Assembly (NCBI RefSeq): GCF_000016665.1
Contig: NC_009523.1
Span: 3,905,501 to 3,969,500 of the forward strand
DNA from: Roseiflexus sp. RS-1
Lineage (GTDB): Bacteria > Chloroflexota > Chloroflexia > Chloroflexales > Roseiflexaceae
DNA: 64,000 nucleotides
Direction of reading: 5' to 3'
Shown here: piece after piece, positions 1-64,000 of the stretch
How positions within the stretch are numbered: the stretch's first letter is position 1
Layout: each line of letters opens with the position of its first letter
Position numbers and translations under genes: made by a program
The notes under the pieces: model-generated
Told to the model about the DNA's origin: nothing
What the model saw: the letters and a program-made list of their open reading frames with translations, nothing else
Database searches by the model: none

Positions 1-864
1 CAGATTCGAAAGACTCAAATGGCGCGCGATAGCAGTCAACTGTTCACGCAACAGAGCGAGCGCATTGGAGCGCAATTCGAGCAGCGCGTTGCGCGTCTCC
101 CCGGCAGTGACCAGCGGATGCCCGTCGCGATCACCGCCGACCCATGTGCCGAACGTGATCGATGGCAACGAATCGGGGTCGTCCAGCAACGCCGGGTCAT
201 TGCCAATCTCTTCCCAGATCTGACGCAGACGCTGATCGTGCATTGCCAGCGCTTCGGGAAAGACATTACGCAGGTAGTGGATAACATTTTGCAATTCGGC
301 GGTCACTTCGAGTCGCTCGAGAAAAATGTCACCGGTGCGCCAGAGACGTTCCAGAATGGTGCGCACATCATCGGCGATCCCTTTGCGCTCCAGCGGCGTC
401 CACATCTGGTTCTCGGCTTTCACCAGTTGCAGGTAAAGTTCACGGTAGTGCGCCAGCACTGTTGCCCGCTTGTTCTCGGTTGGATGGGCGGTAAGCACCG
501 GTTCAACACGGATGCGCGGAAGCGCAGCGGCAATCTGTGCGTCACTCAGTCCGGCGTTGCGAAGCTGCATGAACGTCTGACCCCACAACCCGCGCAACGC
601 AGCCGGACCGTCGATGGTTTCCGCAGCGCGTCGCGCCTGCGCCTCAGCATTCTCTTCAACGAGATTGAGCAACTGAAAAGCGATAGAATACGCCTGCGGC
701 GCACGTTCGGGCAGTTGATCGGGAAGATCCCCGTGCTCTTTCCAGGGCAGGAACACTCGCACCTCTTCAGCGTTGACGGTATCCAGCACTTCGCAGAAGC
801 GATCCATCAACCAGTGTAAATCGCGTTCCACCCGCGCCTGCGTCGGGATGTCACCTGTATTCAT
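1..864 (-). CDS. ppc: phosphoenolpyruvate carboxylase, N-terminal part (cut by window edge)
   Basis: The first 288 residues are in the window; the rest lies beyond position 1. I translated the minus strand directly. Residues 119-133 carry the PEP carboxylase signature VEPVLTAHPTENKR with catalytic His127, and near residue 245 the conserved block GTWVGGDRDGHP is present. The family makes oxaloacetate from PEP and bicarbonate, an anaplerotic reaction in the cytoplasm. ATG at 864 follows GGGAGGTGGT, a good ribosome binding site. malQ ends only 30 bases upstream in the same direction, so the two genes are probably cotranscribed. Confidence 0.93.
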   Translation of the reverse strand, partial: MNTGDIPTQARVERDLHWLMDRFCEVLDTVNAEEVRVFLPWKEHGDLPDQLPERAPQAYSIAFQLLNLVEENAEAQARRAAETIDGPAALRGLWGQTFMQLRNAGLSDAQIAAALPRIRVEPVLTAHPTENKRATVLAHYRELYLQLVKAENQMWTPLERKGIADDVRTILERLWRTGDIFLERLEVTAELQNVIHYLRNVFPEALAMHDQRLRQIWEEIGNDPALLDDPDSLPSITFGTWVGGDRDGHPLVTAGETRNALLELRSNALALLREQLTAIARHLSLSNL

Positions 865-894
865 ACCACCTCCCGGCAATGTACCTTCTCTGGT

Positions 895-2406
895 TCAGGG
901 TAATCGCTGATAGATCTCTGTCAGATCGCGCAGACGCCTGGCGATCTGTTGATCAAGGGCGCCAGCCGACGTGCGCCAGGTCCAGTTGTGCATCCCCAGT
1001 GTGCCGGGCAGGTTCATCCGCGCCTCGCTTCCCAGACCGAGCAGATCCTGCACGGTTGTCAGCGCCGTATCTGCGACCGACATCCATGCCGTGCGAATGA
1101 ATGCCCAGGAAATATCATCGGCAGTGCCGCACAAATAACGGAGCGCATCACGACGTTCGGCATCGGTTGAACTGCTGGTGAACCATCCGACAAGGGTGTC
1201 GTTGTCGTGGGTGCCGGTGTAAACGACGCACGCACGCGGATAGTTGTGCGGGAAGAAACGATCACCTTCGCGGCGGTTGAAGGCGAACTGAAGGATGCGC
1301 ATGCCCGGAAAGCCGAACTGCGCCATCAGCGTATCGAGACCGGCGCGTGATTCGGGCGTGAAATCGCCCAGGTCTTCTGCGATGATCGCCACGTCTCCCA
1401 GTGCAGATGTAACCGCTGTAAACAGGGCATCGCGCGGACCATCGACCCACCGCCCATCAATCGCGGTTGACGCACCTGCCGGGATTTCCCAATAGTTGTA
1501 GAACCCGCGGAAATGGTCGATACGTACCACATCAGCAACCGCAAATGCAGCACGAAAACGATCGATCCACCAGCGGTATCCATCGGCAGCCATCACGTCC
1601 CAGCGGTAGAGCGGATGTCCCCACAGTTGCCCGGTTTCGCTGAAATAATCGGGCGGCACTCCCGACACACAGGTTGGGCGCAGATCGTCATCGAGATGGA
1701 ACAGGTGGGGATGCGCCCACACATCGGCGCTATCGAGGGCAACGAAGATCGGCATATCGCCAATAATCCGGACGCCCCGCCGATTGGCATAGCGACGCAG
1801 ATCGTTCCACTGCGTGAAGAAAACCCACTGACGATACTTCTGCGCCTCGATGGCGTCCGCAAGTTCGTTGCGCGCCTGCGCCAGCGCATCCGGATCGCGC
1901 GCAGCGAGCGGGGCGGGCCATTCCGTCCAGGTACGCATGCCATACTCCTGTTTAAGCGCCATGAACAGCGCAACATCGTTGAGCCAGGCAGCCTGCGCCT
2001 GACAGAACTGCGCAAAGGGTGCGCGATCAGCGGCAGAGAACGCCCGAAAACGCTCGAAGGCCCGGTCGAGCAGCGCCGACTTCCAGGCAATAACGACGCC
2101 GAAATCAACCCGTTCATCGGAACAGACAGGACGGTCTGCCAGATCATCAACCATCAGATGCCCGGCGGCGAGCAGACGGTCGGGACTGATCAGCATGGGG
2201 TTGCCAGCAAAGGCGGATAACCCCTGGTACGGCGAGTCGGCGAACCCGGTCGGGTTGAGCGGCAGCGTCTGCCACCAGGTCTGCCCGGCAGCGACGAGAA
2301 AGTCCACAAAACGGTACGCTTCGACCCCGACATCCCCGATGCCGTATGGTCCGGGGAGAGATGTGGGGTGCAGAATCAATCCGCTCCGACGGGGAAAGGG
2401 TGGCAT
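895..2406 (-). CDS. malQ: 4-alpha-glucanotransferase (amylomaltase)
   Basis: A 503-residue GH77 enzyme that transfers 1,4-alpha-glucan segments between oligosaccharides or to glucose, in glycogen and maltodextrin turnover. Visible family marks are the N-terminal block SGLILHPTSLPGPYGIGD, the nucleophile region VVRIDHFRG, the acid/base region IIAEDLGD and the downstream YTGTHDNDT. Length is normal for the family. The frame stays open upstream to 2790, but the ATG at 2406 is the natural start: it begins MPPFPRRSG directly before the conserved N-terminus and has AAAGGA eight bases upstream. It is divergent from the secreted protein at 2609 and probably leads an operon with ppc. Confidence 0.95.
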   Translation of the reverse strand: MPPFPRRSGLILHPTSLPGPYGIGDVGVEAYRFVDFLVAAGQTWWQTLPLNPTGFADSPYQGLSAFAGNPMLISPDRLLAAGHLMVDDLADRPVCSDERVDFGVVIAWKSALLDRAFERFRAFSAADRAPFAQFCQAQAAWLNDVALFMALKQEYGMRTWTEWPAPLAARDPDALAQARNELADAIEAQKYRQWVFFTQWNDLRRYANRRGVRIIGDMPIFVALDSADVWAHPHLFHLDDDLRPTCVSGVPPDYFSETGQLWGHPLYRWDVMAADGYRWWIDRFRAAFAVADVVRIDHFRGFYNYWEIPAGASTAIDGRWVDGPRDALFTAVTSALGDVAIIAEDLGDFTPESRAGLDTLMAQFGFPGMRILQFAFNRREGDRFFPHNYPRACVVYTGTHDNDTLVGWFTSSSTDAERRDALRYLCGTADDISWAFIRTAWMSVADTALTTVQDLLGLGSEARMNLPGTLGMHNWTWRTSAGALDQQIARRLRDLTEIYQRLP

Positions 2407-2465
2407 GTTTACGATCCTTTGACAAATGATTGCAACTTTGATTCGATATTGCAATAATTCGTCTC

Positions 2466-2495
2466 TTGATATATTCCGCCAGACGGCATTACAAT
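2466..2495 (+). promoter_or_regulatory. sigma-70-type promoter for the secreted DUF11 protein
   Basis: TTGATA at 2466-2471 and TACAAT at 2490-2495 are separated by 18 bases, each one base from consensus. The site lies about 115 bases before the GTG start at 2609, inside the divergent gap with malQ. This is a pattern match only. Confidence 0.5.
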
Positions 2496-2608
2496 AAACA
2501 GGCAGCACTGCACCTGCATTCCCCGGAGGAAATATCAGGCGCTGCGCATTGACAGACCGCTGGACACCATTTCTGAAGACGATACTGAAAAAGAGGAAGG
2601 AGCAATCT

Positions 2609-4843
2609 GTGCTTCGACGCCTGCTCGCTCGTCTGACGTTCCGCGCACCAGGATTATACAACGGCGGAACGCGGTTACAACAGAGCGCACTGCTCACAAC
2701 AGGCATTGCGTTCCTTATGCTGGCGCTGGCACTTGCTGGCGTTCCCCCAGCGCGTGCAGTGTACACCAGTCCAGCTGGCGGATCGGTCACGATGCCTGCT
2801 GGAGCACAAGGTGCGGCGACACCCTATCCCTCGACTATCGACGTCAGTGGTGTCAACGGTTCGATTGTCAGCGTTGTTGTGCGCTTAAATGGACTGTCAC
2901 ACACATTCCCTGACGATCTCGACATTGTGCTGGTGGGACCGTCCGGTCAGGCGGTTATGCTCATGTCTGATGTTGGTGGTGCAACACCGATTACAAACGT
3001 GAATCTGGTGTTCGACGCAACCGCTGCAAGCGCCCTTCCCGATGCAGGACCGATTGTGAGTGGAACCTACCGTCCAACCAACATCGGCGCCAATGATCCA
3101 ATGCCAGCGCATCCAAATCTGCCCGCCGGACCATACGGAACAGCATTGTCGGTCTACAACCTGACGAATCCCAACGGCATCTGGCGGCTGTATGTAGCCG
3201 AAGATGAGAATGGATCGAGCGGATCGCTGACGTCCTGGCAGATTGATATCGTCACGATCGACCTGCAGGCAACGCTGGCTTCAGTGCCGTCATCGGTGAA
3301 TGCTGGCGATCCATTGGACTACAATATTACGGTAACCAATGCCGGCACCGATCCGGTGTCGAATGTCACTGTCACGGGAACGATCCCCGCAAACACAACC
3401 TTCAATCAGATTACGCCACCTGGCGGGTGGACCTGCCCACCACCGGCATCTGGGGCATCAAGCTTCAGTTGTACCGCTGCTTCATTTGTGGTTGGTGCCG
3501 TGACGTTCAATGTGCGGTTGAACGTTGACCCGGCCACTGCTCCCGGCACGACCCTGCCGCTCTCAGCCACGATTGCGTCGGCAATCCAGGAGGCGAACAC
3601 CGCCAATAACAGTTCTTCCGCCACTGTCACCGTCACCACGTCGGCGAATCTGGAAATCGTGTCACTTACCGCACCTGCCAGTATCAATGCGGGCGAGAAT
3701 GTTGAAGCCGTTGTGACCGTCCGTAACAACGGTCCCAGTTTTGCAGACAGCGCCAGTCTGTCATTGCCGCTCGACACGGACACGACGTTCGTCGCTCTGA
3801 CGTCGCCTGATGGCTGGAACTGCACAACACCAGCGGTCGGCGAGACAGGAACGGTCACATGCACGCTTCCGACTTTTACGCTCACCAGTGTAGAATTCCG
3901 TCTGACCACGCGGGTCAAGCCGAATACCGCCGCCGGTGCGACGATTGATAGCACCGCCACGATCTCATCGGCGACAACCGATCCAAACGCCGCCAATAAT
4001 ACCAGGCAGGCGACAACCAGCGTCACCACCCGCGCCGATCTGGCATTGACAGTATCGGACGAACCCGATCCGGTCAGCGCTGGTGCACAACTGACCTACG
4101 CAATCACGGCAACCAACAACGGTCCCAGTAATGCCAGCGTTGTCACGCTCACGACCTCTATTCCGACGAATACCACATTCGTTGGACTTGATGCACCGGA
4201 TGGCTGGACGTGCACAACGCCAGGCGTTGGAGATATTGGTCCAATCACGTGCACTGCCCCTCAAGTCGGTCTCGGCAATGTGACGTTTACGCTCAGAGTC
4301 AGAGTAAAGCAGGGAACGCCAGTCGGTACGACCATCACACTCAACGCAGGCATCGCCAGCGCGACGACCGATCCGAACAGCGCCAACAACACGGCAACCG
4401 GCGAAAGCACGGTTACGATCAATGCTGATCTGAGCGTGACCATCAGTGCCGACAAACCGATCATTCGTCCTGGAGAGACGCTGACCTACACGGTGAACGC
4501 CAATAACAGCGGACCAGAGTTTGCGAATGATGTTACACTCACCATGGCGGCGCCGACCGGCACGCGGTTCGTTTCGCTGCAGAAACCTCTGGGTTGGGAT
4601 TGTACAACGCCAGCGGTTGGTGCGTCTGGCGCCATTACCTGTACGACTCCCGCCCTCGACGTAGCGACCGACACATTTATTCTCACAGTGACCGGCAACA
4701 ATGTTCCCGATGACATCACGCTTACCAATACGGCAACGATCACGTCACCTGCAACTGACGGAAATCCATCGAACAATAGCGCGACGGTAACAACAGAACT
4801 CCAGGTCAAACTGCGCGTGTACCTTCCGCTGGTAACCCGGTAA
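2609..4843 (+). CDS. secreted surface protein: P-domain plus four DUF11 repeats, ends VYLPLVTR
   Basis: 744 residues. I chose GTG 2609 because GGAAGGAG lies seven bases before it; the frame is open further upstream from a TTG at 2549. Residues about 24-50 form a signal or membrane segment ending in PPARA. Residues about 65-215 look like a proprotein-convertase P-domain (SHTFPDDLDIVLVGPSG, then NGIWRLYVAEDENG). Four repeats of about 120 residues follow, each with the DUF11 pattern of AG-x-L-x-Y-x-I-x-x-x-N-x-G-P and a Trp-Cys near TTFV..PDGW.CTTP. The protein ends VYLPLVTR, a tail seen again in this window. The role is probably cell-surface structure or adhesion; no catalytic domain is seen. 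Confidence 0.85.
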   Translation: MLRRLLARLTFRAPGLYNGGTRLQQSALLTTGIAFLMLALALAGVPPARAVYTSPAGGSVTMPAGAQGAATPYPSTIDVSGVNGSIVSVVVRLNGLSHTFPDDLDIVLVGPSGQAVMLMSDVGGATPITNVNLVFDATAASALPDAGPIVSGTYRPTNIGANDPMPAHPNLPAGPYGTALSVYNLTNPNGIWRLYVAEDENGSSGSLTSWQIDIVTIDLQATLASVPSSVNAGDPLDYNITVTNAGTDPVSNVTVTGTIPANTTFNQITPPGGWTCPPPASGASSFSCTAASFVVGAVTFNVRLNVDPATAPGTTLPLSATIASAIQEANTANNSSSATVTVTTSANLEIVSLTAPASINAGENVEAVVTVRNNGPSFADSASLSLPLDTDTTFVALTSPDGWNCTTPAVGETGTVTCTLPTFTLTSVEFRLTTRVKPNTAAGATIDSTATISSATTDPNAANNTRQATTSVTTRADLALTVSDEPDPVSAGAQLTYAITATNNGPSNASVVTLTTSIPTNTTFVGLDAPDGWTCTTPGVGDIGPITCTAPQVGLGNVTFTLRVRVKQGTPVGTTITLNAGIASATTDPNSANNTATGESTVTINADLSVTISADKPIIRPGETLTYTVNANNSGPEFANDVTLTMAAPTGTRFVSLQKPLGWDCTTPAVGASGAITCTTPALDVATDTFILTVTGNNVPDDITLTNTATITSPATDGNPSNNSATVTTELQVKLRVYLPLVTR

Positions 4844-4871
4844 CACCGACGCTGTATCTGTTTGATTGGAA

Positions 4872-4912
4872 CGGCGACCGCCTGAGCGCGTCTCAAGCGG
4901 TCGTCGGCTTTT
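4872..4912 (+). terminator. rho-independent terminator after the DUF11 protein
   Basis: CGACCGC (4875-4881) pairs with GCGGTCG (4897-4903), and CTTTT follows at 4908-4912. It sits 30 bases after the stop codon. Confidence 0.6.
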
Positions 4913-4954
4913 GTGATACCATATGGGTCACCCGATACTGTTGAGGAGAGCAGC

Positions 4955-6202
4955 ATGCACCCCCTCGATCTGACCTGGATTCGCGCACAGTTTCCTGCGC
5001 TGGCGCAAGAAGTGAATGGACATCCCGCCGTGTTTTTTGATGGTCCAGGCGGAACGCAGGTTCCGCAGCGGGTGATCGATGCTGTCGCCGATTATCTGAT
5101 CCACCACAATGCCAATACTCATGGCGCATTTGCAACCAGTCGCCGCACTGATGAAACGATTGACGCGGCGCGCGCCGCTATGGCTGATTTTCTGGGGTGT
5201 GCTGCGGACGAGGTGGTTTTCGGACCAAACATGACCACGCTGACCTTTGCGATCAGCCGCGCATTTGGGCGTGACATTCGCCCCGGTGATGAGATTGTCC
5301 TGACGCGCCTGGATCATGATGCCAACGTCGCACCCTGGAAAGCGCTCGAAGAACAGGGCGCCGTCATTCAGATGGTCGATATCGACACCGAAGAATGCAC
5401 CCTCGATATGGCGGATATGGCGCGCGCCATCGGTCCACGCACGAAACTCGTCGCGGTCGGGTATGCGTCGAACGCCGTGGGAACGATCAACGACGTGGCG
5501 ACCATCACACGGATGGCGCACGCGGTCGGTGCACTGGTGTATATCGATGCAGTGCACTACGCCCCGCACGGACCAATCGATGTGCGGGCGCTCGATTGCG
5601 ATTTTCTCGCGTGCTCGCCGTACAAATTCTTTGCACCGCATATGGGAGTTTTATACGGCAAACGTGAGCACCTGGCGCGCCTGCGTCCGTATAAGGTTCG
5701 ACCCGCCTCTGACGATGTTCCTGATCGCTGGGAAACTGGAACCAAAAACCACGAAGGGTTAGCCGGGGTAACGGCGGCAATCGAGTACCTGGCAGAACTT
5801 GGGCAGCGCATCAAGCCAGCGACGACCCGACGCGCGGCGCTGGTGCAGGCGATGGAAGCGATCAAAGCGTATGAACGCGGATTATCGGAGCAACTGATCG
5901 CCGGTCTCCTTGCAATTCCGGGATTGACCTTCTACGGTATCAGCGACCCGGCGCGTTTCGACATGCGCACGCCGACCGTGGCAGTGCGTCTTGCCGGACG
6001 CACACCGCGCGAACTTGCCGAAGCGCTGGGACGGCGCGGCATCTTCTGCTGGGACGGCAACTACTACGCGATCAATCTGACCGAGCGCCTGGGCGTTGAA
6101 GCTGATGGCGGCATGCTGCGTATTGGTCTGGTGCACTACAACACCGTGGAAGAGATCGAACTATTGCTGGAAGCGCTGAACGAACTGAGGATCGGGAACT
6201 GA
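4955..6202 (+). CDS. cysteine desulfurase-like PLP aminotransferase (class V, VC1184-like)
   Basis: 415 residues. ATG 4955 is preceded by GAGGAGAG and is preferred over an in-frame start 42 bases upstream that lacks a binding site. The fold is aminotransferase class [10 protein letters not shown] near the N-terminus, the conserved His in [11 protein letters not shown], Asp-Ala-Val-His in [12 protein letters not shown], and the PLP lysine in [11 protein letters not shown]. The family resembles NifS/SufS, but this branch (TIGR01976 type) is usually not the main Fe-S assembly enzyme. No suf genes are adjacent, so the substrate is uncertain. It stands alone, followed by tRNA-Pro. Confidence 0.85.
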
Positions 6203-6220
6203 AAAGATGTCCTGCGCCAT

Positions 6221-6249
6221 TTGACAAACCCGTTGGTCTTGCGTATGAT
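6221..6249 (+). promoter_or_regulatory. promoter of tRNA-Pro
   Basis: A perfect TTGACA (6221-6226) and a near-perfect TATGAT (6244-6249) lie exactly 17 bases apart. The tRNA starts 16 bases after the -10 box. Confidence 0.8.
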
Positions 6250-6264
6250 TCAAAGCGGTTCTGA

Positions 6265-6341
<77 letters not shown>

Positions 6342-6506
6342 TTCATCTTTCACCGCCAAATCGTTCAGCCCGCTCATGCGGGTTCTATTGGTCTACTCAA
6401 AAAAGCCGCATCCAAACCACATTACCCATCGTATAATAGAGTGTAACAGGAGTGAGCGCCTCGGTGTCCTGAGGTCTATTGTCGTATACTTTGTGTCTAT
6501 TGATTA

Positions 6507-6536
6507 TTGACAAGGCAGGCGCCCTGAGTGTATGAT
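6507..6536 (+). promoter_or_regulatory. promoter upstream of the sigma factor gene
   Basis: TTGACA (6507-6512) and TATGAT (6531-6536) have an 18-base spacer. It is followed by a leader of about 165 bases before the chosen start codon. Confidence 0.65.
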
Positions 6537-6644
6537 TATGTCGGGTTCCTGGTATGCAGAGCCTGGCGGGCTCGTCGCCCCCTGACACGCGCACGAGCGC
6601 TCGACCAGGCTCGTTGGGCGCGCCTGTTACCTGAGAAGAAGAGG

Positions 6645-6679
6645 GCGCGGCTCCTCCCGACATGATGGAGGAGCCGCGC
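6645..6679 (+). promoter_or_regulatory. 12-bp perfect hairpin in the sigma factor leader
   Basis: GCGCGGCTCCTC (6645-6656) pairs perfectly with GAGGAGCCGCGC (6668-6679) across an 11-base loop. The loop holds two in-frame ATGs (6662 and 6665), which this structure would bury. No T-run follows, so it is not a simple terminator. It could be a leader structure that affects translation or mRNA stability. Confidence 0.6.
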
Positions 6680-6703
6680 TATGTCTCTAGATGGAGTTGC
6701 GCC

Positions 6704-7753
6704 ATGAGCCGAACAATGCATGAGCAGCATCCGTGGGATGAACTTGACGAGCGCCAGGAGATCGCCGGTGAGGGCGAGATGGCGCCGATTGCAGATATTG
6801 AGGAACTTGCAGCCGAGAATCTGGAGGAGACGCTGGAGTCGGATTCGACCCTGGATTCGATCCAGCACTACCTGCAGGAGATCGGGCGGGTTCCGTTGTT
6901 GACAGCTGCCGAGGAGGTCGAACTTGCCGAGCGCATGGAGCGCGGCGCTGCCGCCGCGCGGCGGCTGGCGTCGGCAGAGGATCTCAGCCCGCAGCTGCGT
7001 CAGGCGCTGCTCGATGATGTCGCTGCCGGGCAGGAAGCGCGCCGACATTTGATCCAGGCGAACCTGCGTCTGGTGGTGAGCATTGCCAAAAAGTATGTCG
7101 GGCGCGGTCTCTCGCTGCTCGACCTGATCCAGGAAGGCAACATCGGTCTGATGCGCGCCGTTGAGAAGTTCGACCACCGCAAAGGCAACCGCTTCTCAAC
7201 GTATGCGACCTGGTGGATCCGTCAGGCGGTGACACGCGCTATCGCCGAGCAGGGGCGCACCATTCGCCTGCCGGTGCATATGAGCGAGTCGGTCGGTCAG
7301 GTGAAGCGCGCCGCCGACCGCCTGGCGCAGGTGCTGGAGCGGCAGCCGACGCCGGAAGAGATTGCGACGGCGCTCGGTCAGCCGACTGAGCGTATCGAGC
7401 GGGTGCTCGAGGCGTCGCGTCGTCCGGTGTCGCTGGAAATGCCGGTCGGCGAGGATGGGGAGCATACGCTCGGTGATTTCTTGCAGGATAGCGATCTGCC
7501 GACGCCGGTCGAAGCAGCGTCGCACCAGTTGCTCCGGCGTGATCTTGCCGCAGCGCTCGACCGCCTGAATGAGCGCGAGCGACGGATCATTGATCTGCGC
7601 TACGGTCTGGTGGACGGGCAGCGCCGCACGCTCGAAGAGGTCGGGCGGGTGCTGGGGATGACCCGCGAGCGCGCGCGCCAGATCGAGGCGGAGGCGTTGC
7701 GTCGCCTGCGCGCTCCTGACGTCGGTCTCCATCTGCGCGATTACCTGGAGTAG
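6704..7753 (+). CDS. RNA polymerase sigma factor, RpoD/SigA type
   Basis: 349 residues from ATG 6704, which has GGAG seven bases upstream; alternative in-frame ATGs at 6662 and 6665 lie inside a hairpin. Region 1.2 ([17 protein letters not shown]), region 2 ([17 protein letters not shown], then [15 protein letters not shown]), region 3 and region 4 ([20 protein letters not shown]) are all intact. Region 1.1 is reduced to a short acidic N-terminus. This is a group 1 or 2 sigma-70 factor that directs RNA polymerase to -35/-10 promoters. Whether it is the primary sigma factor or a paralogue cannot be told from this window. Confidence 0.93.
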
Positions 7754-7787
7754 CAGGCGACTCCAGGCGCCCCGGCACAACACGGTT

Positions 7788-7839
7788 GCGCCCCGGAACA
7801 TGTTCTGTTGTAGACGGTGACAGGCATGTTCCGGGGCGC
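7788..7839 (+). terminator. strong hairpin after the sigma factor gene
   Basis: GCGCCCCGGAACATG (7788-7802) pairs perfectly over 15 bases with CATGTTCCGGGGCGC (7825-7839). It begins 35 bases after the stop codon. There is no clear T-run. Confidence 0.6.
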
Positions 7840-8274
7840 ATGCGTTTGCACATGATATCAATCCTCCTGATAGGATGACGTCGCCGCACAAACGCACCGC
7901 CGAGACGCCGGGGGGGCAGAGAACCCAAAAACGAACCATGATGGATGCCTGGCAAAGCATGCGTGTGCGTGACGCAATATGGAACCTGCCTTTGCGAACG
8001 CTGCGTCTCCACAGTGAAATAGCCTTTTCGCAGCGGACTCACAGAACACATTCCTGCTGGGGCAACCCACAATCGTTCAGGGATATTCCTGGTACGCGGA
8101 CGTTTCGCCCGCATATACAGCAGTTCTCATTGAGGTTGAACCTCCTCGAACGACCGCAGTTACTATCGTGCCCCCATGCGGCGACCGACATGCATGTCGG
8201 TCGGTGAGAGAAGACATCCGACATCGTCCATCGTCAGGCGAGACTCCGCTCGTGAGGGCTAAAGTGCGGGCTAA
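7840..8274. other. intergenic stretch, no gene seen
   Basis: No coding signal is convincing here. Near 8118 there is AGCAGTTCTCATTGAGGTTG, repeated with changes near 8527 (AGCAGTTCTCACAAAGGTTG), which suggests a degenerate dispersed repeat. A short palindrome CCGACATGCATGTCGG lies at about 8186-8201. Confidence 0.5.
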
Positions 8275-8391
8275 TGAAGATTGAGAAATAAATCCGGTAT
8301 GCGCCTCTTGCCGTGGGGCTGAAGCCCTCGGCTATGGAATGCGAAGCCCGCCTGCGCGGGCTGTAGCGGAATAATTACTCAAAGACCACAA
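8275..8391 (+). repeat. dispersed palindromic repeat, family A
   Basis: This copy runs from GAAGATTGAGAAATAAATCC through GGGCTGAAGCCCTCGGCTAT, then the core GCGAAGCCCGCCTGCGCGGG, and ends at CTCAAAGACCACA. The same order of blocks recurs near 14.2, 19.6, 21.7, 53.2 and 63.5 kb. Confidence 0.8.
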
Positions 8392-8614
8392 GCCCTCCCT
8401 GAGTGCGCAGAAGCCCCTGCGGGGCTGGCGTGTCTGTTATCCCTGCCATATTGCCGGAGAGACCTGGGTTGATTCAGCCCGCAGGGTTTACCCGACCTCA
8501 GGCAAGGCTTATAGAGATTGAGAATGTATAGCAGTTCTCACAAAGGTTGAACCTGATGAACAGGGTTGAATACTCCTGGAAATGGCGCGCCCCACGCGGT
8601 GACCGAAATACATT

Positions 8615-10447
<1,833 letters not shown>

Positions 10448-10467
10448 CGAAACCAATGCAAAATAGT

Positions 10468-10499
10468 TTGAGGGGAAGGCAGTGACGCCTTCCCCTCAA
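10468..10499 (-). terminator. terminator of the recA-recX-hydrolase group
   Basis: TTGAGGGGAAGGC (10468-10480) pairs perfectly with GCCTTCCCCTCAA (10487-10499) over 13 bases with a six-base loop. Read on the minus strand it is followed by ACTATTTT. Confidence 0.8.
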
Positions 10500-10633
10500 G
10501 AGACTCCGACCTGACGGGCGCCATGAGCGCCGTTGAGAACGACGTGTCTGTCTGCGCGTTACCCGCGTATAGACGGCAAACCGGGATATTTTGACCATAC
10601 TCCGCGCATGATAGCACGATCTCAGCAGTCGCC

Positions 10634-11296
10634 TCAAGAAACAGATCGCATGACGATGATGCGTGTTTGCTCGCCGTCTTCGGGAAGATTGCTCGCGTTG
10701 AGTGACAACCGTTCTTCAGGAGTATAGTCCTTAATGCCCAGTTCATGAAGGAATCGGTCGAGCGGCGCCAGGTTCATGCCGACCAATCCCTCCACTGCGT
10801 AGTGCATCGGGATCACAATATGCGGTTCAATCTGACTGATCACCGACGCCGCCTCTGCCGGACCGATGGTTTCACCACCGCCGACCGGCACGAAGAGCAC
10901 ATCGACACTGCCGATTTCTTCGAGTTGTTGCGCCGTCAGTTCATGCGCCAGGTCGCCGAGGTGGCAGAAAACGATATCATCGAGATGGATGACGTAGACG
11001 GTGTTCCGCCCCAGTTCGGCGCCTCTATTCTTGTCGTGGAACGTGCGCACACCGGTGATCAGCACTCCGCCGACCTCATACTCGCCAGGACCATCGATCA
11101 CCATCACCCGGTCGCGCGCCGGTCGCACAGCGGCAACGTTGTTGTGGTCGGGATGGTGGTGGCTGACCGTCACGATATGCGCCGTCGGTCGACCGAGGTC
11201 AAGCCCGATAGAACGGTCATACGGATCGGTAATGACGATGCCGTCGCGCCCGCGCAGGCGGAAGCATGCATGCCCCAGATATTGAATATCTGCCAT
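10634..11296 (-). CDS. metallo-beta-lactamase-fold hydrolase (UlaG-like)
   Basis: 220 residues. It starts MADIQYLGHACFRL, a common start of the UlaG/YtnP-type branch. The metal-binding motif is SHHHPDH, with further ligands in GPGEYEVGG and near IPMHY. Such proteins bind one or two metal ions and hydrolyse esters, lactones or phosphodiesters; the substrate here is unknown. It lies nine bases after recX and is likely cotranscribed with recA-recX, with a clear terminator behind it. A link to DNA repair is possible only by position. Confidence 0.85.
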   Translation of the reverse strand: MADIQYLGHACFRLRGRDGIVITDPYDRSIGLDLGRPTAHIVTVSHHHPDHNNVAAVRPARDRVMVIDGPGEYEVGGVLITGVRTFHDKNRGAELGRNTVYVIHLDDIVFCHLGDLAHELTAQQLEEIGSVDVLFVPVGGGETIGPAEAASVISQIEPHIVIPMHYAVEGLVGMNLAPLDRFLHELGIKDYTPEERLSLNASNLPEDGEQTRIIVMRSVS

Positions 11297-11305
11297 GATA
11301 GTCGA

Positions 11306-11995
11306 TCACCCTTCGTCTTGTTCAACGTCCACGCCTGTGTCTGCATCGTTCAGACTGCCGCGTTCGCACCAGAGGCGTTCGACGATTGGAAGGACCGTTT
11401 CGGCGCTGAAGCCGCGGCGTTGCAGATAGCCGCCGAGCCGACGGACGAACGTCTGATAATCGGCGACGGTTGCATAGCGCCGCATGGCAGCGCGCGCAAG
11501 CATTTCAGCGCGCCCGGTCTCGTCGTCGGTCAGGGATGCATCGAGGGCAACGGCAACCAGTTCAGCGTCCACACCCTTGCGTCGCAACTCATCGGCGAGG
11601 GCGTGACGCCCGCGTGGACGGCATGTTTGCCGATTTTCAATCCAGAACCGCGCAAATGCCGCATCATCGAGCAACCCGCTCGCCTGCAACCGTTCAATCG
11701 CTGCGTTGACCGTCTCAGGGGCAAAGCCTTTGCGTTGCAGGCGGTCACGCACTTCGGCAATCGAGCGAGGGCGGGACTCAATCGCGCGCAGGGCGGTCTG
11801 CACAGCGCGCTCGATGCACTCCGCTGCCTCAATACGGGCATATGCCGCAGCATCGAGGTGCATACCGACATACAATCGCTCGCGCGCAATCGTCGTCAGG
11901 CTGACGCCAAGAGCGAAGGCGTGGTCAATATACAGATTGACGCGCTGCGCATCATGTTCCTGGGCGCGCAGCGCGGTGATGATTCCTTCCGGCAT
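11306..11995 (-). CDS. recX: RecA regulatory protein RecX
   Basis: 229 residues. RecX proteins are made of three-helix repeats that bind the RecA filament groove and limit its activity. Visible marks are the pattern RPRSIAEVRDRLQRKGF in the first repeat, then AIERLQASGLLDDAAFARFW, and a third block YQTFVRRLGGYLQRRGF. The gene starts six bases after recA ends, the usual recA-recX order. The C-terminus has a short acidic tail. Confidence 0.93.
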   Translation of the reverse strand: MPEGIITALRAQEHDAQRVNLYIDHAFALGVSLTTIARERLYVGMHLDAAAYARIEAAECIERAVQTALRAIESRPRSIAEVRDRLQRKGFAPETVNAAIERLQASGLLDDAAFARFWIENRQTCRPRGRHALADELRRKGVDAELVAVALDASLTDDETGRAEMLARAAMRRYATVADYQTFVRRLGGYLQRRGFSAETVLPIVERLWCERGSLNDADTGVDVEQDEG

Positions 11996-12001
11996 GGAAG
12001 G

Positions 12002-13063
12002 CTATTCCTCGAACAGTCCTGCGTCTTCTACGGCATCGTCTTCTTTGGGCGATACAATCGAGATCGGCGCCGCCATTGCGTGAGCGCGGATCAGGCGCTC
12101 AATTTCATCTGCCAGCGCCGGGTTTTCGTTCAGGAACTGCTTGGCATTTTCGCGCCCCTGACCCAGGCGATCGTCGCCGAGATAGAACCAGGCGCCGCTC
12201 TTGCGAATGATGTCGAGTTCGACGCCGACATCAAGGATATTGCCAGCGCGCGAGATGCCCTCGTTGTGCATAATATCGAACTCCGCCTGGCGGAAGGGCG
12301 GCGCGACCTTGTTCTTGACCACCTTCACCCGCGTGCGACTGCCGATCGTCTCCTGACCGTTCTTGAGCGTCTCAATGCGGCGGATGTCCATCCGCACCGA
12401 TGCGTAGAACTTCAGCGCCTGACCGCCGGTGGTAGTCTCCGGCGAGCCGAACATCACGCCGATCTTCAGGCGGAGCTGGTTGAGAAAAATGACAACCGCG
12501 CGTGATTTGCTGATGGCGCCGGAAAGTTTGCGCAGCGCCTGGCTCATTAACCGCGCCTGCAGACCGGGGAGCGAGTCGCCCATGTCGCCTTCGATCTCAG
12601 CGCGCGGCACCAGCGCAGCAACCGAGTCGACCACTACGACATCGACCGCATTCGAGCGCACCAGCGCTTCGCAGATCTCAAGCGCCTGCTCACCGTAATC
12701 GGGTTGCGAGACCAGCAGATTGTTGACATCAACGCCGCATCGTGCTGCATAGACCGGATCGAACGCATGCTCGGCGTCGATGAAGGCGGCGATGCCGCCC
12801 ATCTTCTGCGCCTCAGCGATGATATGCTGCGCCAGGGTCGTTTTACCGCTGGACTCCGGACCGTAGATTTCGACAACCCGACCCCGTGGCACGCCGCCGA
12901 CGCCCAGCGCAATGTCGAGCGCAATCGACCCGGTGGGGATGACTTCGATCGCCAGTTTGGAACTGACTTCCCCCATCCGCATGATCGAGCCCTTGCCGTA
13001 TTTGCGGTCGATCTGGCTCATGGCTGCTGCCAGAGCCTTTTCCTTTTCCGGGGAGAGGGCCAT
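12002..13063 (-). CDS. recA: recombinase RecA
   Basis: 353 residues from ATG 13063, with GGAGGA nine bases upstream. An in-frame GTG at 13093 with AAGGAG could add ten residues; I prefer the ATG because the protein then begins [19 protein letters not shown] like known RecA. The Walker A motif GPESSGKT is at residues 68-75, the Walker B strand [14 protein letters not shown] follows, then the L2 region [20 protein letters not shown]. The acidic C-terminal tail is present. RecA does strand exchange and triggers the SOS response. Confidence 0.97.
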
Positions 13064-13163
13064 GATCTGCGCTCCTCCATTTGATGTGCTCACTCGTGCT
13101 TCTCCTTATGACTCTACCTGATCGCGCCTGCGCTGTCAAAGCGGCGCCACAGACGATGCGTGC

Positions 13164-13192
13164 ATTATAGCACGAAGGTTCTTTTCGCACAA
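13164..13192 (-). promoter_or_regulatory. recA promoter
   Basis: On the minus strand TTGTGC (13192-13187) and a perfect TATAAT (13169-13164) have a 17-base spacer. The spacer contains CGAAAAGAACCTTCG, an imperfect inverted repeat that could be an operator, though it matches neither the E. coli nor the Bacillus SOS box. Confidence 0.6.
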
Positions 13193-13276
13193 GTGGGCTA
13201 TTTGGTTCGCCTGATCGGGTACCAGCGTCTCATGGCGCAGGCGATTCTGTGCGCGTATCGGCGGCGTCGCCGCATA

Positions 13277-14185
13277 TCAGCGCACATTCCAGCCTTCGGT
13301 ATTGGTGAGCGACTCATCGTTTCCTGCGCCATACGGGGTTGCGCGCACGATGATGCGATACTTGAATTTTTCCGGTCCGCGGTCGGGCCAGCAGGTGATC
13401 AGCGTGACCATCTCTTCGCTGGTCGGCGCGATGTAGAGGGCGTTCATCGCCTGCTGTTCGGGTGATACGCCTTCCTCGTGCACCATTACCTGTTCACGCA
13501 CGACGTAGAGATACTGTTGACCGCCAGCGAACAGGATGATCTGGTCACCCTCTTTGACGTTGATCAGATCTTTGAAGACTTTGCCGTAGCCGCCAACATG
13601 ACCGGCAAGCACGATGTTGCTCCCTTCGCCGGGGTTGGCGGAGCCGCGATGGTGCCCGACAGCATACTCGGCGACCTGCCAGACGGCGACCTGTCGCCCG
13701 TTCTGTTCTGCGACTTCCCAGCCGACTTCGACGACTTTTGAGTCGACGTCGATGCTCGGAATGATGATGCGCGAAATCTGGGATGGAACGATAGACCTGA
13801 CGATGTCCGGCACGTCGCTGATGAGTTGCCCTTCGGCGGTGTTGAGGCGCGGCGCGACGAACGGCAGCGGCGCGACAAATGGCGTCGGCTCGGCGTCGGG
13901 GGCGCGCGGTGCGGCGACCGGTGCAGGCGGCGGGGCGTCGGTGTCGCCGCGCGCTGCGTAGCGGTTGTAATCCGCCTGGGCGTAGATGCCGCCAACATAC
14001 GCCAGCAGGATGGCGCCGATCAGCATAAGCAGGTTGCCAAGCGTCCAGTAGAGTTTTTCGCGAAATGTTGTTGGAGCGCCAGCACGACGCTTCGCACGTC
14101 GAAAAGGGTTGAGCAAAATACGCCCGACCTTTGGCGGGTTGTGTGCGCTGGTGACGGCTTCGCGGATGGTGTGCTTCATCGGCAT
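13277..14185 (-). CDS. sortase-family transpeptidase
   Basis: 302 residues. The N-terminal 45 residues are basic and cytoplasmic, residues about 48-68 are a membrane anchor, and 80-115 form a Pro/Ala-rich linker. The catalytic domain shows all three sortase residues: His196 in LAGHVGG, Cys265 in TLITCWP and an Arg near 277-281 in YRIIVRA. Sortases join secreted proteins carrying a C-terminal sorting signal to the cell surface or to each other. No LPXTG protein is found in this window, and the substrate is unknown; the class is D/E-like by appearance. It is a monocistron upstream of recA. Confidence 0.88.
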   Translation of the reverse strand: MPMKHTIREAVTSAHNPPKVGRILLNPFRRAKRRAGAPTTFREKLYWTLGNLLMLIGAILLAYVGGIYAQADYNRYAARGDTDAPPPAPVAAPRAPDAEPTPFVAPLPFVAPRLNTAEGQLISDVPDIVRSIVPSQISRIIIPSIDVDSKVVEVGWEVAEQNGRQVAVWQVAEYAVGHHRGSANPGEGSNIVLAGHVGGYGKVFKDLINVKEGDQIILFAGGQQYLYVVREQVMVHEEGVSPEQQAMNALYIAPTSEEMVTLITCWPDRGPEKFKYRIIVRATPYGAGNDESLTNTEGWNVR

Positions 14186-14400
14186 ATTGATAATATAAAT
14201 CAGTATTTGTCTCTTGCCGTCGGGCTGAAGCCCTCGGCTATCCAGGGCGAAGCCCGCCTGCGCGGGCTATGACGGATTATTTCTTCAAAGACCATACGCC
14301 CTCGGCTCAACCCCCCGCGTGCGGAGGGCGTGGGGCGAAGCCCGCCTGCGCGGGCTAGAGCGAAATAATTGTTCACAAACCATGACGCTCTTCCCAGGCG
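14186..14400 (+). repeat. dispersed palindromic repeat, family A (one full, one partial copy)
   Basis: The first copy reads from TTGATAATATAAATCAG through GGGCTGAAGCCCTCGGCTAT and GCGAAGCCCGCCTGCGCGGG to TCTTCAAAGACCATACG. A partial second copy with the same core follows at about 14330-14390. The block fills the gap between the sortase and the glycosyltransferase. Confidence 0.8.
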
Positions 14401-14475
14401 AATTCGCCCGCAGCGTTTGCGGCTGGCGTCTTTCTCCTCTTTCCAGTATAACGCACCATTGCCCGGTTGTGGATC

Positions 14476-15576
14476 TCAATTCAGCATCGAACGGTATGCG
14501 TGATGGTACTGTCGGGCGATTGCCGCCTGGGTGAACTGCGCCAGCACGCGCTCCCGTCCGCGTCGCCCAAGGTCGTCGCGCAGCGCCGGATCATCCGCCA
14601 GACGCCGCAGCACATCCGCCAGTGCGTCAATTTCCCCTTCCGGGTAGATGATTCCCGCATCACCGATGACATCGGGAATGGCTGCCGATGAAGAGCCGAC
14701 CACCGGAACGGCGCAACTCATCGCTTCGACCAGGATACGCCCGAACTGTTCTTTCCAGGTGCGCGTGGTGCGCGATGGCAACACCAGCGCGTCGAGTCGC
14801 TGCAATTCGTCGGGAACGCGGGTCGATGGGACGGCAGGGTGCAGTTCGACACGCTCGCCGATGCCCAGTGCGGCGATCCGCGCCTCGATTGCCGGGCGCA
14901 GTGCGCCATCGCCGATCAACCGCAAGCGCACCGACGGCGCCCGCGCGACGGCTTCCACCAGGTCGATCACCCCTTTTTCCGGCACGAGACGCCCGATGTA
15001 GCCGACGACCAGCGTGGCGTTACGGCGGTCGCGCCGCGCAGGCGCGTACAGGTCGGGATCGACGCCGAACTGCGGCAAAATGGTGAGCGGTCCGGTGTAG
15101 CCGTGGCGCCGGATGATTGCGGCGGCTTCGGTGCTGCATGCAAAGGCATGCGCTGCGTGGCGAAAGGCATAGCGCTCGAACAGGTTGAAGGGCGGCGGAT
15201 AGAATCGGTCGATGTTGGCGTAGTTGTAGAAGCAGCAGCGCGCCCCGTGCCGTACTCCCGCCCGCAGCGCCAGAAACGTCGCCAGATTGAACGACTCCTC
15301 ATCGACGTGCACAATATCGGGGCGCGTCCGGCGCACCAGGCGCTCGAAGGTCGGGTAGAAATGCAGGTGGTGGCGGCCGTTGAACATCATCGGCAGCGTG
15401 ACCAGTTGATAGCCGGCGGTAAACCGTCGTTCGAGCCGGATAACGCCGACGCGCGGTTCACGCCAGGCGGGCGGCACGGCGACGATCAACTCGACATCGG
15501 GCAGGGCAGCCAGTTCTTCGCACTTCTTCTGGTACGCGCCGTTGACCAGCGCTTTGGAGAGCATCAGAATGCGCAT
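14476..15576 (-). CDS. glycosyltransferase family 4 protein
   Basis: 366 residues with a GT-B fold. The C-terminal half has the GT4 pattern: VVGYIGRLVPEKGVIDLVEA, then LRLIGDGALRP, and the nucleotide-sugar-binding motif FGRILVEAMSCAVPVVGS with its E-x7-E spacing. It transfers a sugar from a nucleotide donor, most likely in cell-envelope polysaccharide or glycolipid synthesis; donor and acceptor cannot be read. It lies four bases downstream of a second GT4 gene and must be cotranscribed with it. Confidence 0.88.
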   Translation of the reverse strand: MRILMLSKALVNGAYQKKCEELAALPDVELIVAVPPAWREPRVGVIRLERRFTAGYQLVTLPMMFNGRHHLHFYPTFERLVRRTRPDIVHVDEESFNLATFLALRAGVRHGARCCFYNYANIDRFYPPPFNLFERYAFRHAAHAFACSTEAAAIIRRHGYTGPLTILPQFGVDPDLYAPARRDRRNATLVVGYIGRLVPEKGVIDLVEAVARAPSVRLRLIGDGALRPAIEARIAALGIGERVELHPAVPSTRVPDELQRLDALVLPSRTTRTWKEQFGRILVEAMSCAVPVVGSSSAAIPDVIGDAGIIYPEGEIDALADVLRRLADDPALRDDLGRRGRERVLAQFTQAAIARQYHHAYRSMLN

Positions 15577-15580
15577 CGCG

Positions 15581-16732
15581 TCAACCGGAACTGTTGCGTG
15601 TCGCTGCGTAGATTGCCAGCGTCTCGCGCGCCATACGATCCGGGCTGAACTGCGCCGCGCGCTCCAGTCCGCGTCGGGACAGATCGGCGCGCAGGGCGTC
15701 GTCCGCCAGCATGCGCCAGAGTGCAGCGCTCCATCCTGTCACGTCCTCCGCTGGAACACGCAGCGCCGCATCGCCGACAACCTCGGGCAGGCTGGCGGCA
15801 TCGGCGACGATCACCGGCGTACCGCACGCCATGGCTTCGAGCGGCGGTAAGCCAAACCCTTCGTAGCGCGACGGAAAGGCGAATACCGTTGCTGCGCCAT
15901 AGAGCAGCGGCGCATCTTCGTAGGGGACATCAATGCGCTTCACAAAAGCGCCGGCTCTGGCGAACATGATGATAGCATCCAGGTCGGGAAACATCCGTGG
16001 ATCGTTGCCAGCCGCACGTCCGGCAATCACCAGCGTGGCGGGAGGTCCGCCAGCGTATCGCATACGCGCAAATGCCCACACCAGCGTCGCCAGGTTCTTC
16101 CGCGCGTCCAGCCCGCCGACATAGTACACGAACGGGGGCGTGACGCTGTAGCGGGCGGCAACTTCCGTTTCGCTCAAGGTACGGTCGCGCGGGCGGAACT
16201 GTGCGCCGGCCGCCAGGTGGACGACCGCCACGCGCGCTGCCTGACAGCCGAGGTGACGGATAATATCGCTGGCGCTATGGTGCGAAATCGTGATAATCTG
16301 CGTCGCATGCCGCGCGGCGCGCGCGACCAGGCGCATATAGAGACGCACCGCTGCCCGTCCCCGATACTCCGGCAGCAAGAGCGGAATAATGTCCAGGATC
16401 GTCACGACGGTCGGCAGCGGCGGGCGCAGCGGCGGCGCAAAGTACGGTACATGCAGCAGGTCGGCATTCAGGCGCAGCGCTGCGCGTGGAACGGCGATCT
16501 GCTCGAACCAGACCTTCGCCAGGTTCGCGTTGCGCCCATCGAACGGCGTGGGCACAGGCGCCGCCTGGACATTCGGTGGCAGCGGTTCAGCGACCGGGCG
16601 ACCGGCAGGCAGGAGCAGAGTCACCCGCACATCGGGCGCGACGGATAGCATGGCATGGACGAGCATGCGCAGATACTGCCCGCTGCCGACGGTCGGTTGC
16701 GACCAGAACATGGCGTTGATGGCGAGATGCAC
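15581..16732 (-). CDS. glycosyltransferase family 4 protein (mannosyltransferase-like)
   Basis: 383 residues, GT-B fold. The N-terminus [20 protein letters not shown] has the glycine loop of this subfamily. The C-terminal half shows [18 protein letters not shown] and [20 protein letters not shown], the E-x7-E donor-binding motif. It is the first gene of a two-gene envelope polysaccharide operon with the GT4 gene at 14476. It is divergent from fabZ across a gap of about 130 bases. Confidence 0.9.
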
Positions 16733-16812
16733 GTTGCGAACCTGTTTCCTTTGCCGTCCAGAGCGGGATCATTGTACCAGAGGTTCGGTTTGCGAACGCT
16801 CTGGCTTCTTTC

Positions 16813-16821
16813 TGGTATACT
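16813..16821 (+). promoter_or_regulatory. possible extended -10 promoter of fabZ
   Basis: TGGTATACT at 16813-16821 fits an extended -10 element (TGn plus TATACT), 45 bases before the start codon. No -35 box sits at the normal distance. Confidence 0.35.
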
Positions 16822-16865
16822 GCGGCGTCACAATACCGACGCACAGGTTTGGAAGGGTGTTGCAT

Positions 16866-17297
16866 ATGCTGACCATCCAGGAGATCATGGCGATCATCCC
16901 CCACCGTTATCCGTTTCTGCTGATCGACCGCATTCTTGAACTCGAGCCGGGGCAGCGCGCGGTTGGCGAGAAGTTGGTGACGATCGGCGAACCATATTTT
17001 CAGGGACACTTCCCCAACCGTCCGATCATGCCGGGGGTGTTGATCGTCGAGGCGCTGGCGCAGACCGGCGCTGTGGCGGCGCTGAGTCTGCCGGAAAATC
17101 GGGGCAAGATGGCGTTCTTCGCCGGGATCGACGGAGTGCGTTTCCGCAAGCCGGTCTATCCTGGCGATACGCTGCGACTGGAGGTGCGGTTCGACAAAAT
17201 GCGGCGCGGCATTGGCAAAGGCACAGGGGTTGCGACCGTGAACGGGCAGTTGGTGTGTGAGGGGGAGTTGATGTTTGCGTTGAGTAGTGAAGGTTGA
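16866..17297 (+). CDS. fabZ: 3-hydroxyacyl-ACP dehydratase
   Basis: 143 residues with a single hot-dog domain. It removes water from 3-hydroxyacyl-ACP in fatty acid synthesis. The start [19 protein letters not shown] is typical. The catalytic His48 lies in [15 protein letters not shown] and the catalytic Glu62 in [11 protein letters not shown]. The long open frame before 16866 is the antisense of the glycosyltransferase and is not part of the gene. The stop codon lies inside the start of a heptamer tandem array, so the last residues (SSEG) may have been reshaped by it. Confidence 0.95.
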
Positions 17298-17450
17298 AGG
17301 TTGAAGGTTGAAGGTTGAGCGTTGAACGTGGAACGTTGAGCGTTGAGCGTTGAGCGTTGAGCGTTGAGCGTTGGAACGTGGAACGTTGAGCGTTAGTGTT
17401 GAACGTTGGAACGTGGAACATTGGAGTTGGAGCATTGGAATGTTGACGTT
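17284..17450 (+). repeat. heptamer tandem array (GTTGAGC / GTTGAAG type)
   Basis: About twenty imperfect seven-base units, mainly GTTGAAG, GTTGAGC and GTTGAAC, some with GTGGAAC insertions. The array begins within the last codons of fabZ and runs up to the truncated HEPN reading frame. Confidence 0.85.
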
Positions 17451-17460
17451 ATGCAGGATT

Positions 17461-17998
<538 letters not shown>

Positions 17999-18135
17999 GG
18001 GGGCATATCTCACACCTATGGTAAGAAGTCCAGAATAGTGCACCGGTTTTGAACATGCACCGGAATGAAATCCGCCTGATCGGGGTTTTGGCTGTTGAAA
18101 TTGCGATTGGCCTGTTGCCGGAACGACGAAGCCTC

Positions 18136-18163
18136 TTGCCAGACTGCCAGACTATGTTAAGAT
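18136..18163 (+). promoter_or_regulatory. probable tRNA-Leu promoter
   Basis: TTGCCA (18136-18141) and TAAGAT (18158-18163) with a 16-base spacer; the tRNA starts 13 bases later. Confidence 0.5.
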
Positions 18164-18175
18164 AGATCATGCAAA

Positions 18176-18261
18176 GCCGGAGTGGCGGAATGGCAGACGC
18201 TTCGGTCTTAAAAACCGATGGGGGCAACCCCGTACGGGTTCGAGTCCCGTCTCCGGCACCA
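18176..18261 (+). tRNA. tRNA-Leu(TAA)
   Basis: The acceptor stem GCCGGAG pairs with CTCCGGC, followed by encoded ACCA. The anticodon stem TCGGT/ACCGA closes CTTAAAA, giving anticodon TAA. A long variable arm (GGGGGCAACCCC) confirms a class II tRNA. Confidence 0.95.
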
Positions 18262-18279
18262 GGATCACCACGCGGTAAG

Positions 18280-18310
18280 CGGCCTCTTCGCCAGATCGGC
18301 GGAGGGGCCG
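18280..18310 (+). terminator. hairpin after tRNA-Leu
   Basis: CGGCCTCTTCGCC (18280-18292) pairs with GGCGGAGGGGCCG (18298-18310) over 13 pairs including two G-U, and GTTTG follows. It ends the tRNA transcript or, less likely, belongs to the edge of the IS110 element. Confidence 0.5.
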
Positions 18311-18357
18311 TTTGCATGGTGTGTGAGTAATGCACCGCTGAGTAACTGTGTTGCTTG

Positions 18358-19320
18358 TCAAGGGGCGCTCGTATGCACAGCCGGATCCCAGGGCTTTTGC
18401 TGACGCAATATTGCGCCGAGAATAGTCAGCAGCTTGCGCATCGCAGCGACGATGGCGACCTTGCGCGGCTTGCCAGCTTGACACAGGCGCTGATCGAAGG
18501 CGCGCCTGACCAGACGGCGCCGCGTGGCCGCCAGGGTCGCCATGTACAACACGCTGCGCACATCCCTCCTGCCGCCGGAGCTATGCCGGGGTTTGTGCTG
18601 TGCGCCGCTCTGATTGGCATACGGCGCAACGCCCACAACGGCCGCCGCTTCCGTGCGCTTGATGGTCCCCAGTTCGGGCAGGCGGAGCAGCAGGTTCCGT
18701 GCGGTGATCGCGCCGATGCCGGGCACGCTGTCGCGCAGCTCCCGTTTCCGGCGCACCTCGTCGGTGCGCTCCGCCTCGTTGTCGCGTTCCTGCTCAAGCG
18801 CACGGATCTCCTGATCCAGCCAATCAATATGCTGCTGGATGCCCGGGCGGAGGTTCGGCGCGGCAGCCGTCAACCGATTGATCTCAGCCGTCCGCATCTG
18901 AATCAACTGCTCCCGCCGGACCAGCAGGTCGCGCAAGGATGCGCGCTGCTCGTCCGTCGCTTGGTGGTGCGGCGGGCGCACCCGTTCGGCAAAGCGGGCG
19001 AGCAACCGGGCATCCAGGCGGTCGGTCTTCGCCTGGCGTCCTTCCGCGTGCGCCAGGGCGCGCACGCGGCGTGGCTGCACCCGCGCCGTCGGCAAGCCAG
19101 CCTGGAGCAGTTGGGCGAACACCATGCGCTCCAGCCCGCCGGTCGCCTCCAGCACAATCAGGGTCGGCTGCAGGCGCTGGAGTCGCGTGACCAGGAGCTG
19201 GACACCTTCGTCGGTAGACGGTATCGTCTCGCGTGGCGCGTGCGGGTCGGCGCCAAACGCCACATCCAGCGTCTGTTTGGAGACATCAATGCCGATAAAG
19301 AGCGACTCACGGGAAGCCAT
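18358..19320 (-). CDS. IS110-family transposase
   Basis: 320 residues and intact. The N-terminal DEDD domain shows LFIGIDVSKQTLDVA (first Asp), LIVLEATGGLE (Glu) and QAKTDRLDARLLA (two Asp). The C-terminal domain carries SVPGIGAITARNLLLRLPEL and RHSSGGRRDVRSVLYMAT with the serine expected for this family. Members move by an RNA-guided recombinase mechanism and encode a bridge RNA in the noncoding DNA, upstream of the gene in the IS110 group. The bases from 19321 to about 19490 are candidate bridge RNA. The element lies right behind tRNA-Leu; its exact ends were not defined. Confidence 0.92.
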   Translation of the reverse strand: MASRESLFIGIDVSKQTLDVAFGADPHAPRETIPSTDEGVQLLVTRLQRLQPTLIVLEATGGLERMVFAQLLQAGLPTARVQPRRVRALAHAEGRQAKTDRLDARLLARFAERVRPPHHQATDEQRASLRDLLVRREQLIQMRTAEINRLTAAAPNLRPGIQQHIDWLDQEIRALEQERDNEAERTDEVRRKRELRDSVPGIGAITARNLLLRLPELGTIKRTEAAAVVGVAPYANQSGAQHKPRHSSGGRRDVRSVLYMATLAATRRRLVRRAFDQRLCQAGKPRKVAIVAAMRKLLTILGAILRQQKPWDPAVHTSAP

Positions 19321-19611
19321 ACACAGAACCTCCTGAGGAAAACGGCGCCAGCCTTGCTAGCATATGCGGGTTTGAGGGCCCAGATAACTGTTCGGCTTGG
19401 TCGCGTTGAAGGACACGGCTACCCAACACTCCGCGGCGATCTCGTGAACCTGGCGCAGAACGGTATACCGTGTCCCGTTAGATTATACTAGGCGCGGAGA
19501 TGGGGAGCGCAGCGGAAGTGGGCGTCATCTGCGACACGACAGACCCGGACAAGGGTCAATGTATCTGAGAACTGCTATAAATCCGCTATGCCGCACGAGC
19601 CGTGGGGCTAA

Positions 19612-19785
19612 TGGAGATTGAGAATTTAATCCGGTATGCGCCTCTTGCCGTCGGGCTAATGGAGATTAAGAATATAAACCGGTATTCGCCTCTTGCCGTC
19701 GGGGTGAACCCCTCGGCTAGCCAGGGCGAAGCCCGCCTGCGCGGGCTATGGCGGATTATTTATTCAAAGACCATACATTTGGTTG
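19612..19785 (+). repeat. dispersed palindromic repeat, family A (tandem partial plus full copy)
   Basis: The leading block GGAGATTGAGAATTTAATCC appears, then again as GGAGATTAAGAATATAAACC, then GGTGAACCCCTCGGCTAG, the core GCGAAGCCCGCCTGCGCGGG and ATTCAAAGACCATAC. It fills most of the gap before the CHAT gene. Confidence 0.8.
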
Positions 19786-19833
19786 TCGCGCCTCAGCATG
19801 ACTATCTGCAAAGCTACAATGTAGTACTATTGG

Positions 19834-19868
19834 CTATCGCCTATCGCCTATCGCCTATCGCCTATCGG
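19834..19868 (+). repeat. heptamer array CTATCGC x5 before the CHAT gene
   Basis: Five units of CTATCGC (last unit CTATCGG) run directly into GGAGGTCGC, the ribosome binding site of the next gene. It is the same heptamer as at the pyrG border. Confidence 0.85.
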
Positions 19869-19875
19869 AGGTCGC

Positions 19876-21027
19876 ATGGATCCCACCCAACTGCTGGATC
19901 TTGCCCGGCTGCTGGTAACGGGCATCGCCCCGCTGATCGCCGGCGGCGCGCTGGCGAAGATTGGCGAGAACGCCACAGATACGACGATGAAGATCCTGGG
20001 ACGCGCCTGGGGCATGCTCCAGCGCCGTTTCCGGGGTCAGCGCAAGGCTGAAGCGGCGCTGACGATCTTCGAAGACGAAGCCGACAAGCCGGAGAGCCAG
20101 GAGCGGGTGGCACAGCAGATCGTCGCCGTATTTCAGCACGATCCTGCCGCCATCGCCGAGTTGCGCGCCATCGTTGAAGAGTTGCGCCGGATTCAGCCGC
20201 AACCTGCGCCGCCGCAGCGCAGTCATACCCAGACGATCAGCGGCAAAGCACAGGTCGGTGCGGCGGTTGCCGGCGATGTGCACGGACCGATCACCGTTAC
20301 TCAGCAATCGGGCGGCATCAACTTCGGCAGCGGCAATGTCATCGGTCAGATCGGTGATGTTGTCGCCCGTGACAAACACGTGACCACGGGCCCGACCATC
20401 AGCGGGCCGATCCATGCGCAGACCGTGCATGTCGCCACCGAACAGACAATCACGCACGGCGCTGCGGCATCCACGCCCGCCGCGCCCCAGGTGGTGCTGG
20501 CGGCGTATGCCGCGCCACGCGGTACTGCTGCGCTCAACTGGGAGATCGAGGAACGGGCGTTGCGCGACTGTCTCGCGCCCTACCCGGAACGCTTCCGCAT
20601 CGAGCCATTGCCGCGCGCCACGCCGGAGGACCTGCACCAGGCGCTGCTGCGACTCAAGCCAGCCTTCCTGCATATTCTCAGCCACGGCGACGCCGGCGAC
20701 CTGCTGTTCCAGGATTCGTATGGCGACCGGCATCCCGTGCCACGCGCTGCGCTGTTGCAGACCTTCGCCAATACGCCATCATTGCGCTGCGTCATCCTGA
20801 GCGCCTGTGACTCCGCCGCCAGCCTGAGCGCGTTGGGTCTGGGGATGCCGCCGTTGATTGCGATGCGCGCAGCGATCAGCAGCGACGCGGCGCGCGCCTT
20901 CGCCCAGGGGTTCTATGCGGCGATTGCCGCCGGGCACGATGTTCGCGCGGCGTATGCCGCCGGGCGCGACCGGATGCGGCTGTTGGGCGTGGGGGATGCG
21001 GATGTGCCAGTGCTGCTTGAGCGGTAG
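19876..21027 (+). CDS. CHAT-domain (caspase-like) protease with Gly/Asn repeat segment
   Basis: 383 residues. Residues 1-105 are a helical N-terminal region seen in other conflict-type proteins. Residues 118-195 are a Gly/Ile/Thr-rich segment with units such as GPITVTQQSGGINFGSGN and SGPIHAQTVHVAT. Residues 205-383 are a CHAT peptidase with catalytic His270 in HILSHGDAGD and Cys311 in CVILSACDSAA, followed by the family's GMPPLIAMRAAIS region. CHAT proteases cut target proteins when an upstream sensor is triggered, often in antiphage or cell-death systems. Start ATG 19876 follows GGAGG. It is the most intact member of the 17-28 kb conflict region. Confidence 0.82.
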   Translation: MDPTQLLDLARLLVTGIAPLIAGGALAKIGENATDTTMKILGRAWGMLQRRFRGQRKAEAALTIFEDEADKPESQERVAQQIVAVFQHDPAAIAELRAIVEELRRIQPQPAPPQRSHTQTISGKAQVGAAVAGDVHGPITVTQQSGGINFGSGNVIGQIGDVVARDKHVTTGPTISGPIHAQTVHVATEQTITHGAAASTPAAPQVVLAAYAAPRGTAALNWEIEERALRDCLAPYPERFRIEPLPRATPEDLHQALLRLKPAFLHILSHGDAGDLLFQDSYGDRHPVPRAALLQTFANTPSLRCVILSACDSAASLSALGLGMPPLIAMRAAISSDAARAFAQGFYAAIAAGHDVRAAYAAGRDRMRLLGVGDADVPVLLER

Positions 21028-21030
21028 CAG

Positions 21031-21110
21031 TGCAAGGTCGTAGCGGATGCGAAAGGGACGCGACACGCTGCGCAAGGTCGCAGCGCGTGCAACAGGGACG
21101 CGGCACGCTG
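21031..21110 (+). repeat. direct repeat of 40 bases, two copies
   Basis: GCAAGGTCGTAGCGGATGCG and what follows to GACACGCTGC is repeated as GCAAGGTCGCAGCGCGTGCA to GGCACGCTGC. The pair lies between the CHAT stop codon and the conserved part of the DUF433 gene. Confidence 0.7.
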
Positions 21111-21122
21111 CGTCTGTACGCT

Positions 21123-21413
21123 GTGTGTCTTTTCCGTATCAAAGGATCGCGCATCGGCATCGAGAGCGTGTTGTATGAATATGTGCATCGCGGCCAGACT
21201 CCTGAAGCGATTGCGGCGCGCTTTCCTTCGCTGACGCTGGAGCAGGTGTATGCCACAATCCTCTGGTATTTGCATGATCGCGAGCGACTCACGGACTACC
21301 TTGCTGATTGGTTGGCGTTCAGTTCTACAGCTCGCAAACATCAGGAACGGAATCCGCCCCCAGTGATTCTCACATTGCGCCAGTTAAGAGCCGCGCAGCA
21401 GCCAGCCTCCTGA
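21123..21413 (+). CDS. DUF433-family antitoxin-like protein, 5' end altered
   Basis: 96 residues from GTG 21123; the frame is open up to a GTG at 21030, two bases after the CHAT stop. The conserved part FRIKGSRIGIESVLYEYVHR and LTLEQVYATILWYLHDRERL matches DUF433 proteins, which pair with DUF5615 PIN-like toxins. The residues expected before RIKG (a short aromatic stretch with an acidic pair) are replaced by unrelated sequence from a 40-base direct repeat, so the true start is unsure and the N-terminus may be damaged. Confidence 0.72.
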   Translation: MCLFRIKGSRIGIESVLYEYVHRGQTPEAIAARFPSLTLEQVYATILWYLHDRERLTDYLADWLAFSSTARKHQERNPPPVILTLRQLRAAQQPAS

Positions 21414-21422
21414 GAACATACG

Positions 21423-21686
21423 GTGCGTTATCTGCTCGACGAACACATCAATCCGCTATTGCGCCGCGAACTGCTGCGCGCCGCGCCGGATCTCGAAGCC
21501 TGGATCATTGGTGATCCCGGCGCGCAGCGACGTGGCACGCTCGATCCTGACATTCTGCTCTGGTGTGAGGCGAATCATTTTTGCCTCGTCACCAATAACC
21601 GTAAATCGATGCCACGCCATCTGGTCGATCACCTTGCCATTAGAGTTGATTCACAATTGAGCGTTTTTGCGGTATCATTTTTGTAG
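21423..21686 (+). CDS. DUF5615 PIN-like toxin, shortened C-terminus
   Basis: 87 residues from GTG 21423, nine bases after the DUF433 gene. MRYLLDEHINPLLRRELL with Asp6-Glu7, then GTLDPDILLWCEANHFCLVT and NNRKSMPRHLVDHL match the DUF5615 fold, a probable RNase of the PIN group. Family members are about 110-120 residues. Here the sequence diverges after DHLA and stops just before a fragment of the IS5-like array (21687), so the last strand and helix are lost. Confidence 0.72.
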   Translation: MRYLLDEHINPLLRRELLRAAPDLEAWIIGDPGAQRRGTLDPDILLWCEANHFCLVTNNRKSMPRHLVDHLAIRVDSQLSVFAVSFL

Positions 21687-21712
21687 GGTAACTGCTCAGG
21701 CATGCGGTTGAT

Positions 21713-21828
21713 GGTCTTTGAATAAATAATCCGGTATAGCCCGCGCAGGCGGGCTTTGCCCTGGTTAGCCGAGGGCTTCAGCCCCACGGCTAGCGCAGTA
21801 TAGCGGATTTAATTTTCAATCTCCATAA
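21713..21828 (-). repeat. dispersed palindromic repeat, family A, inverted
   Basis: Read on the minus strand it has the usual order: GGAGATTGAAAATTAAATCC, CGTGGGGCTGAAGCCCTCGG, then AAAGCCCGCCTGCGCGGGCT and TTATTCAAAGACCA. It separates the shortened DUF5615 gene from the transposase array. Confidence 0.8.
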
Positions 21829-21982
21829 ACCGCGCCTGAGAGGACGCTTCGCGCCGGGCGACCGCCTGTGCGGTCGCCGTGGCAGCGTCCACGCAGGTGG
21901 ACGCCCGGCGAAAAGCCTTCCAGAGGCGATTTCAATCGCTGAACTGAAAGGCGCTCCAGTCGCTGCGCAACGGAGGGAAGGG

Positions 21983-22296
21983 ATGATAACCGAAGCGTTC
22001 TTGCGCACCCACGACAAGTGGGGCAAATACCTGACGGGATTGACGGCCCCCCGGTTCTGGTCGATGTTTAGCAGGATCGAGGCGGACTTTGAAGAGTACG
22101 AACGCCAGCGGCATGAGCGACCGGACCGGAAGCGGGCGGGCGGGGCGGGGCGTCCCTTTGCCGCGCCTCTTCTCATCAGGGTGGTAGCCGCATCACGTAT
22201 CTGCGGCTGCATCTGGCACAGGAATTCATCGGCGTGTGGTTTGGCATCGATCAGGTTCAGATTTCGCGTGATCTGCGTCGGCTGCTGCCAGGGTAA
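21983..22296 (+). pseudogene. IS5-like transposase fragment, copy 1
   Basis: It starts MITEAFLRTHDKWGKYLTGL and keeps the N-terminal helix-turn-helix part, then shifts frame near GRPFAAP. The continuation LRLHLAQEFIGVWFGIDQVQ is in another frame, and TAA follows at LRRLLPG. The catalytic domain is absent. Confidence 0.75.
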
Positions 22297-22591
22297 CTGC
22301 TCAGGCATGCGGTTGAAACCGCGCCTGAGAGGACGCTTCGCGCCGGGCGACCGCCTACGCGGTCGCCGTGGCAGCGTCCACGCTGAACTGTGCGGTCAAG
22401 GCTACCGCTGAGGTAACCGCTCAGGCATGCGGTTGCAACCGCGCCTGAGAGGACGCTTCGCGCCGGGCGACCGCCTGTGCGGTCGCCGTAGCAGCGTCCA
22501 CGCAGGTGGACGCCCGGCGAAAAGCCTTCCAGAGGCGATTTCAATCGCTGAACTGAAAGGCGCTCCAGTCGCTGCGCAACGGAGGGAAGGG

Positions 22592-22904
22592 ATGATAACC
22601 GAAGCGTTCTTGCGCACCACGACAAGTGGGGCAAATACCTGACGGGATTGACGGCCCCCCGGTTCTGGTCGATGTTTAGCAGGATCGAGGCGGACTTTGA
22701 AGAGTACGAACGCCAGCGGCATGAGCGACCGGGCCAGAAGCGGGCGGGCGGGGCGGGGCGTCCCTTTGCCGCGCCTCTTCTCATCAGGGTGGTAGCCGCA
22801 TCACGTATCTGCGGCTGCATCTGGCACAGGAATTCATCGGCGTGTGGTTTGGCATCGATCAGGTTCAGATTTCGCGTGATCTGCGTCGGCTGCTGCCAGG
22901 GTAA
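22592..22904 (+). pseudogene. IS5-like transposase fragment, copy 2
   Basis: Nearly identical to copy 1, but one C is missing in the run GCGCACCCACG, so the frame breaks after FLRT. It ends at the same TAA after LRRLLPG. Confidence 0.75.
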
Positions 22905-23079
22905 CTGCTCAGGCATGCGGTTGAAACCGCGCCTGAGAGGACGCTTCGCGCCGGGCGACCGCCTGTGCGGTCGCCGTGGCAGCGTCCACGCAGGTGGACG
23001 CCCGGCGAAAAGCCTTCCAGAGGCGATTTCAATCGCTGAACTGAAAGGCGCTCCAGTCGCTGCGCAACGGAGGGAAGGG

Positions 23080-23640
23080 ATGATAACCGAAGCGTTCTTG
23101 CGCACCACGACAAGTGGGGCAAATACCTGACGGGATTGACGGCCCCCCGGTTCTGGTCGATGTTTAGCAGGATCGAGGCGGACTTTGAAGAGTACGAACG
23201 CCAGCGGCATGAGCGACCGGGCCAGAAGCGGGCGGGCGGGGCGGGGCGTCCCTTTGCCGCGCCTCTTCTCATCAGGGTGGTAGCCGCATCACGTATCTGC
23301 GGCTGCATCTGGCACAGGAATTCATCGGCGTGTGGTTTGGCATCGATCAGGTTCAGATTTCGCGTGATCTGCGTCGGCTGCTGCCGTTGATACGGCGGCA
23401 TGTGCCTGCGCCGCAGGTTCTGGAGCTGCTGCCCGAGGGGGAGAGACCGGTAGACCTACTGGAGGTGCTGCGGGCGGCTTTCGGCGAAGAGGGGATCGCT
23501 TGGCTTGACGCCACCGAGCAGCTGATCAACAGGCCCAAGGATGCCGAACGACAGCCAGAGTTCTACTCGGGCAAGAAGAAGCGCCACACCATAAAGACAC
23601 AGATAGTGACGAACAGCGCAGGAGATATCGCAGCGATCAC
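23080..23640 (+). pseudogene. IS5-like transposase fragment, copy 3 (longest)
   Basis: It carries the same early frameshift as copy 2 but continues past the point where the others stop: LRRLLPLIRRHVPAPQVLEL, then the first catalytic Asp in WLDATEQLINRPKD and EFYSGKKKRHTIKTQIVTN. This is the DDE_Tnp_4 type. It then breaks into the 3' side of the NACHT gene on the other strand, so the rest of the catalytic domain is missing. Confidence 0.8.
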
Positions 23641-24771
23641 ACCGCTTGCGGCATCCTCCGCCAGCAGCGCCGGGTCGTCGGCGATAAGCCTGCGCACGCC
23701 AGCCAGTCGTTCGCCGCCCCGATCCAGATATGCCTGCACCTGCTCGTCGGTCAGCGGCTGCACCACGACCGCGCCATGCAGCCGGAGTTCATCTGACAAT
23801 TCGGCGTATTCCTGCTCACGGCAACAGACCACCAGCGGCATAAGGCCGCGCTCCTGGCGATAGGCATTGATCGCTGCCGCACAGGCCGCGCGCCGCTCTG
23901 CCGCGACTTCATCGAGGCCATCGAGCAATGGCAGGATCATGCCGCGCTTCACCCAGTCTACCGCTGCCTGCCGTGACATGCCATACTGGGTGTTGAGTTG
24001 GGTCGCCAGCCATGCGTCGATAGGCGGACGATCCGCGCCCCAGGCCGAGAGATCGAACTTCACCGGGATCGGGTGGGTCTCATCCTTATCGGCGCGTTCG
24101 AGCAGGTCACGCATCAACTCCAGCATCAGCGTCGTCTTGCCCGATCCCGGCGCGCCAAGGATGAGCAGCGCGCCCTGATGCTGGTCGTAGACGTTGATGA
24201 CATGCGTGTCGGCGGGCAGCAGACGATCCTTCTGACCCTGCGCGCGACTGGCGATACGGTAGCGATATGGCTGCGGTACCGCATCAGGGCGCTCAGCCAG
24301 TCCCAGGTCAATCAGAGCGTTGTTCCAGAGCGACTGCTTGAGCACGCCGTCGATCCAGATCGACCGCTGGCGGGCGATCATGGTGCGCCGGTCGCGGCGT
24401 TCTTGTTCGTTTGCCAGTTGTGCGACAGGAGTGTAGTAGTGGTAATGGACTTCAGCGTGCGCGCCTCTCCCGACCGCAACGGCCTGACTATTGCTGATGT
24501 TGCCGACCGTGGTAGAGTCGCCGTCAATGGTCTGGCCTGCATCGCGCGCTGCCCGCTGATCACGAATGGCAAGCATGACTGCCAGCAGCAGGCTGATGCC
24601 GCCAGCGGCGTAGAGCCATTGCGTATAGCCGGCGAGTTCGGAAAATCGCGCTTCCAGATCGTTCGACAGCAGGTTGGCGACGATGCCGCTGGCGAAGAGC
24701 AGCACGGCAATCACCGCAGCGCCGAGCGCGCGGCGGAAGCGCTGCCAGCGAGATTCGCGCTCAGGAGACAT
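23563..24771 (-). CDS. NACHT-type STAND NTPase with two membrane helices, C-terminus cut by transposase DNA
   Basis: 402 residues as read. Residues 15-35 and 50-68 are hydrophobic helices. Residues 79-111 are a Gly/Asn/Val segment (GDSTTVGNISNSQAVAVGRG). The NTPase has Walker A GAPGSGKTT at 206-214 and Walker B LLDGLDE at 282-288. From about residue 377 the sequence (FVTICVFMVWRFF) is the antisense of transposase copy 3, so the sensor domain has been lost. NACHT proteins act as sensors in innate-immunity-like antiphage systems. As it stands this is probably non-functional or an isolated NTPase module. Confidence 0.8.
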   Translation of the reverse strand: MSPERESRWQRFRRALGAAVIAVLLFASGIVANLLSNDLEARFSELAGYTQWLYAAGGISLLLAVMLAIRDQRAARDAGQTIDGDSTTVGNISNSQAVAVGRGAHAEVHYHYYTPVAQLANEQERRDRRTMIARQRSIWIDGVLKQSLWNNALIDLGLAERPDAVPQPYRYRIASRAQGQKDRLLPADTHVINVYDQHQGALLILGAPGSGKTTLMLELMRDLLERADKDETHPIPVKFDLSAWGADRPPIDAWLATQLNTQYGMSRQAAVDWVKRGMILPLLDGLDEVAAERRAACAAAINAYRQERGLMPLVVCCREQEYAELSDELRLHGAVVVQPLTDEQVQAYLDRGGERLAGVRRLIADDPALLAEDAASGVIAAISPALFVTICVFMVWRFFLPE

Positions 24772-24934
24772 GGGCTGCGTTGAAGATCATCGGCTACCGG
24801 CATATGTCCCGCTTGCCTGGATTGTATCACGGGAGCGGGCGTTGGGTGACGCTGAGTAGAGCATGGCAAAGCGCGAATGTGAGTGAACAGGGTGCGGGTG
24901 CGAGCTTCGGCGCCAGCGCCAGGAAGCCCACAGG

Positions 24935-25094
24935 CATAGATTATCGCGGTCGTCGCTGGCGAGCGATGCCTCAGCAGGGCGGGGACCATCGTCGACGGCT
25001 CGCCATCTGACAGCATCATGCTGGTGCAGGTATGGCGCTGATCGTGAACGCAGATCAGCGGAATACCGGCTTTTTTGACCAACCGAGTGAACAT
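24935..25094 (-). pseudogene. tyrosine recombinase (integrase) remnant
   Basis: About 53 residues beginning MFTRLVKKAGIPLICVHDQR, followed by HTCTSMMLSDGEPSTMVPAL and SPATTAIIYA. This is the C-terminal catalytic part of a phage-type integrase with the His-x-x-Arg box (HDQRHT); the usual leucine is Gln. The frame then runs into unrelated sequence. No complete integrase is nearby. Confidence 0.65.
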
Positions 25095-25177
25095 ATCGAT
25101 TTTGACTCAATTGATTGGAAACCTCGACGTAGTGTTGAGCATGCTTAATCTTTGCATCGCGCAGTGAAGGCATACAT

Positions 25178-26404
25178 TTACTCTTGTGCTTCCAACTCGC
25201 CCAGTCTTCGACGCAATGTCTCCAACCATCGTGCATCACGTTCGGCATCAGGATGGTTCACGGACTGAGCGAAATCGACGTAGACCTGGATACGCTCGAT
25301 GGCACGATGGAGGTCGCCCTGTTGCTCATAGAGCAACCCCAGGTTCCAGCTATCGATTGCCTCTGCCGAATGCTCGCCGATCTGCCGGTCGATTGCCAGG
25401 GCTTGCTCATACGAGTCGATGGCTGCGGCGATATTGCCCAGTCGCTTGTAGGCCACGCCAAGGCTTCCAAGCGCCGCGCTGGCGCCACGCAAATCGCCGA
25501 TTTCCTGAGCGATCATGAGTTGTTGCTCAAAGCAGGCGATCGCCTGGTTGTAGTTTCCCAGGCCAAGGTAGGCGCCGCCCAGGTTGGTCAGTGTATTGCC
25601 CTCAGCCCGCCGATCCCCGATGCTGCGCAGAATCTCTAGCGCTTCAGTCGCATAGATAACGCCTTTCTGGTAATCACGGCAACTGTTATAGGCCAGAGCC
25701 AGGTTGCTGAGCGCGTTCCCCTCGCCACGACGGTCACCGACTCTGCGCGCAATTGCGAGATGGCGTTCGAGGAAATCGATCGCCCTGCGATAGTAGCCAA
25801 TGACCTGAAAGATGTTGCCCAGGTTGCCGTATTGCGCCCCTTCAGCCCGCGCATCTCCGAGTTCCTGGGCAATTTCAAGCGCCTGCTGATGGCACAGCAG
25901 CGCCTCCCGATATGCTCCCTGATCCTTGTACGCACAACCGAGGTTCGCCAGGGCAACGCCTTCGCCGCGCCGATCACCGATCAACCGTGCCAGCGCAATC
26001 CGCTGGACATAGTACGCGATAGCTTGTTCGTACTTTCCCGCATACGCGAACGCAAGAGCAAGGTTCCCCAGTGCCTGGCCTTCAGCCCGTCGGTTCTTCA
26101 GTTTTCGGGCAGCGGCCAGTTGCGCTTCAAGACGAGGAATGCGCTCTTCGTGCAGTCGGTAGCGAATCTCACCGATCGAAGCAGTGGCATCGGCATAAGC
26201 AAGGATAAGAACCAGGATCTCAGAGTCGGACGTATGCGCCTGGCTCACCAATCGGCTCCAGGCTCTATCGATCTGCGCGCGCTCCTGGTCGAAGAGCGCC
26301 AACCCCCTCTCCTGTCGCCCATCACGGTACTGCTGCTCTGCCTCGGCACAGCGCCGCGCGTAGTAGCGAGCGTGGCGAAGATCGGAGATGCGACGCGAGG
26401 GCAC
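25178..26404 (-). CDS. TPR-repeat protein, downstream half of an NB-ARC/TPR protein
   Basis: 408 residues read from GTG 26404, with GAGGAG six bases upstream. After a basic helical start, at least six 40-residue tetratricopeptide units of the TPR_12 type follow, each with the pattern GDRRGEG-x-A-L-x-N-L-x-x-A-Y. The frame is the same as that of the NB-ARC gene upstream, with only TGA-AAA between them. Homologues of this type are usually a single NB-ARC-TPR chain, where the TPR superhelix senses the ligand. It could be a true separate gene or the result of a nonsense mutation. Confidence 0.85.
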   Translation of the reverse strand: MPSRRISDLRHARYYARRCAEAEQQYRDGRQERGLALFDQERAQIDRAWSRLVSQAHTSDSEILVLILAYADATASIGEIRYRLHEERIPRLEAQLAAARKLKNRRAEGQALGNLALAFAYAGKYEQAIAYYVQRIALARLIGDRRGEGVALANLGCAYKDQGAYREALLCHQQALEIAQELGDARAEGAQYGNLGNIFQVIGYYRRAIDFLERHLAIARRVGDRRGEGNALSNLALAYNSCRDYQKGVIYATEALEILRSIGDRRAEGNTLTNLGGAYLGLGNYNQAIACFEQQLMIAQEIGDLRGASAALGSLGVAYKRLGNIAAAIDSYEQALAIDRQIGEHSAEAIDSWNLGLLYEQQGDLHRAIERIQVYVDFAQSVNHPDAERDARWLETLRRRLGELEAQE

Positions 26405-26407
26405 TTT

Positions 26408-27616
26408 TCACTCCTCTGTCAAGAACGACTTTGCATGAGATACGAGTACCGCGTGCATCCAGAAGCGGCCCTGGCCTGAGGGCTCTAGCAGGCCGCGGTC
26501 AACCAGGGTGCGGATGATCGGCCTTGGGTCGTCAACCTCCCACACGGCTTGCATCGCCGCAGCGTCAAAGGTGGCCGGTTTCGGCGCGAAGGCGCCAAGG
26601 TAGGCGAAGCAGTCGAGCGTGTGGGCATCCAGCAGATCGGTGCTCTTTTTCAGGAGCGCCGCAACGGTGGGCGTTGTCTCTCTGGCAACTTCGGCGCGAT
26701 CAGCTGGCGCCTGAGCCTGGATCAGCCTTGCGCCCTCGCGGATATCGACCAATAATTGCTCGACGCCAAAGCCATAGCTTGCTTCAGTGTGGAGCAGCCG
26801 ACCGGCCACCTGAATAGCCAGCGGCAGACCTTCCAGATCCTTGACCAGTTCGCGGCTGGTCGCCTCGTTCTCTGCAACTACCGTCGGCGCTAAGGTGCGC
26901 AGCAGCGCCAGCGCATCGGTCTCGCTCAACACACCGAGCACATAGACATCATCGGGCGTTGGGGCGATTGCGCGGGCCACTTCTGGCAGGCGCGTGGTGA
27001 TGAGCAACGCGCAACCACTGCCGCCGACATTGAAGGGTACCACGTGCTCAGCCTGCCAGGCGTCATCGACAATCAGAAGGTAGCGCTTGTTGCGCAGCAG
27101 GCCGCGCAGCAGGTTAGATGCTTCTTCAACGGTATGCGCCTGGTTAAGATCCGGCACACCAAGGGCACGTCCCCAGGCGGCCAGTTCACCGAAGAGTCCT
27201 GGCTGTTGGCCAAGCGAGGCCCACAGCACTCCATCAGGGAAACGCGCGTTGATATCCGGATCGTGTGCGAGCGCAGCCGCCAGGGTGGTCTTGCCGACAC
27301 CCGGCCAGCCGCGTATTGCGGTCAGCACCTTCAACGGGGCAGGACTTTCGCCTTTGGCCGAGATGCCAACCCGTTGCTTCAGCGCCTGGAGATCATTGTC
27401 GCGCCCGATGATGAGGGCAGGCTTCAGTGGGACGCTGCCAGGCGCAGGGGGTGGCGGGAGATTGGTATACAGTACAGTATCGCGGCCAGACTGAATAATG
27501 GTGTTGTTGTTGCCGGTGGTGATTGGGCTATTCGTCGCGTCACCGACCACGCCAGCAGCGCCTGCGCCGCTGATATCCTGGTTCTGCTGTGGCTGATCAC
27601 TGTCCATTGGTTTCAC
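26408..27616 (-). CDS. NB-ARC (AP-ATPase) STAND protein, upstream half of an NB-ARC/TPR protein
   Basis: 402 residues from GTG 27616 (ATG 27607 is also possible). Residues 14-50 are a Gly/Asn-rich segment (ISGAGAAGVVGDATNSPITT, then GNNNTIIQSG). The NB-ARC core shows the P-loop GWPGVGKTT at 103-111, Walker B RYLLIVDDAW, the sensor LLITTRLPEVA and the GLPLA motif LEGLPLAIQVAG. A winged-helix region ends MHAVLVSHAKSFLTEE, then TGA. This is an apoptosis-ATPase-like switch that forms oligomers on ligand binding. No effector domain is fused; the CHAT protease 6 kb away is a possible partner. Confidence 0.88.
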   Translation of the reverse strand: MKPMDSDQPQQNQDISGAGAAGVVGDATNSPITTGNNNTIIQSGRDTVLYTNLPPPPAPGSVPLKPALIIGRDNDLQALKQRVGISAKGESPAPLKVLTAIRGWPGVGKTTLAAALAHDPDINARFPDGVLWASLGQQPGLFGELAAWGRALGVPDLNQAHTVEEASNLLRGLLRNKRYLLIVDDAWQAEHVVPFNVGGSGCALLITTRLPEVARAIAPTPDDVYVLGVLSETDALALLRTLAPTVVAENEATSRELVKDLEGLPLAIQVAGRLLHTEASYGFGVEQLLVDIREGARLIQAQAPADRAEVARETTPTVAALLKKSTDLLDAHTLDCFAYLGAFAPKPATFDAAAMQAVWEVDDPRPIIRTLVDRGLLEPSGQGRFWMHAVLVSHAKSFLTEE

Positions 27617-27890
27617 CAGGTGTCGCTGTTTGGAGGTTAGCTTAGCTTACCCGGTAGCTCACATTATAGCCAGCAAACTCCGCACGTGCCAGAGCAAGCA
27701 AAGTGCGCCAGGGGTTTTCTTATCCTCCCAGGAGAGCGAAAGCCAACGCGGGCTGCGCGGCAATCGCCCGGTGCACATCGGGAATGGACCGATAGTCCAG
27801 CTAACGCAGGAGCGTGATGGCGCCGTTCCGAATACTGCTCACCCCATGCCCGATCATCCGCCCGTGCACGTGGTCCTCATCATCCGTGAC
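27617..27890. other. gap upstream of the NB-ARC gene
   Basis: No gene or clear promoter is seen. The region is moderately GC-rich and holds no strong repeat. Confidence 0.4.
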
Positions 27891-27891
27891 A

Positions 27892-28200
27892 TCACGCACC
27901 CCCCCAGACCCCCCCGCGTGCGGGGGGATCGGGGGGGTGGTTTTCAATCGTCCAATGGGCCTGCAGCCGGGCGAGCGCTCCGTCCAGGGTCAACGACCAG
28001 GGACAGGCAGCGCTGGCAATCCACATGGGCTGGCGCGTTGCTTCCCGTCCGGCACGCCAACGGGTGCGTTCGATCCAGCGGCGCCACTGCGCGCCGGGCC
28101 AGGCAAACGCTTGTTCCAGATACCGGCTGAGGTCGGCACACGGACCCATCCCCAGCGACCAGCGCTCGACCCATCTGTGCTGTTTCACCGTCTGCACGCG
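27892..28200 (-). pseudogene. DDE transposase remnant (ISAs1/IS4-like)
   Basis: The minus strand reads RYLEQAFAWPGAQWRRWIER, TRWRAGREATRQPMW and GALARLQAHWTIENHPP. The block AHWTIENH is the conserved region before the last catalytic residue in such transposases. Sequence after IENH is replaced by a long C/G-run hairpin at 27897-27945. Only a fragment remains. Confidence 0.5.
27897..27945. repeat. C/G-run palindrome
   Basis: CACCCCCCCAGACCCCCCC is followed by a short GCGTGC turn and GGGGGGATCGGGGGGGTG, a long near-perfect hairpin. It is related in style to the palindromes at 53.6 and 62.9-63.4 kb. Confidence 0.7.
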
Positions 28201-28660
28201 ATCCGGCGCTCCGACGCACGCATCTGCCAGACCAGCCCCGCTGGATGCGCATGCTGCGGAACCAGCCGCGCCGTCCCGCCCGACGCTGAACCGGCGGGCT
28301 GGGCGAACGAAGGACGCTGCCGCGCCCGCACGCTGGGGGATGCGCATACGGAGCGCTCAACTTCTTGTCAATTCATGACTGCACCCCCAATTGCTGGCCT
28401 ACTTTGCATGCCTTGACACAAATGATATAATAGGAACAATTGCGTCGCGTATTTTGCATCCACGATGTTCCCTGACGTCGCATACTGAACTGCTGGTACT
28501 CCGCGTCAGACACGGCAGTTTCTGCAAAAGTCGGCATTCCGTCTTCGTCCTTATTCGCTGCGTTCCGCTCCTGCGTCTTCGTGCCTGTACGGTGATTCAC
28601 CAGGCTGACGCCGCTGATCCCCGCTGATCGGCAGTCGTTATCCATGGAGCGAGTGCGCCT

Positions 28661-29017
28661 ATGCCGGATTTCAACAACCTGCCGCTCATTCTGGCTGGGC
28701 CGATTGTGCGACGCGTCGAACCAACGCTGGTAGCAGTCTGGGTTGCCCTTTCCGATGCGCGCACGGTAGAACTTGGCATCTGGACCGGTATCACCAATGT
28801 CGGCAGTTCCGGTGTCTTGTTCGGCAATACATTGGCGGGATGGAAGGCGACGGCTGCATCCATTCCGATCGGCGCGAAACTGCATATCGCGCTGGTCACG
28901 CTCGACCTTACCGCAAGCCCGCTGATTCCAGGGCAGATCTACAGCTATAACCTGGTCTTCACCGGAGGGAGTTCGTCCCAGGATACCTTGATTGCTAGTT
29001 CATGTTCGTACAGATGA
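28661..29017 (+). CDS. PhoD-like phosphoesterase, N-terminal fragment (interrupted by IS)
   Basis: The frame reads 118 residues; the first 107 or so belong to the gene (LPLILAGPIVRRVEPTLVAV to FTGGSSSQD) and the last ones come from the IS end. The segment resembles the N-terminal beta-sandwich that precedes PhoD-like metallophosphatase domains. Removing the IS and one copy of its 3-base target duplication joins this frame exactly to the C-terminal part at 29916, giving 827 residues. Confidence 0.75.
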   Translation: MPDFNNLPLILAGPIVRRVEPTLVAVWVALSDARTVELGIWTGITNVGSSGVLFGNTLAGWKATAASIPIGAKLHIALVTLDLTASPLIPGQIYSYNLVFTGGSSSQDTLIASSCSYR

Positions 29018-29912
29018 GTGCAATGAGCGTTGCGTGCACCTTCAGTTCAAACCCGGCATTGGCGCCTGCCGTCAAGCGTCCAGCGCCCATCTTCTCCAGT
29101 TGACTGTTGACCGTTCGTCATCTCGATGCCACGACGATGCGCGCGCAATTCGATGGCGTCCATAAACCAGGCGTGCGGACGCATGTTCGCCCGGCGCACT
29201 GGAACCAGGCGCACCCCCGTCTCCGCCAGGATGCTCGCCGCATCAGCGGCGCTGTTGCGGCGAATAATTATTCGCCGCTACGCCCAACCGCCGCGCCCCA
29301 GCGGGCAGGCCATACGCCAGTTCATGCACGGGTGTCAGGTCATGCACCCCTGCGGGCAGCATCTGAACGCGCACGGGCACGCCATCCGGGCGGCAGACCA
29401 GATGCACACGCCATCCAAAGAACTTCTCCCGTTTCGCCGCGCACTACCCGCAGCATTCGCGCCCCGGCGCCTTCCGACAGCGCCGGGCGCGCACACGACG
29501 GCAGACTGGCAGGGGGAGGCTATCGATGATGAACACGTCGCCCGTGGTGAACACCTCCCCCAACACGTCCGGAATCCAGACCATCCAATCAGCGAGCTGA
29601 TGGAGGCGACGATTGAAGCGCGCGACGCTGATCCGCCCCGACAGATAGCCGCACCCGTGCATGATCTGCACCGCCCGTTCGTGATGATTGCCAACATACT
29701 TGGCGGCGACGACGGCAATCGTCAGAATCTCGGAGTCGGGGACCTGCGCCCGCACATCACTGCGATGCCCCAGGCGTTCCATCAACGTGTCAATCACGAC
29801 AAAAGCGGCTATTATCGGGCGAGCGACCGTCGGCTCCTCCTGGCGATGATGTTGGTTGGGCAACCGCGATCGTGCCAGAGGTGTCGGTGGTCGTCAACTA
29901 GCAATCAAGGTA
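28984..29912 (-). mobile_element. IS982-family element, 929 bp, with perfect ends
   Basis: The left end TACCTTGATTGCTAGTT (28984-29000) and right end AACTAGCAATCAAGGTA (29896-29912) are perfect 17-base inverted repeats. GGA flanks both sides (28981-28983 and 29913-29915) as a 3-base target duplication. The transposase is on the minus strand and is inactive. The transposase reading ends NMN and TAG just inside one terminal repeat. Confidence 0.88.
28987..29863 (-). pseudogene. IS982-family transposase, inactivated
   Basis: The first 139 residues (EPTVARPIIAAFVVIDTLME to VFIIDSLPLPVCRRVRARRC) contain the first catalytic Asp in DSLPLPVC, typical of IS982. An in-frame TAG follows ECCG, after which the same frame continues CAAKREKFFGWRVHLVCRPD. 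At least two more frame changes come later, and the end FELKVHATLIALICTNMN is in frame with the final stop. A source of active transposase elsewhere would be needed for movement. Confidence 0.8.
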
Positions 29913-29955
29913 GGATCTGAATACGCTGCGTCTGCTGGAAGACGCCGGGCCAGCG

Positions 29956-32076
29956 ATGGAACCAACCAGACTGGCGCTCGGTTACCTCGCCGGGCAATTG
30001 CCCGGCTTTACGCTGCCTGCTATGTCGCTCGACAATCTGAAAATCGTTCATGGCTCCTGCCGTAAAGCACATGGCTTTGGCGTCGATGGACTGGCGCCGC
30101 TGGATAAGATCATTGAGCGTACCCAGACCGACGCCAACACCCGACCGCAACAGTTGTTCCTGACCGGCGACCAGATCTATGCCGATGATATTGCTATTAT
30201 GCTGCTGCCGCAATTGACCGTTGCCGGCAACGCATTGCTTGGGGTTTCGGAAGAACTGCCGCTGAGAACCTCCACTGGCGATATCAGGGTTGTCGCCGAT
30301 AGCACGAATTTCCCTACGTCGTGGCGCCAGGAACTGATTAAGCAGCAGGCACAGTTTTCCAGCCACGAGGCTGCCTGTCATGCGCTCTCATTCGGTGAAT
30401 ACTGCGCGCTCTATCTGTTCTCCTGGTCGAATGTCCTCTGGGATTCGTTTATTGACGTTGATGATGTTTTCCCCGACTGTTCCGGCTCAAGCGCCGACTG
30501 CCCCGACGCCGACACGACGGTAAACGGCCTGCCAGCCCATCTTCAGTCGCTCTATCCCGCCGACAAGCGCAAAGAGCAGATCAAGCAATGGTACAAACAG
30601 CGCGATCTGTTCGCCGATCAGCTTGAGGATGTCAAAGCCTTCAAGAAAACCTTGCCCAATGTGCAGCGGGCGCTGGCGAACATCGCCACCTACATGATCT
30701 TCGACGACCACGAAGTCACCGACGACTGGTATCTGACCCAGGACTGGCGCGACCGGGTGCTGACCAGTCCCTTAGGCGTCACGATTATGCGAAATGCTCT
30801 GACGACTTTCGCATTGTTTCAGGCATGGGGCAACGATCCGAAACGTTACACGACCGGCGATCATGCCGCGCTGCTGACCCACGCGCAGGCGTTATTCCCC
30901 GCAACCGGCGGCCCCGCGCAATCGGCCGCCAACGCGCTTGATGCGCTCTATGGTTTTGGCGGCGCCGATCCGCTGGTCAAGTGGCATTTCCATGTCCCCA
31001 GCGGGCCAACGACGACAGTAGTGCTGGATACACGCACCCGGCGAACGTTCAGCGGTCGATATACGCCGCCCGGTCTGGTTTCCGATGTCGCCCTCGACGA
31101 ACAGTTGCCAGATTCGTTCGCCCCTTCGCCTGGCGCCGAGATTCTGATTGTGGTTTCCGCTGCACCAGTGCTGGGATTGGCGGTAATCGAGGAACTGGCG
31201 CAACCCATCGGCGCACGCGGCTATTTCGATTTTATCTCGTCAGTTGTAATGAGGCGCGAGCCCGAAATTACCGGTTATCTCGAATTTGATATGGAAGCCT
31301 GGTCGCTGCATACCGAACGCTTCGAGGCATTGCTGGCGCGCTTCAACCAGATGGGCAGGGTCGTCATTCTCTCCGGCGACGTACATTATAGCTTTAGCGC
31401 GGAAATGGATTACTGGAAGAATGCTCAACCTCAACCGGGCCGCATCGTGCAACTCACATCCAGCGCGCTCAAGAACGAATGGGGCATCCGTGCCAAGCGT
31501 GCACTCGAAACGGTTGCAGCCCAGGAGATCCTGCACAACGCATACTATCCGCTGTCACGACTGGGTTGGAGCAACCCAACCGATCTCATTGGGCGGGTAC
31601 ACGTCCCCAGCGGTGCAATACCCCGCAACATCCGCGCGATGCTCCGCCGCACCCCGGTGGTGCTGCCCGCTGACAATTGGGAACCAGGGAGCAGTATTGC
31701 AGTCGCGCCCGACTGGGCATGGCGGGTGAGCCTGGTCAAGGATCTGCGCCCCGATGACAGCAGTCCCAACGCCTGTCCGGCCGACGGGCGAGTCGGGCCG
31801 ATTAACCCCGACATTGTTCCCGCTACCCCCGACGATGGTTATATCAAAGTGCTGGAGCGCGCTGAAAAGCGATTGAAAGCCAAAATCGCGCGTTCGGTGG
31901 TGTTCGCGTCGAATCTTGGACTGGTCTCATTTTCGGGAACCGGCGTGACGCTGAAAGTCACCCATACCTTGATGTACATGCATCCAGATGGCGCGAAACC
32001 CGCCGATCCCCAGGCATATACTGTGCACGAACTCAGCCTGGCGCCAACGACCGACCTGCCGCCGACGATACGCTGA
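29956..32076 (+). CDS. PhoD-like metallophosphatase, C-terminal part
   Basis: 706 residues from ATG 29956; the matching frame begins at 29916 right after the IS. Metal-binding motifs of the PhoD fold are all here: GSCRKAHGFG, LTGDQIYADD, MIFDDHEVTDDW and LSGDVHYSFS. Such enzymes cleave phosphodiesters or phosphomonoesters with Fe/Ca centres. The catalytic domain is complete, so an internal start could still give an active enzyme lacking its N-terminal domain. No signal peptide is seen. The next gene begins 28 bases downstream, so it heads a cluster of very large unknown proteins. Confidence 0.82.
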   Translation: MEPTRLALGYLAGQLPGFTLPAMSLDNLKIVHGSCRKAHGFGVDGLAPLDKIIERTQTDANTRPQQLFLTGDQIYADDIAIMLLPQLTVAGNALLGVSEELPLRTSTGDIRVVADSTNFPTSWRQELIKQQAQFSSHEAACHALSFGEYCALYLFSWSNVLWDSFIDVDDVFPDCSGSSADCPDADTTVNGLPAHLQSLYPADKRKEQIKQWYKQRDLFADQLEDVKAFKKTLPNVQRALANIATYMIFDDHEVTDDWYLTQDWRDRVLTSPLGVTIMRNALTTFALFQAWGNDPKRYTTGDHAALLTHAQALFPATGGPAQSAANALDALYGFGGADPLVKWHFHVPSGPTTTVVLDTRTRRTFSGRYTPPGLVSDVALDEQLPDSFAPSPGAEILIVVSAAPVLGLAVIEELAQPIGARGYFDFISSVVMRREPEITGYLEFDMEAWSLHTERFEALLARFNQMGRVVILSGDVHYSFSAEMDYWKNAQPQPGRIVQLTSSALKNEWGIRAKRALETVAAQEILHNAYYPLSRLGWSNPTDLIGRVHVPSGAIPRNIRAMLRRTPVVLPADNWEPGSSIAVAPDWAWRVSLVKDLRPDDSSPNACPADGRVGPINPDIVPATPDDGYIKVLERAEKRLKAKIARSVVFASNLGLVSFSGTGVTLKVTHTLMYMHPDGAKPADPQAYTVHELSLAPTTDLPPTIR

Positions 32077-32104
32077 AACCCAGCGGTAGTGTGAGGATAC
32101 GCCT

Positions 32105-34516
32105 GTGAGCAGCGACACCCGCAATGATTTGCAGCGTCTGGTCAGCGAACTGCGCCAGATCCTGGATCCGATCGCGCGCAGCGTGGGCGATAGCGCCATT
32201 CGCCGCGAGATTTTGCTGGCGCTCGGCCTCGATCCCGCGCAGTCGTCGCAGTCGCTGACGATCCCGCCCTCCTCGCTCGCCAGCATCGACGCCTATCGCG
32301 AACGGGCCGCCGATGACGTCGATCTGCAGGCGTTTATCAGCGCGCTCTCCGACCTGACGCAGATCGTTCAGGCGCTGATTGACTTTGTTCAGTCAGCGGC
32401 GGCAGCTGACTCAAACGCCCCGGCCGGGTTTATCGTCGAAGAGGCGGTCAGTTTCTTCTTGCAGGCGGCCACGATCTCATATCTGCGCGTGCGCCTGCCG
32501 GGAGTGTATATCACCGCCAGAGCGCTGCAACTGCTCGAAGATCAGGCGATCCATTTCGGCAGCATCGTCAGGTTGTTCTTCAGAATTGGCGACTATTTCG
32601 ATGAGGTGTTTGGCGACGCGCTCGATCTTCAGACTGAAGCTCATGCCAAACAGGTATCCGATGTGTTTCTGTTTGTGTCTGGCGTTATCGTGGCGTCGCT
32701 GATGAAAGCCGATTTTGTCTATGGCTATGATGCCGGGCCTGGTTCGACAAGTCCGATCGGCGATGCGGTCAATAATCGCACCCTGACGATCCGCCTGAGC
32801 GGCAAAACCAGGGATTCGTCGAACAATATCGTCAAGGGCGCGCTGCTGCTGAGTATGGCGCTGCTGCCGCGCGATCATGGCGGTCCGGGTCTGCTGATGC
32901 GCATCAAGGGCGAAGGCGCACTTGAGGCGCCAATCACCGACAATCTCAGTTTCCAGTTCGCGACCGACGGTCCTGATTTCCTGGTGTATATCGGCGATGG
33001 TTCGCATAGCTTCCCCTCATCAACCGACGCCTCGGTCACAGTGAGCCTGATCTATAAGTCAAAGCCCGCCAGAGAGATCATCTGGGGCGACGCCAATGGC
33101 GTCCATCTCCGGATCGGCAGCAGCAAGATCGAAGGCAAAGTCGGCGTTACCGATCAGAGTATCAAAGGCGAAATCAAAGACAGCGCGTTTGTTTTGAAGA
33201 CCGACTCGGCTGATGGATTTCTGAGAACCATCCTCAACGCAATTACCAGCGACGGTAAACTGGAAACTAAATTCGATTTCAATATCGGCTATTCAAAGAA
33301 AAAGGGCTTCTTCATCGGCGGCGGCGCCGGGCTGATGGTCAGTATTCCGCTGCACGAAACGCTTGGCCCGCTTCAGTTCAATACCCTGACCGTCGGCCTG
33401 GCGCTGGGCGAAAAGGCTGGCAGAGACCCTGGCTTCAAGCTGGAAGGTTCGCTCAGTTTTGGTCTTGACCTTGGCGTGCTGCAGGCGTCGGTTGATCGGA
33501 TCGGCCTGTCAGGGCTGGTTATTTTCGACGACGGCGAATTCACGCTGGGCTTCAAGCCGCCCAACGGCGTCGGCCTGGCGGTTAATGCCGGGCCGGTGCG
33601 CGGTGGCGGCTTCCTGAATTTCGACTACGACCGTGGTGAATATGCTGGCGGACTGGAACTGGATATCGCAGGCATCATTACCCTGACCGCGCTGGGCGTG
33701 ATCACCACCAAAATGCCCGATGGCAGCGACGGCTTCGCGCTGGTGGCTATTCTGGCGGTTGAGTTCGGCGCCCCTATCCAGTTGGGGCTGGGCTTTACCT
33801 GGATCGGCATTGGCGGCATTTTCGGGCTGAACCGCACTATGCGGCTGGAAGCCATGGCGGCTGGCATCAAGTCGGGCGCAGCCGAGAGTATTCTGTTCCC
33901 AAGAAATATCGTTGCCAACGCCGCGCGCATCATCAGTGACCTGCGCGTCTTCTTCCCACCGCAGAACGATACCTTTCTGGTCGGCGGCATGCTCAAGATT
34001 GGCTGGGGCACGCCCACGCTGGTCAGCCTCGCACTGGGGGTTGTGATCCAGATCCCGCCGGGAACCTTCGCGATTCTTGGTGTGCTGAAGGTGATTCTGC
34101 CGGATGAAAACGCAGCGTTGCTGCAATTGAAAGTGGGCTTTATCGGTGCGTACGAGCCCGATAGAGAACGCGCCTGGTTCTTCGCGACCCTGTATGATTC
34201 GCGCGTGCTGGTGATGACGATCGAAGGTGGTATGGGTGTGCTGATTGCCTGGGGCGGCGCCAGCAACTTCGTTATCTCGGTCGGCGGATTCCATCCGCAG
34301 TTCCAGCCACCGCCGCTGCCCTTCCCCACGCCGGATCGCCTGTCGATTAATATCCTCAACTATCCGCTGGCGCGCATCCGGGTCATGGCATATTTTGCAG
34401 TTACATCGAATACTGTAAAGACAATTTCCTGCCCAATCTCAACTTCATCCAGCAGAACAGCATTTCGCTGCTTGAGACCAACCAGGCCTTTATCGAAGCC
34501 TACATGGTCGGGTTGA
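32105..34516 (+). CDS. DUF6603-like giant-family protein, C-terminus lost by deletion
   Basis: 803 residues as read; the first 760 or so are real. The N-terminal 150 residues are helical (RNDLQRLVSELRQILDPIAR). The bulk is Gly-rich beta sequence with repeats such as FFIGGGAGLMVSIPLHETLG and FTWIGIGGIFGLNRTMRLEA, which I take as DUF6603. After MAYFAVTSNTV (about 34395) the frame enters the reading of another protein out of phase and stops at 34516. Function unknown; no signal peptide is visible. Confidence 0.7.
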   Translation: MSSDTRNDLQRLVSELRQILDPIARSVGDSAIRREILLALGLDPAQSSQSLTIPPSSLASIDAYRERAADDVDLQAFISALSDLTQIVQALIDFVQSAAAADSNAPAGFIVEEAVSFFLQAATISYLRVRLPGVYITARALQLLEDQAIHFGSIVRLFFRIGDYFDEVFGDALDLQTEAHAKQVSDVFLFVSGVIVASLMKADFVYGYDAGPGSTSPIGDAVNNRTLTIRLSGKTRDSSNNIVKGALLLSMALLPRDHGGPGLLMRIKGEGALEAPITDNLSFQFATDGPDFLVYIGDGSHSFPSSTDASVTVSLIYKSKPAREIIWGDANGVHLRIGSSKIEGKVGVTDQSIKGEIKDSAFVLKTDSADGFLRTILNAITSDGKLETKFDFNIGYSKKKGFFIGGGAGLMVSIPLHETLGPLQFNTLTVGLALGEKAGRDPGFKLEGSLSFGLDLGVLQASVDRIGLSGLVIFDDGEFTLGFKPPNGVGLAVNAGPVRGGGFLNFDYDRGEYAGGLELDIAGIITLTALGVITTKMPDGSDGFALVAILAVEFGAPIQLGLGFTWIGIGGIFGLNRTMRLEAMAAGIKSGAAESILFPRNIVANAARIISDLRVFFPPQNDTFLVGGMLKIGWGTPTLVSLALGVVIQIPPGTFAILGVLKVILPDENAALLQLKVGFIGAYEPDRERAWFFATLYDSRVLVMTIEGGMGVLIAWGGASNFVISVGGFHPQFQPPPLPFPTPDRLSINILNYPLARIRVMAYFAVTSNTVKTISCPISTSSSRTAFRCLRPTRPLSKPTWSG

Positions 34517-35358
34517 ACCATGAATTCGCCCGCGAACTCCTCTGGCGCGAATATGTCACCGACCAGCGCGGCAGCTATTTCCGCCAGTTCTGGGATGTCA
34601 CCGGCTATCTGCACGGCAGCGCCGAAGATCCCGAAGTCTTACGTGAAAAACTGCGTGATATTCCACCACTGCACCGCTGGTCGAAGTTCTCAAAACTGGG
34701 CGACCACGACAATCGCGAAACCGGCGGTGCGAACGAAGAGGAAATCGTGCTGGTGATCCGCGGCGAACTGCTCAAGAAATACCCAACGGCGGTCATCTAC
34801 GCCCACCGCGCAAAATGGCAGCGAAAAGCGGATGGCACGATCGACAACGCTGTCGAACGCCAGCTGGACGACGCTGGCGTGGCGCTGGCGGAAAACCCGC
34901 CGCGCGACAAGGTCAAGACGCCGCTCTACGAAGCCAAAGTTGATCCTGATATCTACTTCTTCGGCTTCGACCTGACCGTCGAAGCGGCGATCGGCGGCAC
35001 TGGCGAAAACGAGACCGACGATCCAGGATGGTTCTTCGTGATTAAGGAGCGCCCTGGTGAACCGCGTTTTGGATTGGATATCGGAACCGCTGACCATATC
35101 TACGTCTGGAATGATCTGGCCTGGGGCAATCTCGTGCCAGACGCGCAGGCTGGCGACTATATCCAGATCACCAGCGCCACGCCGACGATCACCCTGGAGA
35201 CGCTGCCATCCACCGAGAACGAGAAGATCGACCAGGCTGCCGATGACCAGAGCGTACGCTGGCACAGAGACGCTCATGCCGCCGAAGTGGCCTATATCCT
35301 GTATCAGGCGCCCGTCATGGTCGCCGTGCATGCATCGGAGATGATACCAAGATCGTGA
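34504..35358 (+). CDS. C-terminal part of an uncharacterised large protein (N-terminus deleted)
   Basis: 284 residues from ATG 34504. The same frame continues upstream to about 34390 as YIEYCKDNFLPNLNFIQQNS, so the sequence is the end of a longer protein whose beginning was deleted. Conserved-looking blocks are MVGLNHEFARELLWREY, TDQRGSYFRQFWDV and LVIRGELLKKYPTAVIYAHR. It overlaps the end of the DUF6603 frame. No known domain is recognised. Confidence 0.65.
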   Translation: MVGLNHEFARELLWREYVTDQRGSYFRQFWDVTGYLHGSAEDPEVLREKLRDIPPLHRWSKFSKLGDHDNRETGGANEEEIVLVIRGELLKKYPTAVIYAHRAKWQRKADGTIDNAVERQLDDAGVALAENPPRDKVKTPLYEAKVDPDIYFFGFDLTVEAAIGGTGENETDDPGWFFVIKERPGEPRFGLDIGTADHIYVWNDLAWGNLVPDAQAGDYIQITSATPTITLETLPSTENEKIDQAADDQSVRWHRDAHAAEVAYILYQAPVMVAVHASEMIPRS

Positions 35359-35431
35359 CGTTGCACTACGACGAACGCGCCGAGGCGCCTGCCATTGATG
35401 GCATAACTCCTGCCAGTAGAGGACCAAACGA

Positions 35432-38400
35432 ATGTCCGACACCAGCTTCCAATCGCTCCAGCAGCAGCTACAGCAGGCGCAAACCGCGCTGAAAGCCGGC
35501 GACGAAGCCCTCTTCCTCGCCCGTGAGAAACTCAAGCGCATCGAAGCCCGTCAGGCGCGACTGAAGCGTTTCTTTGACCCGGCAAACCCCAGCCATCGCG
35601 CCCAGGAAAAACAACTGGCAGCGCAGCACGACGCAACCGTCCGCGAGATCGCAGCGCTGCGCGAGCGACTCGGCGCGCTCCAGGAAAACCTGGCTGGCCA
35701 GCTCGACGCCTTCCTGCCCCTCGCTGACCCACGGAAGTCGATTGAACAGCTCAATGATCTCTATCCAATCCTGCTCCTGCCGCTCCGCCTCGAAACCCGC
35801 TTCAAACAGATTGCCACACCCGATGGAATGCAGCACCAGTTATGGGTGCGCGTCTACCCCGACGATTGCGCCATCGACGCCTTCGAAGCGTCGCTAAGCG
35901 AAACCGAGCTCAAAAACGCCCAGACCTACTGGTCTCAACTCTGGCGCGCTGCTGGCGACGAGAATCTCCGTCGTGCGGCATGGCGCAACCTGGTTGCCAG
36001 TCATGGCGTCGGGCGCGCCATCTGGATCGAACGCACCTACCGGCCCACGAACGAAGCCGACCAACCTGCACCCGACGCAACTGCCCGCGTGCTGGTCATC
36101 CCCACTACCAGCCCGCTCGACGTCGCCACCCAAGGACATGCCCGCGCCTACTGGAGCGCTGTCTGGCGCGCCGCCAGCGACGCAGCCGCAATCGACGCCG
36201 CGTATCAGGCGCTGGTCACGGCGATCGGTGATGATACAGCGACGATGATCCTGAAAGACTACCGACCATTCAACCTGAGCGACGACCCGCCCGCCGGGCA
36301 TACCCGCGCCACAACCACCGTCGTCGTCGCATTTGTCACCTTTCCCTCCCCCGACGAAACCAACGCCCAACGCCGCGCCTGGTCGAAGGCGCCACATGTT
36401 GATGTCTTGCCTGAACGCCTGGTGCTGCTCGGCTATAACGGCGATATCCTGACCCTCGAACAAATCGGCGCCGCGATCCCCGCCAGTCTCACGACCGGCC
36501 CGGACCCGCTGGCGGATGAAGGCAACCAGATCCGCCAGGATGGCGCTGATATTCAGGTTAGCGCCGAGATGCGCTGGATGGTCGATTTTGAAGAAGCGTT
36601 GACCAGAGGCATGGCGTTTCGTGTCAATCTCAGCCCGCAACAGTACAACCTTGGCTTCGACAGGCTGATGGCGCTTGGCGTCCGTCTCGCTGCCGATCAG
36701 ACCGCAGGCAGGCAACTCTTCGAACAATTGCTCACCAACCATCATTACAGCCGCGCCGGACTGAGCCTGTTGCCACAAGGAACGCCGACCAACAATACTG
36801 ATGATGCGACCTCCGGCTATTCGAGTATGGATGATGCGGATGCCAGCTATGAGATCCTCAATGGCGGGAATAGTGCGCTTGACCCGGCTGCCGACTGGTT
36901 CGAACGGTATGACGGGATCTGGCTGACGCAACTGCTCGGTCTGGACAGTTCGATCATCAATACGGTTTCCGGTGCGACCAATAGCGACATTCGCGACGCC
37001 CAGGCGATGAATATCGCCCTCTTTCCGGCAACGCTGGGCTATACCCTGGGCGCCATGCTCTCGCCAGTGTTCAGCGACGCCGCGATTGAGTTCGTCCGAT
37101 CGTTCTACACCCACCTGGTCAGCGGGCGTGGTATGCTGCCAGCGCTGCGCATTGGTCGGCAGCCATACGGCATCCTGCCGACCACCGCCTACCGTCGTAT
37201 GGCGTTTGACCAACCGGTAGACGGCTATCTCGCCGCAAACATTGGCATCGCCAGGCGGATTTCCGCTGGTTCGCCCTATCTGAACAGGCTCTATGACGTG
37301 CTGATGCGCGCCTATCGCGTATGGGGAACATTACGCGACCGTGTGGCGCATGTTGGCGCCACCGGCGATCCACATCAGATCTTGTTGGAAATCCTGGGGT
37401 TGCATCCCAACTCAGTTGAGTTTGACCAGCGCTATGCTGAAAGCCTGGCGCAGACGCTCAACACCATGAATCTCAGCGGCTTTTTCGAGCAGTTGATTGT
37501 TGCGCTCGCTCTACTCGAACAGGGACTGGACGTACTGCGCGACCATGGCTATGATCCCGGCGAACGCGAACGACCCGATCTGCTGGATAAATTCTTCTTC
37601 GCCAGGCCGTTTCCAATCGATGAGACAAAACTGGTCGACGATCAACCACTCTCCGAAGATAAACCCATCCGCGACTATACCGCCGACGGCCGCAACTATA
37701 TCGAGTGGCTGATTGACGCCGCAAACACATCGCTGGAAACCCTGCGCCTCCAGACAGGTCTGCCTGATGCCGACCGGCCAACTGCATTGTTGTATCTGAT
37801 GCTGCGCCATGCGCTGATGCTTGGCTACTACGATACGAGCATTCGCCTGTATCAACGCGCCGATCTGCTGGATAGCGACGCCGTGCTGGCGGCGCGACGC
37901 GAAGCGCCGTTCATCCATATCAAGCAACAGGTCCAATCCAGCGAAAGTCGCTTCAAACTGCTGTACGACACGCAACCGGCGATCGCCGAGGGACGGCCGA
38001 ATGTCAGAGTCGCTGATTACATCACCTCACGCCTGGCGACACTGAACGATGCTGCTCGTCTGCGCGAACAGATCGCCGCGCTTGAGCGCCTCAAGAACCG
38101 CCCTACCGCCGTGTTGGAACGCGTCTTTGTCGAGCATCTCGACACCTGCTCCTACCGCCTGGATGCATGGTTGCAGGGGTTGGCGCTCTACCAGTTGAGC
38201 GTGATGCGTTCTATTGGTGTAGAAGGCTCTTCGCGCACCGGACTGTATCTCGGCGCTTACGGTTGGGTGGAGAACCTGCGTCCCAATCCTGCCCGGTTGC
38301 GTCCGGTTCACCTGACCAACGACGAACTGCGCGCCGTTTTTCAGCGCGATGGCGACCCGCCGTTAATGCGCGACTCTGCCAACGCCGGTTATATTCATGC

Positions 38401-41038
38401 GCCGTCGCTCAATCATGCCGTCACCGCTGCCGTGCTGCGGAATGCCTATATCAGCACCGCCGCTTCCGATAACGCCGAAGTCTTCGCGGTCAATCTCTCC
38501 TCAGACCGGGTGCGCCGCGCCATGGCGATTATCGAAGGCCTGCGCAACGGTCAGAGCCTTGGCGCGCTGCTGGGATATCAACTCGAACGCGGTCTGCACG
38601 ACCGCCATACACTGGCGGAAGTCGACCAGTATATCTATGTACTGCGCGATCGCTTCCCGCTGGTGGCAAACCGGCTGAAAAAGACCAAAACCACCGATCA
38701 TGGGTCGATCGCGGCGATCGAAGCGCGGAATGTCGTCGATGGCGAGGCGCTGGTCAATCATATCGAGAATGCTACACCTCGCGCCTATCCATATGGCATT
38801 GCCGGTCTGCCGGCGCCGGGTACGCCTGCTGGCGACGTTCTCGCCGCCGAGCTGATGCGTCTGCTCGATACCAACGACGCCGTCGCCGACATTGGCCTTG
38901 CTGAAGGGATCCACCAGGTCGTCCAGGGCAACTACGACCGCGCCGCAGCGACGCTGGAGTCACTATCGGGCGATAACCTGCCACTCATCCCCGACGTGGT
39001 CACAACGCCGCGCAGCGGCCTGGGGCTGACCTTACGGCTCGGGTTGCATCTCAAGCCAGGGTTGACGCCAACCAGTTCACCGATCATGGGCATGGCAATG
39101 ACACCACGCGCCAGTGCTGAACCTGCCCTCAACGACTGGTTGAGCCGGATCTTTCCGCCGCCTGATCAGGTAGGAACGGCGGTGGTAATAACGACGAACG
39201 ATGGCGTCCAGAGTACCCGGATCGTTACTCAGGCACAGCTGGGCTTGCAGCCAATCGATCTGCTATTTATGATCGTGCCGACCGATGAACAGGCTATGAC
39301 AGCGCTCGACGACGCGATTCGCCGCCATGTCAGCAGTGGTCTGGCGCTCGATGCAACGGTCGCTATTCGCTACACACAATCGATCGCGCCGCTCCGCTCA
39401 TTCTTCGAAGTGGGTGCGCTTGTCAATCAGGTACGCCCACTCGTGCTGGAAACCCGCCCGCTGCGATCCACCGACCTCTCAATCCCGACCGAGACCGGCA
39501 CGACCCAAGCCGCCGCAGCGGTCTACCATACTGATCGTCTGAATCATCTGATTTCCAATCTCAACGATCCTGCTGGTGCGCCCGCCCGCCTCCGCGATCT
39601 GGCGACGGCGCTGACGACCTTGCTGTCCGATGCGGTCGCTCAGCGTGACGGGCTGGTCGCAGGTATCGACGTTCACCTGAATGTCGTTATTGACGCGCTG
39701 GCGGAACTAAACCTGTATGGCTTGCCCCAGACCGGGTCTGGCGCCATACTTGAATGGCGTCAGACGCGCTACACCGCGCTGATGACCAAAGTGCGCGACC
39801 TGGCAGTGCGCTGGCAGGCAAAACTTGACGCCTTCGACGCAATGCTGCTCGATTATGGCGCACTCGACCCGCAAACCAGCGACGAGGCGCGTTTCGCGAG
39901 GTTGCAAGAAATTGAAAAACAGGTGGTCATCACTCCAACCCGGCTTGCGCCAGGCGCTACGCCCGCCGACTACCTGGCGCTGCTACCAGCGCAACGTCTG
40001 GCGTTCGCCAACAAACGCGCCGAATTTACTGGCATTCTGAACGCGCCGCCGCCAACCCTCTCAGGTCTGCTTGCCAGTGTCGAAACTGCCGCTGCGGGCA
40101 TGGAGACCTTTGACTTCGTCAGGCTCGAGCTGGACAACGACAAAGACGAGATCATCCGCTTCACCCAGGATACCAACAGCCATATACAGAACCTGATCGC
40201 CGACATCGACAACCGCATCCGGACAGCGACCGACGATCTGGCAGCCTATGCAGCCGCGACCAGCGAGAATGCGCGCGCCAACGCCTTCACCCACGCCGCA
40301 CATACGCTCCTTTCGCCTGATTTCATGGTCATACCAGAGTTCACCCTCGACGCCAATCAGGCTGATGAACTTCAGAAAGCCTACGCCAGCCGCGACGCGC
40401 TGCTCCGACACCAGACCGTGACGCTTGGCAATGACTTCCCGGTCGACGAATGGCTCTACGGCATCGCCCGGGTGCGCGATATGCCGCACCACTGGGAAGC
40501 GGCAACCATGCTAGCCGACGCACTTGCCCAGGCAGCGCTGGATCTGCATCCGCTACAACTGCCATATCTGGACGATGACAGTTGGCTGGCATTGCCCTAC
40601 CCGGAAGACTATCTGCTCGAAACCGACAAGCTGCTGTATACCGCGCACTTCACCGAGCCATTCGACAAAAACGCGACGCAGTGCGGTCTCCTCCTTGATG
40701 AATGGACTGAAATCATCCCAACCACCGAAGAAACGACCGGCGTAAGCTTCCATTATGACCGTCCGAATGCTGAACCGCCGCAGGTCATGCTCCTTGCTGT
40801 ACCGCCGGTGATCGACGGCAAATGGCAATGGGCCGATCTGGTCGATACTCTGCATGAAACCCTGGAACTCGCCAGGCGACGGGCAATCGAGCCTGACCAT
40901 ATTGCCAGCACTGACTACGGTCGTTACCTGCCCGCGACCATCTCAGCAGTGACCATGCATCCCATCACCATCGCCCTGAACTATGCACTGGTCAATAATG
41001 TGTACTCGGCTGTTGCAAGCGAGGGTGACAATGCCTGA
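35432..41038 (+). CDS. uncharacterised 1,868-residue protein
   Basis: The longest gene in the window. Residues 1-95 form a coiled coil rich in Gln, Ala, Arg and Glu (FQSLQQQLQQAQTALKAGDE). The rest is mixed alpha/beta with no repeat period that I can see. Possible landmarks are LLLPLRLETRF near residue 110, RIGRQPYGILPTTAY near 575 and a second helical stretch near 1,560-1,680. No catalytic motif, membrane segment or signal peptide is visible. ATG 35432 has AGAGGA upstream. It overlaps the next gene by eight bases, so the two proteins are very likely made together and may form a complex. Confidence 0.8.
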   Translation: MSDTSFQSLQQQLQQAQTALKAGDEALFLAREKLKRIEARQARLKRFFDPANPSHRAQEKQLAAQHDATVREIAALRERLGALQENLAGQLDAFLPLADPRKSIEQLNDLYPILLLPLRLETRFKQIATPDGMQHQLWVRVYPDDCAIDAFEASLSETELKNAQTYWSQLWRAAGDENLRRAAWRNLVASHGVGRAIWIERTYRPTNEADQPAPDATARVLVIPTTSPLDVATQGHARAYWSAVWRAASDAAAIDAAYQALVTAIGDDTATMILKDYRPFNLSDDPPAGHTRATTTVVVAFVTFPSPDETNAQRRAWSKAPHVDVLPERLVLLGYNGDILTLEQIGAAIPASLTTGPDPLADEGNQIRQDGADIQVSAEMRWMVDFEEALTRGMAFRVNLSPQQYNLGFDRLMALGVRLAADQTAGRQLFEQLLTNHHYSRAGLSLLPQGTPTNNTDDATSGYSSMDDADASYEILNGGNSALDPAADWFERYDGIWLTQLLGLDSSIINTVSGATNSDIRDAQAMNIALFPATLGYTLGAMLSPVFSDAAIEFVRSFYTHLVSGRGMLPALRIGRQPYGILPTTAYRRMAFDQPVDGYLAANIGIARRISAGSPYLNRLYDVLMRAYRVWGTLRDRVAHVGATGDPHQILLEILGLHPNSVEFDQRYAESLAQTLNTMNLSGFFEQLIVALALLEQGLDVLRDHGYDPGERERPDLLDKFFFARPFPIDETKLVDDQPLSEDKPIRDYTADGRNYIEWLIDAANTSLETLRLQTGLPDADRPTALLYLMLRHALMLGYYDTSIRLYQRADLLDSDAVLAARREAPFIHIKQQVQSSESRFKLLYDTQPAIAEGRPNVRVADYITSRLATLNDAARLREQIAALERLKNRPTAVLERVFVEHLDTCSYRLDAWLQGLALYQLSVMRSIGVEGSSRTGLYLGAYGWVENLRPNPARLRPVHLTNDELRAVFQRDGDPPLMRDSANAGYIHAPSLNHAVTAAVLRNAYISTAASDNAEVFAVNLSSDRVRRAMAIIEGLRNGQSLGALLGYQLERGLHDRHTLAEVDQYIYVLRDRFPLVANRLKKTKTTDHGSIAAIEARNVVDGEALVNHIENATPRAYPYGIAGLPAPGTPAGDVLAAELMRLLDTNDAVADIGLAEGIHQVVQGNYDRAAATLESLSGDNLPLIPDVVTTPRSGLGLTLRLGLHLKPGLTPTSSPIMGMAMTPRASAEPALNDWLSRIFPPPDQVGTAVVITTNDGVQSTRIVTQAQLGLQPIDLLFMIVPTDEQAMTALDDAIRRHVSSGLALDATVAIRYTQSIAPLRSFFEVGALVNQVRPLVLETRPLRSTDLSIPTETGTTQAAAAVYHTDRLNHLISNLNDPAGAPARLRDLATALTTLLSDAVAQRDGLVAGIDVHLNVVIDALAELNLYGLPQTGSGAILEWRQTRYTALMTKVRDLAVRWQAKLDAFDAMLLDYGALDPQTSDEARFARLQEIEKQVVITPTRLAPGATPADYLALLPAQRLAFANKRAEFTGILNAPPPTLSGLLASVETAAAGMETFDFVRLELDNDKDEIIRFTQDTNSHIQNLIADIDNRIRTATDDLAAYAAATSENARANAFTHAAHTLLSPDFMVIPEFTLDANQADELQKAYASRDALLRHQTVTLGNDFPVDEWLYGIARVRDMPHHWEAATMLADALAQAALDLHPLQLPYLDDDSWLALPYPEDYLLETDKLLYTAHFTEPFDKNATQCGLLLDEWTEIIPTTEETTGVSFHYDRPNAEPPQVMLLAVPPVIDGKWQWADLVDTLHETLELARRRAIEPDHIASTDYGRYLPATISAVTMHPITIALNYALVNNVYSAVASEGDNA

Positions 41039-42890
41039 AAGAATCATCAGCAACATTGAGCAGGCTCTGGTGCGACGCCAGTTACCGACCATCACCCTCT
41101 GGAACCGCCTCGAGGGTCGCCCGCGCACGCACGATTTCCAGCGCTCGCTCAGAGCCGAAATACGCGACGCGCTCTGGATGCTCACCCGCCAGTGGCAGGT
41201 TGGCGAATTCCAGGGCGATGACGCCGGTTCACCGGTCTTCGCCAAAATCCACCTGCAGATGTCGCGTTTCGACGCCTACCAGGCCGGTGCGCACGCGCCG
41301 CAGCCCTTTGACTACAGCCTGCCGCTCGAAGCACAGGTCGAGCAGCGACCTATCCCGTTCGAGCGCGGCAATCAGCCAATTTCGCTCGACATTCGCTTGC
41401 TGATGGGGCGGCAGTGGCTCAAGTTGCTGGCGTCAATCGGCGATTTCCGCGAAGAATTCTATGCGTTGTATCCCATCGACGCGCCCGACCCGGCGCAAAA
41501 GGCTGATGCCGAGGTCTGCTCGCATGCCGCAACCTGGCAGACCGTCGCAGCAGTGGCGCGCCACGCGATGGACGGCTACAAGCTCTACCGATTTCTGAAG
41601 AGCGACCCAAACCATCATGCCTATCAGGGAACCAGCATTCCCACTGCCGACCATGTGGCGGTTGAGGAGCTTGAGACCAGATTTATTGCGTGGTTTGAAC
41701 GGTTGCTGATCCAACCTGGTGCGGCGCAACCCGACGCCTGGCAGCCCGATCATCTCGAATACCAGTTTAGCGTTTCCTCGCCCGATCCAACCGGTGCGGG
41801 CGTCCTCAAAGCCGAAGAGTATTACCAGGGGCGACTGGACTGGTACAACCTCGACATCGATCCAACCCGCGCGCGCCTTGAGCCCGATGTTCCGGCGACG
41901 CCGCCCGGCGCGCTGCCTGCGCCGACCTGGTCGTTCATTCCCACAGAGTTACGGTTCGAAGGCATGCCCAACACCCGCTGGTGGACGTTTGAAGATTCGC
42001 GCACCAGTTTCGGCGCTATCAATGCTGGCGCCAAGGACCTGGCGCAACTGATGCTGCTCGAATTCGGCCTGCTGTATGCCAACGACTGGTTCCTCTTCCC
42101 ATTGACCCTGCCAATCGGCGTCAGCACGCGCATCCAGGGCCTGGCGGTCACCAATGTGTTTGGCGAACGGATCTGGATCGAAGCAGCCGGACGCGGACAG
42201 GACGAAGACTGGCAGCGCTGGAACATGTATACTCACACCGTCTATGGTGACGATAACGTTCAGGCCGATATGCGCGCCATTCTGTTGCCGACTGTGCCCA
42301 AGATTCAGGAAAGCCGCCCGCTCGAAGAAGTCGCCTTTATTCGCGATGAAATGGCCAATATGGTCTGGGGCATTGAAACGCGGATCACTATGGTCACCGG
42401 CGAAAGCCTGCCGGGCTATGAAGCTGGCGTCGATCTCAGGCGTTTCTACGAACGCCTGGTGAATCTGGCTCCCGCGCCGCCGCCAGTTGCCGCTGCGCCA
42501 GTACGTTATCAGGTGATGTCGAACAATGTACCCGAAAACTGGATTCCTTTCATTCCGGTTCATATACCGGGCAGCAATCGCGAGATACAGTTACAGCGCG
42601 CCGCGTTGCCGCGCGTCATTGCGCGCGACCCGAACCGCCCTGAAAAGATTCGCCCGCGAACTGCATTGCTACGCGAAGGTCTGGCGAATGGACAGCCATA
42701 CTTCGTCCATGAAGAAGCCATTACCCGTGCCGGAGTCGATCTGCGACAGACCTTTCAGCGCACGCGCTGGCACAATGGCCGCTGCGTCATCTGGTTTGGC
42801 GCGCGCAAAGCCACCGGGCGCGGTGAGGGAGCCAGCAATCTGCGCTTTGACTATCTTGCGCCAGCGCCGTTTACTCCGCCGGAAACCTGA
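41031..42890 (+). CDS. uncharacterised 619-residue partner protein
   Basis: ATG 41031 overlaps the stop of the 1,868-residue gene, with GAGGGTGA upstream; an in-frame upstream start would lie inside that gene. The N-terminus has ALWMLTRQWQVGEFQGDDAG, a block I recognise only from other hypothetical proteins. Further blocks are PNTRWWTFEDSRTSFGAINA and EVAFIRDEMANMVWGIETRI. No known domain, signal peptide or membrane helix is seen. Translational coupling suggests a fixed ratio with the preceding protein. Confidence 0.8.
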   Translation: MPERIISNIEQALVRRQLPTITLWNRLEGRPRTHDFQRSLRAEIRDALWMLTRQWQVGEFQGDDAGSPVFAKIHLQMSRFDAYQAGAHAPQPFDYSLPLEAQVEQRPIPFERGNQPISLDIRLLMGRQWLKLLASIGDFREEFYALYPIDAPDPAQKADAEVCSHAATWQTVAAVARHAMDGYKLYRFLKSDPNHHAYQGTSIPTADHVAVEELETRFIAWFERLLIQPGAAQPDAWQPDHLEYQFSVSSPDPTGAGVLKAEEYYQGRLDWYNLDIDPTRARLEPDVPATPPGALPAPTWSFIPTELRFEGMPNTRWWTFEDSRTSFGAINAGAKDLAQLMLLEFGLLYANDWFLFPLTLPIGVSTRIQGLAVTNVFGERIWIEAAGRGQDEDWQRWNMYTHTVYGDDNVQADMRAILLPTVPKIQESRPLEEVAFIRDEMANMVWGIETRITMVTGESLPGYEAGVDLRRFYERLVNLAPAPPPVAAAPVRYQVMSNNVPENWIPFIPVHIPGSNREIQLQRAALPRVIARDPNRPEKIRPRTALLREGLANGQPYFVHEEAITRAGVDLRQTFQRTRWHNGRCVIWFGARKATGRGEGASNLRFDYLAPAPFTPPET

Positions 42891-43350
42891 TATTTATTGG
42901 GTGTTATGCGGTCACTCTCAAGCTGTGCATCAAGAACGACTATCCCAGAGCACATCGGCGGTGCGCTCGAAGTGGTTCTTCGAGACCGGGGTGTTAATGC
43001 TGGCGTGAACTATCTCTCGGGACGGGATTAAGCCAGGCTGCTGTATCGTGCATAACATACCTTGATTGCTCGTTCATGTTTGTACAGATGAGCGCAATGA
43101 GCGTTGCATGCACCCTCAGTTCAAACCCGGCATTGGTGAAGGTGTATCCCGCATAGTAACCATTCACACTAAAGTACTGCATTCTGGCGCCACCCTGTTG
43201 CATCACGGCATGCTATGCTGATCTAAAAGTCAAAAAATCGCTAAAACGAACCGATCAACTGTACGTTGCTCCTACGCTCGTGTGGCGCGTCGGTTCCATG
43301 CGTAACAGGCGCAACAGGACAGGCATTCCCAGGAAGGAGCGATCCCATCC
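42891..43350. other. gap between the large-protein cluster and the G8 protein
   Basis: No complete gene is seen. Positions 43049-43140 hold an IS982 end; the rest shows no clear signal. Confidence 0.5.
43049..43140 (-). mobile_element. IS982 end remnant
   Basis: TACCTTGATTGCTCGTTCATG differs by one base from the terminal repeat of the IS at 28984. Its minus strand reads NAGFELRVHATLIALICTNM, the same transposase C-terminus. The rest of the element is missing. Confidence 0.75.
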
Positions 43351-44727
43351 ATGCAGCGCAATCCAGCCCTGATCGCGTCGGTATGTGCATTGTTGGTTTC
43401 CATTCTCTTCGCCGCCGGTTTGAGCCTTGCCGCTCCCTCATCAGCGCATTTCCCCTCTGTACAGATCACGCTTGCGTCTGGCGATCCGCCTGCACCGATG
43501 GACGTGCAGGTTGAGTCTGGCGCCGCGGTTGTCTGGCGCAATAACGACACACAGGCACACCGTCTCCGCTCTGTCGATGGCAGCTGGAGATCGCCGGTCA
43601 TCGCGCTAGGATCAGATCGGCATCAGGTATTCGTTGAGCCTGGACGCTATCCTTTTGTTTGCGATTTCGATCCAGGGATGAGCGGTGTGCTCACCGTTCA
43701 GCCTGATGCGTACCGCGTATTCCTGCCGCTGGTGATCCGCAGCGCACCGGGAGCGCAATCCGGCGAGCGCTGGTCGAACCCGGCGACGTGGGGCGGGCGT
43801 GTGCCGCAGAGTGGAGATGCGGCAACCATCCCGGCGGGCAAGGTCGTTCTGCTCGATGTCAGCCCGCCGCCGTTACAGAGTCTGACCATCGAAGGCGAAT
43901 TGGTCTTTGATCGGCGCGATCTCGATCTGACTGTCGGCTGGATCATGCTGCATGGTCAGGGACGCCTGCGCATTGGCACGCCAGCCGAACCGTTCGCCCA
44001 TCGCGCGACGATTACCCTCAACGCGCCCAATCCGAACGAAGATGTGATGGGAATGGGCACGCGCGGCATACTGCTCATGGGCGGTTCCTTCGAAGCGTAT
44101 GGCGTGATGCCGAATCGTGTGTGGACGAAACTGAACGACCATGCCGCTGCCGGTGCAACCACGCTTACCCTCAGCGATACGGTGAACTGGCAGCCCGGCG
44201 CCCAGATTGTCATCGCGCCAACCGACTTCTACGGTGTGGCGGAAACCGAACGACATACAGCACAGGCGGTGAACGGCGCCCGGGTCACGCTGGCGACGCC
44301 TCTGCAAACATCACGCTGGGGTCGGTTGCAGTATGTCAGTTCCACCGGAATGACCACGACGCCGACAACGGAAGTAACGCCGCTCGTGCTCGATGAACGC
44401 GCCGAAGTGGGACTGCTCTCGCGTCAGATCGTGATTCAGGGCGCCGATGATGCACGCTGGCGCAATGACCGCTTTGGCGCTCAGATCATGGTGATGGGGA
44501 GCGGGGTCTTGCGCCTCGATGGCGTTGAACTGCGGCGCGTCGGACAGGGCGGGCGTCCCGGTCGCTATCCGATCCACTTCCATCTGCTTTCGTATGCAGC
44601 AGACGGCAGCCTGATCGGTGATGCGACTCAGCAACTGGTCACCAACTCAAGCATCTGGAATTCGACCAACCGCTGCATAACGTCATGCCACAAATGGCAC
44701 AACGATTCGCAACAATATCTGCTATGA
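43351..44727 (+). CDS. secreted cupredoxin-G8 protein, 5' part (CEMIP/TMEM2-like; frameshifted)
   Basis: 458 residues. Residues 1-28 are a signal peptide (ALIASVCALLVSILFAAG). Residues 33-117 look like a cupredoxin with His70 and Cys104 but Asp107 where the second His ligand is expected, then Met110. VFLPLVIR lies at 123-130. From 138 a G8 domain follows (ERWSNPATWGGRVPQSGDAA, then LQSLTIEGELVFDRRDLDLT). Beta-helix sequence begins later. The frame breaks near 44682 after NRCIT and stops; the continuation is the gene at 44750. Confidence 0.82.
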   Translation: MQRNPALIASVCALLVSILFAAGLSLAAPSSAHFPSVQITLASGDPPAPMDVQVESGAAVVWRNNDTQAHRLRSVDGSWRSPVIALGSDRHQVFVEPGRYPFVCDFDPGMSGVLTVQPDAYRVFLPLVIRSAPGAQSGERWSNPATWGGRVPQSGDAATIPAGKVVLLDVSPPPLQSLTIEGELVFDRRDLDLTVGWIMLHGQGRLRIGTPAEPFAHRATITLNAPNPNEDVMGMGTRGILLMGGSFEAYGVMPNRVWTKLNDHAAAGATTLTLSDTVNWQPGAQIVIAPTDFYGVAETERHTAQAVNGARVTLATPLQTSRWGRLQYVSSTGMTTTPTTEVTPLVLDERAEVGLLSRQIVIQGADDARWRNDRFGAQIMVMGSGVLRLDGVELRRVGQGGRPGRYPIHFHLLSYAADGSLIGDATQQLVTNSSIWNSTNRCITSCHKWHNDSQQYLL

Positions 44728-44749
44728 CATCGCCGGTCACGCCATCTTT

Positions 44750-46327
44750 GTGGAAGACGCGGTTGAGCGCCGCAACCTGATTGAAAACAATCTGGTGCTG
44801 AAGGTGCGGCAACCGCCTCAACCGATCCTGCCGAGTGATCGCGAAGGTTTCCTGCGTGGTCCGTCGGGTTTCTGGCTGACCAATCCCGACAATATCGTGC
44901 GCGGAAATGTCGCCGCCGACGCGGCTGGCAATGGGTTCTGGCTGGCGTTCCCGGAACGTCCGCTCGGCTTGAGCAAACTGGTCCCGATACGTCCAATCAA
45001 CACCCAACTGGGAGTGTTCAGTCATAATGTCGCACACTCGAACAACAAGCCGGGCATCAACCTCGACTTTGCTCCCTTCGACGATACAGGGAACACCCGC
45101 GAGAGCAAGTACGTGCCGACCAGTGATGAAAGACAGGATCGCTACAGCGCCAACCGCGTGCGTTTTACGTTCAGCGACATTACAACGTACAAAAACCGAG
45201 ACAATGGGTTGTGGAATCGAACCTCCTGGCCCGACTACGTCCGTTTTGTTTCTGCCGATAATGCTGGCATGTTCTTCGCCGGCGCCGGTGACAATGGTCG
45301 GATATCCGACTCGCTGATTATTGGCGTGAGTCTGAATAACAGCACGCCGCCACCCACATCGAACCAACCGAATGTCGCGGTTGCCAGCTACCATAGCACC
45401 TTCGACATCGCTCACAATGTGATTGTCAATTTTCCGCTCAACGACCGCATTGACCGCGCCAGCGGCGCCTTCGCCGCCAACGACTACTACACCAGCCCGG
45501 TTGATCGCGGAATGGTGCGCAATCCCAATAACAGATTGATCAACAGCCATCCGGGACGACGGGTCATTTCGCCGAACATCAATACGCCGGTCGGGAATGC
45601 CGCACTCGCCGGTGCGCTGTGGGACCCGCACGGATACTGGGGACCGGCAGGGAATTACTGGGTGTACGACATTCCCTTCCTGACCGCCGGACGGACGTGT
45701 ATGCCGGTTGCTGGCGAGCATCTTAGCAGGAGTTGCGCCGGTCCGTACTACGGCGTCTCCGGCTTCAGGATTGATGGGAGCGATCGCTATAAGCCGGTGA
45801 TGCCGCTCACGATCACTCGTCTCGATCACAATATGCAGCCGATCGGTGCCTGGATTGTAGAAGACGGGAGTAGCGGCAACCTTAACACGTTCAATATTAT
45901 GTCGCACATGCGCCATTTTGCCGCCGTTCCCGATGGTCGTTACCGGATCGAGTTCCGTGACAATCTGGTCAGTCACCCTCTGCCGACACAGGAAGTTATG
46001 CTTGTGCTCTCGAACATGCATTCGACCTCTGATCGACTGATTCTCTCAGTACCATTCAGCGGGAGTGCAACGATACAGGCATACCTCACCACCCGCGAGT
46101 TATACCGGGATATTCAGGCGCCCAATACGCCGGTGCGCCACCTGACGCCGGTCGGTTCGTTCGCAGCATTGCTTGCTACCGAAAATAGTGTATGGCAAGA
46201 CCACGCGAATCAACAGGTATGGGTGAATGTGAGCGGCGGGCTCGCATTGCCGGGAGGCGCCCCGACCGATCCGCTGTCGGATGAAATGCTGTACCGCGCC
46301 ACGTATCTGCGCGTGTTCAAGCCGTAG
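44750..46327 (+). CDS. G8 protein, 3' part: parallel beta-helix (CEMIP/TMEM2-like)
   Basis: 525 residues as read from an internal start; the same frame begins earlier as NGTTIRNNICYDIAGHAIFV. The order ...GHAIFVEDAVERRNLIENN, then GFWLTNPDNIVRGNVAADAA, then GVFSHNVAHSNNKPGINLDF follows the animal CEMIP/TMEM2 proteins, some of which degrade hyaluronan. Together with 43351 it would be one secreted protein of about 990 residues. One extra T or two lost bases near 44682 would explain the break, by mutation or sequencing error. Confidence 0.8.
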   Translation: MEDAVERRNLIENNLVLKVRQPPQPILPSDREGFLRGPSGFWLTNPDNIVRGNVAADAAGNGFWLAFPERPLGLSKLVPIRPINTQLGVFSHNVAHSNNKPGINLDFAPFDDTGNTRESKYVPTSDERQDRYSANRVRFTFSDITTYKNRDNGLWNRTSWPDYVRFVSADNAGMFFAGAGDNGRISDSLIIGVSLNNSTPPPTSNQPNVAVASYHSTFDIAHNVIVNFPLNDRIDRASGAFAANDYYTSPVDRGMVRNPNNRLINSHPGRRVISPNINTPVGNAALAGALWDPHGYWGPAGNYWVYDIPFLTAGRTCMPVAGEHLSRSCAGPYYGVSGFRIDGSDRYKPVMPLTITRLDHNMQPIGAWIVEDGSSGNLNTFNIMSHMRHFAAVPDGRYRIEFRDNLVSHPLPTQEVMLVLSNMHSTSDRLILSVPFSGSATIQAYLTTRELYRDIQAPNTPVRHLTPVGSFAALLATENSVWQDHANQQVWVNVSGGLALPGGAPTDPLSDEMLYRATYLRVFKP

Positions 46328-46435
46328 GAGCGCCAATACACCCCTCCAACCCAATACCGGCATGATAACCGTAGAAGTACATGAGACTCATCTGGTCGAG
46401 TCGTGACCGGTGCAGCGAGTGATGAAAGAGGACGA

Positions 46436-47896
46436 GTGACCGACCATTTTCATACGATCGTGATCGGCGCCGGTTCCGGCGGTTTAACCGTCGCCTATGG
46501 GCTTGCCAGCCTGGGCAAACCGGTCGCGTTGATCGAGGCGCGCCACGTTGGCGGAGATTGCACGAATACCGGCTGCATTCCATCGAAAACCCTCATCCAC
46601 CTCGCCGGTCGAGGCGACAGCAACGCCAGCGCCGTGCTCGCCGCAGTGCGTCGCAGGCGCGATGCCCTGCGCAACAAAGAGACGCGGGAGTTCGGCGCAG
46701 TCGCCAACCTGAGCCTGATATCCGGTCGTGCGCGTCTGGTCAGCCCGGAGCGAGTCGCCGTTACCCTGCCCGATGGTGGCGAGCGCATCCTGACAACACG
46801 CCACATTGTGCTGGCAACCGGTGCGCGACCGCGTATGATCGCCATTCCAGGGTTGCCAGCAGCGCGCGCCCTGACCAGTGAACGCATCTTTGAGATCGAC
46901 ACTGCGCCGCGCCATCTGGCAATCATCGGCGGGGGAGCGATTGGCGTCGAACTGGCGTTTGCGTTCCGTGACCTGGGCAGCCAGGTGAGCATCATCGACA
47001 TCGCCCCGCGGGTGCTGATCCGTCATCTTCCCGGCGTCTCCCGCGTGATTGAGGCGTCGCTGCACGCCAGAGGGATCGCGCTCCACCTGAACGCGCGCCC
47101 CCATTCCTACGACGAATCCACTCAGACCTTGCGCGTCGAACACGCCGGACGGGTCATGTCGCTGCACGACGTGGACTATGTGCTGATCGCTGTGGGTCGT
47201 GAACGCAACGTGGAGGGTCTGGGGCTGGAGACGGCCGGTGTACGATTCAGCACCCAGGCGGGGATCGAAACCGATGCGTATGGTCGCACGAATGTACGGA
47301 ATATCTATGCGGTCGGCGATGTGACTGCTACTTCTGCGTTCACCCATTCCGCCAATGCGCAGGGACGCCGCGTGGTGCAACAGATCGCCTTTCCCTGGTT
47401 GCCGCTGCGCACGCCTGAACCGTTCTATCCAGAGATTGTTTTTAGCAACCCGGAGGTGGCGACGACGGGGATGAAGCCGGAGCAGATTGCACAGCGCTAC
47501 CATCCGAATCTGGTCAGGCGAATCCATATCGATCTGGCAACGCAGACTGATCGCGGATATACTGACGAAGTGCATCATGGTTTCATTATGGTCGATGCGA
47601 TGCGTCTGACCGGCAAGATTCTCGGAGTGACGATTGTTGCGCCAAAAGCGTCGGAAATGATCTCTTTCTTTACACTGGCGATCCAGGAAGGCATCTCGAT
47701 GTACCGCCTGTATCGCACCGTCTACCCGTATCCGACGTTTTCCAGCGGAATCCAGAAGGCAACAGACATGTTCCTGCGCGACACGCTTACCAATCTGCGT
47801 GGCGAACTGAGCGCCTACCTGCGCTATCGCTGGTTCCAACGCCGTGGAGAAGCGTCGTTCGCCAGCGCGATTGATCGTCAGGCGCGGCAATCCTGA
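46436..47896 (+). CDS. FAD-dependent pyridine nucleotide-disulfide oxidoreductase (mercuric reductase/lipoamide dehydrogenase family)
   Basis: 486 residues from GTG 46436; an in-frame GTG at 46403 is an alternative. The FAD site is TIVIGAGSGGLTVAYGLA, the redox cysteine pair is GGDCTNTGCIPSK, the NAD(P)H site is LAIIGGGAIGVELAFAF and the second FAD site is NIYAVGDVTATSAFTHSA. There is no N-terminal HMA domain and no vicinal C-terminal cysteine pair, so mercury reduction is not supported. Genes of this subtype often stand near TVP38 genes, as here. The substrate is unknown. Confidence 0.87.
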   Translation: MTDHFHTIVIGAGSGGLTVAYGLASLGKPVALIEARHVGGDCTNTGCIPSKTLIHLAGRGDSNASAVLAAVRRRRDALRNKETREFGAVANLSLISGRARLVSPERVAVTLPDGGERILTTRHIVLATGARPRMIAIPGLPAARALTSERIFEIDTAPRHLAIIGGGAIGVELAFAFRDLGSQVSIIDIAPRVLIRHLPGVSRVIEASLHARGIALHLNARPHSYDESTQTLRVEHAGRVMSLHDVDYVLIAVGRERNVEGLGLETAGVRFSTQAGIETDAYGRTNVRNIYAVGDVTATSAFTHSANAQGRRVVQQIAFPWLPLRTPEPFYPEIVFSNPEVATTGMKPEQIAQRYHPNLVRRIHIDLATQTDRGYTDEVHHGFIMVDAMRLTGKILGVTIVAPKASEMISFFTLAIQEGISMYRLYRTVYPYPTFSSGIQKATDMFLRDTLTNLRGELSAYLRYRWFQRRGEASFASAIDRQARQS

Positions 47897-47965
47897 AGCC
47901 AGGTTGTGTTTCGCTTCGCCCTGTCAGGAGATGATCGGCGACTCCCCATTGCCCTGGATACCGTC

Positions 47966-48583
47966 ATGATCGACAAAACGCTGCGCGAGTCGAAAGATGC
48001 GCTGTTCACCTGGCTGGTACGCGGTCCTGTTCGCCAGATCCATCCCGCGGTCGTTACTGTTCTGGCGGCTGTCGTCGGTGTTGCGGCTGCCGTCGCCGCC
48101 TGGCAGAGCGCGTATGTGGCGGCGGTGTGTCTCTGGTTGATGAACCGCGCGCTCGATGGACTCGATGGCGCCATTGCGCGGGTTACAGGCACGCAGAGCG
48201 ATCTGGGAGCATACCTTGACATCATGCTCGATTATGTCGTCTATGCGGCCATACCGCTGGGATTGGCGCTCGCAAGCGGAGAATCCGCCGTTCTGCTGGC
48301 GCTGGCAGTGCTGCTGGGAAGTTTCTATCTCAACAGCGCAAGCTGGATGTATCTGGCGGCTATGTTGGAGAAGCGCAACGCTGGCGCTGCGTCGCGGGGC
48401 GAAACCACGTCGGTGACGATGCCAGCGGGGTTGATCGAAGGCGCCGAGACGATAGTGTTCTATACGCTCTTCCTGCTGTTTCCCAACGCTCTGGTTCTCT
48501 TGTTTTCGTTGATGGCGACGCTGGTGCTGGTCACCGCCAGTCAACGGGTAGGCTGGGCGCTGTGGCATATGAAAGATGGGTGA
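47966..48583 (+). CDS. CDP-alcohol phosphatidyltransferase family protein
   Basis: 205 residues. The signature D-G-x2-A-R-x8-G-x3-D-x3-D is complete in DGLDGAIARVTGTQSDLG followed by AYLDIMLD. Five to six membrane helices are visible. ATG 47966 starts MIDKTLRESKDALF, the usual opening; the frame is also open from a GTG at 47906. It joins an alcohol head group to a CDP-activated lipid, or the reverse. Head group and product cannot be told. It lies 69 bases after the oxidoreductase. Confidence 0.88.
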   Translation: MIDKTLRESKDALFTWLVRGPVRQIHPAVVTVLAAVVGVAAAVAAWQSAYVAAVCLWLMNRALDGLDGAIARVTGTQSDLGAYLDIMLDYVVYAAIPLGLALASGESAVLLALAVLLGSFYLNSASWMYLAAMLEKRNAGAASRGETTSVTMPAGLIEGAETIVFYTLFLLFPNALVLLFSLMATLVLVTASQRVGWALWHMKDG

Positions 48584-48651
48584 CTATAGAACATCGAAGA
48601 CGAATACGACGGCAATCTTCTAGCGAAATGCAACATGATTGAGCCACGTGC

Positions 48652-49290
48652 GTGCCGGGTGCGCGGGCGTCCCGCCTGCACGACCGTCTGAGGCGCACAA
48701 TCGGTGCGCGGGCGTCCTGCCCGCATGACCGTCTGAGGCGCGCAATCAATCGGTGCGCGGGCGTCCCGCCTGCACGACCGTCTGAGGCGCACAATGGGGG
48801 CGCGGGCGTCCCGCTCGCACGACCATCTGAGGCGCACAATCGGTGCGCGGGCGTCCCGCCCGCACGACCATCTGAGGCGCACAATCGGTGCGCGGGTGTC
48901 CCGCCCGCACGACCGTCTCAGGCGCACAATGGGGGCGCAGGCGTCCCGCCCGCACGACCGTCTGAGGCGCACAATCGGTGCGCGGGCGTCCCGCCCGCAC
49001 GACCGTCTGAGGCGCACAATCGGTGCGCGGGCGTCCTGCCCGCACGACCGTCTGAGGCGCGCAATCGGTGCGCGGGTGTCCCGCCCGCACGACCGTCTCA
49101 GGCGCACAATGGGGGCGCAGGCGTCCCGCCCGCACGACTGTCTCAGGCGCACAATCGGTGCGCGGGTGTCCCGCCTGCACGACCGTCTGAGGCGCACAAT
49201 GGGGGCACAGGCGTCCCGCCTGCACGACCGTCTGAGGCGCACAATGGGGGCGCAGGCGTCCCGCCCGCGTGACCGTCGGCGGCGCGCTGT
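48652..49290. repeat. 45-bp minisatellite, 13 or more units
   Basis: Unit: CCGTCTGAGGCGCACAATCG, GTGCGCGGGC, GTCCCGCCCGCACGA. Units start about every 45 bases from 48687 to 49229, with degenerate copies to about 49390. Each has a hairpin from GCGGGCG and CGCCCGC. A four-unit block (180 bases) is itself duplicated, since the variants at 48869 and 48914 recur at 49049 and 49094. Because 45 is a multiple of three, frames stay open on both strands; these are not counted as genes. Confidence 0.9.
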
Positions 49291-49449
49291 GAGTGCGCGG
49301 GCGTGCCGGGTGCGCGGGCGTCCCGCCCGCGTGACCGTCGGCGGCGCGCTGTGGGTGCGCGGGCGGGACGCCCGCATGCCCGTCGGATGCGCACAATTCC
49401 AGCAGTCAACTGTTTTGCACTTCACAGTAGAATAAAGACAGGGCGCTCA

Positions 49450-50265
49450 ATGCCACACCAATCATCTGCGCCACTCCATCGTCGGGATGGCTCTCTGGCG
49501 CATCACCGGCAAACGATCATCGCCAGCGCAATCTGGCTGGCGCTGGCGGGTGCATTTCTCGGCTACAGCCTGTCCAGCGGCGCATCCCCGACAGAGACGT
49601 TGCAGGCGGCGATCGATCTGCTGCGCACGCCGTTCGGACCGCTGATCTACATCCTGATCTATACCCTGCGTCCGCTGGCGTTCTTCTCCGCAGTGATCGT
49701 GACGCTGATCGGAGGTGCGATCTGGGGTCCGTTCTGGGGAACACTGTTTGCGATCATCGGCTCGAACATGTCGGCGACGCTGGCATACTGGTTTGGGCGG
49801 GCGTTTGGTTCTGGAGTCTTGCCCGAAGGGAAGGCAGGCGCGCTTGAGGGGATGGTTGGGCGCTACACCAGACGATTGCAGGCGAACGCCTTCAGCGCGA
49901 TCCTGATGATGCGTCTGATCTATCTGCCTTACGATCTGGTGAACTATCTGGCAGGTTTTTTACGCATCCCCTACCGCCCGTATCTCCTGGGATCGGTCAT
50001 CGGCGCACTGCCGGGCACGCTGACCTTTACGCTTGCTGGCGCTTCGCTCGCCCTGGACGATATTCTCGCCGGACGTTTCAGCATTTCGGTGGTGAACCCG
50101 TGGACGCTGGCATGCTCCGCCGGGTTGTTCGTTGCTGGCATTGTGATCGCGCGGATGCTGCGCCGCAAAGAACAGCAATTAACGACTCTGGTCGTGTCTG
50201 CCGACTCTCCACATGCGTCACCACCAACAGAGGATTCGTCGGGCACACTGGAACGCATACCCTGA
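49450..50265 (+). CDS. TVP38/TMEM64-family membrane protein
   Basis: 271 residues from ATG 49450; frame-open sequence upstream is minisatellite. The family block GGAIWGPFWGTLFAIIGSNM, then SATLAYWFGR, and MMRLIYLPYDLVNYLAGFLR are present. About six membrane helices. Related DedA/VTT proteins move phospholipids across membranes; the bacterial TVP38 role is not settled. The stop overlaps the start of the next gene (TGATG), so they are translationally coupled. Confidence 0.88.
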   Translation: MPHQSSAPLHRRDGSLAHHRQTIIASAIWLALAGAFLGYSLSSGASPTETLQAAIDLLRTPFGPLIYILIYTLRPLAFFSAVIVTLIGGAIWGPFWGTLFAIIGSNMSATLAYWFGRAFGSGVLPEGKAGALEGMVGRYTRRLQANAFSAILMMRLIYLPYDLVNYLAGFLRIPYRPYLLGSVIGALPGTLTFTLAGASLALDDILAGRFSISVVNPWTLACSAGLFVAGIVIARMLRRKEQQLTTLVVSADSPHASPPTEDSSGTLERIP

Positions 50266-51872
50266 TGGTCACACTGCACCAGAATCGCAACATGTCGCAG
50301 TCTGTCGTTCTGATCACCGGCGCAACGGACGGCATCGGTCGGGCGCTGACGCAGATCTATCGTGCGCGCGGGGCGCGGGTGCTCGGTATCGGGCGGCGCC
50401 CGGCGGAAGAGGTGTCGCCAGATCTGCGCAGTGACTATTGTCGTGTTGATCTGGCGCAACCGTTCGCTTCCGCGCTGGTTGCCGACGTTCTGCGGCAACG
50501 AGGCGTCGCCCGCCTTGATCGGCTCATCCACTGCGCCGGGATCGGCTCATACGGCGCGGTCGATGATCAGACGCCGGAAGCGATCGATGCGCTGCTGGAC
50601 GTGAACCTGCGCGCGCCGATTGCGCTCACCCACGCGCTGCTTCCGCTTCTGATCGCAGCACACGGACACGTGACGTTTATCGGGTCGATAGCGGCAGCAT
50701 TGCCCGCACCCAACTACGCAGTGTATGGCGCAACCAAAGCGGCGCTGGAAGGGTTTGCCCGCAGCCTGCGCGAAGAACTGCGCGGACGGGTCGGGGTTCA
50801 GATTGTGCATCCAGGCGCCACACGCACCGGCATGCACGCAAAATCCGGCGTGCCGCCCGACCGCGTCAATGCGCGTCGCTTTCCATCACCCATGTGGACG
50901 GCGGAGCGGATCGTGCGTGCTATCGAGCGGAACGCCGCAGTAACGACGATTGGATCGGTCAATCGCCTGCTGCGTCGTGTCGGCAGGCATGCGGGCGAAA
51001 TTGCGGACGCGGTTGCCGCTCGCCAGGTGGTCGCACCGCACCATACGATTGGCGATACGACCCATCCGCCAGGGATGCTTTCCACTGGCGGTCGGCGGCA
51101 CTGTGTTGTGACCGGCGGCGCAAATGGGATCGGACGCGCAGTTGTCGAACGGTATGCGCGTGACGGTTGGCTGGTGACGATCATCGACCGTGAAGCGCCG
51201 CAGATCAACCGCACCGTTCAGGATGCCACGACATTCATCCAGGCTGATCTTGCACATTCAGAAGGGATCGACCGGGCGTTACGCCATCTCGCCGCGCTTC
51301 CCGCCGCCGACGTTGTGGTGCAGAGCGCCGGAATCAATGCGGTTGGCGCGTTTGCAGCCAGTGCCATCGATGAACAACTGACCGTGATCGATGTCAACCT
51401 GCGCGCGCCGCTCCACCTGACCGCCGGACTGCTGCGTTTCGCACTGCTGGCGCCCCGCGCGACTCTCGTCTTTATCGCGTCGCTATCAGTCTACACTGGT
51501 TACCCCGGAGCGGCAGTCTACGCAGCAAGCAAAGATGGTTTGTCTTCATATGCGCGCAGTTTGCGGGTGGCGCTGGCGCAGCGGCATATGAACGTAATAA
51601 CGGTGTACCCCGGACCGACGCGCACCGCCCATGCGCGGCGCTACAGTCCCGACAACCGGCGCGAGAGTCGTCGGATGGCGCCGGAACGTGTGGCGGCGTG
51701 CATCGCAACTGCTGTCGAACGGCGTCGCGCCAGGGTGATTCCGGGCATAACCAACCAGGCGATTGCACTGATCGGAAGCGTGGCGCCGACGCTGACCATG
51801 TATGCCATGCGGAAAACGCTCTTCGAGCGTCTGGAAGCCGTATCCGGCGATGTGAAGGCGGGGCGACCATGA
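50265..51872 (+). CDS. double short-chain dehydrogenase/reductase fusion
   Basis: 535 residues with two complete SDR domains in one chain. Domain 1 starts VVLITGATDGIGRALTQIYR and has the catalytic YAVYGATKAALEG. Domain 2 starts HCVVTGGANGIGRAVVERYA at about residue 285 and has YPGAAVYAASKDG. Start ATG 50265 overlaps the TVP38 stop; ATG 50292 is a second choice. SDRs reduce or oxidise carbonyl or hydroxyl groups with NAD(P). The fused pair may do two consecutive steps on one lipid-like substrate, an inference from context. Confidence 0.87.
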   Translation: MVTLHQNRNMSQSVVLITGATDGIGRALTQIYRARGARVLGIGRRPAEEVSPDLRSDYCRVDLAQPFASALVADVLRQRGVARLDRLIHCAGIGSYGAVDDQTPEAIDALLDVNLRAPIALTHALLPLLIAAHGHVTFIGSIAAALPAPNYAVYGATKAALEGFARSLREELRGRVGVQIVHPGATRTGMHAKSGVPPDRVNARRFPSPMWTAERIVRAIERNAAVTTIGSVNRLLRRVGRHAGEIADAVAARQVVAPHHTIGDTTHPPGMLSTGGRRHCVVTGGANGIGRAVVERYARDGWLVTIIDREAPQINRTVQDATTFIQADLAHSEGIDRALRHLAALPAADVVVQSAGINAVGAFAASAIDEQLTVIDVNLRAPLHLTAGLLRFALLAPRATLVFIASLSVYTGYPGAAVYAASKDGLSSYARSLRVALAQRHMNVITVYPGPTRTAHARRYSPDNRRESRRMAPERVAACIATAVERRRARVIPGITNQAIALIGSVAPTLTMYAMRKTLFERLEAVSGDVKAGRP

Positions 51873-52984
51873 TCACGATCATCGGCGCCGGACCGGCGGG
51901 GCTTGCGATGGCTGCGGAACTGACGCGCCGCAATCGACCGTATCGCCTGATCGAACGGGGTCGTGTCGGCGAGGCGTGGCATCACCATTACGACCGCCTG
52001 CGACTGCATACGTTGAAGCATGTATCCGGGCTGCCCGGTTTTCCGATGCCTTCCCACTATCCCGACTTTCCGAGCCGCGCGCAGTTTCTGGAATACCTGC
52101 ACCAGTATGCGCAGCACTTCGATCTGCGCATCGAGGAAGGGATCGAACTGCGCCGCGCCGACATCGATGGTGATCGCTGGCGGCTCGATACCAGTTGCGG
52201 AGAAGCGGATGCGTCCGTGCTGGTGATGGCAACCGGCATCTGGAGTGCGCCGGTACGTCCCCGATTGCCGGGCGAAGAGCGTTTTGCCGGTCTGATCCTG
52301 CACAGCCGCGACTACCGCAACCCGCATATCTTTCGCGGGCAACGAGTGCTGGTGGTTGGCGCGGGCAACTCAGGCGCCGAAATCGCCGTCGATCTCGCCG
52401 GGCATGGCGTCGAGACGGCAATCGTCGTGCGCAGTGGCGTCGCTTTTGTGCCCAGACCACGATCCGCCGCCGGTATGCGTCTGGCTGCATGGTTGTTGCG
52501 CACCCTGCCGCCATGGTTGGGGGCGCGTTTGTTGCGGCGACGCAACTTTCAACATCTCGGTTTGCCGCTACCGCCAGGTTCGCCGCTCTTCCACTATCCT
52601 GTCGTCGGCTATGAATTGCCGCAGGCAGTTGCCCGGCGGCGGGTAGCCGTCTACCCCGGCGTGGCACAGATCGAATCCGGGAGCGTCGTCTTTCAGGATG
52701 GTCGCCGCGCTCCTTTCGACGCAATCATTCTGGCGACCGGGTACCGTCCGGCGCTGGACCCGGTGGCTCACCTGGTCACGTGCGATGCGAGCGGTCGCCC
52801 GGTTGTGGACCGATACTGGCGCGCGCGGCGCCATCCAACGCTGGTGTGTATCGGATACACCTACCCGACAACCGAAGGATGGCTCCAGGCGCTCGGTCGC
52901 GTGGTGCGCGCAGCGGCTCATGGCATCGCTACGCAGGCGGACACTACGCTGCACGACCGGCGCACCGCTGGCGCATTACGCTGA
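51869..52984 (+). CDS. flavin-containing monooxygenase-like protein
   Basis: 371 residues. The FAD motif is TIIGAGPAGLAMAAEL, the FMO identifying motif FAGLILHSRDY follows, and the NADPH motif is VLVVGAGNSGAEIAVDLA. The ATG-box ILATGYRPAL is also present. ATG 51869 overlaps the stop of the double SDR gene (ATGA), so the genes are coupled. It likely oxygenates a soft nucleophile or a carbonyl; together with the SDR fusion this suggests a small oxidation pathway near membrane-lipid genes. Confidence 0.88.
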   Translation: MITIIGAGPAGLAMAAELTRRNRPYRLIERGRVGEAWHHHYDRLRLHTLKHVSGLPGFPMPSHYPDFPSRAQFLEYLHQYAQHFDLRIEEGIELRRADIDGDRWRLDTSCGEADASVLVMATGIWSAPVRPRLPGEERFAGLILHSRDYRNPHIFRGQRVLVVGAGNSGAEIAVDLAGHGVETAIVVRSGVAFVPRPRSAAGMRLAAWLLRTLPPWLGARLLRRRNFQHLGLPLPPGSPLFHYPVVGYELPQAVARRRVAVYPGVAQIESGSVVFQDGRRAPFDAIILATGYRPALDPVAHLVTCDASGRPVVDRYWRARRHPTLVCIGYTYPTTEGWLQALGRVVRAAAHGIATQADTTLHDRRTAGALR

Positions 52985-53236
52985 TGGCATCAACGCCAGG
53001 GTCAACGTATCTGAGCACTGCTGTAAATGCTCAATCTTCGTACCGATAGGATTTGCTATCATTGCTCCTTCGGAGTATACCAGGATGCCAGGATGAAGGG
53101 CAGAGAGGTCACCACCGTTTTGAGGTGTACTAGCATGCTAGCATTCTAGCATCCTATTCTCAAACTGTGCTCTTCCCCCTTTCATTGTGGAGTAGTGTGG
53201 AGCGACCGGGATGAACGACGAGACGCAACCTGGCAT
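52985..53236. other. intergenic stretch after the monooxygenase
   Basis: No gene seen. It contains CTAGCATGCTAGCATTCTAG near 53130, a short CTAGCAT repeat. Confidence 0.45.
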
Positions 53237-53516
53237 ATGAAGATTGAGAATATAAACCGGTATTCGCCCCTGCCATCGGGCTCATGGAGATTGAGAAATA
53301 CATCCGGTATGCGCCTCTTGCCGTGGAACTGAACCCCTCGGCTATGCGAGGCGAAGCCCGCCTGCGCGGGCTTGCCAGCAGACCGCGTCAGCGGCCTTTG
53401 CCCTGCTCGCCAAGCCCTTCAGGGCGACGGCGCGCCGTGGAACTGAACCCCTCGGCTATGGAATGCAAAGCCCGCCTGCGCAGGCCAGACCGGATTATTT
53501 CTTCAAGGACCATATG
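53237..53516 (+). repeat. dispersed palindromic repeat, family A (several partial copies)
   Basis: GAAGATTGAGAATATAAACC, then GGAGATTGAGAAATACATCC, two blocks of GGAACTGAACCCCTCGGCTA, and cores GCGAAGCCCGCCTGCGCGGG and GCAAAGCCCGCCTGCGCAGG. It ends TCAAGGACCATATG. The copies look like nested insertions of the same family. Confidence 0.8.
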
Positions 53517-53569
53517 CCACTGCTCCCCGCGTGCTGCACAGGGGTGCTCCGCTTCCAGAGGACGAGGGC

Positions 53570-53695
53570 ATTCTTGAAAGGGTGGGTTTTTCGGGAAGCC
53601 TCTGCATTCTTTATCTCGTTTTTGGCGTCAGGACGCCCAAATTCCCCCTTCTCCCCTTGTAGGAGAAGGGGGTTGGGGGGATGAGGGGCAAAAGC
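53570..53695 (-). repeat. dispersed palindromic repeat, family B
   Basis: CCCCCTTCTCCCCTTGTAGG, then AGAAGGGGGTTGGGGGGATG and AGGGGCAA, preceded by CTCGTTTTTGGCGTC. The same blocks in the other direction form the tandem array at 62.9-63.5 kb. Confidence 0.75.
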
Positions 53696-53896
53696 GCACG
53701 GAAATGCAGAAAACCGCGCATCTCTCCCAGGAACTCTACTCTTGAGAGGGATGGTCAAAACCGGCGTCGTGCGGTGAACGTGGAAGTATCATATGTTCAG
53801 GGTTTCAGCGTGGTGAAACGTTGAACAGGCGCATGCTGCGCTTCAGGGGGCAGCGACGTTGTCGCTGCACGTTGGTGAGGGAAGGCGCCGGACGGA

Positions 53897-53927
53897 GATC
53901 GGGCGAAGGTATTCGCTTCGCCCGATC
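53897..53927 (-). terminator. terminator-like hairpin after yccF
   Basis: GATCGGGCGAAG (53897-53908) pairs perfectly with CTTCGCCCGATC (53916-53927). It lies 34 bases past the stop codon of the minus-strand gene. Confidence 0.55.
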
Positions 53928-53961
53928 AGAGGCGGGTACAGGCTAAAGTTCGTGTCGGGCG

Positions 53962-54381
53962 CTAGCGACGCGCCAGCGTGATGATCGCCGGCACACGGTC
54001 GAACATCCAGAACGCAACGACCATCCCGATCACGGAAGCGCACAACGCCCAGGCGAGCGCCAGCCACAGTGCGCTCAGCCACCATCCGATCAACACAAAC
54101 CAGACGGCGCGCAGGAGAAACGGCCGCTGCGGCACATCCGCGCGATAGGCGCGACCGCTGGCAATGATAAGATCGCTGCGCTGCGGCGCCAGCGTCACGA
54201 CCTGCGGCAGTCGGTTGAGCATCCACAATCCAAGCGGTAGACCGATGACGGTGACGCACAACACCCACGCGATTGCAGCCCAGATGCCGCTGAACCACAA
54301 TCCAAAGACGATAAAGTAGAGCGCGCGGATCAACAGGTTTGGTCCGCTGCGCTGCTCGATGACGATCGGTTGATGCTGCAT
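53962..54381 (-). CDS. yccF: YccF-domain membrane protein
   Basis: 139 residues with two copies of a YccF-like membrane unit: LIRALYFIVFGLWFSGIWAA then GLPLGLWMLNRLPQVVTL, and again LLRAVWFVLIGWWLSALWLA then MVVAFWMFDRVPAIITL. Each unit has two hydrophobic helices. Function unknown in the family. Transcribed from its own promoter region or with the transglutaminase gene 77 bases upstream. Confidence 0.85.
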   Translation of the reverse strand: MQHQPIVIEQRSGPNLLIRALYFIVFGLWFSGIWAAIAWVLCVTVIGLPLGLWMLNRLPQVVTLAPQRSDLIIASGRAYRADVPQRPFLLRAVWFVLIGWWLSALWLALAWALCASVIGMVVAFWMFDRVPAIITLARR

Positions 54382-54458
54382 TGCTTTGATCCTTTCCAGC
54401 GCACATGGCGCATCTGCATACCTGTAGAATCATACGCTGGTTATTGCCTGATGTTGCA

Positions 54459-56672
54459 TCATGACCGAATCGACCTGCGCGTTGGACGCCAGGATCGCAG
54501 TCGCGTCAGTGCCCGCTCAATCTGCGCCAGCGCCGCAGAGTCCAGACGATGGTTGCTGTAACGGGCTTCGGTCAGGATCGCCGCCAGCGTCATCAGGTCG
54601 GCAGCGATCTCCGGCGCGCGCAGCGCGACCAGCGTTGCGTATTCGTGGATCGTCGCGCCTGGAGACCACTCGACACCTGCACGGGCGCCGCACCGCTCCA
54701 GGTCGCGCTGCGCGCGCGCGATCGGCGTGTCGCGCGGTGGACGCCGACCGAGGAGGAATCCGCCAGCGGTCAGGGCGGCCACACCGCTCAGGACGGCAAG
54801 CCAGATGAGCACACCTCTTATCCGATCAGGAGGTGCAGCTTCGACCGGCGTTGCAACCGGAGCTGGTGAGGGTGCAATGGCGCCGCGATCCGGAAGCGGA
54901 CGAACCGGCGTTGGTTCGAACGCCACCCACCGCCCGGCGATGAAGAGTTCGGGCCAGGCGTGCGCGTCGGCTTCGCGCACCAGGTAACTGCCAGCACGTT
55001 CGTCATATTCGCCCGACGCATATCCGACCGCAAGACGCGAGGGGATGCCCAGCGCACGCGCCATCACTGCCATTGCGGAGGCGTAGTAGGTGCAGTAGCC
55101 GCTGCGCATCGAGAAGAGAAAGTGATCGACGCCATCAACGCCGTCAGCAAGCGGCTCGACTTCGTAGGCGTAGGGGAGATTGCGCAGGTAGCGCTCCAGC
55201 GCCTGTGCGCGCGCTTCGTCCCCCTGTCTATCGCCTGCAATGACGACGGCAAGGTCGCGCACCCGCATCGGCAGGCTCGTGGGGAGCGCCAGATACGGTC
55301 CGAGATCGACTGCCTCGCCCCCCGGCTGGCGTCTCTCCGGGGGTGGCGCCTGTTCAGGCAACCGCGACAGGACTCGGTAGCGCGCACCGCTGCCGACCGG
55401 AACGAGCGCCATCAGCGATCCATCACGCAATCGTTCGGCGCGGGCTGGTATGTCGGCGAACAGCGGGTCGGGGAGCGCAACCAGCGTGGCACGTTGTGGC
55501 CGCAGGTCTTCGACGTACTGCATGATCGTTCCAGGCAGAGGTTCATTCGGAAAGGCAACCGGCGGTTCATCGGCGACGCGCGCGCTGCTGCCCCACCCAT
55601 CGCCGGTGTAGCGGTTGAAGATTCGCGCACGCCAGTAGCGCGGCTCACGCGCAGGCGGCAGCGGCGCACTCAACGTCACGCGCAGCGCCAGTTGATCCGG
55701 CGGACCCTGCTCGAGCGAGAGACCAAGCGGAAGTTCGGCAAAAACCGGTACGCCAATGTCTGCAACTCCGCCCGATGGCAGAGGGCGCCGAATCGAACGC
55801 TCCAGCACCGCCAGACCGGAAGGAATCGCGTCGTCACGGACGAAGATGCGCGCCAGCGGGTTGCCGGGCCAGAGCGGCAGCGCCCATGCGACAAACAGCG
55901 CACCGGCAGTCAGCAACCCGCCCCAGATCACCATATCGCGGAACAGTTCGGTTGAGTAGTCGATGGCGGCAGCATCCCACATCGTCTCACGCCGTCGAAA
56001 ATCACTGGCAACGGCAAGCACAAGCCAGACGCCAGAGCCGATAATCAACGGGCTGCCGCTGCCGCCGCCGGGAATCGCCACGATCCCAAGCGCAATGAGC
56101 AAGGGCAAACCATATGTCAACGTCGTTCGGCGGGTGCGGATGGCGATGCCGGTAAGAAACGCACCACTCCAGGTAAGGGTCGCGCCGGCGACCGACAGCA
56201 TGAGCGCAGCACCGCGTTCTCCGCCAGCCGGCGCAGCGATGAGCTGGTCGCGGAAGCGGAACAGGGCAACACGCCAGAGCGCCAGTGTCAGCGTTTGCGG
56301 CGGTTCACCGGCGGCTGGATCGCGCCATGCTACCTTCCATGCCCACGAGATTGCAGCACATATGTCGGCAGCGGCGACGTCGAGCGCTGGCAATGCCTGA
56401 CCAATGCTGAGCAGCAGAAGGGCAAGACCAATGAACCAGATCAGGGTCAACGCTGCAATGCGCAGCGCCCGACGCGAAGCGCAAGACGTAGCGCGATACC
56501 CGACAATTGCACCCAGTCCTGATCCTGCGATGCCGCCCCAGAAGAACGCACCCGACGAGAGTGGCAGCGTTGCATCGATGGCGGCAAATCCAGGCGCCAG
56601 AACTGCCAGGATCACAAGAACGACGAGCGTCCAATCGAGACGTTGAACCGGTATGCGACGAAACTGTCCCAC
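54459..56672 (-). CDS. TgpA-like membrane protein with transglutaminase domain
   Basis: 737 residues. The N-terminal 270 residues hold about six to seven membrane helices. A periplasmic part includes the transglutaminase core with Cys in SGYCTYYASAMAVMARALGI and His-Asp in EADAHAWPELF, followed by one more helix (residues about 625-645) and a C-terminal DUF4129-like tail (ILTEARYSNHRLDS). The catalytic triad looks complete. Homologues lie in envelope-remodelling loci with MoxR and DUF58 genes, which are not next to it here. It is nine bases downstream of the ABC substrate-binding gene. Confidence 0.87.
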   Translation of the reverse strand: MGQFRRIPVQRLDWTLVVLVILAVLAPGFAAIDATLPLSSGAFFWGGIAGSGLGAIVGYRATSCASRRALRIAALTLIWFIGLALLLLSIGQALPALDVAAADICAAISWAWKVAWRDPAAGEPPQTLTLALWRVALFRFRDQLIAAPAGGERGAALMLSVAGATLTWSGAFLTGIAIRTRRTTLTYGLPLLIALGIVAIPGGGSGSPLIIGSGVWLVLAVASDFRRRETMWDAAAIDYSTELFRDMVIWGGLLTAGALFVAWALPLWPGNPLARIFVRDDAIPSGLAVLERSIRRPLPSGGVADIGVPVFAELPLGLSLEQGPPDQLALRVTLSAPLPPAREPRYWRARIFNRYTGDGWGSSARVADEPPVAFPNEPLPGTIMQYVEDLRPQRATLVALPDPLFADIPARAERLRDGSLMALVPVGSGARYRVLSRLPEQAPPPERRQPGGEAVDLGPYLALPTSLPMRVRDLAVVIAGDRQGDEARAQALERYLRNLPYAYEVEPLADGVDGVDHFLFSMRSGYCTYYASAMAVMARALGIPSRLAVGYASGEYDERAGSYLVREADAHAWPELFIAGRWVAFEPTPVRPLPDRGAIAPSPAPVATPVEAAPPDRIRGVLIWLAVLSGVAALTAGGFLLGRRPPRDTPIARAQRDLERCGARAGVEWSPGATIHEYATLVALRAPEIAADLMTLAAILTEARYSNHRLDSAALAQIERALTRLRSWRPTRRSIRS

Positions 56673-56681
56673 GGTGATGCT

Positions 56682-57965
56682 CTATCTATCGCGCCGGGTA
56701 AAAAACGGGCGCGTCCGGGTGATTGCCGTTTCAATCACGTCATCAACGCTTGCCTGTCCATAATAGGCGCGCTTCAATTCTTCCGCCACTATATCTTCGA
56801 TGTCCACCCATGTTTCCATGACCGGTACTGCGCGAATGAACGCAATGCCATCGAGAAACACCCGACTGTTCGCCGGTCTGGTGTGTGGATCGAGAAAGAC
56901 CGGCGAACTGGCGACCGCACGCAGCGATGGCACGGTGCGACCGGTTGCGGCGATGATGCGCTGCCCTTCAACGGAATTGGCGAACTCGATAAAAGTCCAT
57001 GCTGCTTCCTTCTGTTTGCTGACCTGCGCCATGCAGTAGGCATCGGCGTGGAGAATGCCAGCGCGCTGTTTCCCGCGTGGCAGCGGGGCGACGTCCCAAT
57101 CGAAATCAGTGATGGTTCGATACGTTGGCACGCCACGCCGACTGTTCAGAAACATGCCGAGACGACCGTTCAAAAATCGGCTTTCGCTGCTCTCGGCTGC
57201 CTCTGCCACCGCGTCGGGCGTCACGTGGTGTTTGACTTGCAGATCGACGAACCACTGGATCGCCTCGCGCGCCGCCGGTGTGTCGAGCGTCAGACGAGTC
57301 GGCGTCTGCGGATCATCGACGACATCGCCGCCATTCTGCCAGATGAACGGCGCCAGCCGAAACAGTGACACCTCCGTTCCCAGACCATACTGATCAACCA
57401 CGCCGTCACCGTTGGCGTCGCGCGTCAACCGCTGCGCCGCCTCCAGCATGTCGTTCCACGTCCAATCCGGCGACGGGTCAGGAAGCCCGGCAGCGCGGAA
57501 CAGATCGCGGTTGTAGTAGACAACCAGGCTGGAAAGGTTCTGCGGAAGGCACATGATCACGCCCTGCCAGATGAAGGGGGTCATTGCTTCGGCATAAAAG
57601 TCGTCTGCGCTGATAACTGCACTCTGCGCCAGGTACGGACCGAGCGGCTCGAGGACGCCTCTGGCGGCGAAGGCAGCGTAGCGCCGGTAGTTGATCAGGA
57701 CGATATCTGCCGGTGTGCCCGCAGCAAAATCGATACCGAGTCGCTTCCGATAATCGCTCTGCCCCGGAATGTGGATGAGCGTCACCTGAATCGTTGGATG
57801 GCGTTCTCGAAATGCTGCCACCAGGCGCTCGTATGCCGCTTTTTCGGCAGCATCGCCAGATACCATGAACGTGATTTCTCTTGCTGGCGCTGGCGGCGGC
57901 GTGGCGCAGGCGACAAGCACAACAACGAATAGCGCAAACAAGCCATATCTGCGTGTCAGAGTCAT
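56682..57965 (-). CDS. ABC transporter substrate-binding lipoprotein (sugar type)
   Basis: 427 residues. Lipobox LVAC with Cys20 after a short hydrophobic signal. The family 1 solute-binding pattern is clear: [38 protein letters not shown] and [20 protein letters not shown]. Its size is typical. The carbohydrate bound is unknown. It forms a transporter with the two permeases at 58041 and 58852; no ATPase is in the window, so a shared MsmK-type ATPase from elsewhere is likely. Confidence 0.92.
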
Positions 57966-58040
57966 ATCTCCTCCAGATTCTCGCTGTTCAGGGCAGGAGC
58001 AGGAGCAGCGTGTCGCCCGTCACAGCATCGCGGCAGCCTT

Positions 58041-58868
58041 TCATGAGCGCACTTCGACCCAAAACGCGCGTTGCGCCAGCACGAACAGGATCATGATCGG
58101 CGCGATCATGACCATGACACCCGCCATGAGCAGGGGCCAGCTGGTGATGTCCATCTGCTGCAACAGGCGCAATCCGATCGGAAGGGTATAGCGCGACTCG
58201 GACTTGAGGTAGAGCAGCGGATTGATAAAATCGCTCCAGTACTGCACGAATGTCAAAACGCTGACTGCGCCAATCGCCGGGCGCGCCAGCGGCAGCGCGA
58301 TGCGTCTCCAGATCGCCAGCGCCCCCAAACCATCGAGTCGTGCCGACTCGATCACATCCGCCGGAATGCGGCGAAAACTCCAGTAGAAAATCAGAACAAA
58401 CAGCGGACTGGAACCCAACCATACCGGCGCAAGCAACGCTGCATACGAGTCGATCAGGCGCAGTTCGTTCAGCACCAGAAAGCGCGTCAACCAGAGCGCC
58501 GTGATCGGCGTCATGCGCACCACAATCGCCAGGGCAAGAAATGCAGTGCGCACGTGTTCCGGCAATTGCGCCAGTGCGAACCCCGCCCACGACGCAACCA
58601 CGACCGTGAGCGGAACTGCCAGCGCAGCAACCGCGAATGAGTTGAGCAGGTACCGACCCAGTGGCAGCAACTCGAAGATCTGAACATAGTTCGACCAGAT
58701 GATCGGGTCGGGGATCAATTCGAGGTCGATTGGCGGCGGCGTGCCGGGAAGACGCAACGATGCAGCCAGCACCCAGATCACCGGCACAGCAAAGATCAGC
58801 GAAACACCGAGCGCTGTCAGGTGAAACCCGGCAGTGCGCCAGGGTGTTCGTTCAGACCGAATCATCAT
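58041..58868 (-). CDS. ABC transporter permease (MalG type)
   Basis: 275 residues from ATG 58868. Six membrane helices; the cytoplasmic EAA loop is ESARLDGLGALAIWRRIALP. The start overlaps the end of the other permease gene by 17 bases. The gap to the substrate-binding gene is 75 bases. Confidence 0.9.
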   Translation of the reverse strand: MMIRSERTPWRTAGFHLTALGVSLIFAVPVIWVLAASLRLPGTPPPIDLELIPDPIIWSNYVQIFELLPLGRYLLNSFAVAALAVPLTVVVASWAGFALAQLPEHVRTAFLALAIVVRMTPITALWLTRFLVLNELRLIDSYAALLAPVWLGSSPLFVLIFYWSFRRIPADVIESARLDGLGALAIWRRIALPLARPAIGAVSVLTFVQYWSDFINPLLYLKSESRYTLPIGLRLLQQMDITSWPLLMAGVMVMIAPIMILFVLAQRAFWVEVRS

Positions 58869-59733
58869 ACCCCCATCCGCCAGAAATACGCCAGACAAGC
58901 ATGATCAATCCGCCGACGCCTGCAAAGAGCAGGGTGGTCATTGCTGCGCCCTCGCCGAAACGAAAGCGGTCGAATGCCGTTTGATAGATCAGCAGCGGCA
59001 AAAACAGTGTTGCATAGTACGGTCCTCCGCCGGTCATGAGTAAGGCGGGTGTAAACGTGTTCTGCGCACTGGCGATGATGTCACGAATGATCACCAGGAA
59101 CAGCCATGGCGCCAGCAGCGGCAGTGTCACGTGTCGGAAAAGCGCCATCCGCCCGGCGCCATCGAGCGCAGCCGCATCGTAGTAATCGTCGGGAATGTGC
59201 TGTAGCCCCGCGAGCAATACGACGAAGCCTTCACCGATCTGGAACAGGGCAGCAAGCGCCAGTGCGGGTAGCGCTGTGCGCGGATCGACCAGCCACGCCG
59301 CCGTCGGCAGATTGAGCGCCCCCAACACCAGATTGAGCGGTCCGTAGACCGGATTCAGAATCCAGAGCCAGATCAGCGCATATGCTACACCGGGAATGAC
59401 GGTCGGCATGTAGACCGCAGCGCGGTAGAAGCGGATGCCACGACGCGGACGCCTGAGCAGCAATGCCAGTCCCAGCGTGATCAACGTGCGCAACGGTACG
59501 GTCAATGCCAGAAATGTCAGTGAATTCACGACTGCACGCCGGAAGAGATCATCGGCGAGCAGATGACGATAGTTCTGCACTCCGCGCCACACCGGCGGCG
59601 AGAGTGCGTCATAGGACGTGAATGCCAGTGCGAACGATAATCCTGCCGGAATGACGACCAGCAGCGTGATGCCAGCGAGAAATGGCGTGAGCAACAGGTA
59701 GAGTGAAAGCCGGTATCGGGTATGGGTGCGCAT
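58852..59733 (-). CDS. ABC transporter permease (MalF type)
   Basis: 293 residues. ATG 59733 starts MRTHTRYRLSLYLLLTPFLA; the frame is open much further upstream only because it runs antisense to the next gene. Six membrane helices, with the EAA loop AAALDGAGRMALFRHVTLPL. It is the first gene of the transporter operon, divergent from the O-antigen-ligase-like gene. Confidence 0.9.
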   Translation of the reverse strand: MRTHTRYRLSLYLLLTPFLAGITLLVVIPAGLSFALAFTSYDALSPPVWRGVQNYRHLLADDLFRRAVVNSLTFLALTVPLRTLITLGLALLLRRPRRGIRFYRAAVYMPTVIPGVAYALIWLWILNPVYGPLNLVLGALNLPTAAWLVDPRTALPALALAALFQIGEGFVVLLAGLQHIPDDYYDAAALDGAGRMALFRHVTLPLLAPWLFLVIIRDIIASAQNTFTPALLMTGGGPYYATLFLPLLIYQTAFDRFRFGEGAAMTTLLFAGVGGLIMLVWRISGGWGYDDSV

Positions 59734-59853
59734 AGGATTGAGCTGGTGTCCAGGGTGAATTATGATACTTTTCTCATCCTCAGCAGCGCTTCTGTCATCA
59801 GTCTGCCCGCCTGAGCGTGTACTATACGGAGTGATATGCGCACAGGAGAGTCC

Positions 59854-61494
59854 ATGAAACAGTTGAACGCGGTTCCGTTTTTGATGCCACTGATACTGTT
59901 TGTCACCGGCGGTCTCCTGGGAACCCTCGTCGCCTGCGATCCGGAGCAGAGCCTGCCGTGGATGCTGACGCTGACACTGGGAATAATACTCTATCTGGGG
60001 ATTGTGACGTTCCTGCGCAACCGATTGATGAGCGTCGCTGCGGGAATCGGCGCCTGGAGCATCAGTTACGGTGTGCTGCTGGCGGTGCAGTATCGCCATC
60101 TTGGTTTTCACGAAAAGTTGGGGCTGTCCGCCTGGCTGGGGCGACTGACCAGTGCACCTTTCCCAGATGTGACGCCGGTGTTCATCGATGCAAATGCAGC
60201 GGCATCGTTTCTTGCACCAGCGCTCCCGCTGATCGTCGGCATAGCGCTGAGCGTCCATGGCGCACAACGCAAAGCCTGGAGCGTCGGTGCCGCTCTGGTG
60301 GCGTTCGGCGTGCTGCTGACGTCTTCGCGTGGTGCGTTTGTTGCGCTGATCGCCGCTGGCTTGCTCTGGGGGTTGGTGCGCCTCCAGAGATATGCGCAGG
60401 ATTCCGACGCACGCATCCCACGCTCTATCTGGCGCAGCCTGGTTGTTGCCGGCGCGGCTGGCATCGGTCTCATCGCGCTGCTGGTCAACCTCCCCGCGAC
60501 GCAGGATGCACTTGCGTCCGCTGCGCTGCGTGCCGCAGACCGCCTGGCAGTCTACCGCAACAGTTTCTTTCTGGCGCTCGACTTTCCGTTCAGCGGCATC
60601 GGACCGGGCGCCTTCGGTCCGATGTATTCGCGCTTTCAGTTGCTCATTCTTCCCACGTTCATCAGTTATGCGCACAACCTGTTTCTCGGCGTCTGGCTGG
60701 CGCAAGGCATTGTCGGGCTGATCGGCTTCGCCTGGCTGCTCATCGCTTCGTTCCGGCGAACTGCACCCATACTGCACGCACAAACGCCGCTGGTTCAGGG
60801 CGCAGCAATCGGGTGCGTGGTTCTACTGATCCACGGGCTTTCCGATGCGCCACAGTACGACACGTCCTGGACCACGATGCTGCTGGCGTTCGGTCTCTTC
60901 AGCATCGTGGCTGCGGCACCGCACCAACCGGTTGACATCCCCGCGCGCGCCGCCCGGCGACCCAATCCACACCGTCGGAGGCAGGTCGGGATCACGATTG
61001 CTGCGGTCGCGCTGGTTCTGATCGTGAGTGGACCGCATCTCGCGGCTGCTGGCGCCGTGAACTATGCCGCCTGGCTCCAATCGCGCGCGATGCTTGCCGA
61101 CGAGTTGACGCAGAAGGAACGCACCACGCTGATGCACGACGCTGTGACGTGGATCAACTACGGTTTGCAGATCGCCCCCGCTTCGCCGCTGGTTCAGAAA
61201 CGGCTGGGCATGCTGGCGCTCGATCTGGGGGATTATCCACGGGCGATCAATGCGCTCGAACAGGCGCAGACATGGTTCGCCGCCGATCAGGCGACCCACA
61301 AGGCGCTCGGCATGGCGTATGTGTGGCATGGCGAACCGGATCGGGGCGCCAGGATGCTGGCGCACCTCGATCAGGCGTCCGAAGTGCGCGAAGAACTCGC
61401 TATCTGGGTCTATGCCTGGCGCGAGCGGGGACGGGACGACCTTGCCGCGTATGCGAAACGCGCAGCCGAAGTAATGACGGAAGCGCCGCGTTGA
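59854..61494 (+). CDS. O-antigen ligase/polymerase-like membrane protein with TPR tail
   Basis: 546 residues from ATG 59854 with AGGAGA upstream; ATG 59836 is also possible. About ten membrane helices. The Wzy_C/WaaL region shows LLTSSRGAFVALIAAGLLWG and PFSGIGPGAFGPMYSRF, then FISYAHNLFLGVWLAQGIVG. The last 100 residues form TPR-like helices (GLQIAPASPLVQKRLGMLAL). The family links or polymerises surface glycans. It may act with the two GT4 enzymes at 14-16 kb, though they are not adjacent. Confidence 0.85.
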   Translation: MKQLNAVPFLMPLILFVTGGLLGTLVACDPEQSLPWMLTLTLGIILYLGIVTFLRNRLMSVAAGIGAWSISYGVLLAVQYRHLGFHEKLGLSAWLGRLTSAPFPDVTPVFIDANAAASFLAPALPLIVGIALSVHGAQRKAWSVGAALVAFGVLLTSSRGAFVALIAAGLLWGLVRLQRYAQDSDARIPRSIWRSLVVAGAAGIGLIALLVNLPATQDALASAALRAADRLAVYRNSFFLALDFPFSGIGPGAFGPMYSRFQLLILPTFISYAHNLFLGVWLAQGIVGLIGFAWLLIASFRRTAPILHAQTPLVQGAAIGCVVLLIHGLSDAPQYDTSWTTMLLAFGLFSIVAAAPHQPVDIPARAARRPNPHRRRQVGITIAAVALVLIVSGPHLAAAGAVNYAAWLQSRAMLADELTQKERTTLMHDAVTWINYGLQIAPASPLVQKRLGMLALDLGDYPRAINALEQAQTWFAADQATHKALGMAYVWHGEPDRGARMLAHLDQASEVREELAIWVYAWRERGRDDLAAYAKRAAEVMTEAPR

Positions 61495-61892
61495 TGCTGT
61501 TGGAAGCAGGCGCCTCACGCGACACAGCAGACGCGGACGATAGTTAACGGGGCAAGCAATAACACCGGCGCCTGGCTGTGCGCTCTTTGGGAATAAACCA
61601 CAGATACCCACAGATTGAACGGGTTGCCACGAATGTCTTTATATACAGCGCTACAATCACCTCGCCACCGGCGCCGTGCAGCGCGCGCAGATGACATTTC
61701 TTTCATCTGATGATGACAAGCAGAACAAAAAACTGAAAAGGAGGGTGATATACCCATTGCAAGCATTGCCCGTCGCGCCCCGCGGCGCCACCTCCGCAAC
61801 GCGAGGTATCAGGACAGACTGTGAGGCTGCCAGAAGTCCATAATGCATGCACAAACGTCGATCATTCTGGAAAATAATGGGGAGGTCAACCC
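61495..61892. other. intergenic gap before the CAP protein
   Basis: 398 bases without a gene. AAAAGGAGGGTGATATACC near 61735 looks like a ribosome binding site but no credible reading frame follows. No strong repeat is seen. Confidence 0.45.
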
Positions 61893-62861
61893 GTGTCAAT
61901 CCGATGTCTCCGCATTATAAGCTTTCTGATTTGCCTCAGTCTTATTCTCTTTGTTCTCAACGCTCCGCCATTGACACAATCACTTCTTGCGCAAACTGAC
62001 CCGATACAACGGGTTATTGAGCTGACAAACGAGGTACGGATGGCTAATGGCCTGTCGCCGCTGAAACGCAACGACATCCTGCAGCAGGCAGCGGTCTACA
62101 TCGTGGAGGACAACGCCAGCCGGAATACCCTGTCGCACACCGACGGTCTTGGGCGCGATATGGGGCGGCGCTTTCAGGATTTTGGCTATGCCTATTCCAT
62201 AGCCGCTGAGAACCTGGCAGGCGGTTATGCCTCTCCTGAGACCGCTATCGAGGGTTGGATGAATAGCTCCGGTCATCGAGCGAATATCCTACGGACTGGC
62301 TTGTGCGAAATTGGCGTTGGTTACACCTACCGGAGCGGCACGACCTACGGCCATTTCTGGTCGCAGACCTTCGGCTGCCGCTGGAATACCTACCCGGTGG
62401 TGATCAACGGCGAGGCGGCCGTCACGACTTCGCCGACGGTGAACCTGTACATTTATGGTGCGGGGTGGGCAGAGCAGATGCGGCTGAGCAATGATAGAGT
62501 CAACTGGACGGAATGGCAACCATATGCCACCAATTCCACCTGGACGCTGGCGACAGGAAACGGGGAGCGCACCGTTTTCGTGCAAATTCGGCGCGGGACG
62601 ACCATCCACGAGGCAAGCGATACGATCGTGGTGCAGCAAACAAACAACAATACCGCCACCCCAACCCCATCGGTCACCCCCTCCTCGACCCCGACGCGTA
62701 CACCGACCCTGACCCCATCGGTCACGCCCTCTCTGACCCCATCACGCACCCCCTCCCCGACCCCGACGCGCACACCCTCCTTATCGCCGTCGGTCACACC
62801 CACCATACCGCTGATGCTGCCGTCACCGCGGCAGGTGTACCTGCCGCTGGTGGTGCGGTGA
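61893..62861 (+). CDS. secreted CAP/SCP-domain protein, Thr/Pro linker and VYLPLVVR tail
   Basis: 322 residues. GTG 61893 has GGAGG seven bases upstream. Residues 1-33 are a signal peptide. Residues about 38-165 form a CAP domain with His in NTLSHTDGLG, Glu in AENLAGGYASPE, SGHRANIL and GTTYGHFWSQTFG. A beta domain follows, then a 60-residue linker of Thr-Pro-Ser repeats (TPTPSVTPSSTPTRTPTLTP), and the end VYLPLVVR. The linker and tail suit a surface-anchored protein. Bacterial CAP proteins have no single agreed activity. Confidence 0.88.
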   Translation: MSIRCLRIISFLICLSLILFVLNAPPLTQSLLAQTDPIQRVIELTNEVRMANGLSPLKRNDILQQAAVYIVEDNASRNTLSHTDGLGRDMGRRFQDFGYAYSIAAENLAGGYASPETAIEGWMNSSGHRANILRTGLCEIGVGYTYRSGTTYGHFWSQTFGCRWNTYPVVINGEAAVTTSPTVNLYIYGAGWAEQMRLSNDRVNWTEWQPYATNSTWTLATGNGERTVFVQIRRGTTIHEASDTIVVQQTNNNTATPTPSVTPSSTPTRTPTLTPSVTPSLTPSRTPSPTPTRTPSLSPSVTPTIPLMLPSPRQVYLPLVVR

Positions 62862-62879
62862 AGGGGTAAGTCAACTTTC

Positions 62880-63500
62880 CCGTGCGCTTTGGACCCCTCA
62901 TCCCCCCAACCCCCTTCTCCCACACGGGGAGAAGGGGGAGTCTGGGCATCTGAAGCCCAAAACGAGAGAAGGAACGCAAGGGCTTGCCAAAAAACCTGCC
63001 GCTGGAAGCGGAGATGCCCTGGGTGCGTGCGCCTCCGGCGCGCACCCGGCGAGATGCCTGCAACCGGAGAAGGAGCGCCAGAAACGCGGTCGTCCCGCGA
63101 TGACGACCACTCCGTTGCGGCGCCCGTTTGCCCCTCATCCCCCCAACCCCCTTCTCCCACACGGGGAGAAGGGGGAGTCTGGGCGTTCTGCTGCCTGAAA
63201 CCGGAGATGGCACGCAGGGACCTGCCAAAAAACCTGCCGCTGGAAGCGGAGATGCCCTGGGTGCGCGCGCCTCCGGCGCGCACCCGGCGAGATGCCTGCA
63301 ACCGGAGAAGGAGCGCCAGAAACGCGGTCGTCCCGCGATGACGACCACTCCGTTGCGGCGCCCGTTTGCCCCTCATCCCCCCAACCCCCTTCTCCCACAA
63401 GGGGAGAAGGGGGCGTCTGGGCATCTTGAAGCCCAAAACGAGAGAAGGAATGCAAGGGCTTCCCGAAAACCTGCCCCTGTAAGCGCCTGCGAGGGGATCG
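62880..63500 (+). repeat. family B tandem array: about 2.5 copies of a 240-bp unit
   Basis: GCCCCTCATCCCCCCAACCC starts copies at about 62891, 63131 and 63369. Each has TTCTCCCACACGGGGAGAAG, GGCTTGCCAAAAAACCTGCC or a close variant, and GGTGCGCGCGCCTCCGGCGC. Spacing is about 240 bases; the third copy is partial and diverges. Frames open on both strands across it are not genes. Confidence 0.85.
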
Positions 63501-63519
63501 CCGGGGGCTTATAGTTGTT

Positions 63520-63750
63520 GAGTAATTCCTCCGCTCTCGCCCGCGCAGGCGGGCGTCGCTTCCCATAGCCGAGGGGTTGACCCCGACGGCGCACACCAGC
63601 CCGCACAGGCTGGCGTCGCTTCCCCTGGCCAGGAGATTTAGCGATCGGCAGCAGCGTCGGCGCGACAATCCCCGCGTCGCTTCCCCTGGCCAGGAGATTT
63701 AGCTCCACGGCTGGTTCGGCATACCAGACCTGACTCTCCATCTTCATAAG
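63520..63750 (-). repeat. dispersed palindromic repeat, family A, inverted, two to three partial copies
   Basis: On the minus strand GAAGATGGAGAGTCAGGTCT leads, then the short unit TAAATCTCCTGGCCAGGGGA twice and GGAAGCGACGCCCGCCTGCG with CGGGC. The block CCTCGGCTATGGGAAGCGAC links it to family A. Confidence 0.7.
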
Positions 63751-63786
63751 CGTCGGAGCGGGGCGGCACGAGCGCAGGGGGCAACC

Positions 63787-64000
63787 CTACAGCATACTCT
63801 TCAACTCTTCGGCGGCTTTGCGCGTCATGCCCGGCACGGCGGCGAGTTCATCGACGGTGGCGTTGCGAATGCCTTCGAGTGACCCAAAGCGCTTCAGCAG
63901 CAACTGTCGCCGCTTCGGACCGATGCCAGGGATTTCTTCGAGCCGCGACGATGTCGCCGATTTGCTGCGCAGTTTGCGGTGGTAGTCTTTTGCGAAACGG
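63787..64000 (-). CDS. uvrC: excinuclease ABC subunit C, C-terminal end (cut by window edge)
   Basis: The last 71 residues are in the window. The reading DYHRKLRSKSATSSRLEEIP, GIGPKRRQLLLKRFGSLEGI and AAVPGMTRKAAEELKSML is the UvrC tail with its helix-hairpin-helix pair (IPGIGPKRR and VPGMTRKAA). UvrC makes the two cuts in nucleotide excision repair. The gene start is outside. Confidence 0.9.
   Translation of the reverse strand, partial: RFAKDYHRKLRSKSATSSRLEEIPGIGPKRRQLLLKRFGSLEGIRNATVDELAAVPGMTRKAAEELKSML

Follow-up and report, generated by a model that had tools for sequence, protein, structure and literature searches.

The 64,000-nucleotide stretch of Roseiflexus sp. RS-1 analysed here (hereafter the window; contig NC_009523.1, positions 3,905,501 to 3,969,500, from a 5.80 Mb genome assembled as a single contig) contains a run of very large genes behind a gene for a PhoD-like phosphoesterase. 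Do these genes form one system, and what could such a system do? The initial annotation had described five genes running in one direction, and all five frames are present on the same strand where it had placed them, the ATG of the 619-residue protein (at 41031) overlapping the stop codon of the preceding gene. We refer to the enzyme gene as X and to the genes that follow it as DUF6603, P3, P4 and P5.

Structure and damage of the window copy

The locus comprises the following features:

28661..29017, plus strand: 118-aa frame, the N-terminal piece of X (PhoD-like), severed by the inserted element
28983..29912, no strand assigned: multicopy element of 930 bp that interrupts the PhoD gene and recurs elsewhere in the genome
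29956..32076, plus strand: main part of the PhoD-like phosphoesterase, the exchangeable enzyme X of the window operon (PF09423, 1.6e-9)
32105..34421, plus strand: truncated DUF6603, the putative adaptor; frame open to 34516, homology ending at residue 772 (PF20248, 1.1e-86)
34421..34426, plus strand: deletion junction, out of frame, located by three-frame translation and the end points of the DUF6603 and P3 homologies
34426..35358, plus strand: P3 remnant, the C-terminal ~310 residues of a protein of ~1,100 aa, 69% identical to residues 793-1103 of P3 in locus L012
35432..41038, plus strand: P4, 1,868 aa, full length, with a coiled-coil-like N-terminus (alignment A6)
41031..42890, plus strand: P5, 619 aa, full length (alignment A3; model pLDDT 80, pTM 0.76)
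43057..43136, plus strand: 80-bp end of the 930-bp multicopy element, a direct repeat of 28983-29062 (94% identity)

The two identities proposed in the initial annotation were borne out by profile searches, the PhoD frame scoring 37.8 bits against PF09423 and DUF6603 scoring 291.9 bits against PF20248, both above the curated cut-off of 27. The reading frame of the PhoD gene is interrupted. Its main part corresponds to residues 119-634 of the PhoD protein of L008, which occupies the equivalent operon position in a haloarchaeal plasmid, and lacks the first ~106 residues. The missing N-terminus is supplied by the 118-aa frame upstream, which matches residues 6-97 of the same protein (40%, E 2e-20) and lies in a region with an 82% DNA match to a sister genome. 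Between the two pieces sits the 930-bp element that splits the gene. Other genomic copies of this element are 100, 90 and 84% identical over the full or nearly full length and are accompanied by partial ones; no transposase was recognised within its 930 bp, and the 264-aa frame that lies over it (29126-29920) is probably spurious.

The second lesion affects DUF6603 and P3. The PF20248 domain in the window is incomplete (model positions 1-344 of 502), cut by a deletion, and the protein matches residues 354-794 of the 1139 residues of its L012 homologue. The homologies to DUF6603 and P3 lie in different frames and meet at ~34424, no more than about 5 bp apart; about 3.4 kb are therefore missing relative to intact relatives, in which DUF6603 is about 1,140 aa and P3 about 1,115 aa long. 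The deleted part runs from about residue 795 of DUF6603 to its end and from residue 1 to about 792 of P3 (L012 numbering). What remains of P3 is also covered by alignments A1 and A5 and has an open frame with an ATG at 34504-35358 (284 aa). The initial annotation had called this frame the tail of a third large protein; it is indeed the C-terminal portion of one, but its origin as a deletion remnant had gone unnoticed. P4 and P5 are intact, and their alignments gather 45 members with 36-48% identity to the window P4 and 56 members with 45-56% identity to the window P5.

Judged from the sequence, with insertion and deletion both read from one assembly, the window locus is a decayed remnant of a modular operon. 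An insertion disrupts its PhoD gene and a deletion spans DUF6603 and P3, and it probably no longer functions. Among its congeners, nothing but a 96-residue fragment of P5 (91% identical) remains in one genome, and P4 is absent from the others searched; the operon is vestigial in the genus.

Several observations concern the surroundings of the locus. The 80-bp end of the multicopy element flanks the operon on both sides as a direct repeat (28983-29062 and 43057-43136), and further copies of the element occur in the source genome and in a congener. Directly behind the operon, at 43351-46327, a G8/CEMIP beta-helix gene is split across two frames, which cover CEMIP model positions 2-66 and then 90-211. 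On the minus strand at 22257-27616, NB-ARC, TPR and NACHT proteins lie in adjacent frames of ~400 aa, and these may derive from STAND NTPase genes that have been split.

A conserved gene order behind a variable enzyme

A profile search of 84,980 species genomes recovered 404 relatives of P3. We read the loci of the best 80 of these, a sample biased toward best matches that spans 13 bacterial phyla. Intact relatives have the fixed order X-DUF6603-P3-P4-P5. Among those of the best 80 loci with enough flank, DUF6603 lies directly upstream of P3 in 67 of 69, P4 directly downstream of P3 in all 77, and P5 next after P4 in 65 of 67. In one Chloroflexota locus, where X is an M23 peptidase, the genes are permuted to P4-P5-X-DUF6603-P3. 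Apart from the upstream enzyme, no further conserved gene family was seen in the loci read. Since gene order is almost invariant and neighbouring genes mostly overlap or lie tens of bases apart, the proposal of the initial annotation that these genes make one transcript and one assembly is plausible. Its suggestion of a linked set of five families needs modification. DUF6603, P3, P4 and P5 are strongly linked, but the position of PhoD is taken by many other enzymes in relatives, and the set thus consists of four constant genes and one variable one.

The operon is widely and unevenly distributed. Searches by tblastn placed P4 and P5 together on plasmids of Streptomyces, Gemmatirosa, Rhizobium, Nocardia, Paraburkholderia and haloarchaea, the plasmid loci thus including Actinomycetota, Gemmatimonadota, Rhizobium and haloarchaea. 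DUF6603 exceeds the cut-off in only ten of 400 genomes of the phylum of the window, mostly as a second type (see below), and the phylum label switches 16 times for ten phyla on the tree of core proteins. This patchy distribution and the number of switches point to horizontal spread. A second decayed copy was noted in a Nitrosomonas MAG (L054, 9155-13222), in which P3 and P4 are shortened and DUF6603 and P5 are gone. In a record labelled bacteriophage (L010, MT835531.1), P3-P4-P5 have neighbours of actinobacterial appearance on inspection by eye, for example a BTAD-type regulator; the record was rejected as a viral source and is probably a mislabelled bacterial contig.

The variable gene lies immediately upstream of DUF6603 and sometimes comprises two or three genes. 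Its classes were assigned by Pfam, the enzyme functions being read from homology. Nal1/trypsin-like proteases, often in tandem, account for 33 of 69 proteins, followed by subtilases (13), M64-like metalloproteases (5) and galactose/glyoxal-oxidase-like proteins (4); rarer are one tyrosinase, one PLD-type phospholipase and several unknown families. PhoD occupies this position in the window, in a haloarchaeon and in Streptomyces. Catalytic motifs are present in most of the X proteins checked, with GDSG and HExxH found in the proteases and the D, HGT and GTSM motifs in most subtilases. The trypsin-like and subtilase enzymes have unrelated folds and a common C-terminal domain of ~120 aa (~122 residues), and in a search of 33 whole genomes all 35 matches to this domain fell within 5 kb of DUF6603.

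The Nal1-like proteases that dominate the X position (L019, L030, L050 and others) weakly match models of the N- and C-terminal domains of plant NARROW LEAF 1. They may represent a large store of Nal1-like proteases in bacteria; a literature search for bacterial homologues of NARROW LEAF 1 found none described.

The initial annotation could name no domain in the last three proteins, and P3, P4 and P5 indeed had no match in Pfam, NCBIfam, PHROGs, PADLOC or PDB. Sequence searches for solved relatives of these proteins, of DUF6603 and of the C-terminal domain of X gave only chance matches to coiled coils and designed helical bundles, and a fold search with the P5 model found no match (best E 0.15 in PDB and 0.17 among viral structures, VIA Z at most 2.8). 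A profile comparison of P3 with P5 revealed no similarity. A hydrophobic stretch is present in most P3 proteins (Kyte-Doolittle mean over the best 19 residues, median 3.0); P3 of L008 and L009 lacks a strong one. As the initial annotation had noted for the last three proteins of the locus, no signal-peptide-like N-terminus was evident by simple hydropathy in X or in the core proteins of the family. Some members carry accessory LTD, FG-GAP or PG-binding domains, and relatives of the second type LamG and Collar domains, all of them typical of extracellular proteins. No open paper was found that describes P3, P4, P5 or their operon partners (closed-access papers and preprints lay outside the search), and none on DUF6603. 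Within these papers and the libraries searched, the idea of an undescribed system therefore stands, and the set of DUF6603, P3, P4 and P5, present in at least 13 phyla and some archaea, is apparently undescribed.

DUF6603 as a two-part protein

DUF6603 is chimeric: its first ~490 residues track the class of X and the remaining ~640 track the constant genes. Operon pairs with the same X class have DUF6603 proteins that are similar over their entire length, whereas in close relatives with different X enzymes the identity is ~20% up to residue ~490 and mostly 80-100% beyond residue ~540. Trees of 52 DUF6603 proteins, drawn from the best 80 of the 404 P3 matches and built with FastTree only, show the same division. 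The tree of N-terminal halves requires 13 changes of X class (minimum 12, shuffled 31.7), the tree of C-terminal halves 28 (shuffled 31.5), and the P3 tree, with 45 rows, 23 (shuffled 25.3). Within the trypsin and subtilase classes, the partial correlation of X with the N-terminal half of DUF6603 (DUF6603-N) is 0.72 and 0.89, respectively, as against -0.13 and 0.25 with the C-terminal half (DUF6603-C).

The clearest natural exchange is that between L071 from Nitrosomonas ureae, which has a tyrosinase, and L030 from a Methylococcales MAG, which has a trypsin-like protease. The two loci are 86% identical in DNA over 13 kb, from residue ~500 of DUF6603 to the end of P5, and have 377 bp of upstream flank in common, yet X and DUF6603-N, which lie between, are unrelated. 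At the protein level P3, P4 and P5 are 89-91% identical, DUF6603-C 90-100% and DUF6603-N ~20%. In two more cross-class pairs similarity begins at this same residue, ~490. At the level of sequence, this co-segregation and exchange establish X and DUF6603-N as one heritable cassette, separate from DUF6603-C, P3, P4 and P5.

The model of an intact DUF6603 (pLDDT 82, pTM 0.51) predicts a helical N-terminus and long antiparallel sheets, with a low-confidence hinge at 493-498 that coincides with the exchange point. PF20248, a Pfam family of unknown function, spans only the constant beta part of the putative adaptor and scores 419-464 bits in intact relatives of this type (type I); the enzyme-matched half is in no library or open paper found. 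The N-terminal region of the window DUF6603 was considered as a member of the PhoD class; it gave no clear match, and the two other PhoD operons, L008 and L009, are not among its matches, a point against reading it as an enzyme-matched adaptor.

Possible functions of the assembly

We consider it fairly probable that the operon encodes an enzyme-carrying assembly, in which an enzyme-matched adaptor would sit on a constant chassis; the window carries a decayed copy of this operon. The N-terminal ~490 residues of DUF6603, predicted to form a helical domain and the first beta-sheet stretch, would be the enzyme-specific part, onto which X may dock; the fixed breakpoint marks this as the likely docking half. 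The remaining ~640 residues, with the long antiparallel beta-sheet and the C-terminal part, would belong to the chassis and form with P3, P4 and P5 one large cytoplasmic assembly devoid of Sec signals, and the ~120-residue helical C-terminal domain would be a dedicated part of many protease-type X enzymes. The assembly would carry X and, most likely, present or deliver it outside the cell or at the envelope. An action at these sites is suggested by the kinds of enzymes, the lack of Sec signals, the accessory domains and the absence of a conserved NTPase or regulator. More tentatively, and with slightly more doubt than confidence, we propose that the four giant proteins are a self-contained, plug-and-play enzyme carrier of the extracellular space or envelope, which swaps of the cassette of X and DUF6603-N could refit with proteases, phospholipases, phosphatases or oxidases. 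The initial annotation had suggested a particle, a tail-like structure or a toxin complex; the sequences show the cassette logic, and a particle or toxin function, the delivery and the target are putative.

This arrangement recalls two known systems. Polymorphic toxin systems (reviewed in PMC3482391) likewise join exchangeable, recombining enzyme cassettes to a constant chassis, but their variable part is the C-terminal tip of one polypeptide; here it is an upstream gene together with the N-terminal half of DUF6603, and hence not a C-terminal tip. No conserved immunity gene was seen, and no small gene recurs beside X across the loci, a comparison in which class-specific ones could be missed. 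Cargo-bearing eCIS such as PVC (PMC11495950) also place exchangeable cargo beside a conserved machine and consist of cytoplasmic proteins that lack Sec signals. Their cargo is matched by a short leader, whereas the operon described here has a large dedicated adaptor half.

Could the enzymes act inside the cell instead? The large proteins might constitute a conflict or immune system, sensing a signal and then releasing or activating an effector enzyme. Such a system would be in keeping with the combination of a conserved core and variable effectors, with X proteases of the trypsin and subtilase types, with the lack of evident signal peptides and with the filamentous or multicellular habit of many hosts; X also has a PADLOC match, though to a generic subtilase model only. 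We nevertheless think it unlikely, given that the operon has no conserved NTPase and no conserved family for nucleotide sensing or DNA binding, and that galactose-oxidase-like proteins, tyrosinase, PhoD and M23 better fit substrates outside the cell or at the envelope. DUF6603, P3, P4 and P5 also have no PADLOC match, and membership of a known anti-phage defence system was rejected for this core.

A somewhat less likely alternative retains action at the cell surface and dispenses with a released particle. DUF6603-C could form a beta-barrel or pore in the membrane, with the operon serving as a dedicated device for the translocation or surface display of X. The DUF6603 model has a porin-like sheet topology (VIA Z 14) with strongly hydrophobic strands, and the hydrophobic stretch of most P3 proteins could serve as a membrane anchor. 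However, the fold match is to a generic porin-like sheet only, its rmsd of 11-13 over ~265 residues being too high for a real porin; no signal peptide is evident, P3 of L008 and L009 has no strong hydrophobic stretch, and the operon also occurs in Actinomycetota, Paenibacillus and haloarchaea, which have no classical outer membrane.

We regard it as highly improbable that the operon represents a vestige or variant of a Tc toxin or of a known tail-like particle (eCIS, tailocin), even though the logic of cargo on a constant machine is similar and a type II relative has a protein with Collar and LamG domains. Phage-tail or Tc-toxin membership found no support in family searches: the window proteins had no Pfam or PHROGs match to sheath, tube, baseplate or AAA+ components of eCIS or tailocins, no other gene conserved in the loci supplies them, and the core proteins of the window had no Pfam match to TcA, TcB or TcC (RHS) at E up to 1. 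P5 has no fold match, and a phage origin was rejected after three scans of viral contigs recovered no relatives. Finally, that unrelated genes are adjacent by chance would fit nothing beyond the decay of the window copy and is refuted by the linkage counts, near-perfect across 13 phyla and accompanied by strong sequence conservation.

An enzyme-carrying assembly thus remains the preferred reading. The machine would comprise ~4,700 residues, with 40-60% identity across 13 phyla and a reach into archaea, and its three chassis families, P3, P4 and P5, are missing from the family libraries searched, with no relative of solved structure. Natural pairs, such as the tyrosinase and the trypsin-like protease on a 90% identical chassis, permit direct tests. 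If the proposal of a carrier is true, the operon would represent a natural system of a new kind for delivering or displaying enzymes and would provide a first functional context for DUF6603.

The second type of DUF6603 locus in Chloroflexota (type II; L123-L127, L129) offers a comparison. As in type I, complete loci have a variable gene before DUF6603, which in L123 and L124 encodes a metallo-beta-lactamase-fold hydrolase, and the gene after DUF6603 encodes a protein with an N-terminus distantly related to P3. In contrast to type I, the other large proteins, one of which has the LamG and Collar domains, show no detectable relationship to P4 or P5; they were considered as distant forms of either and gave no profile match. 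Within the type II set (L123-L127, L129, L130), one Chloroflexota genome (G110) has two copies, separated by about 28 kb.
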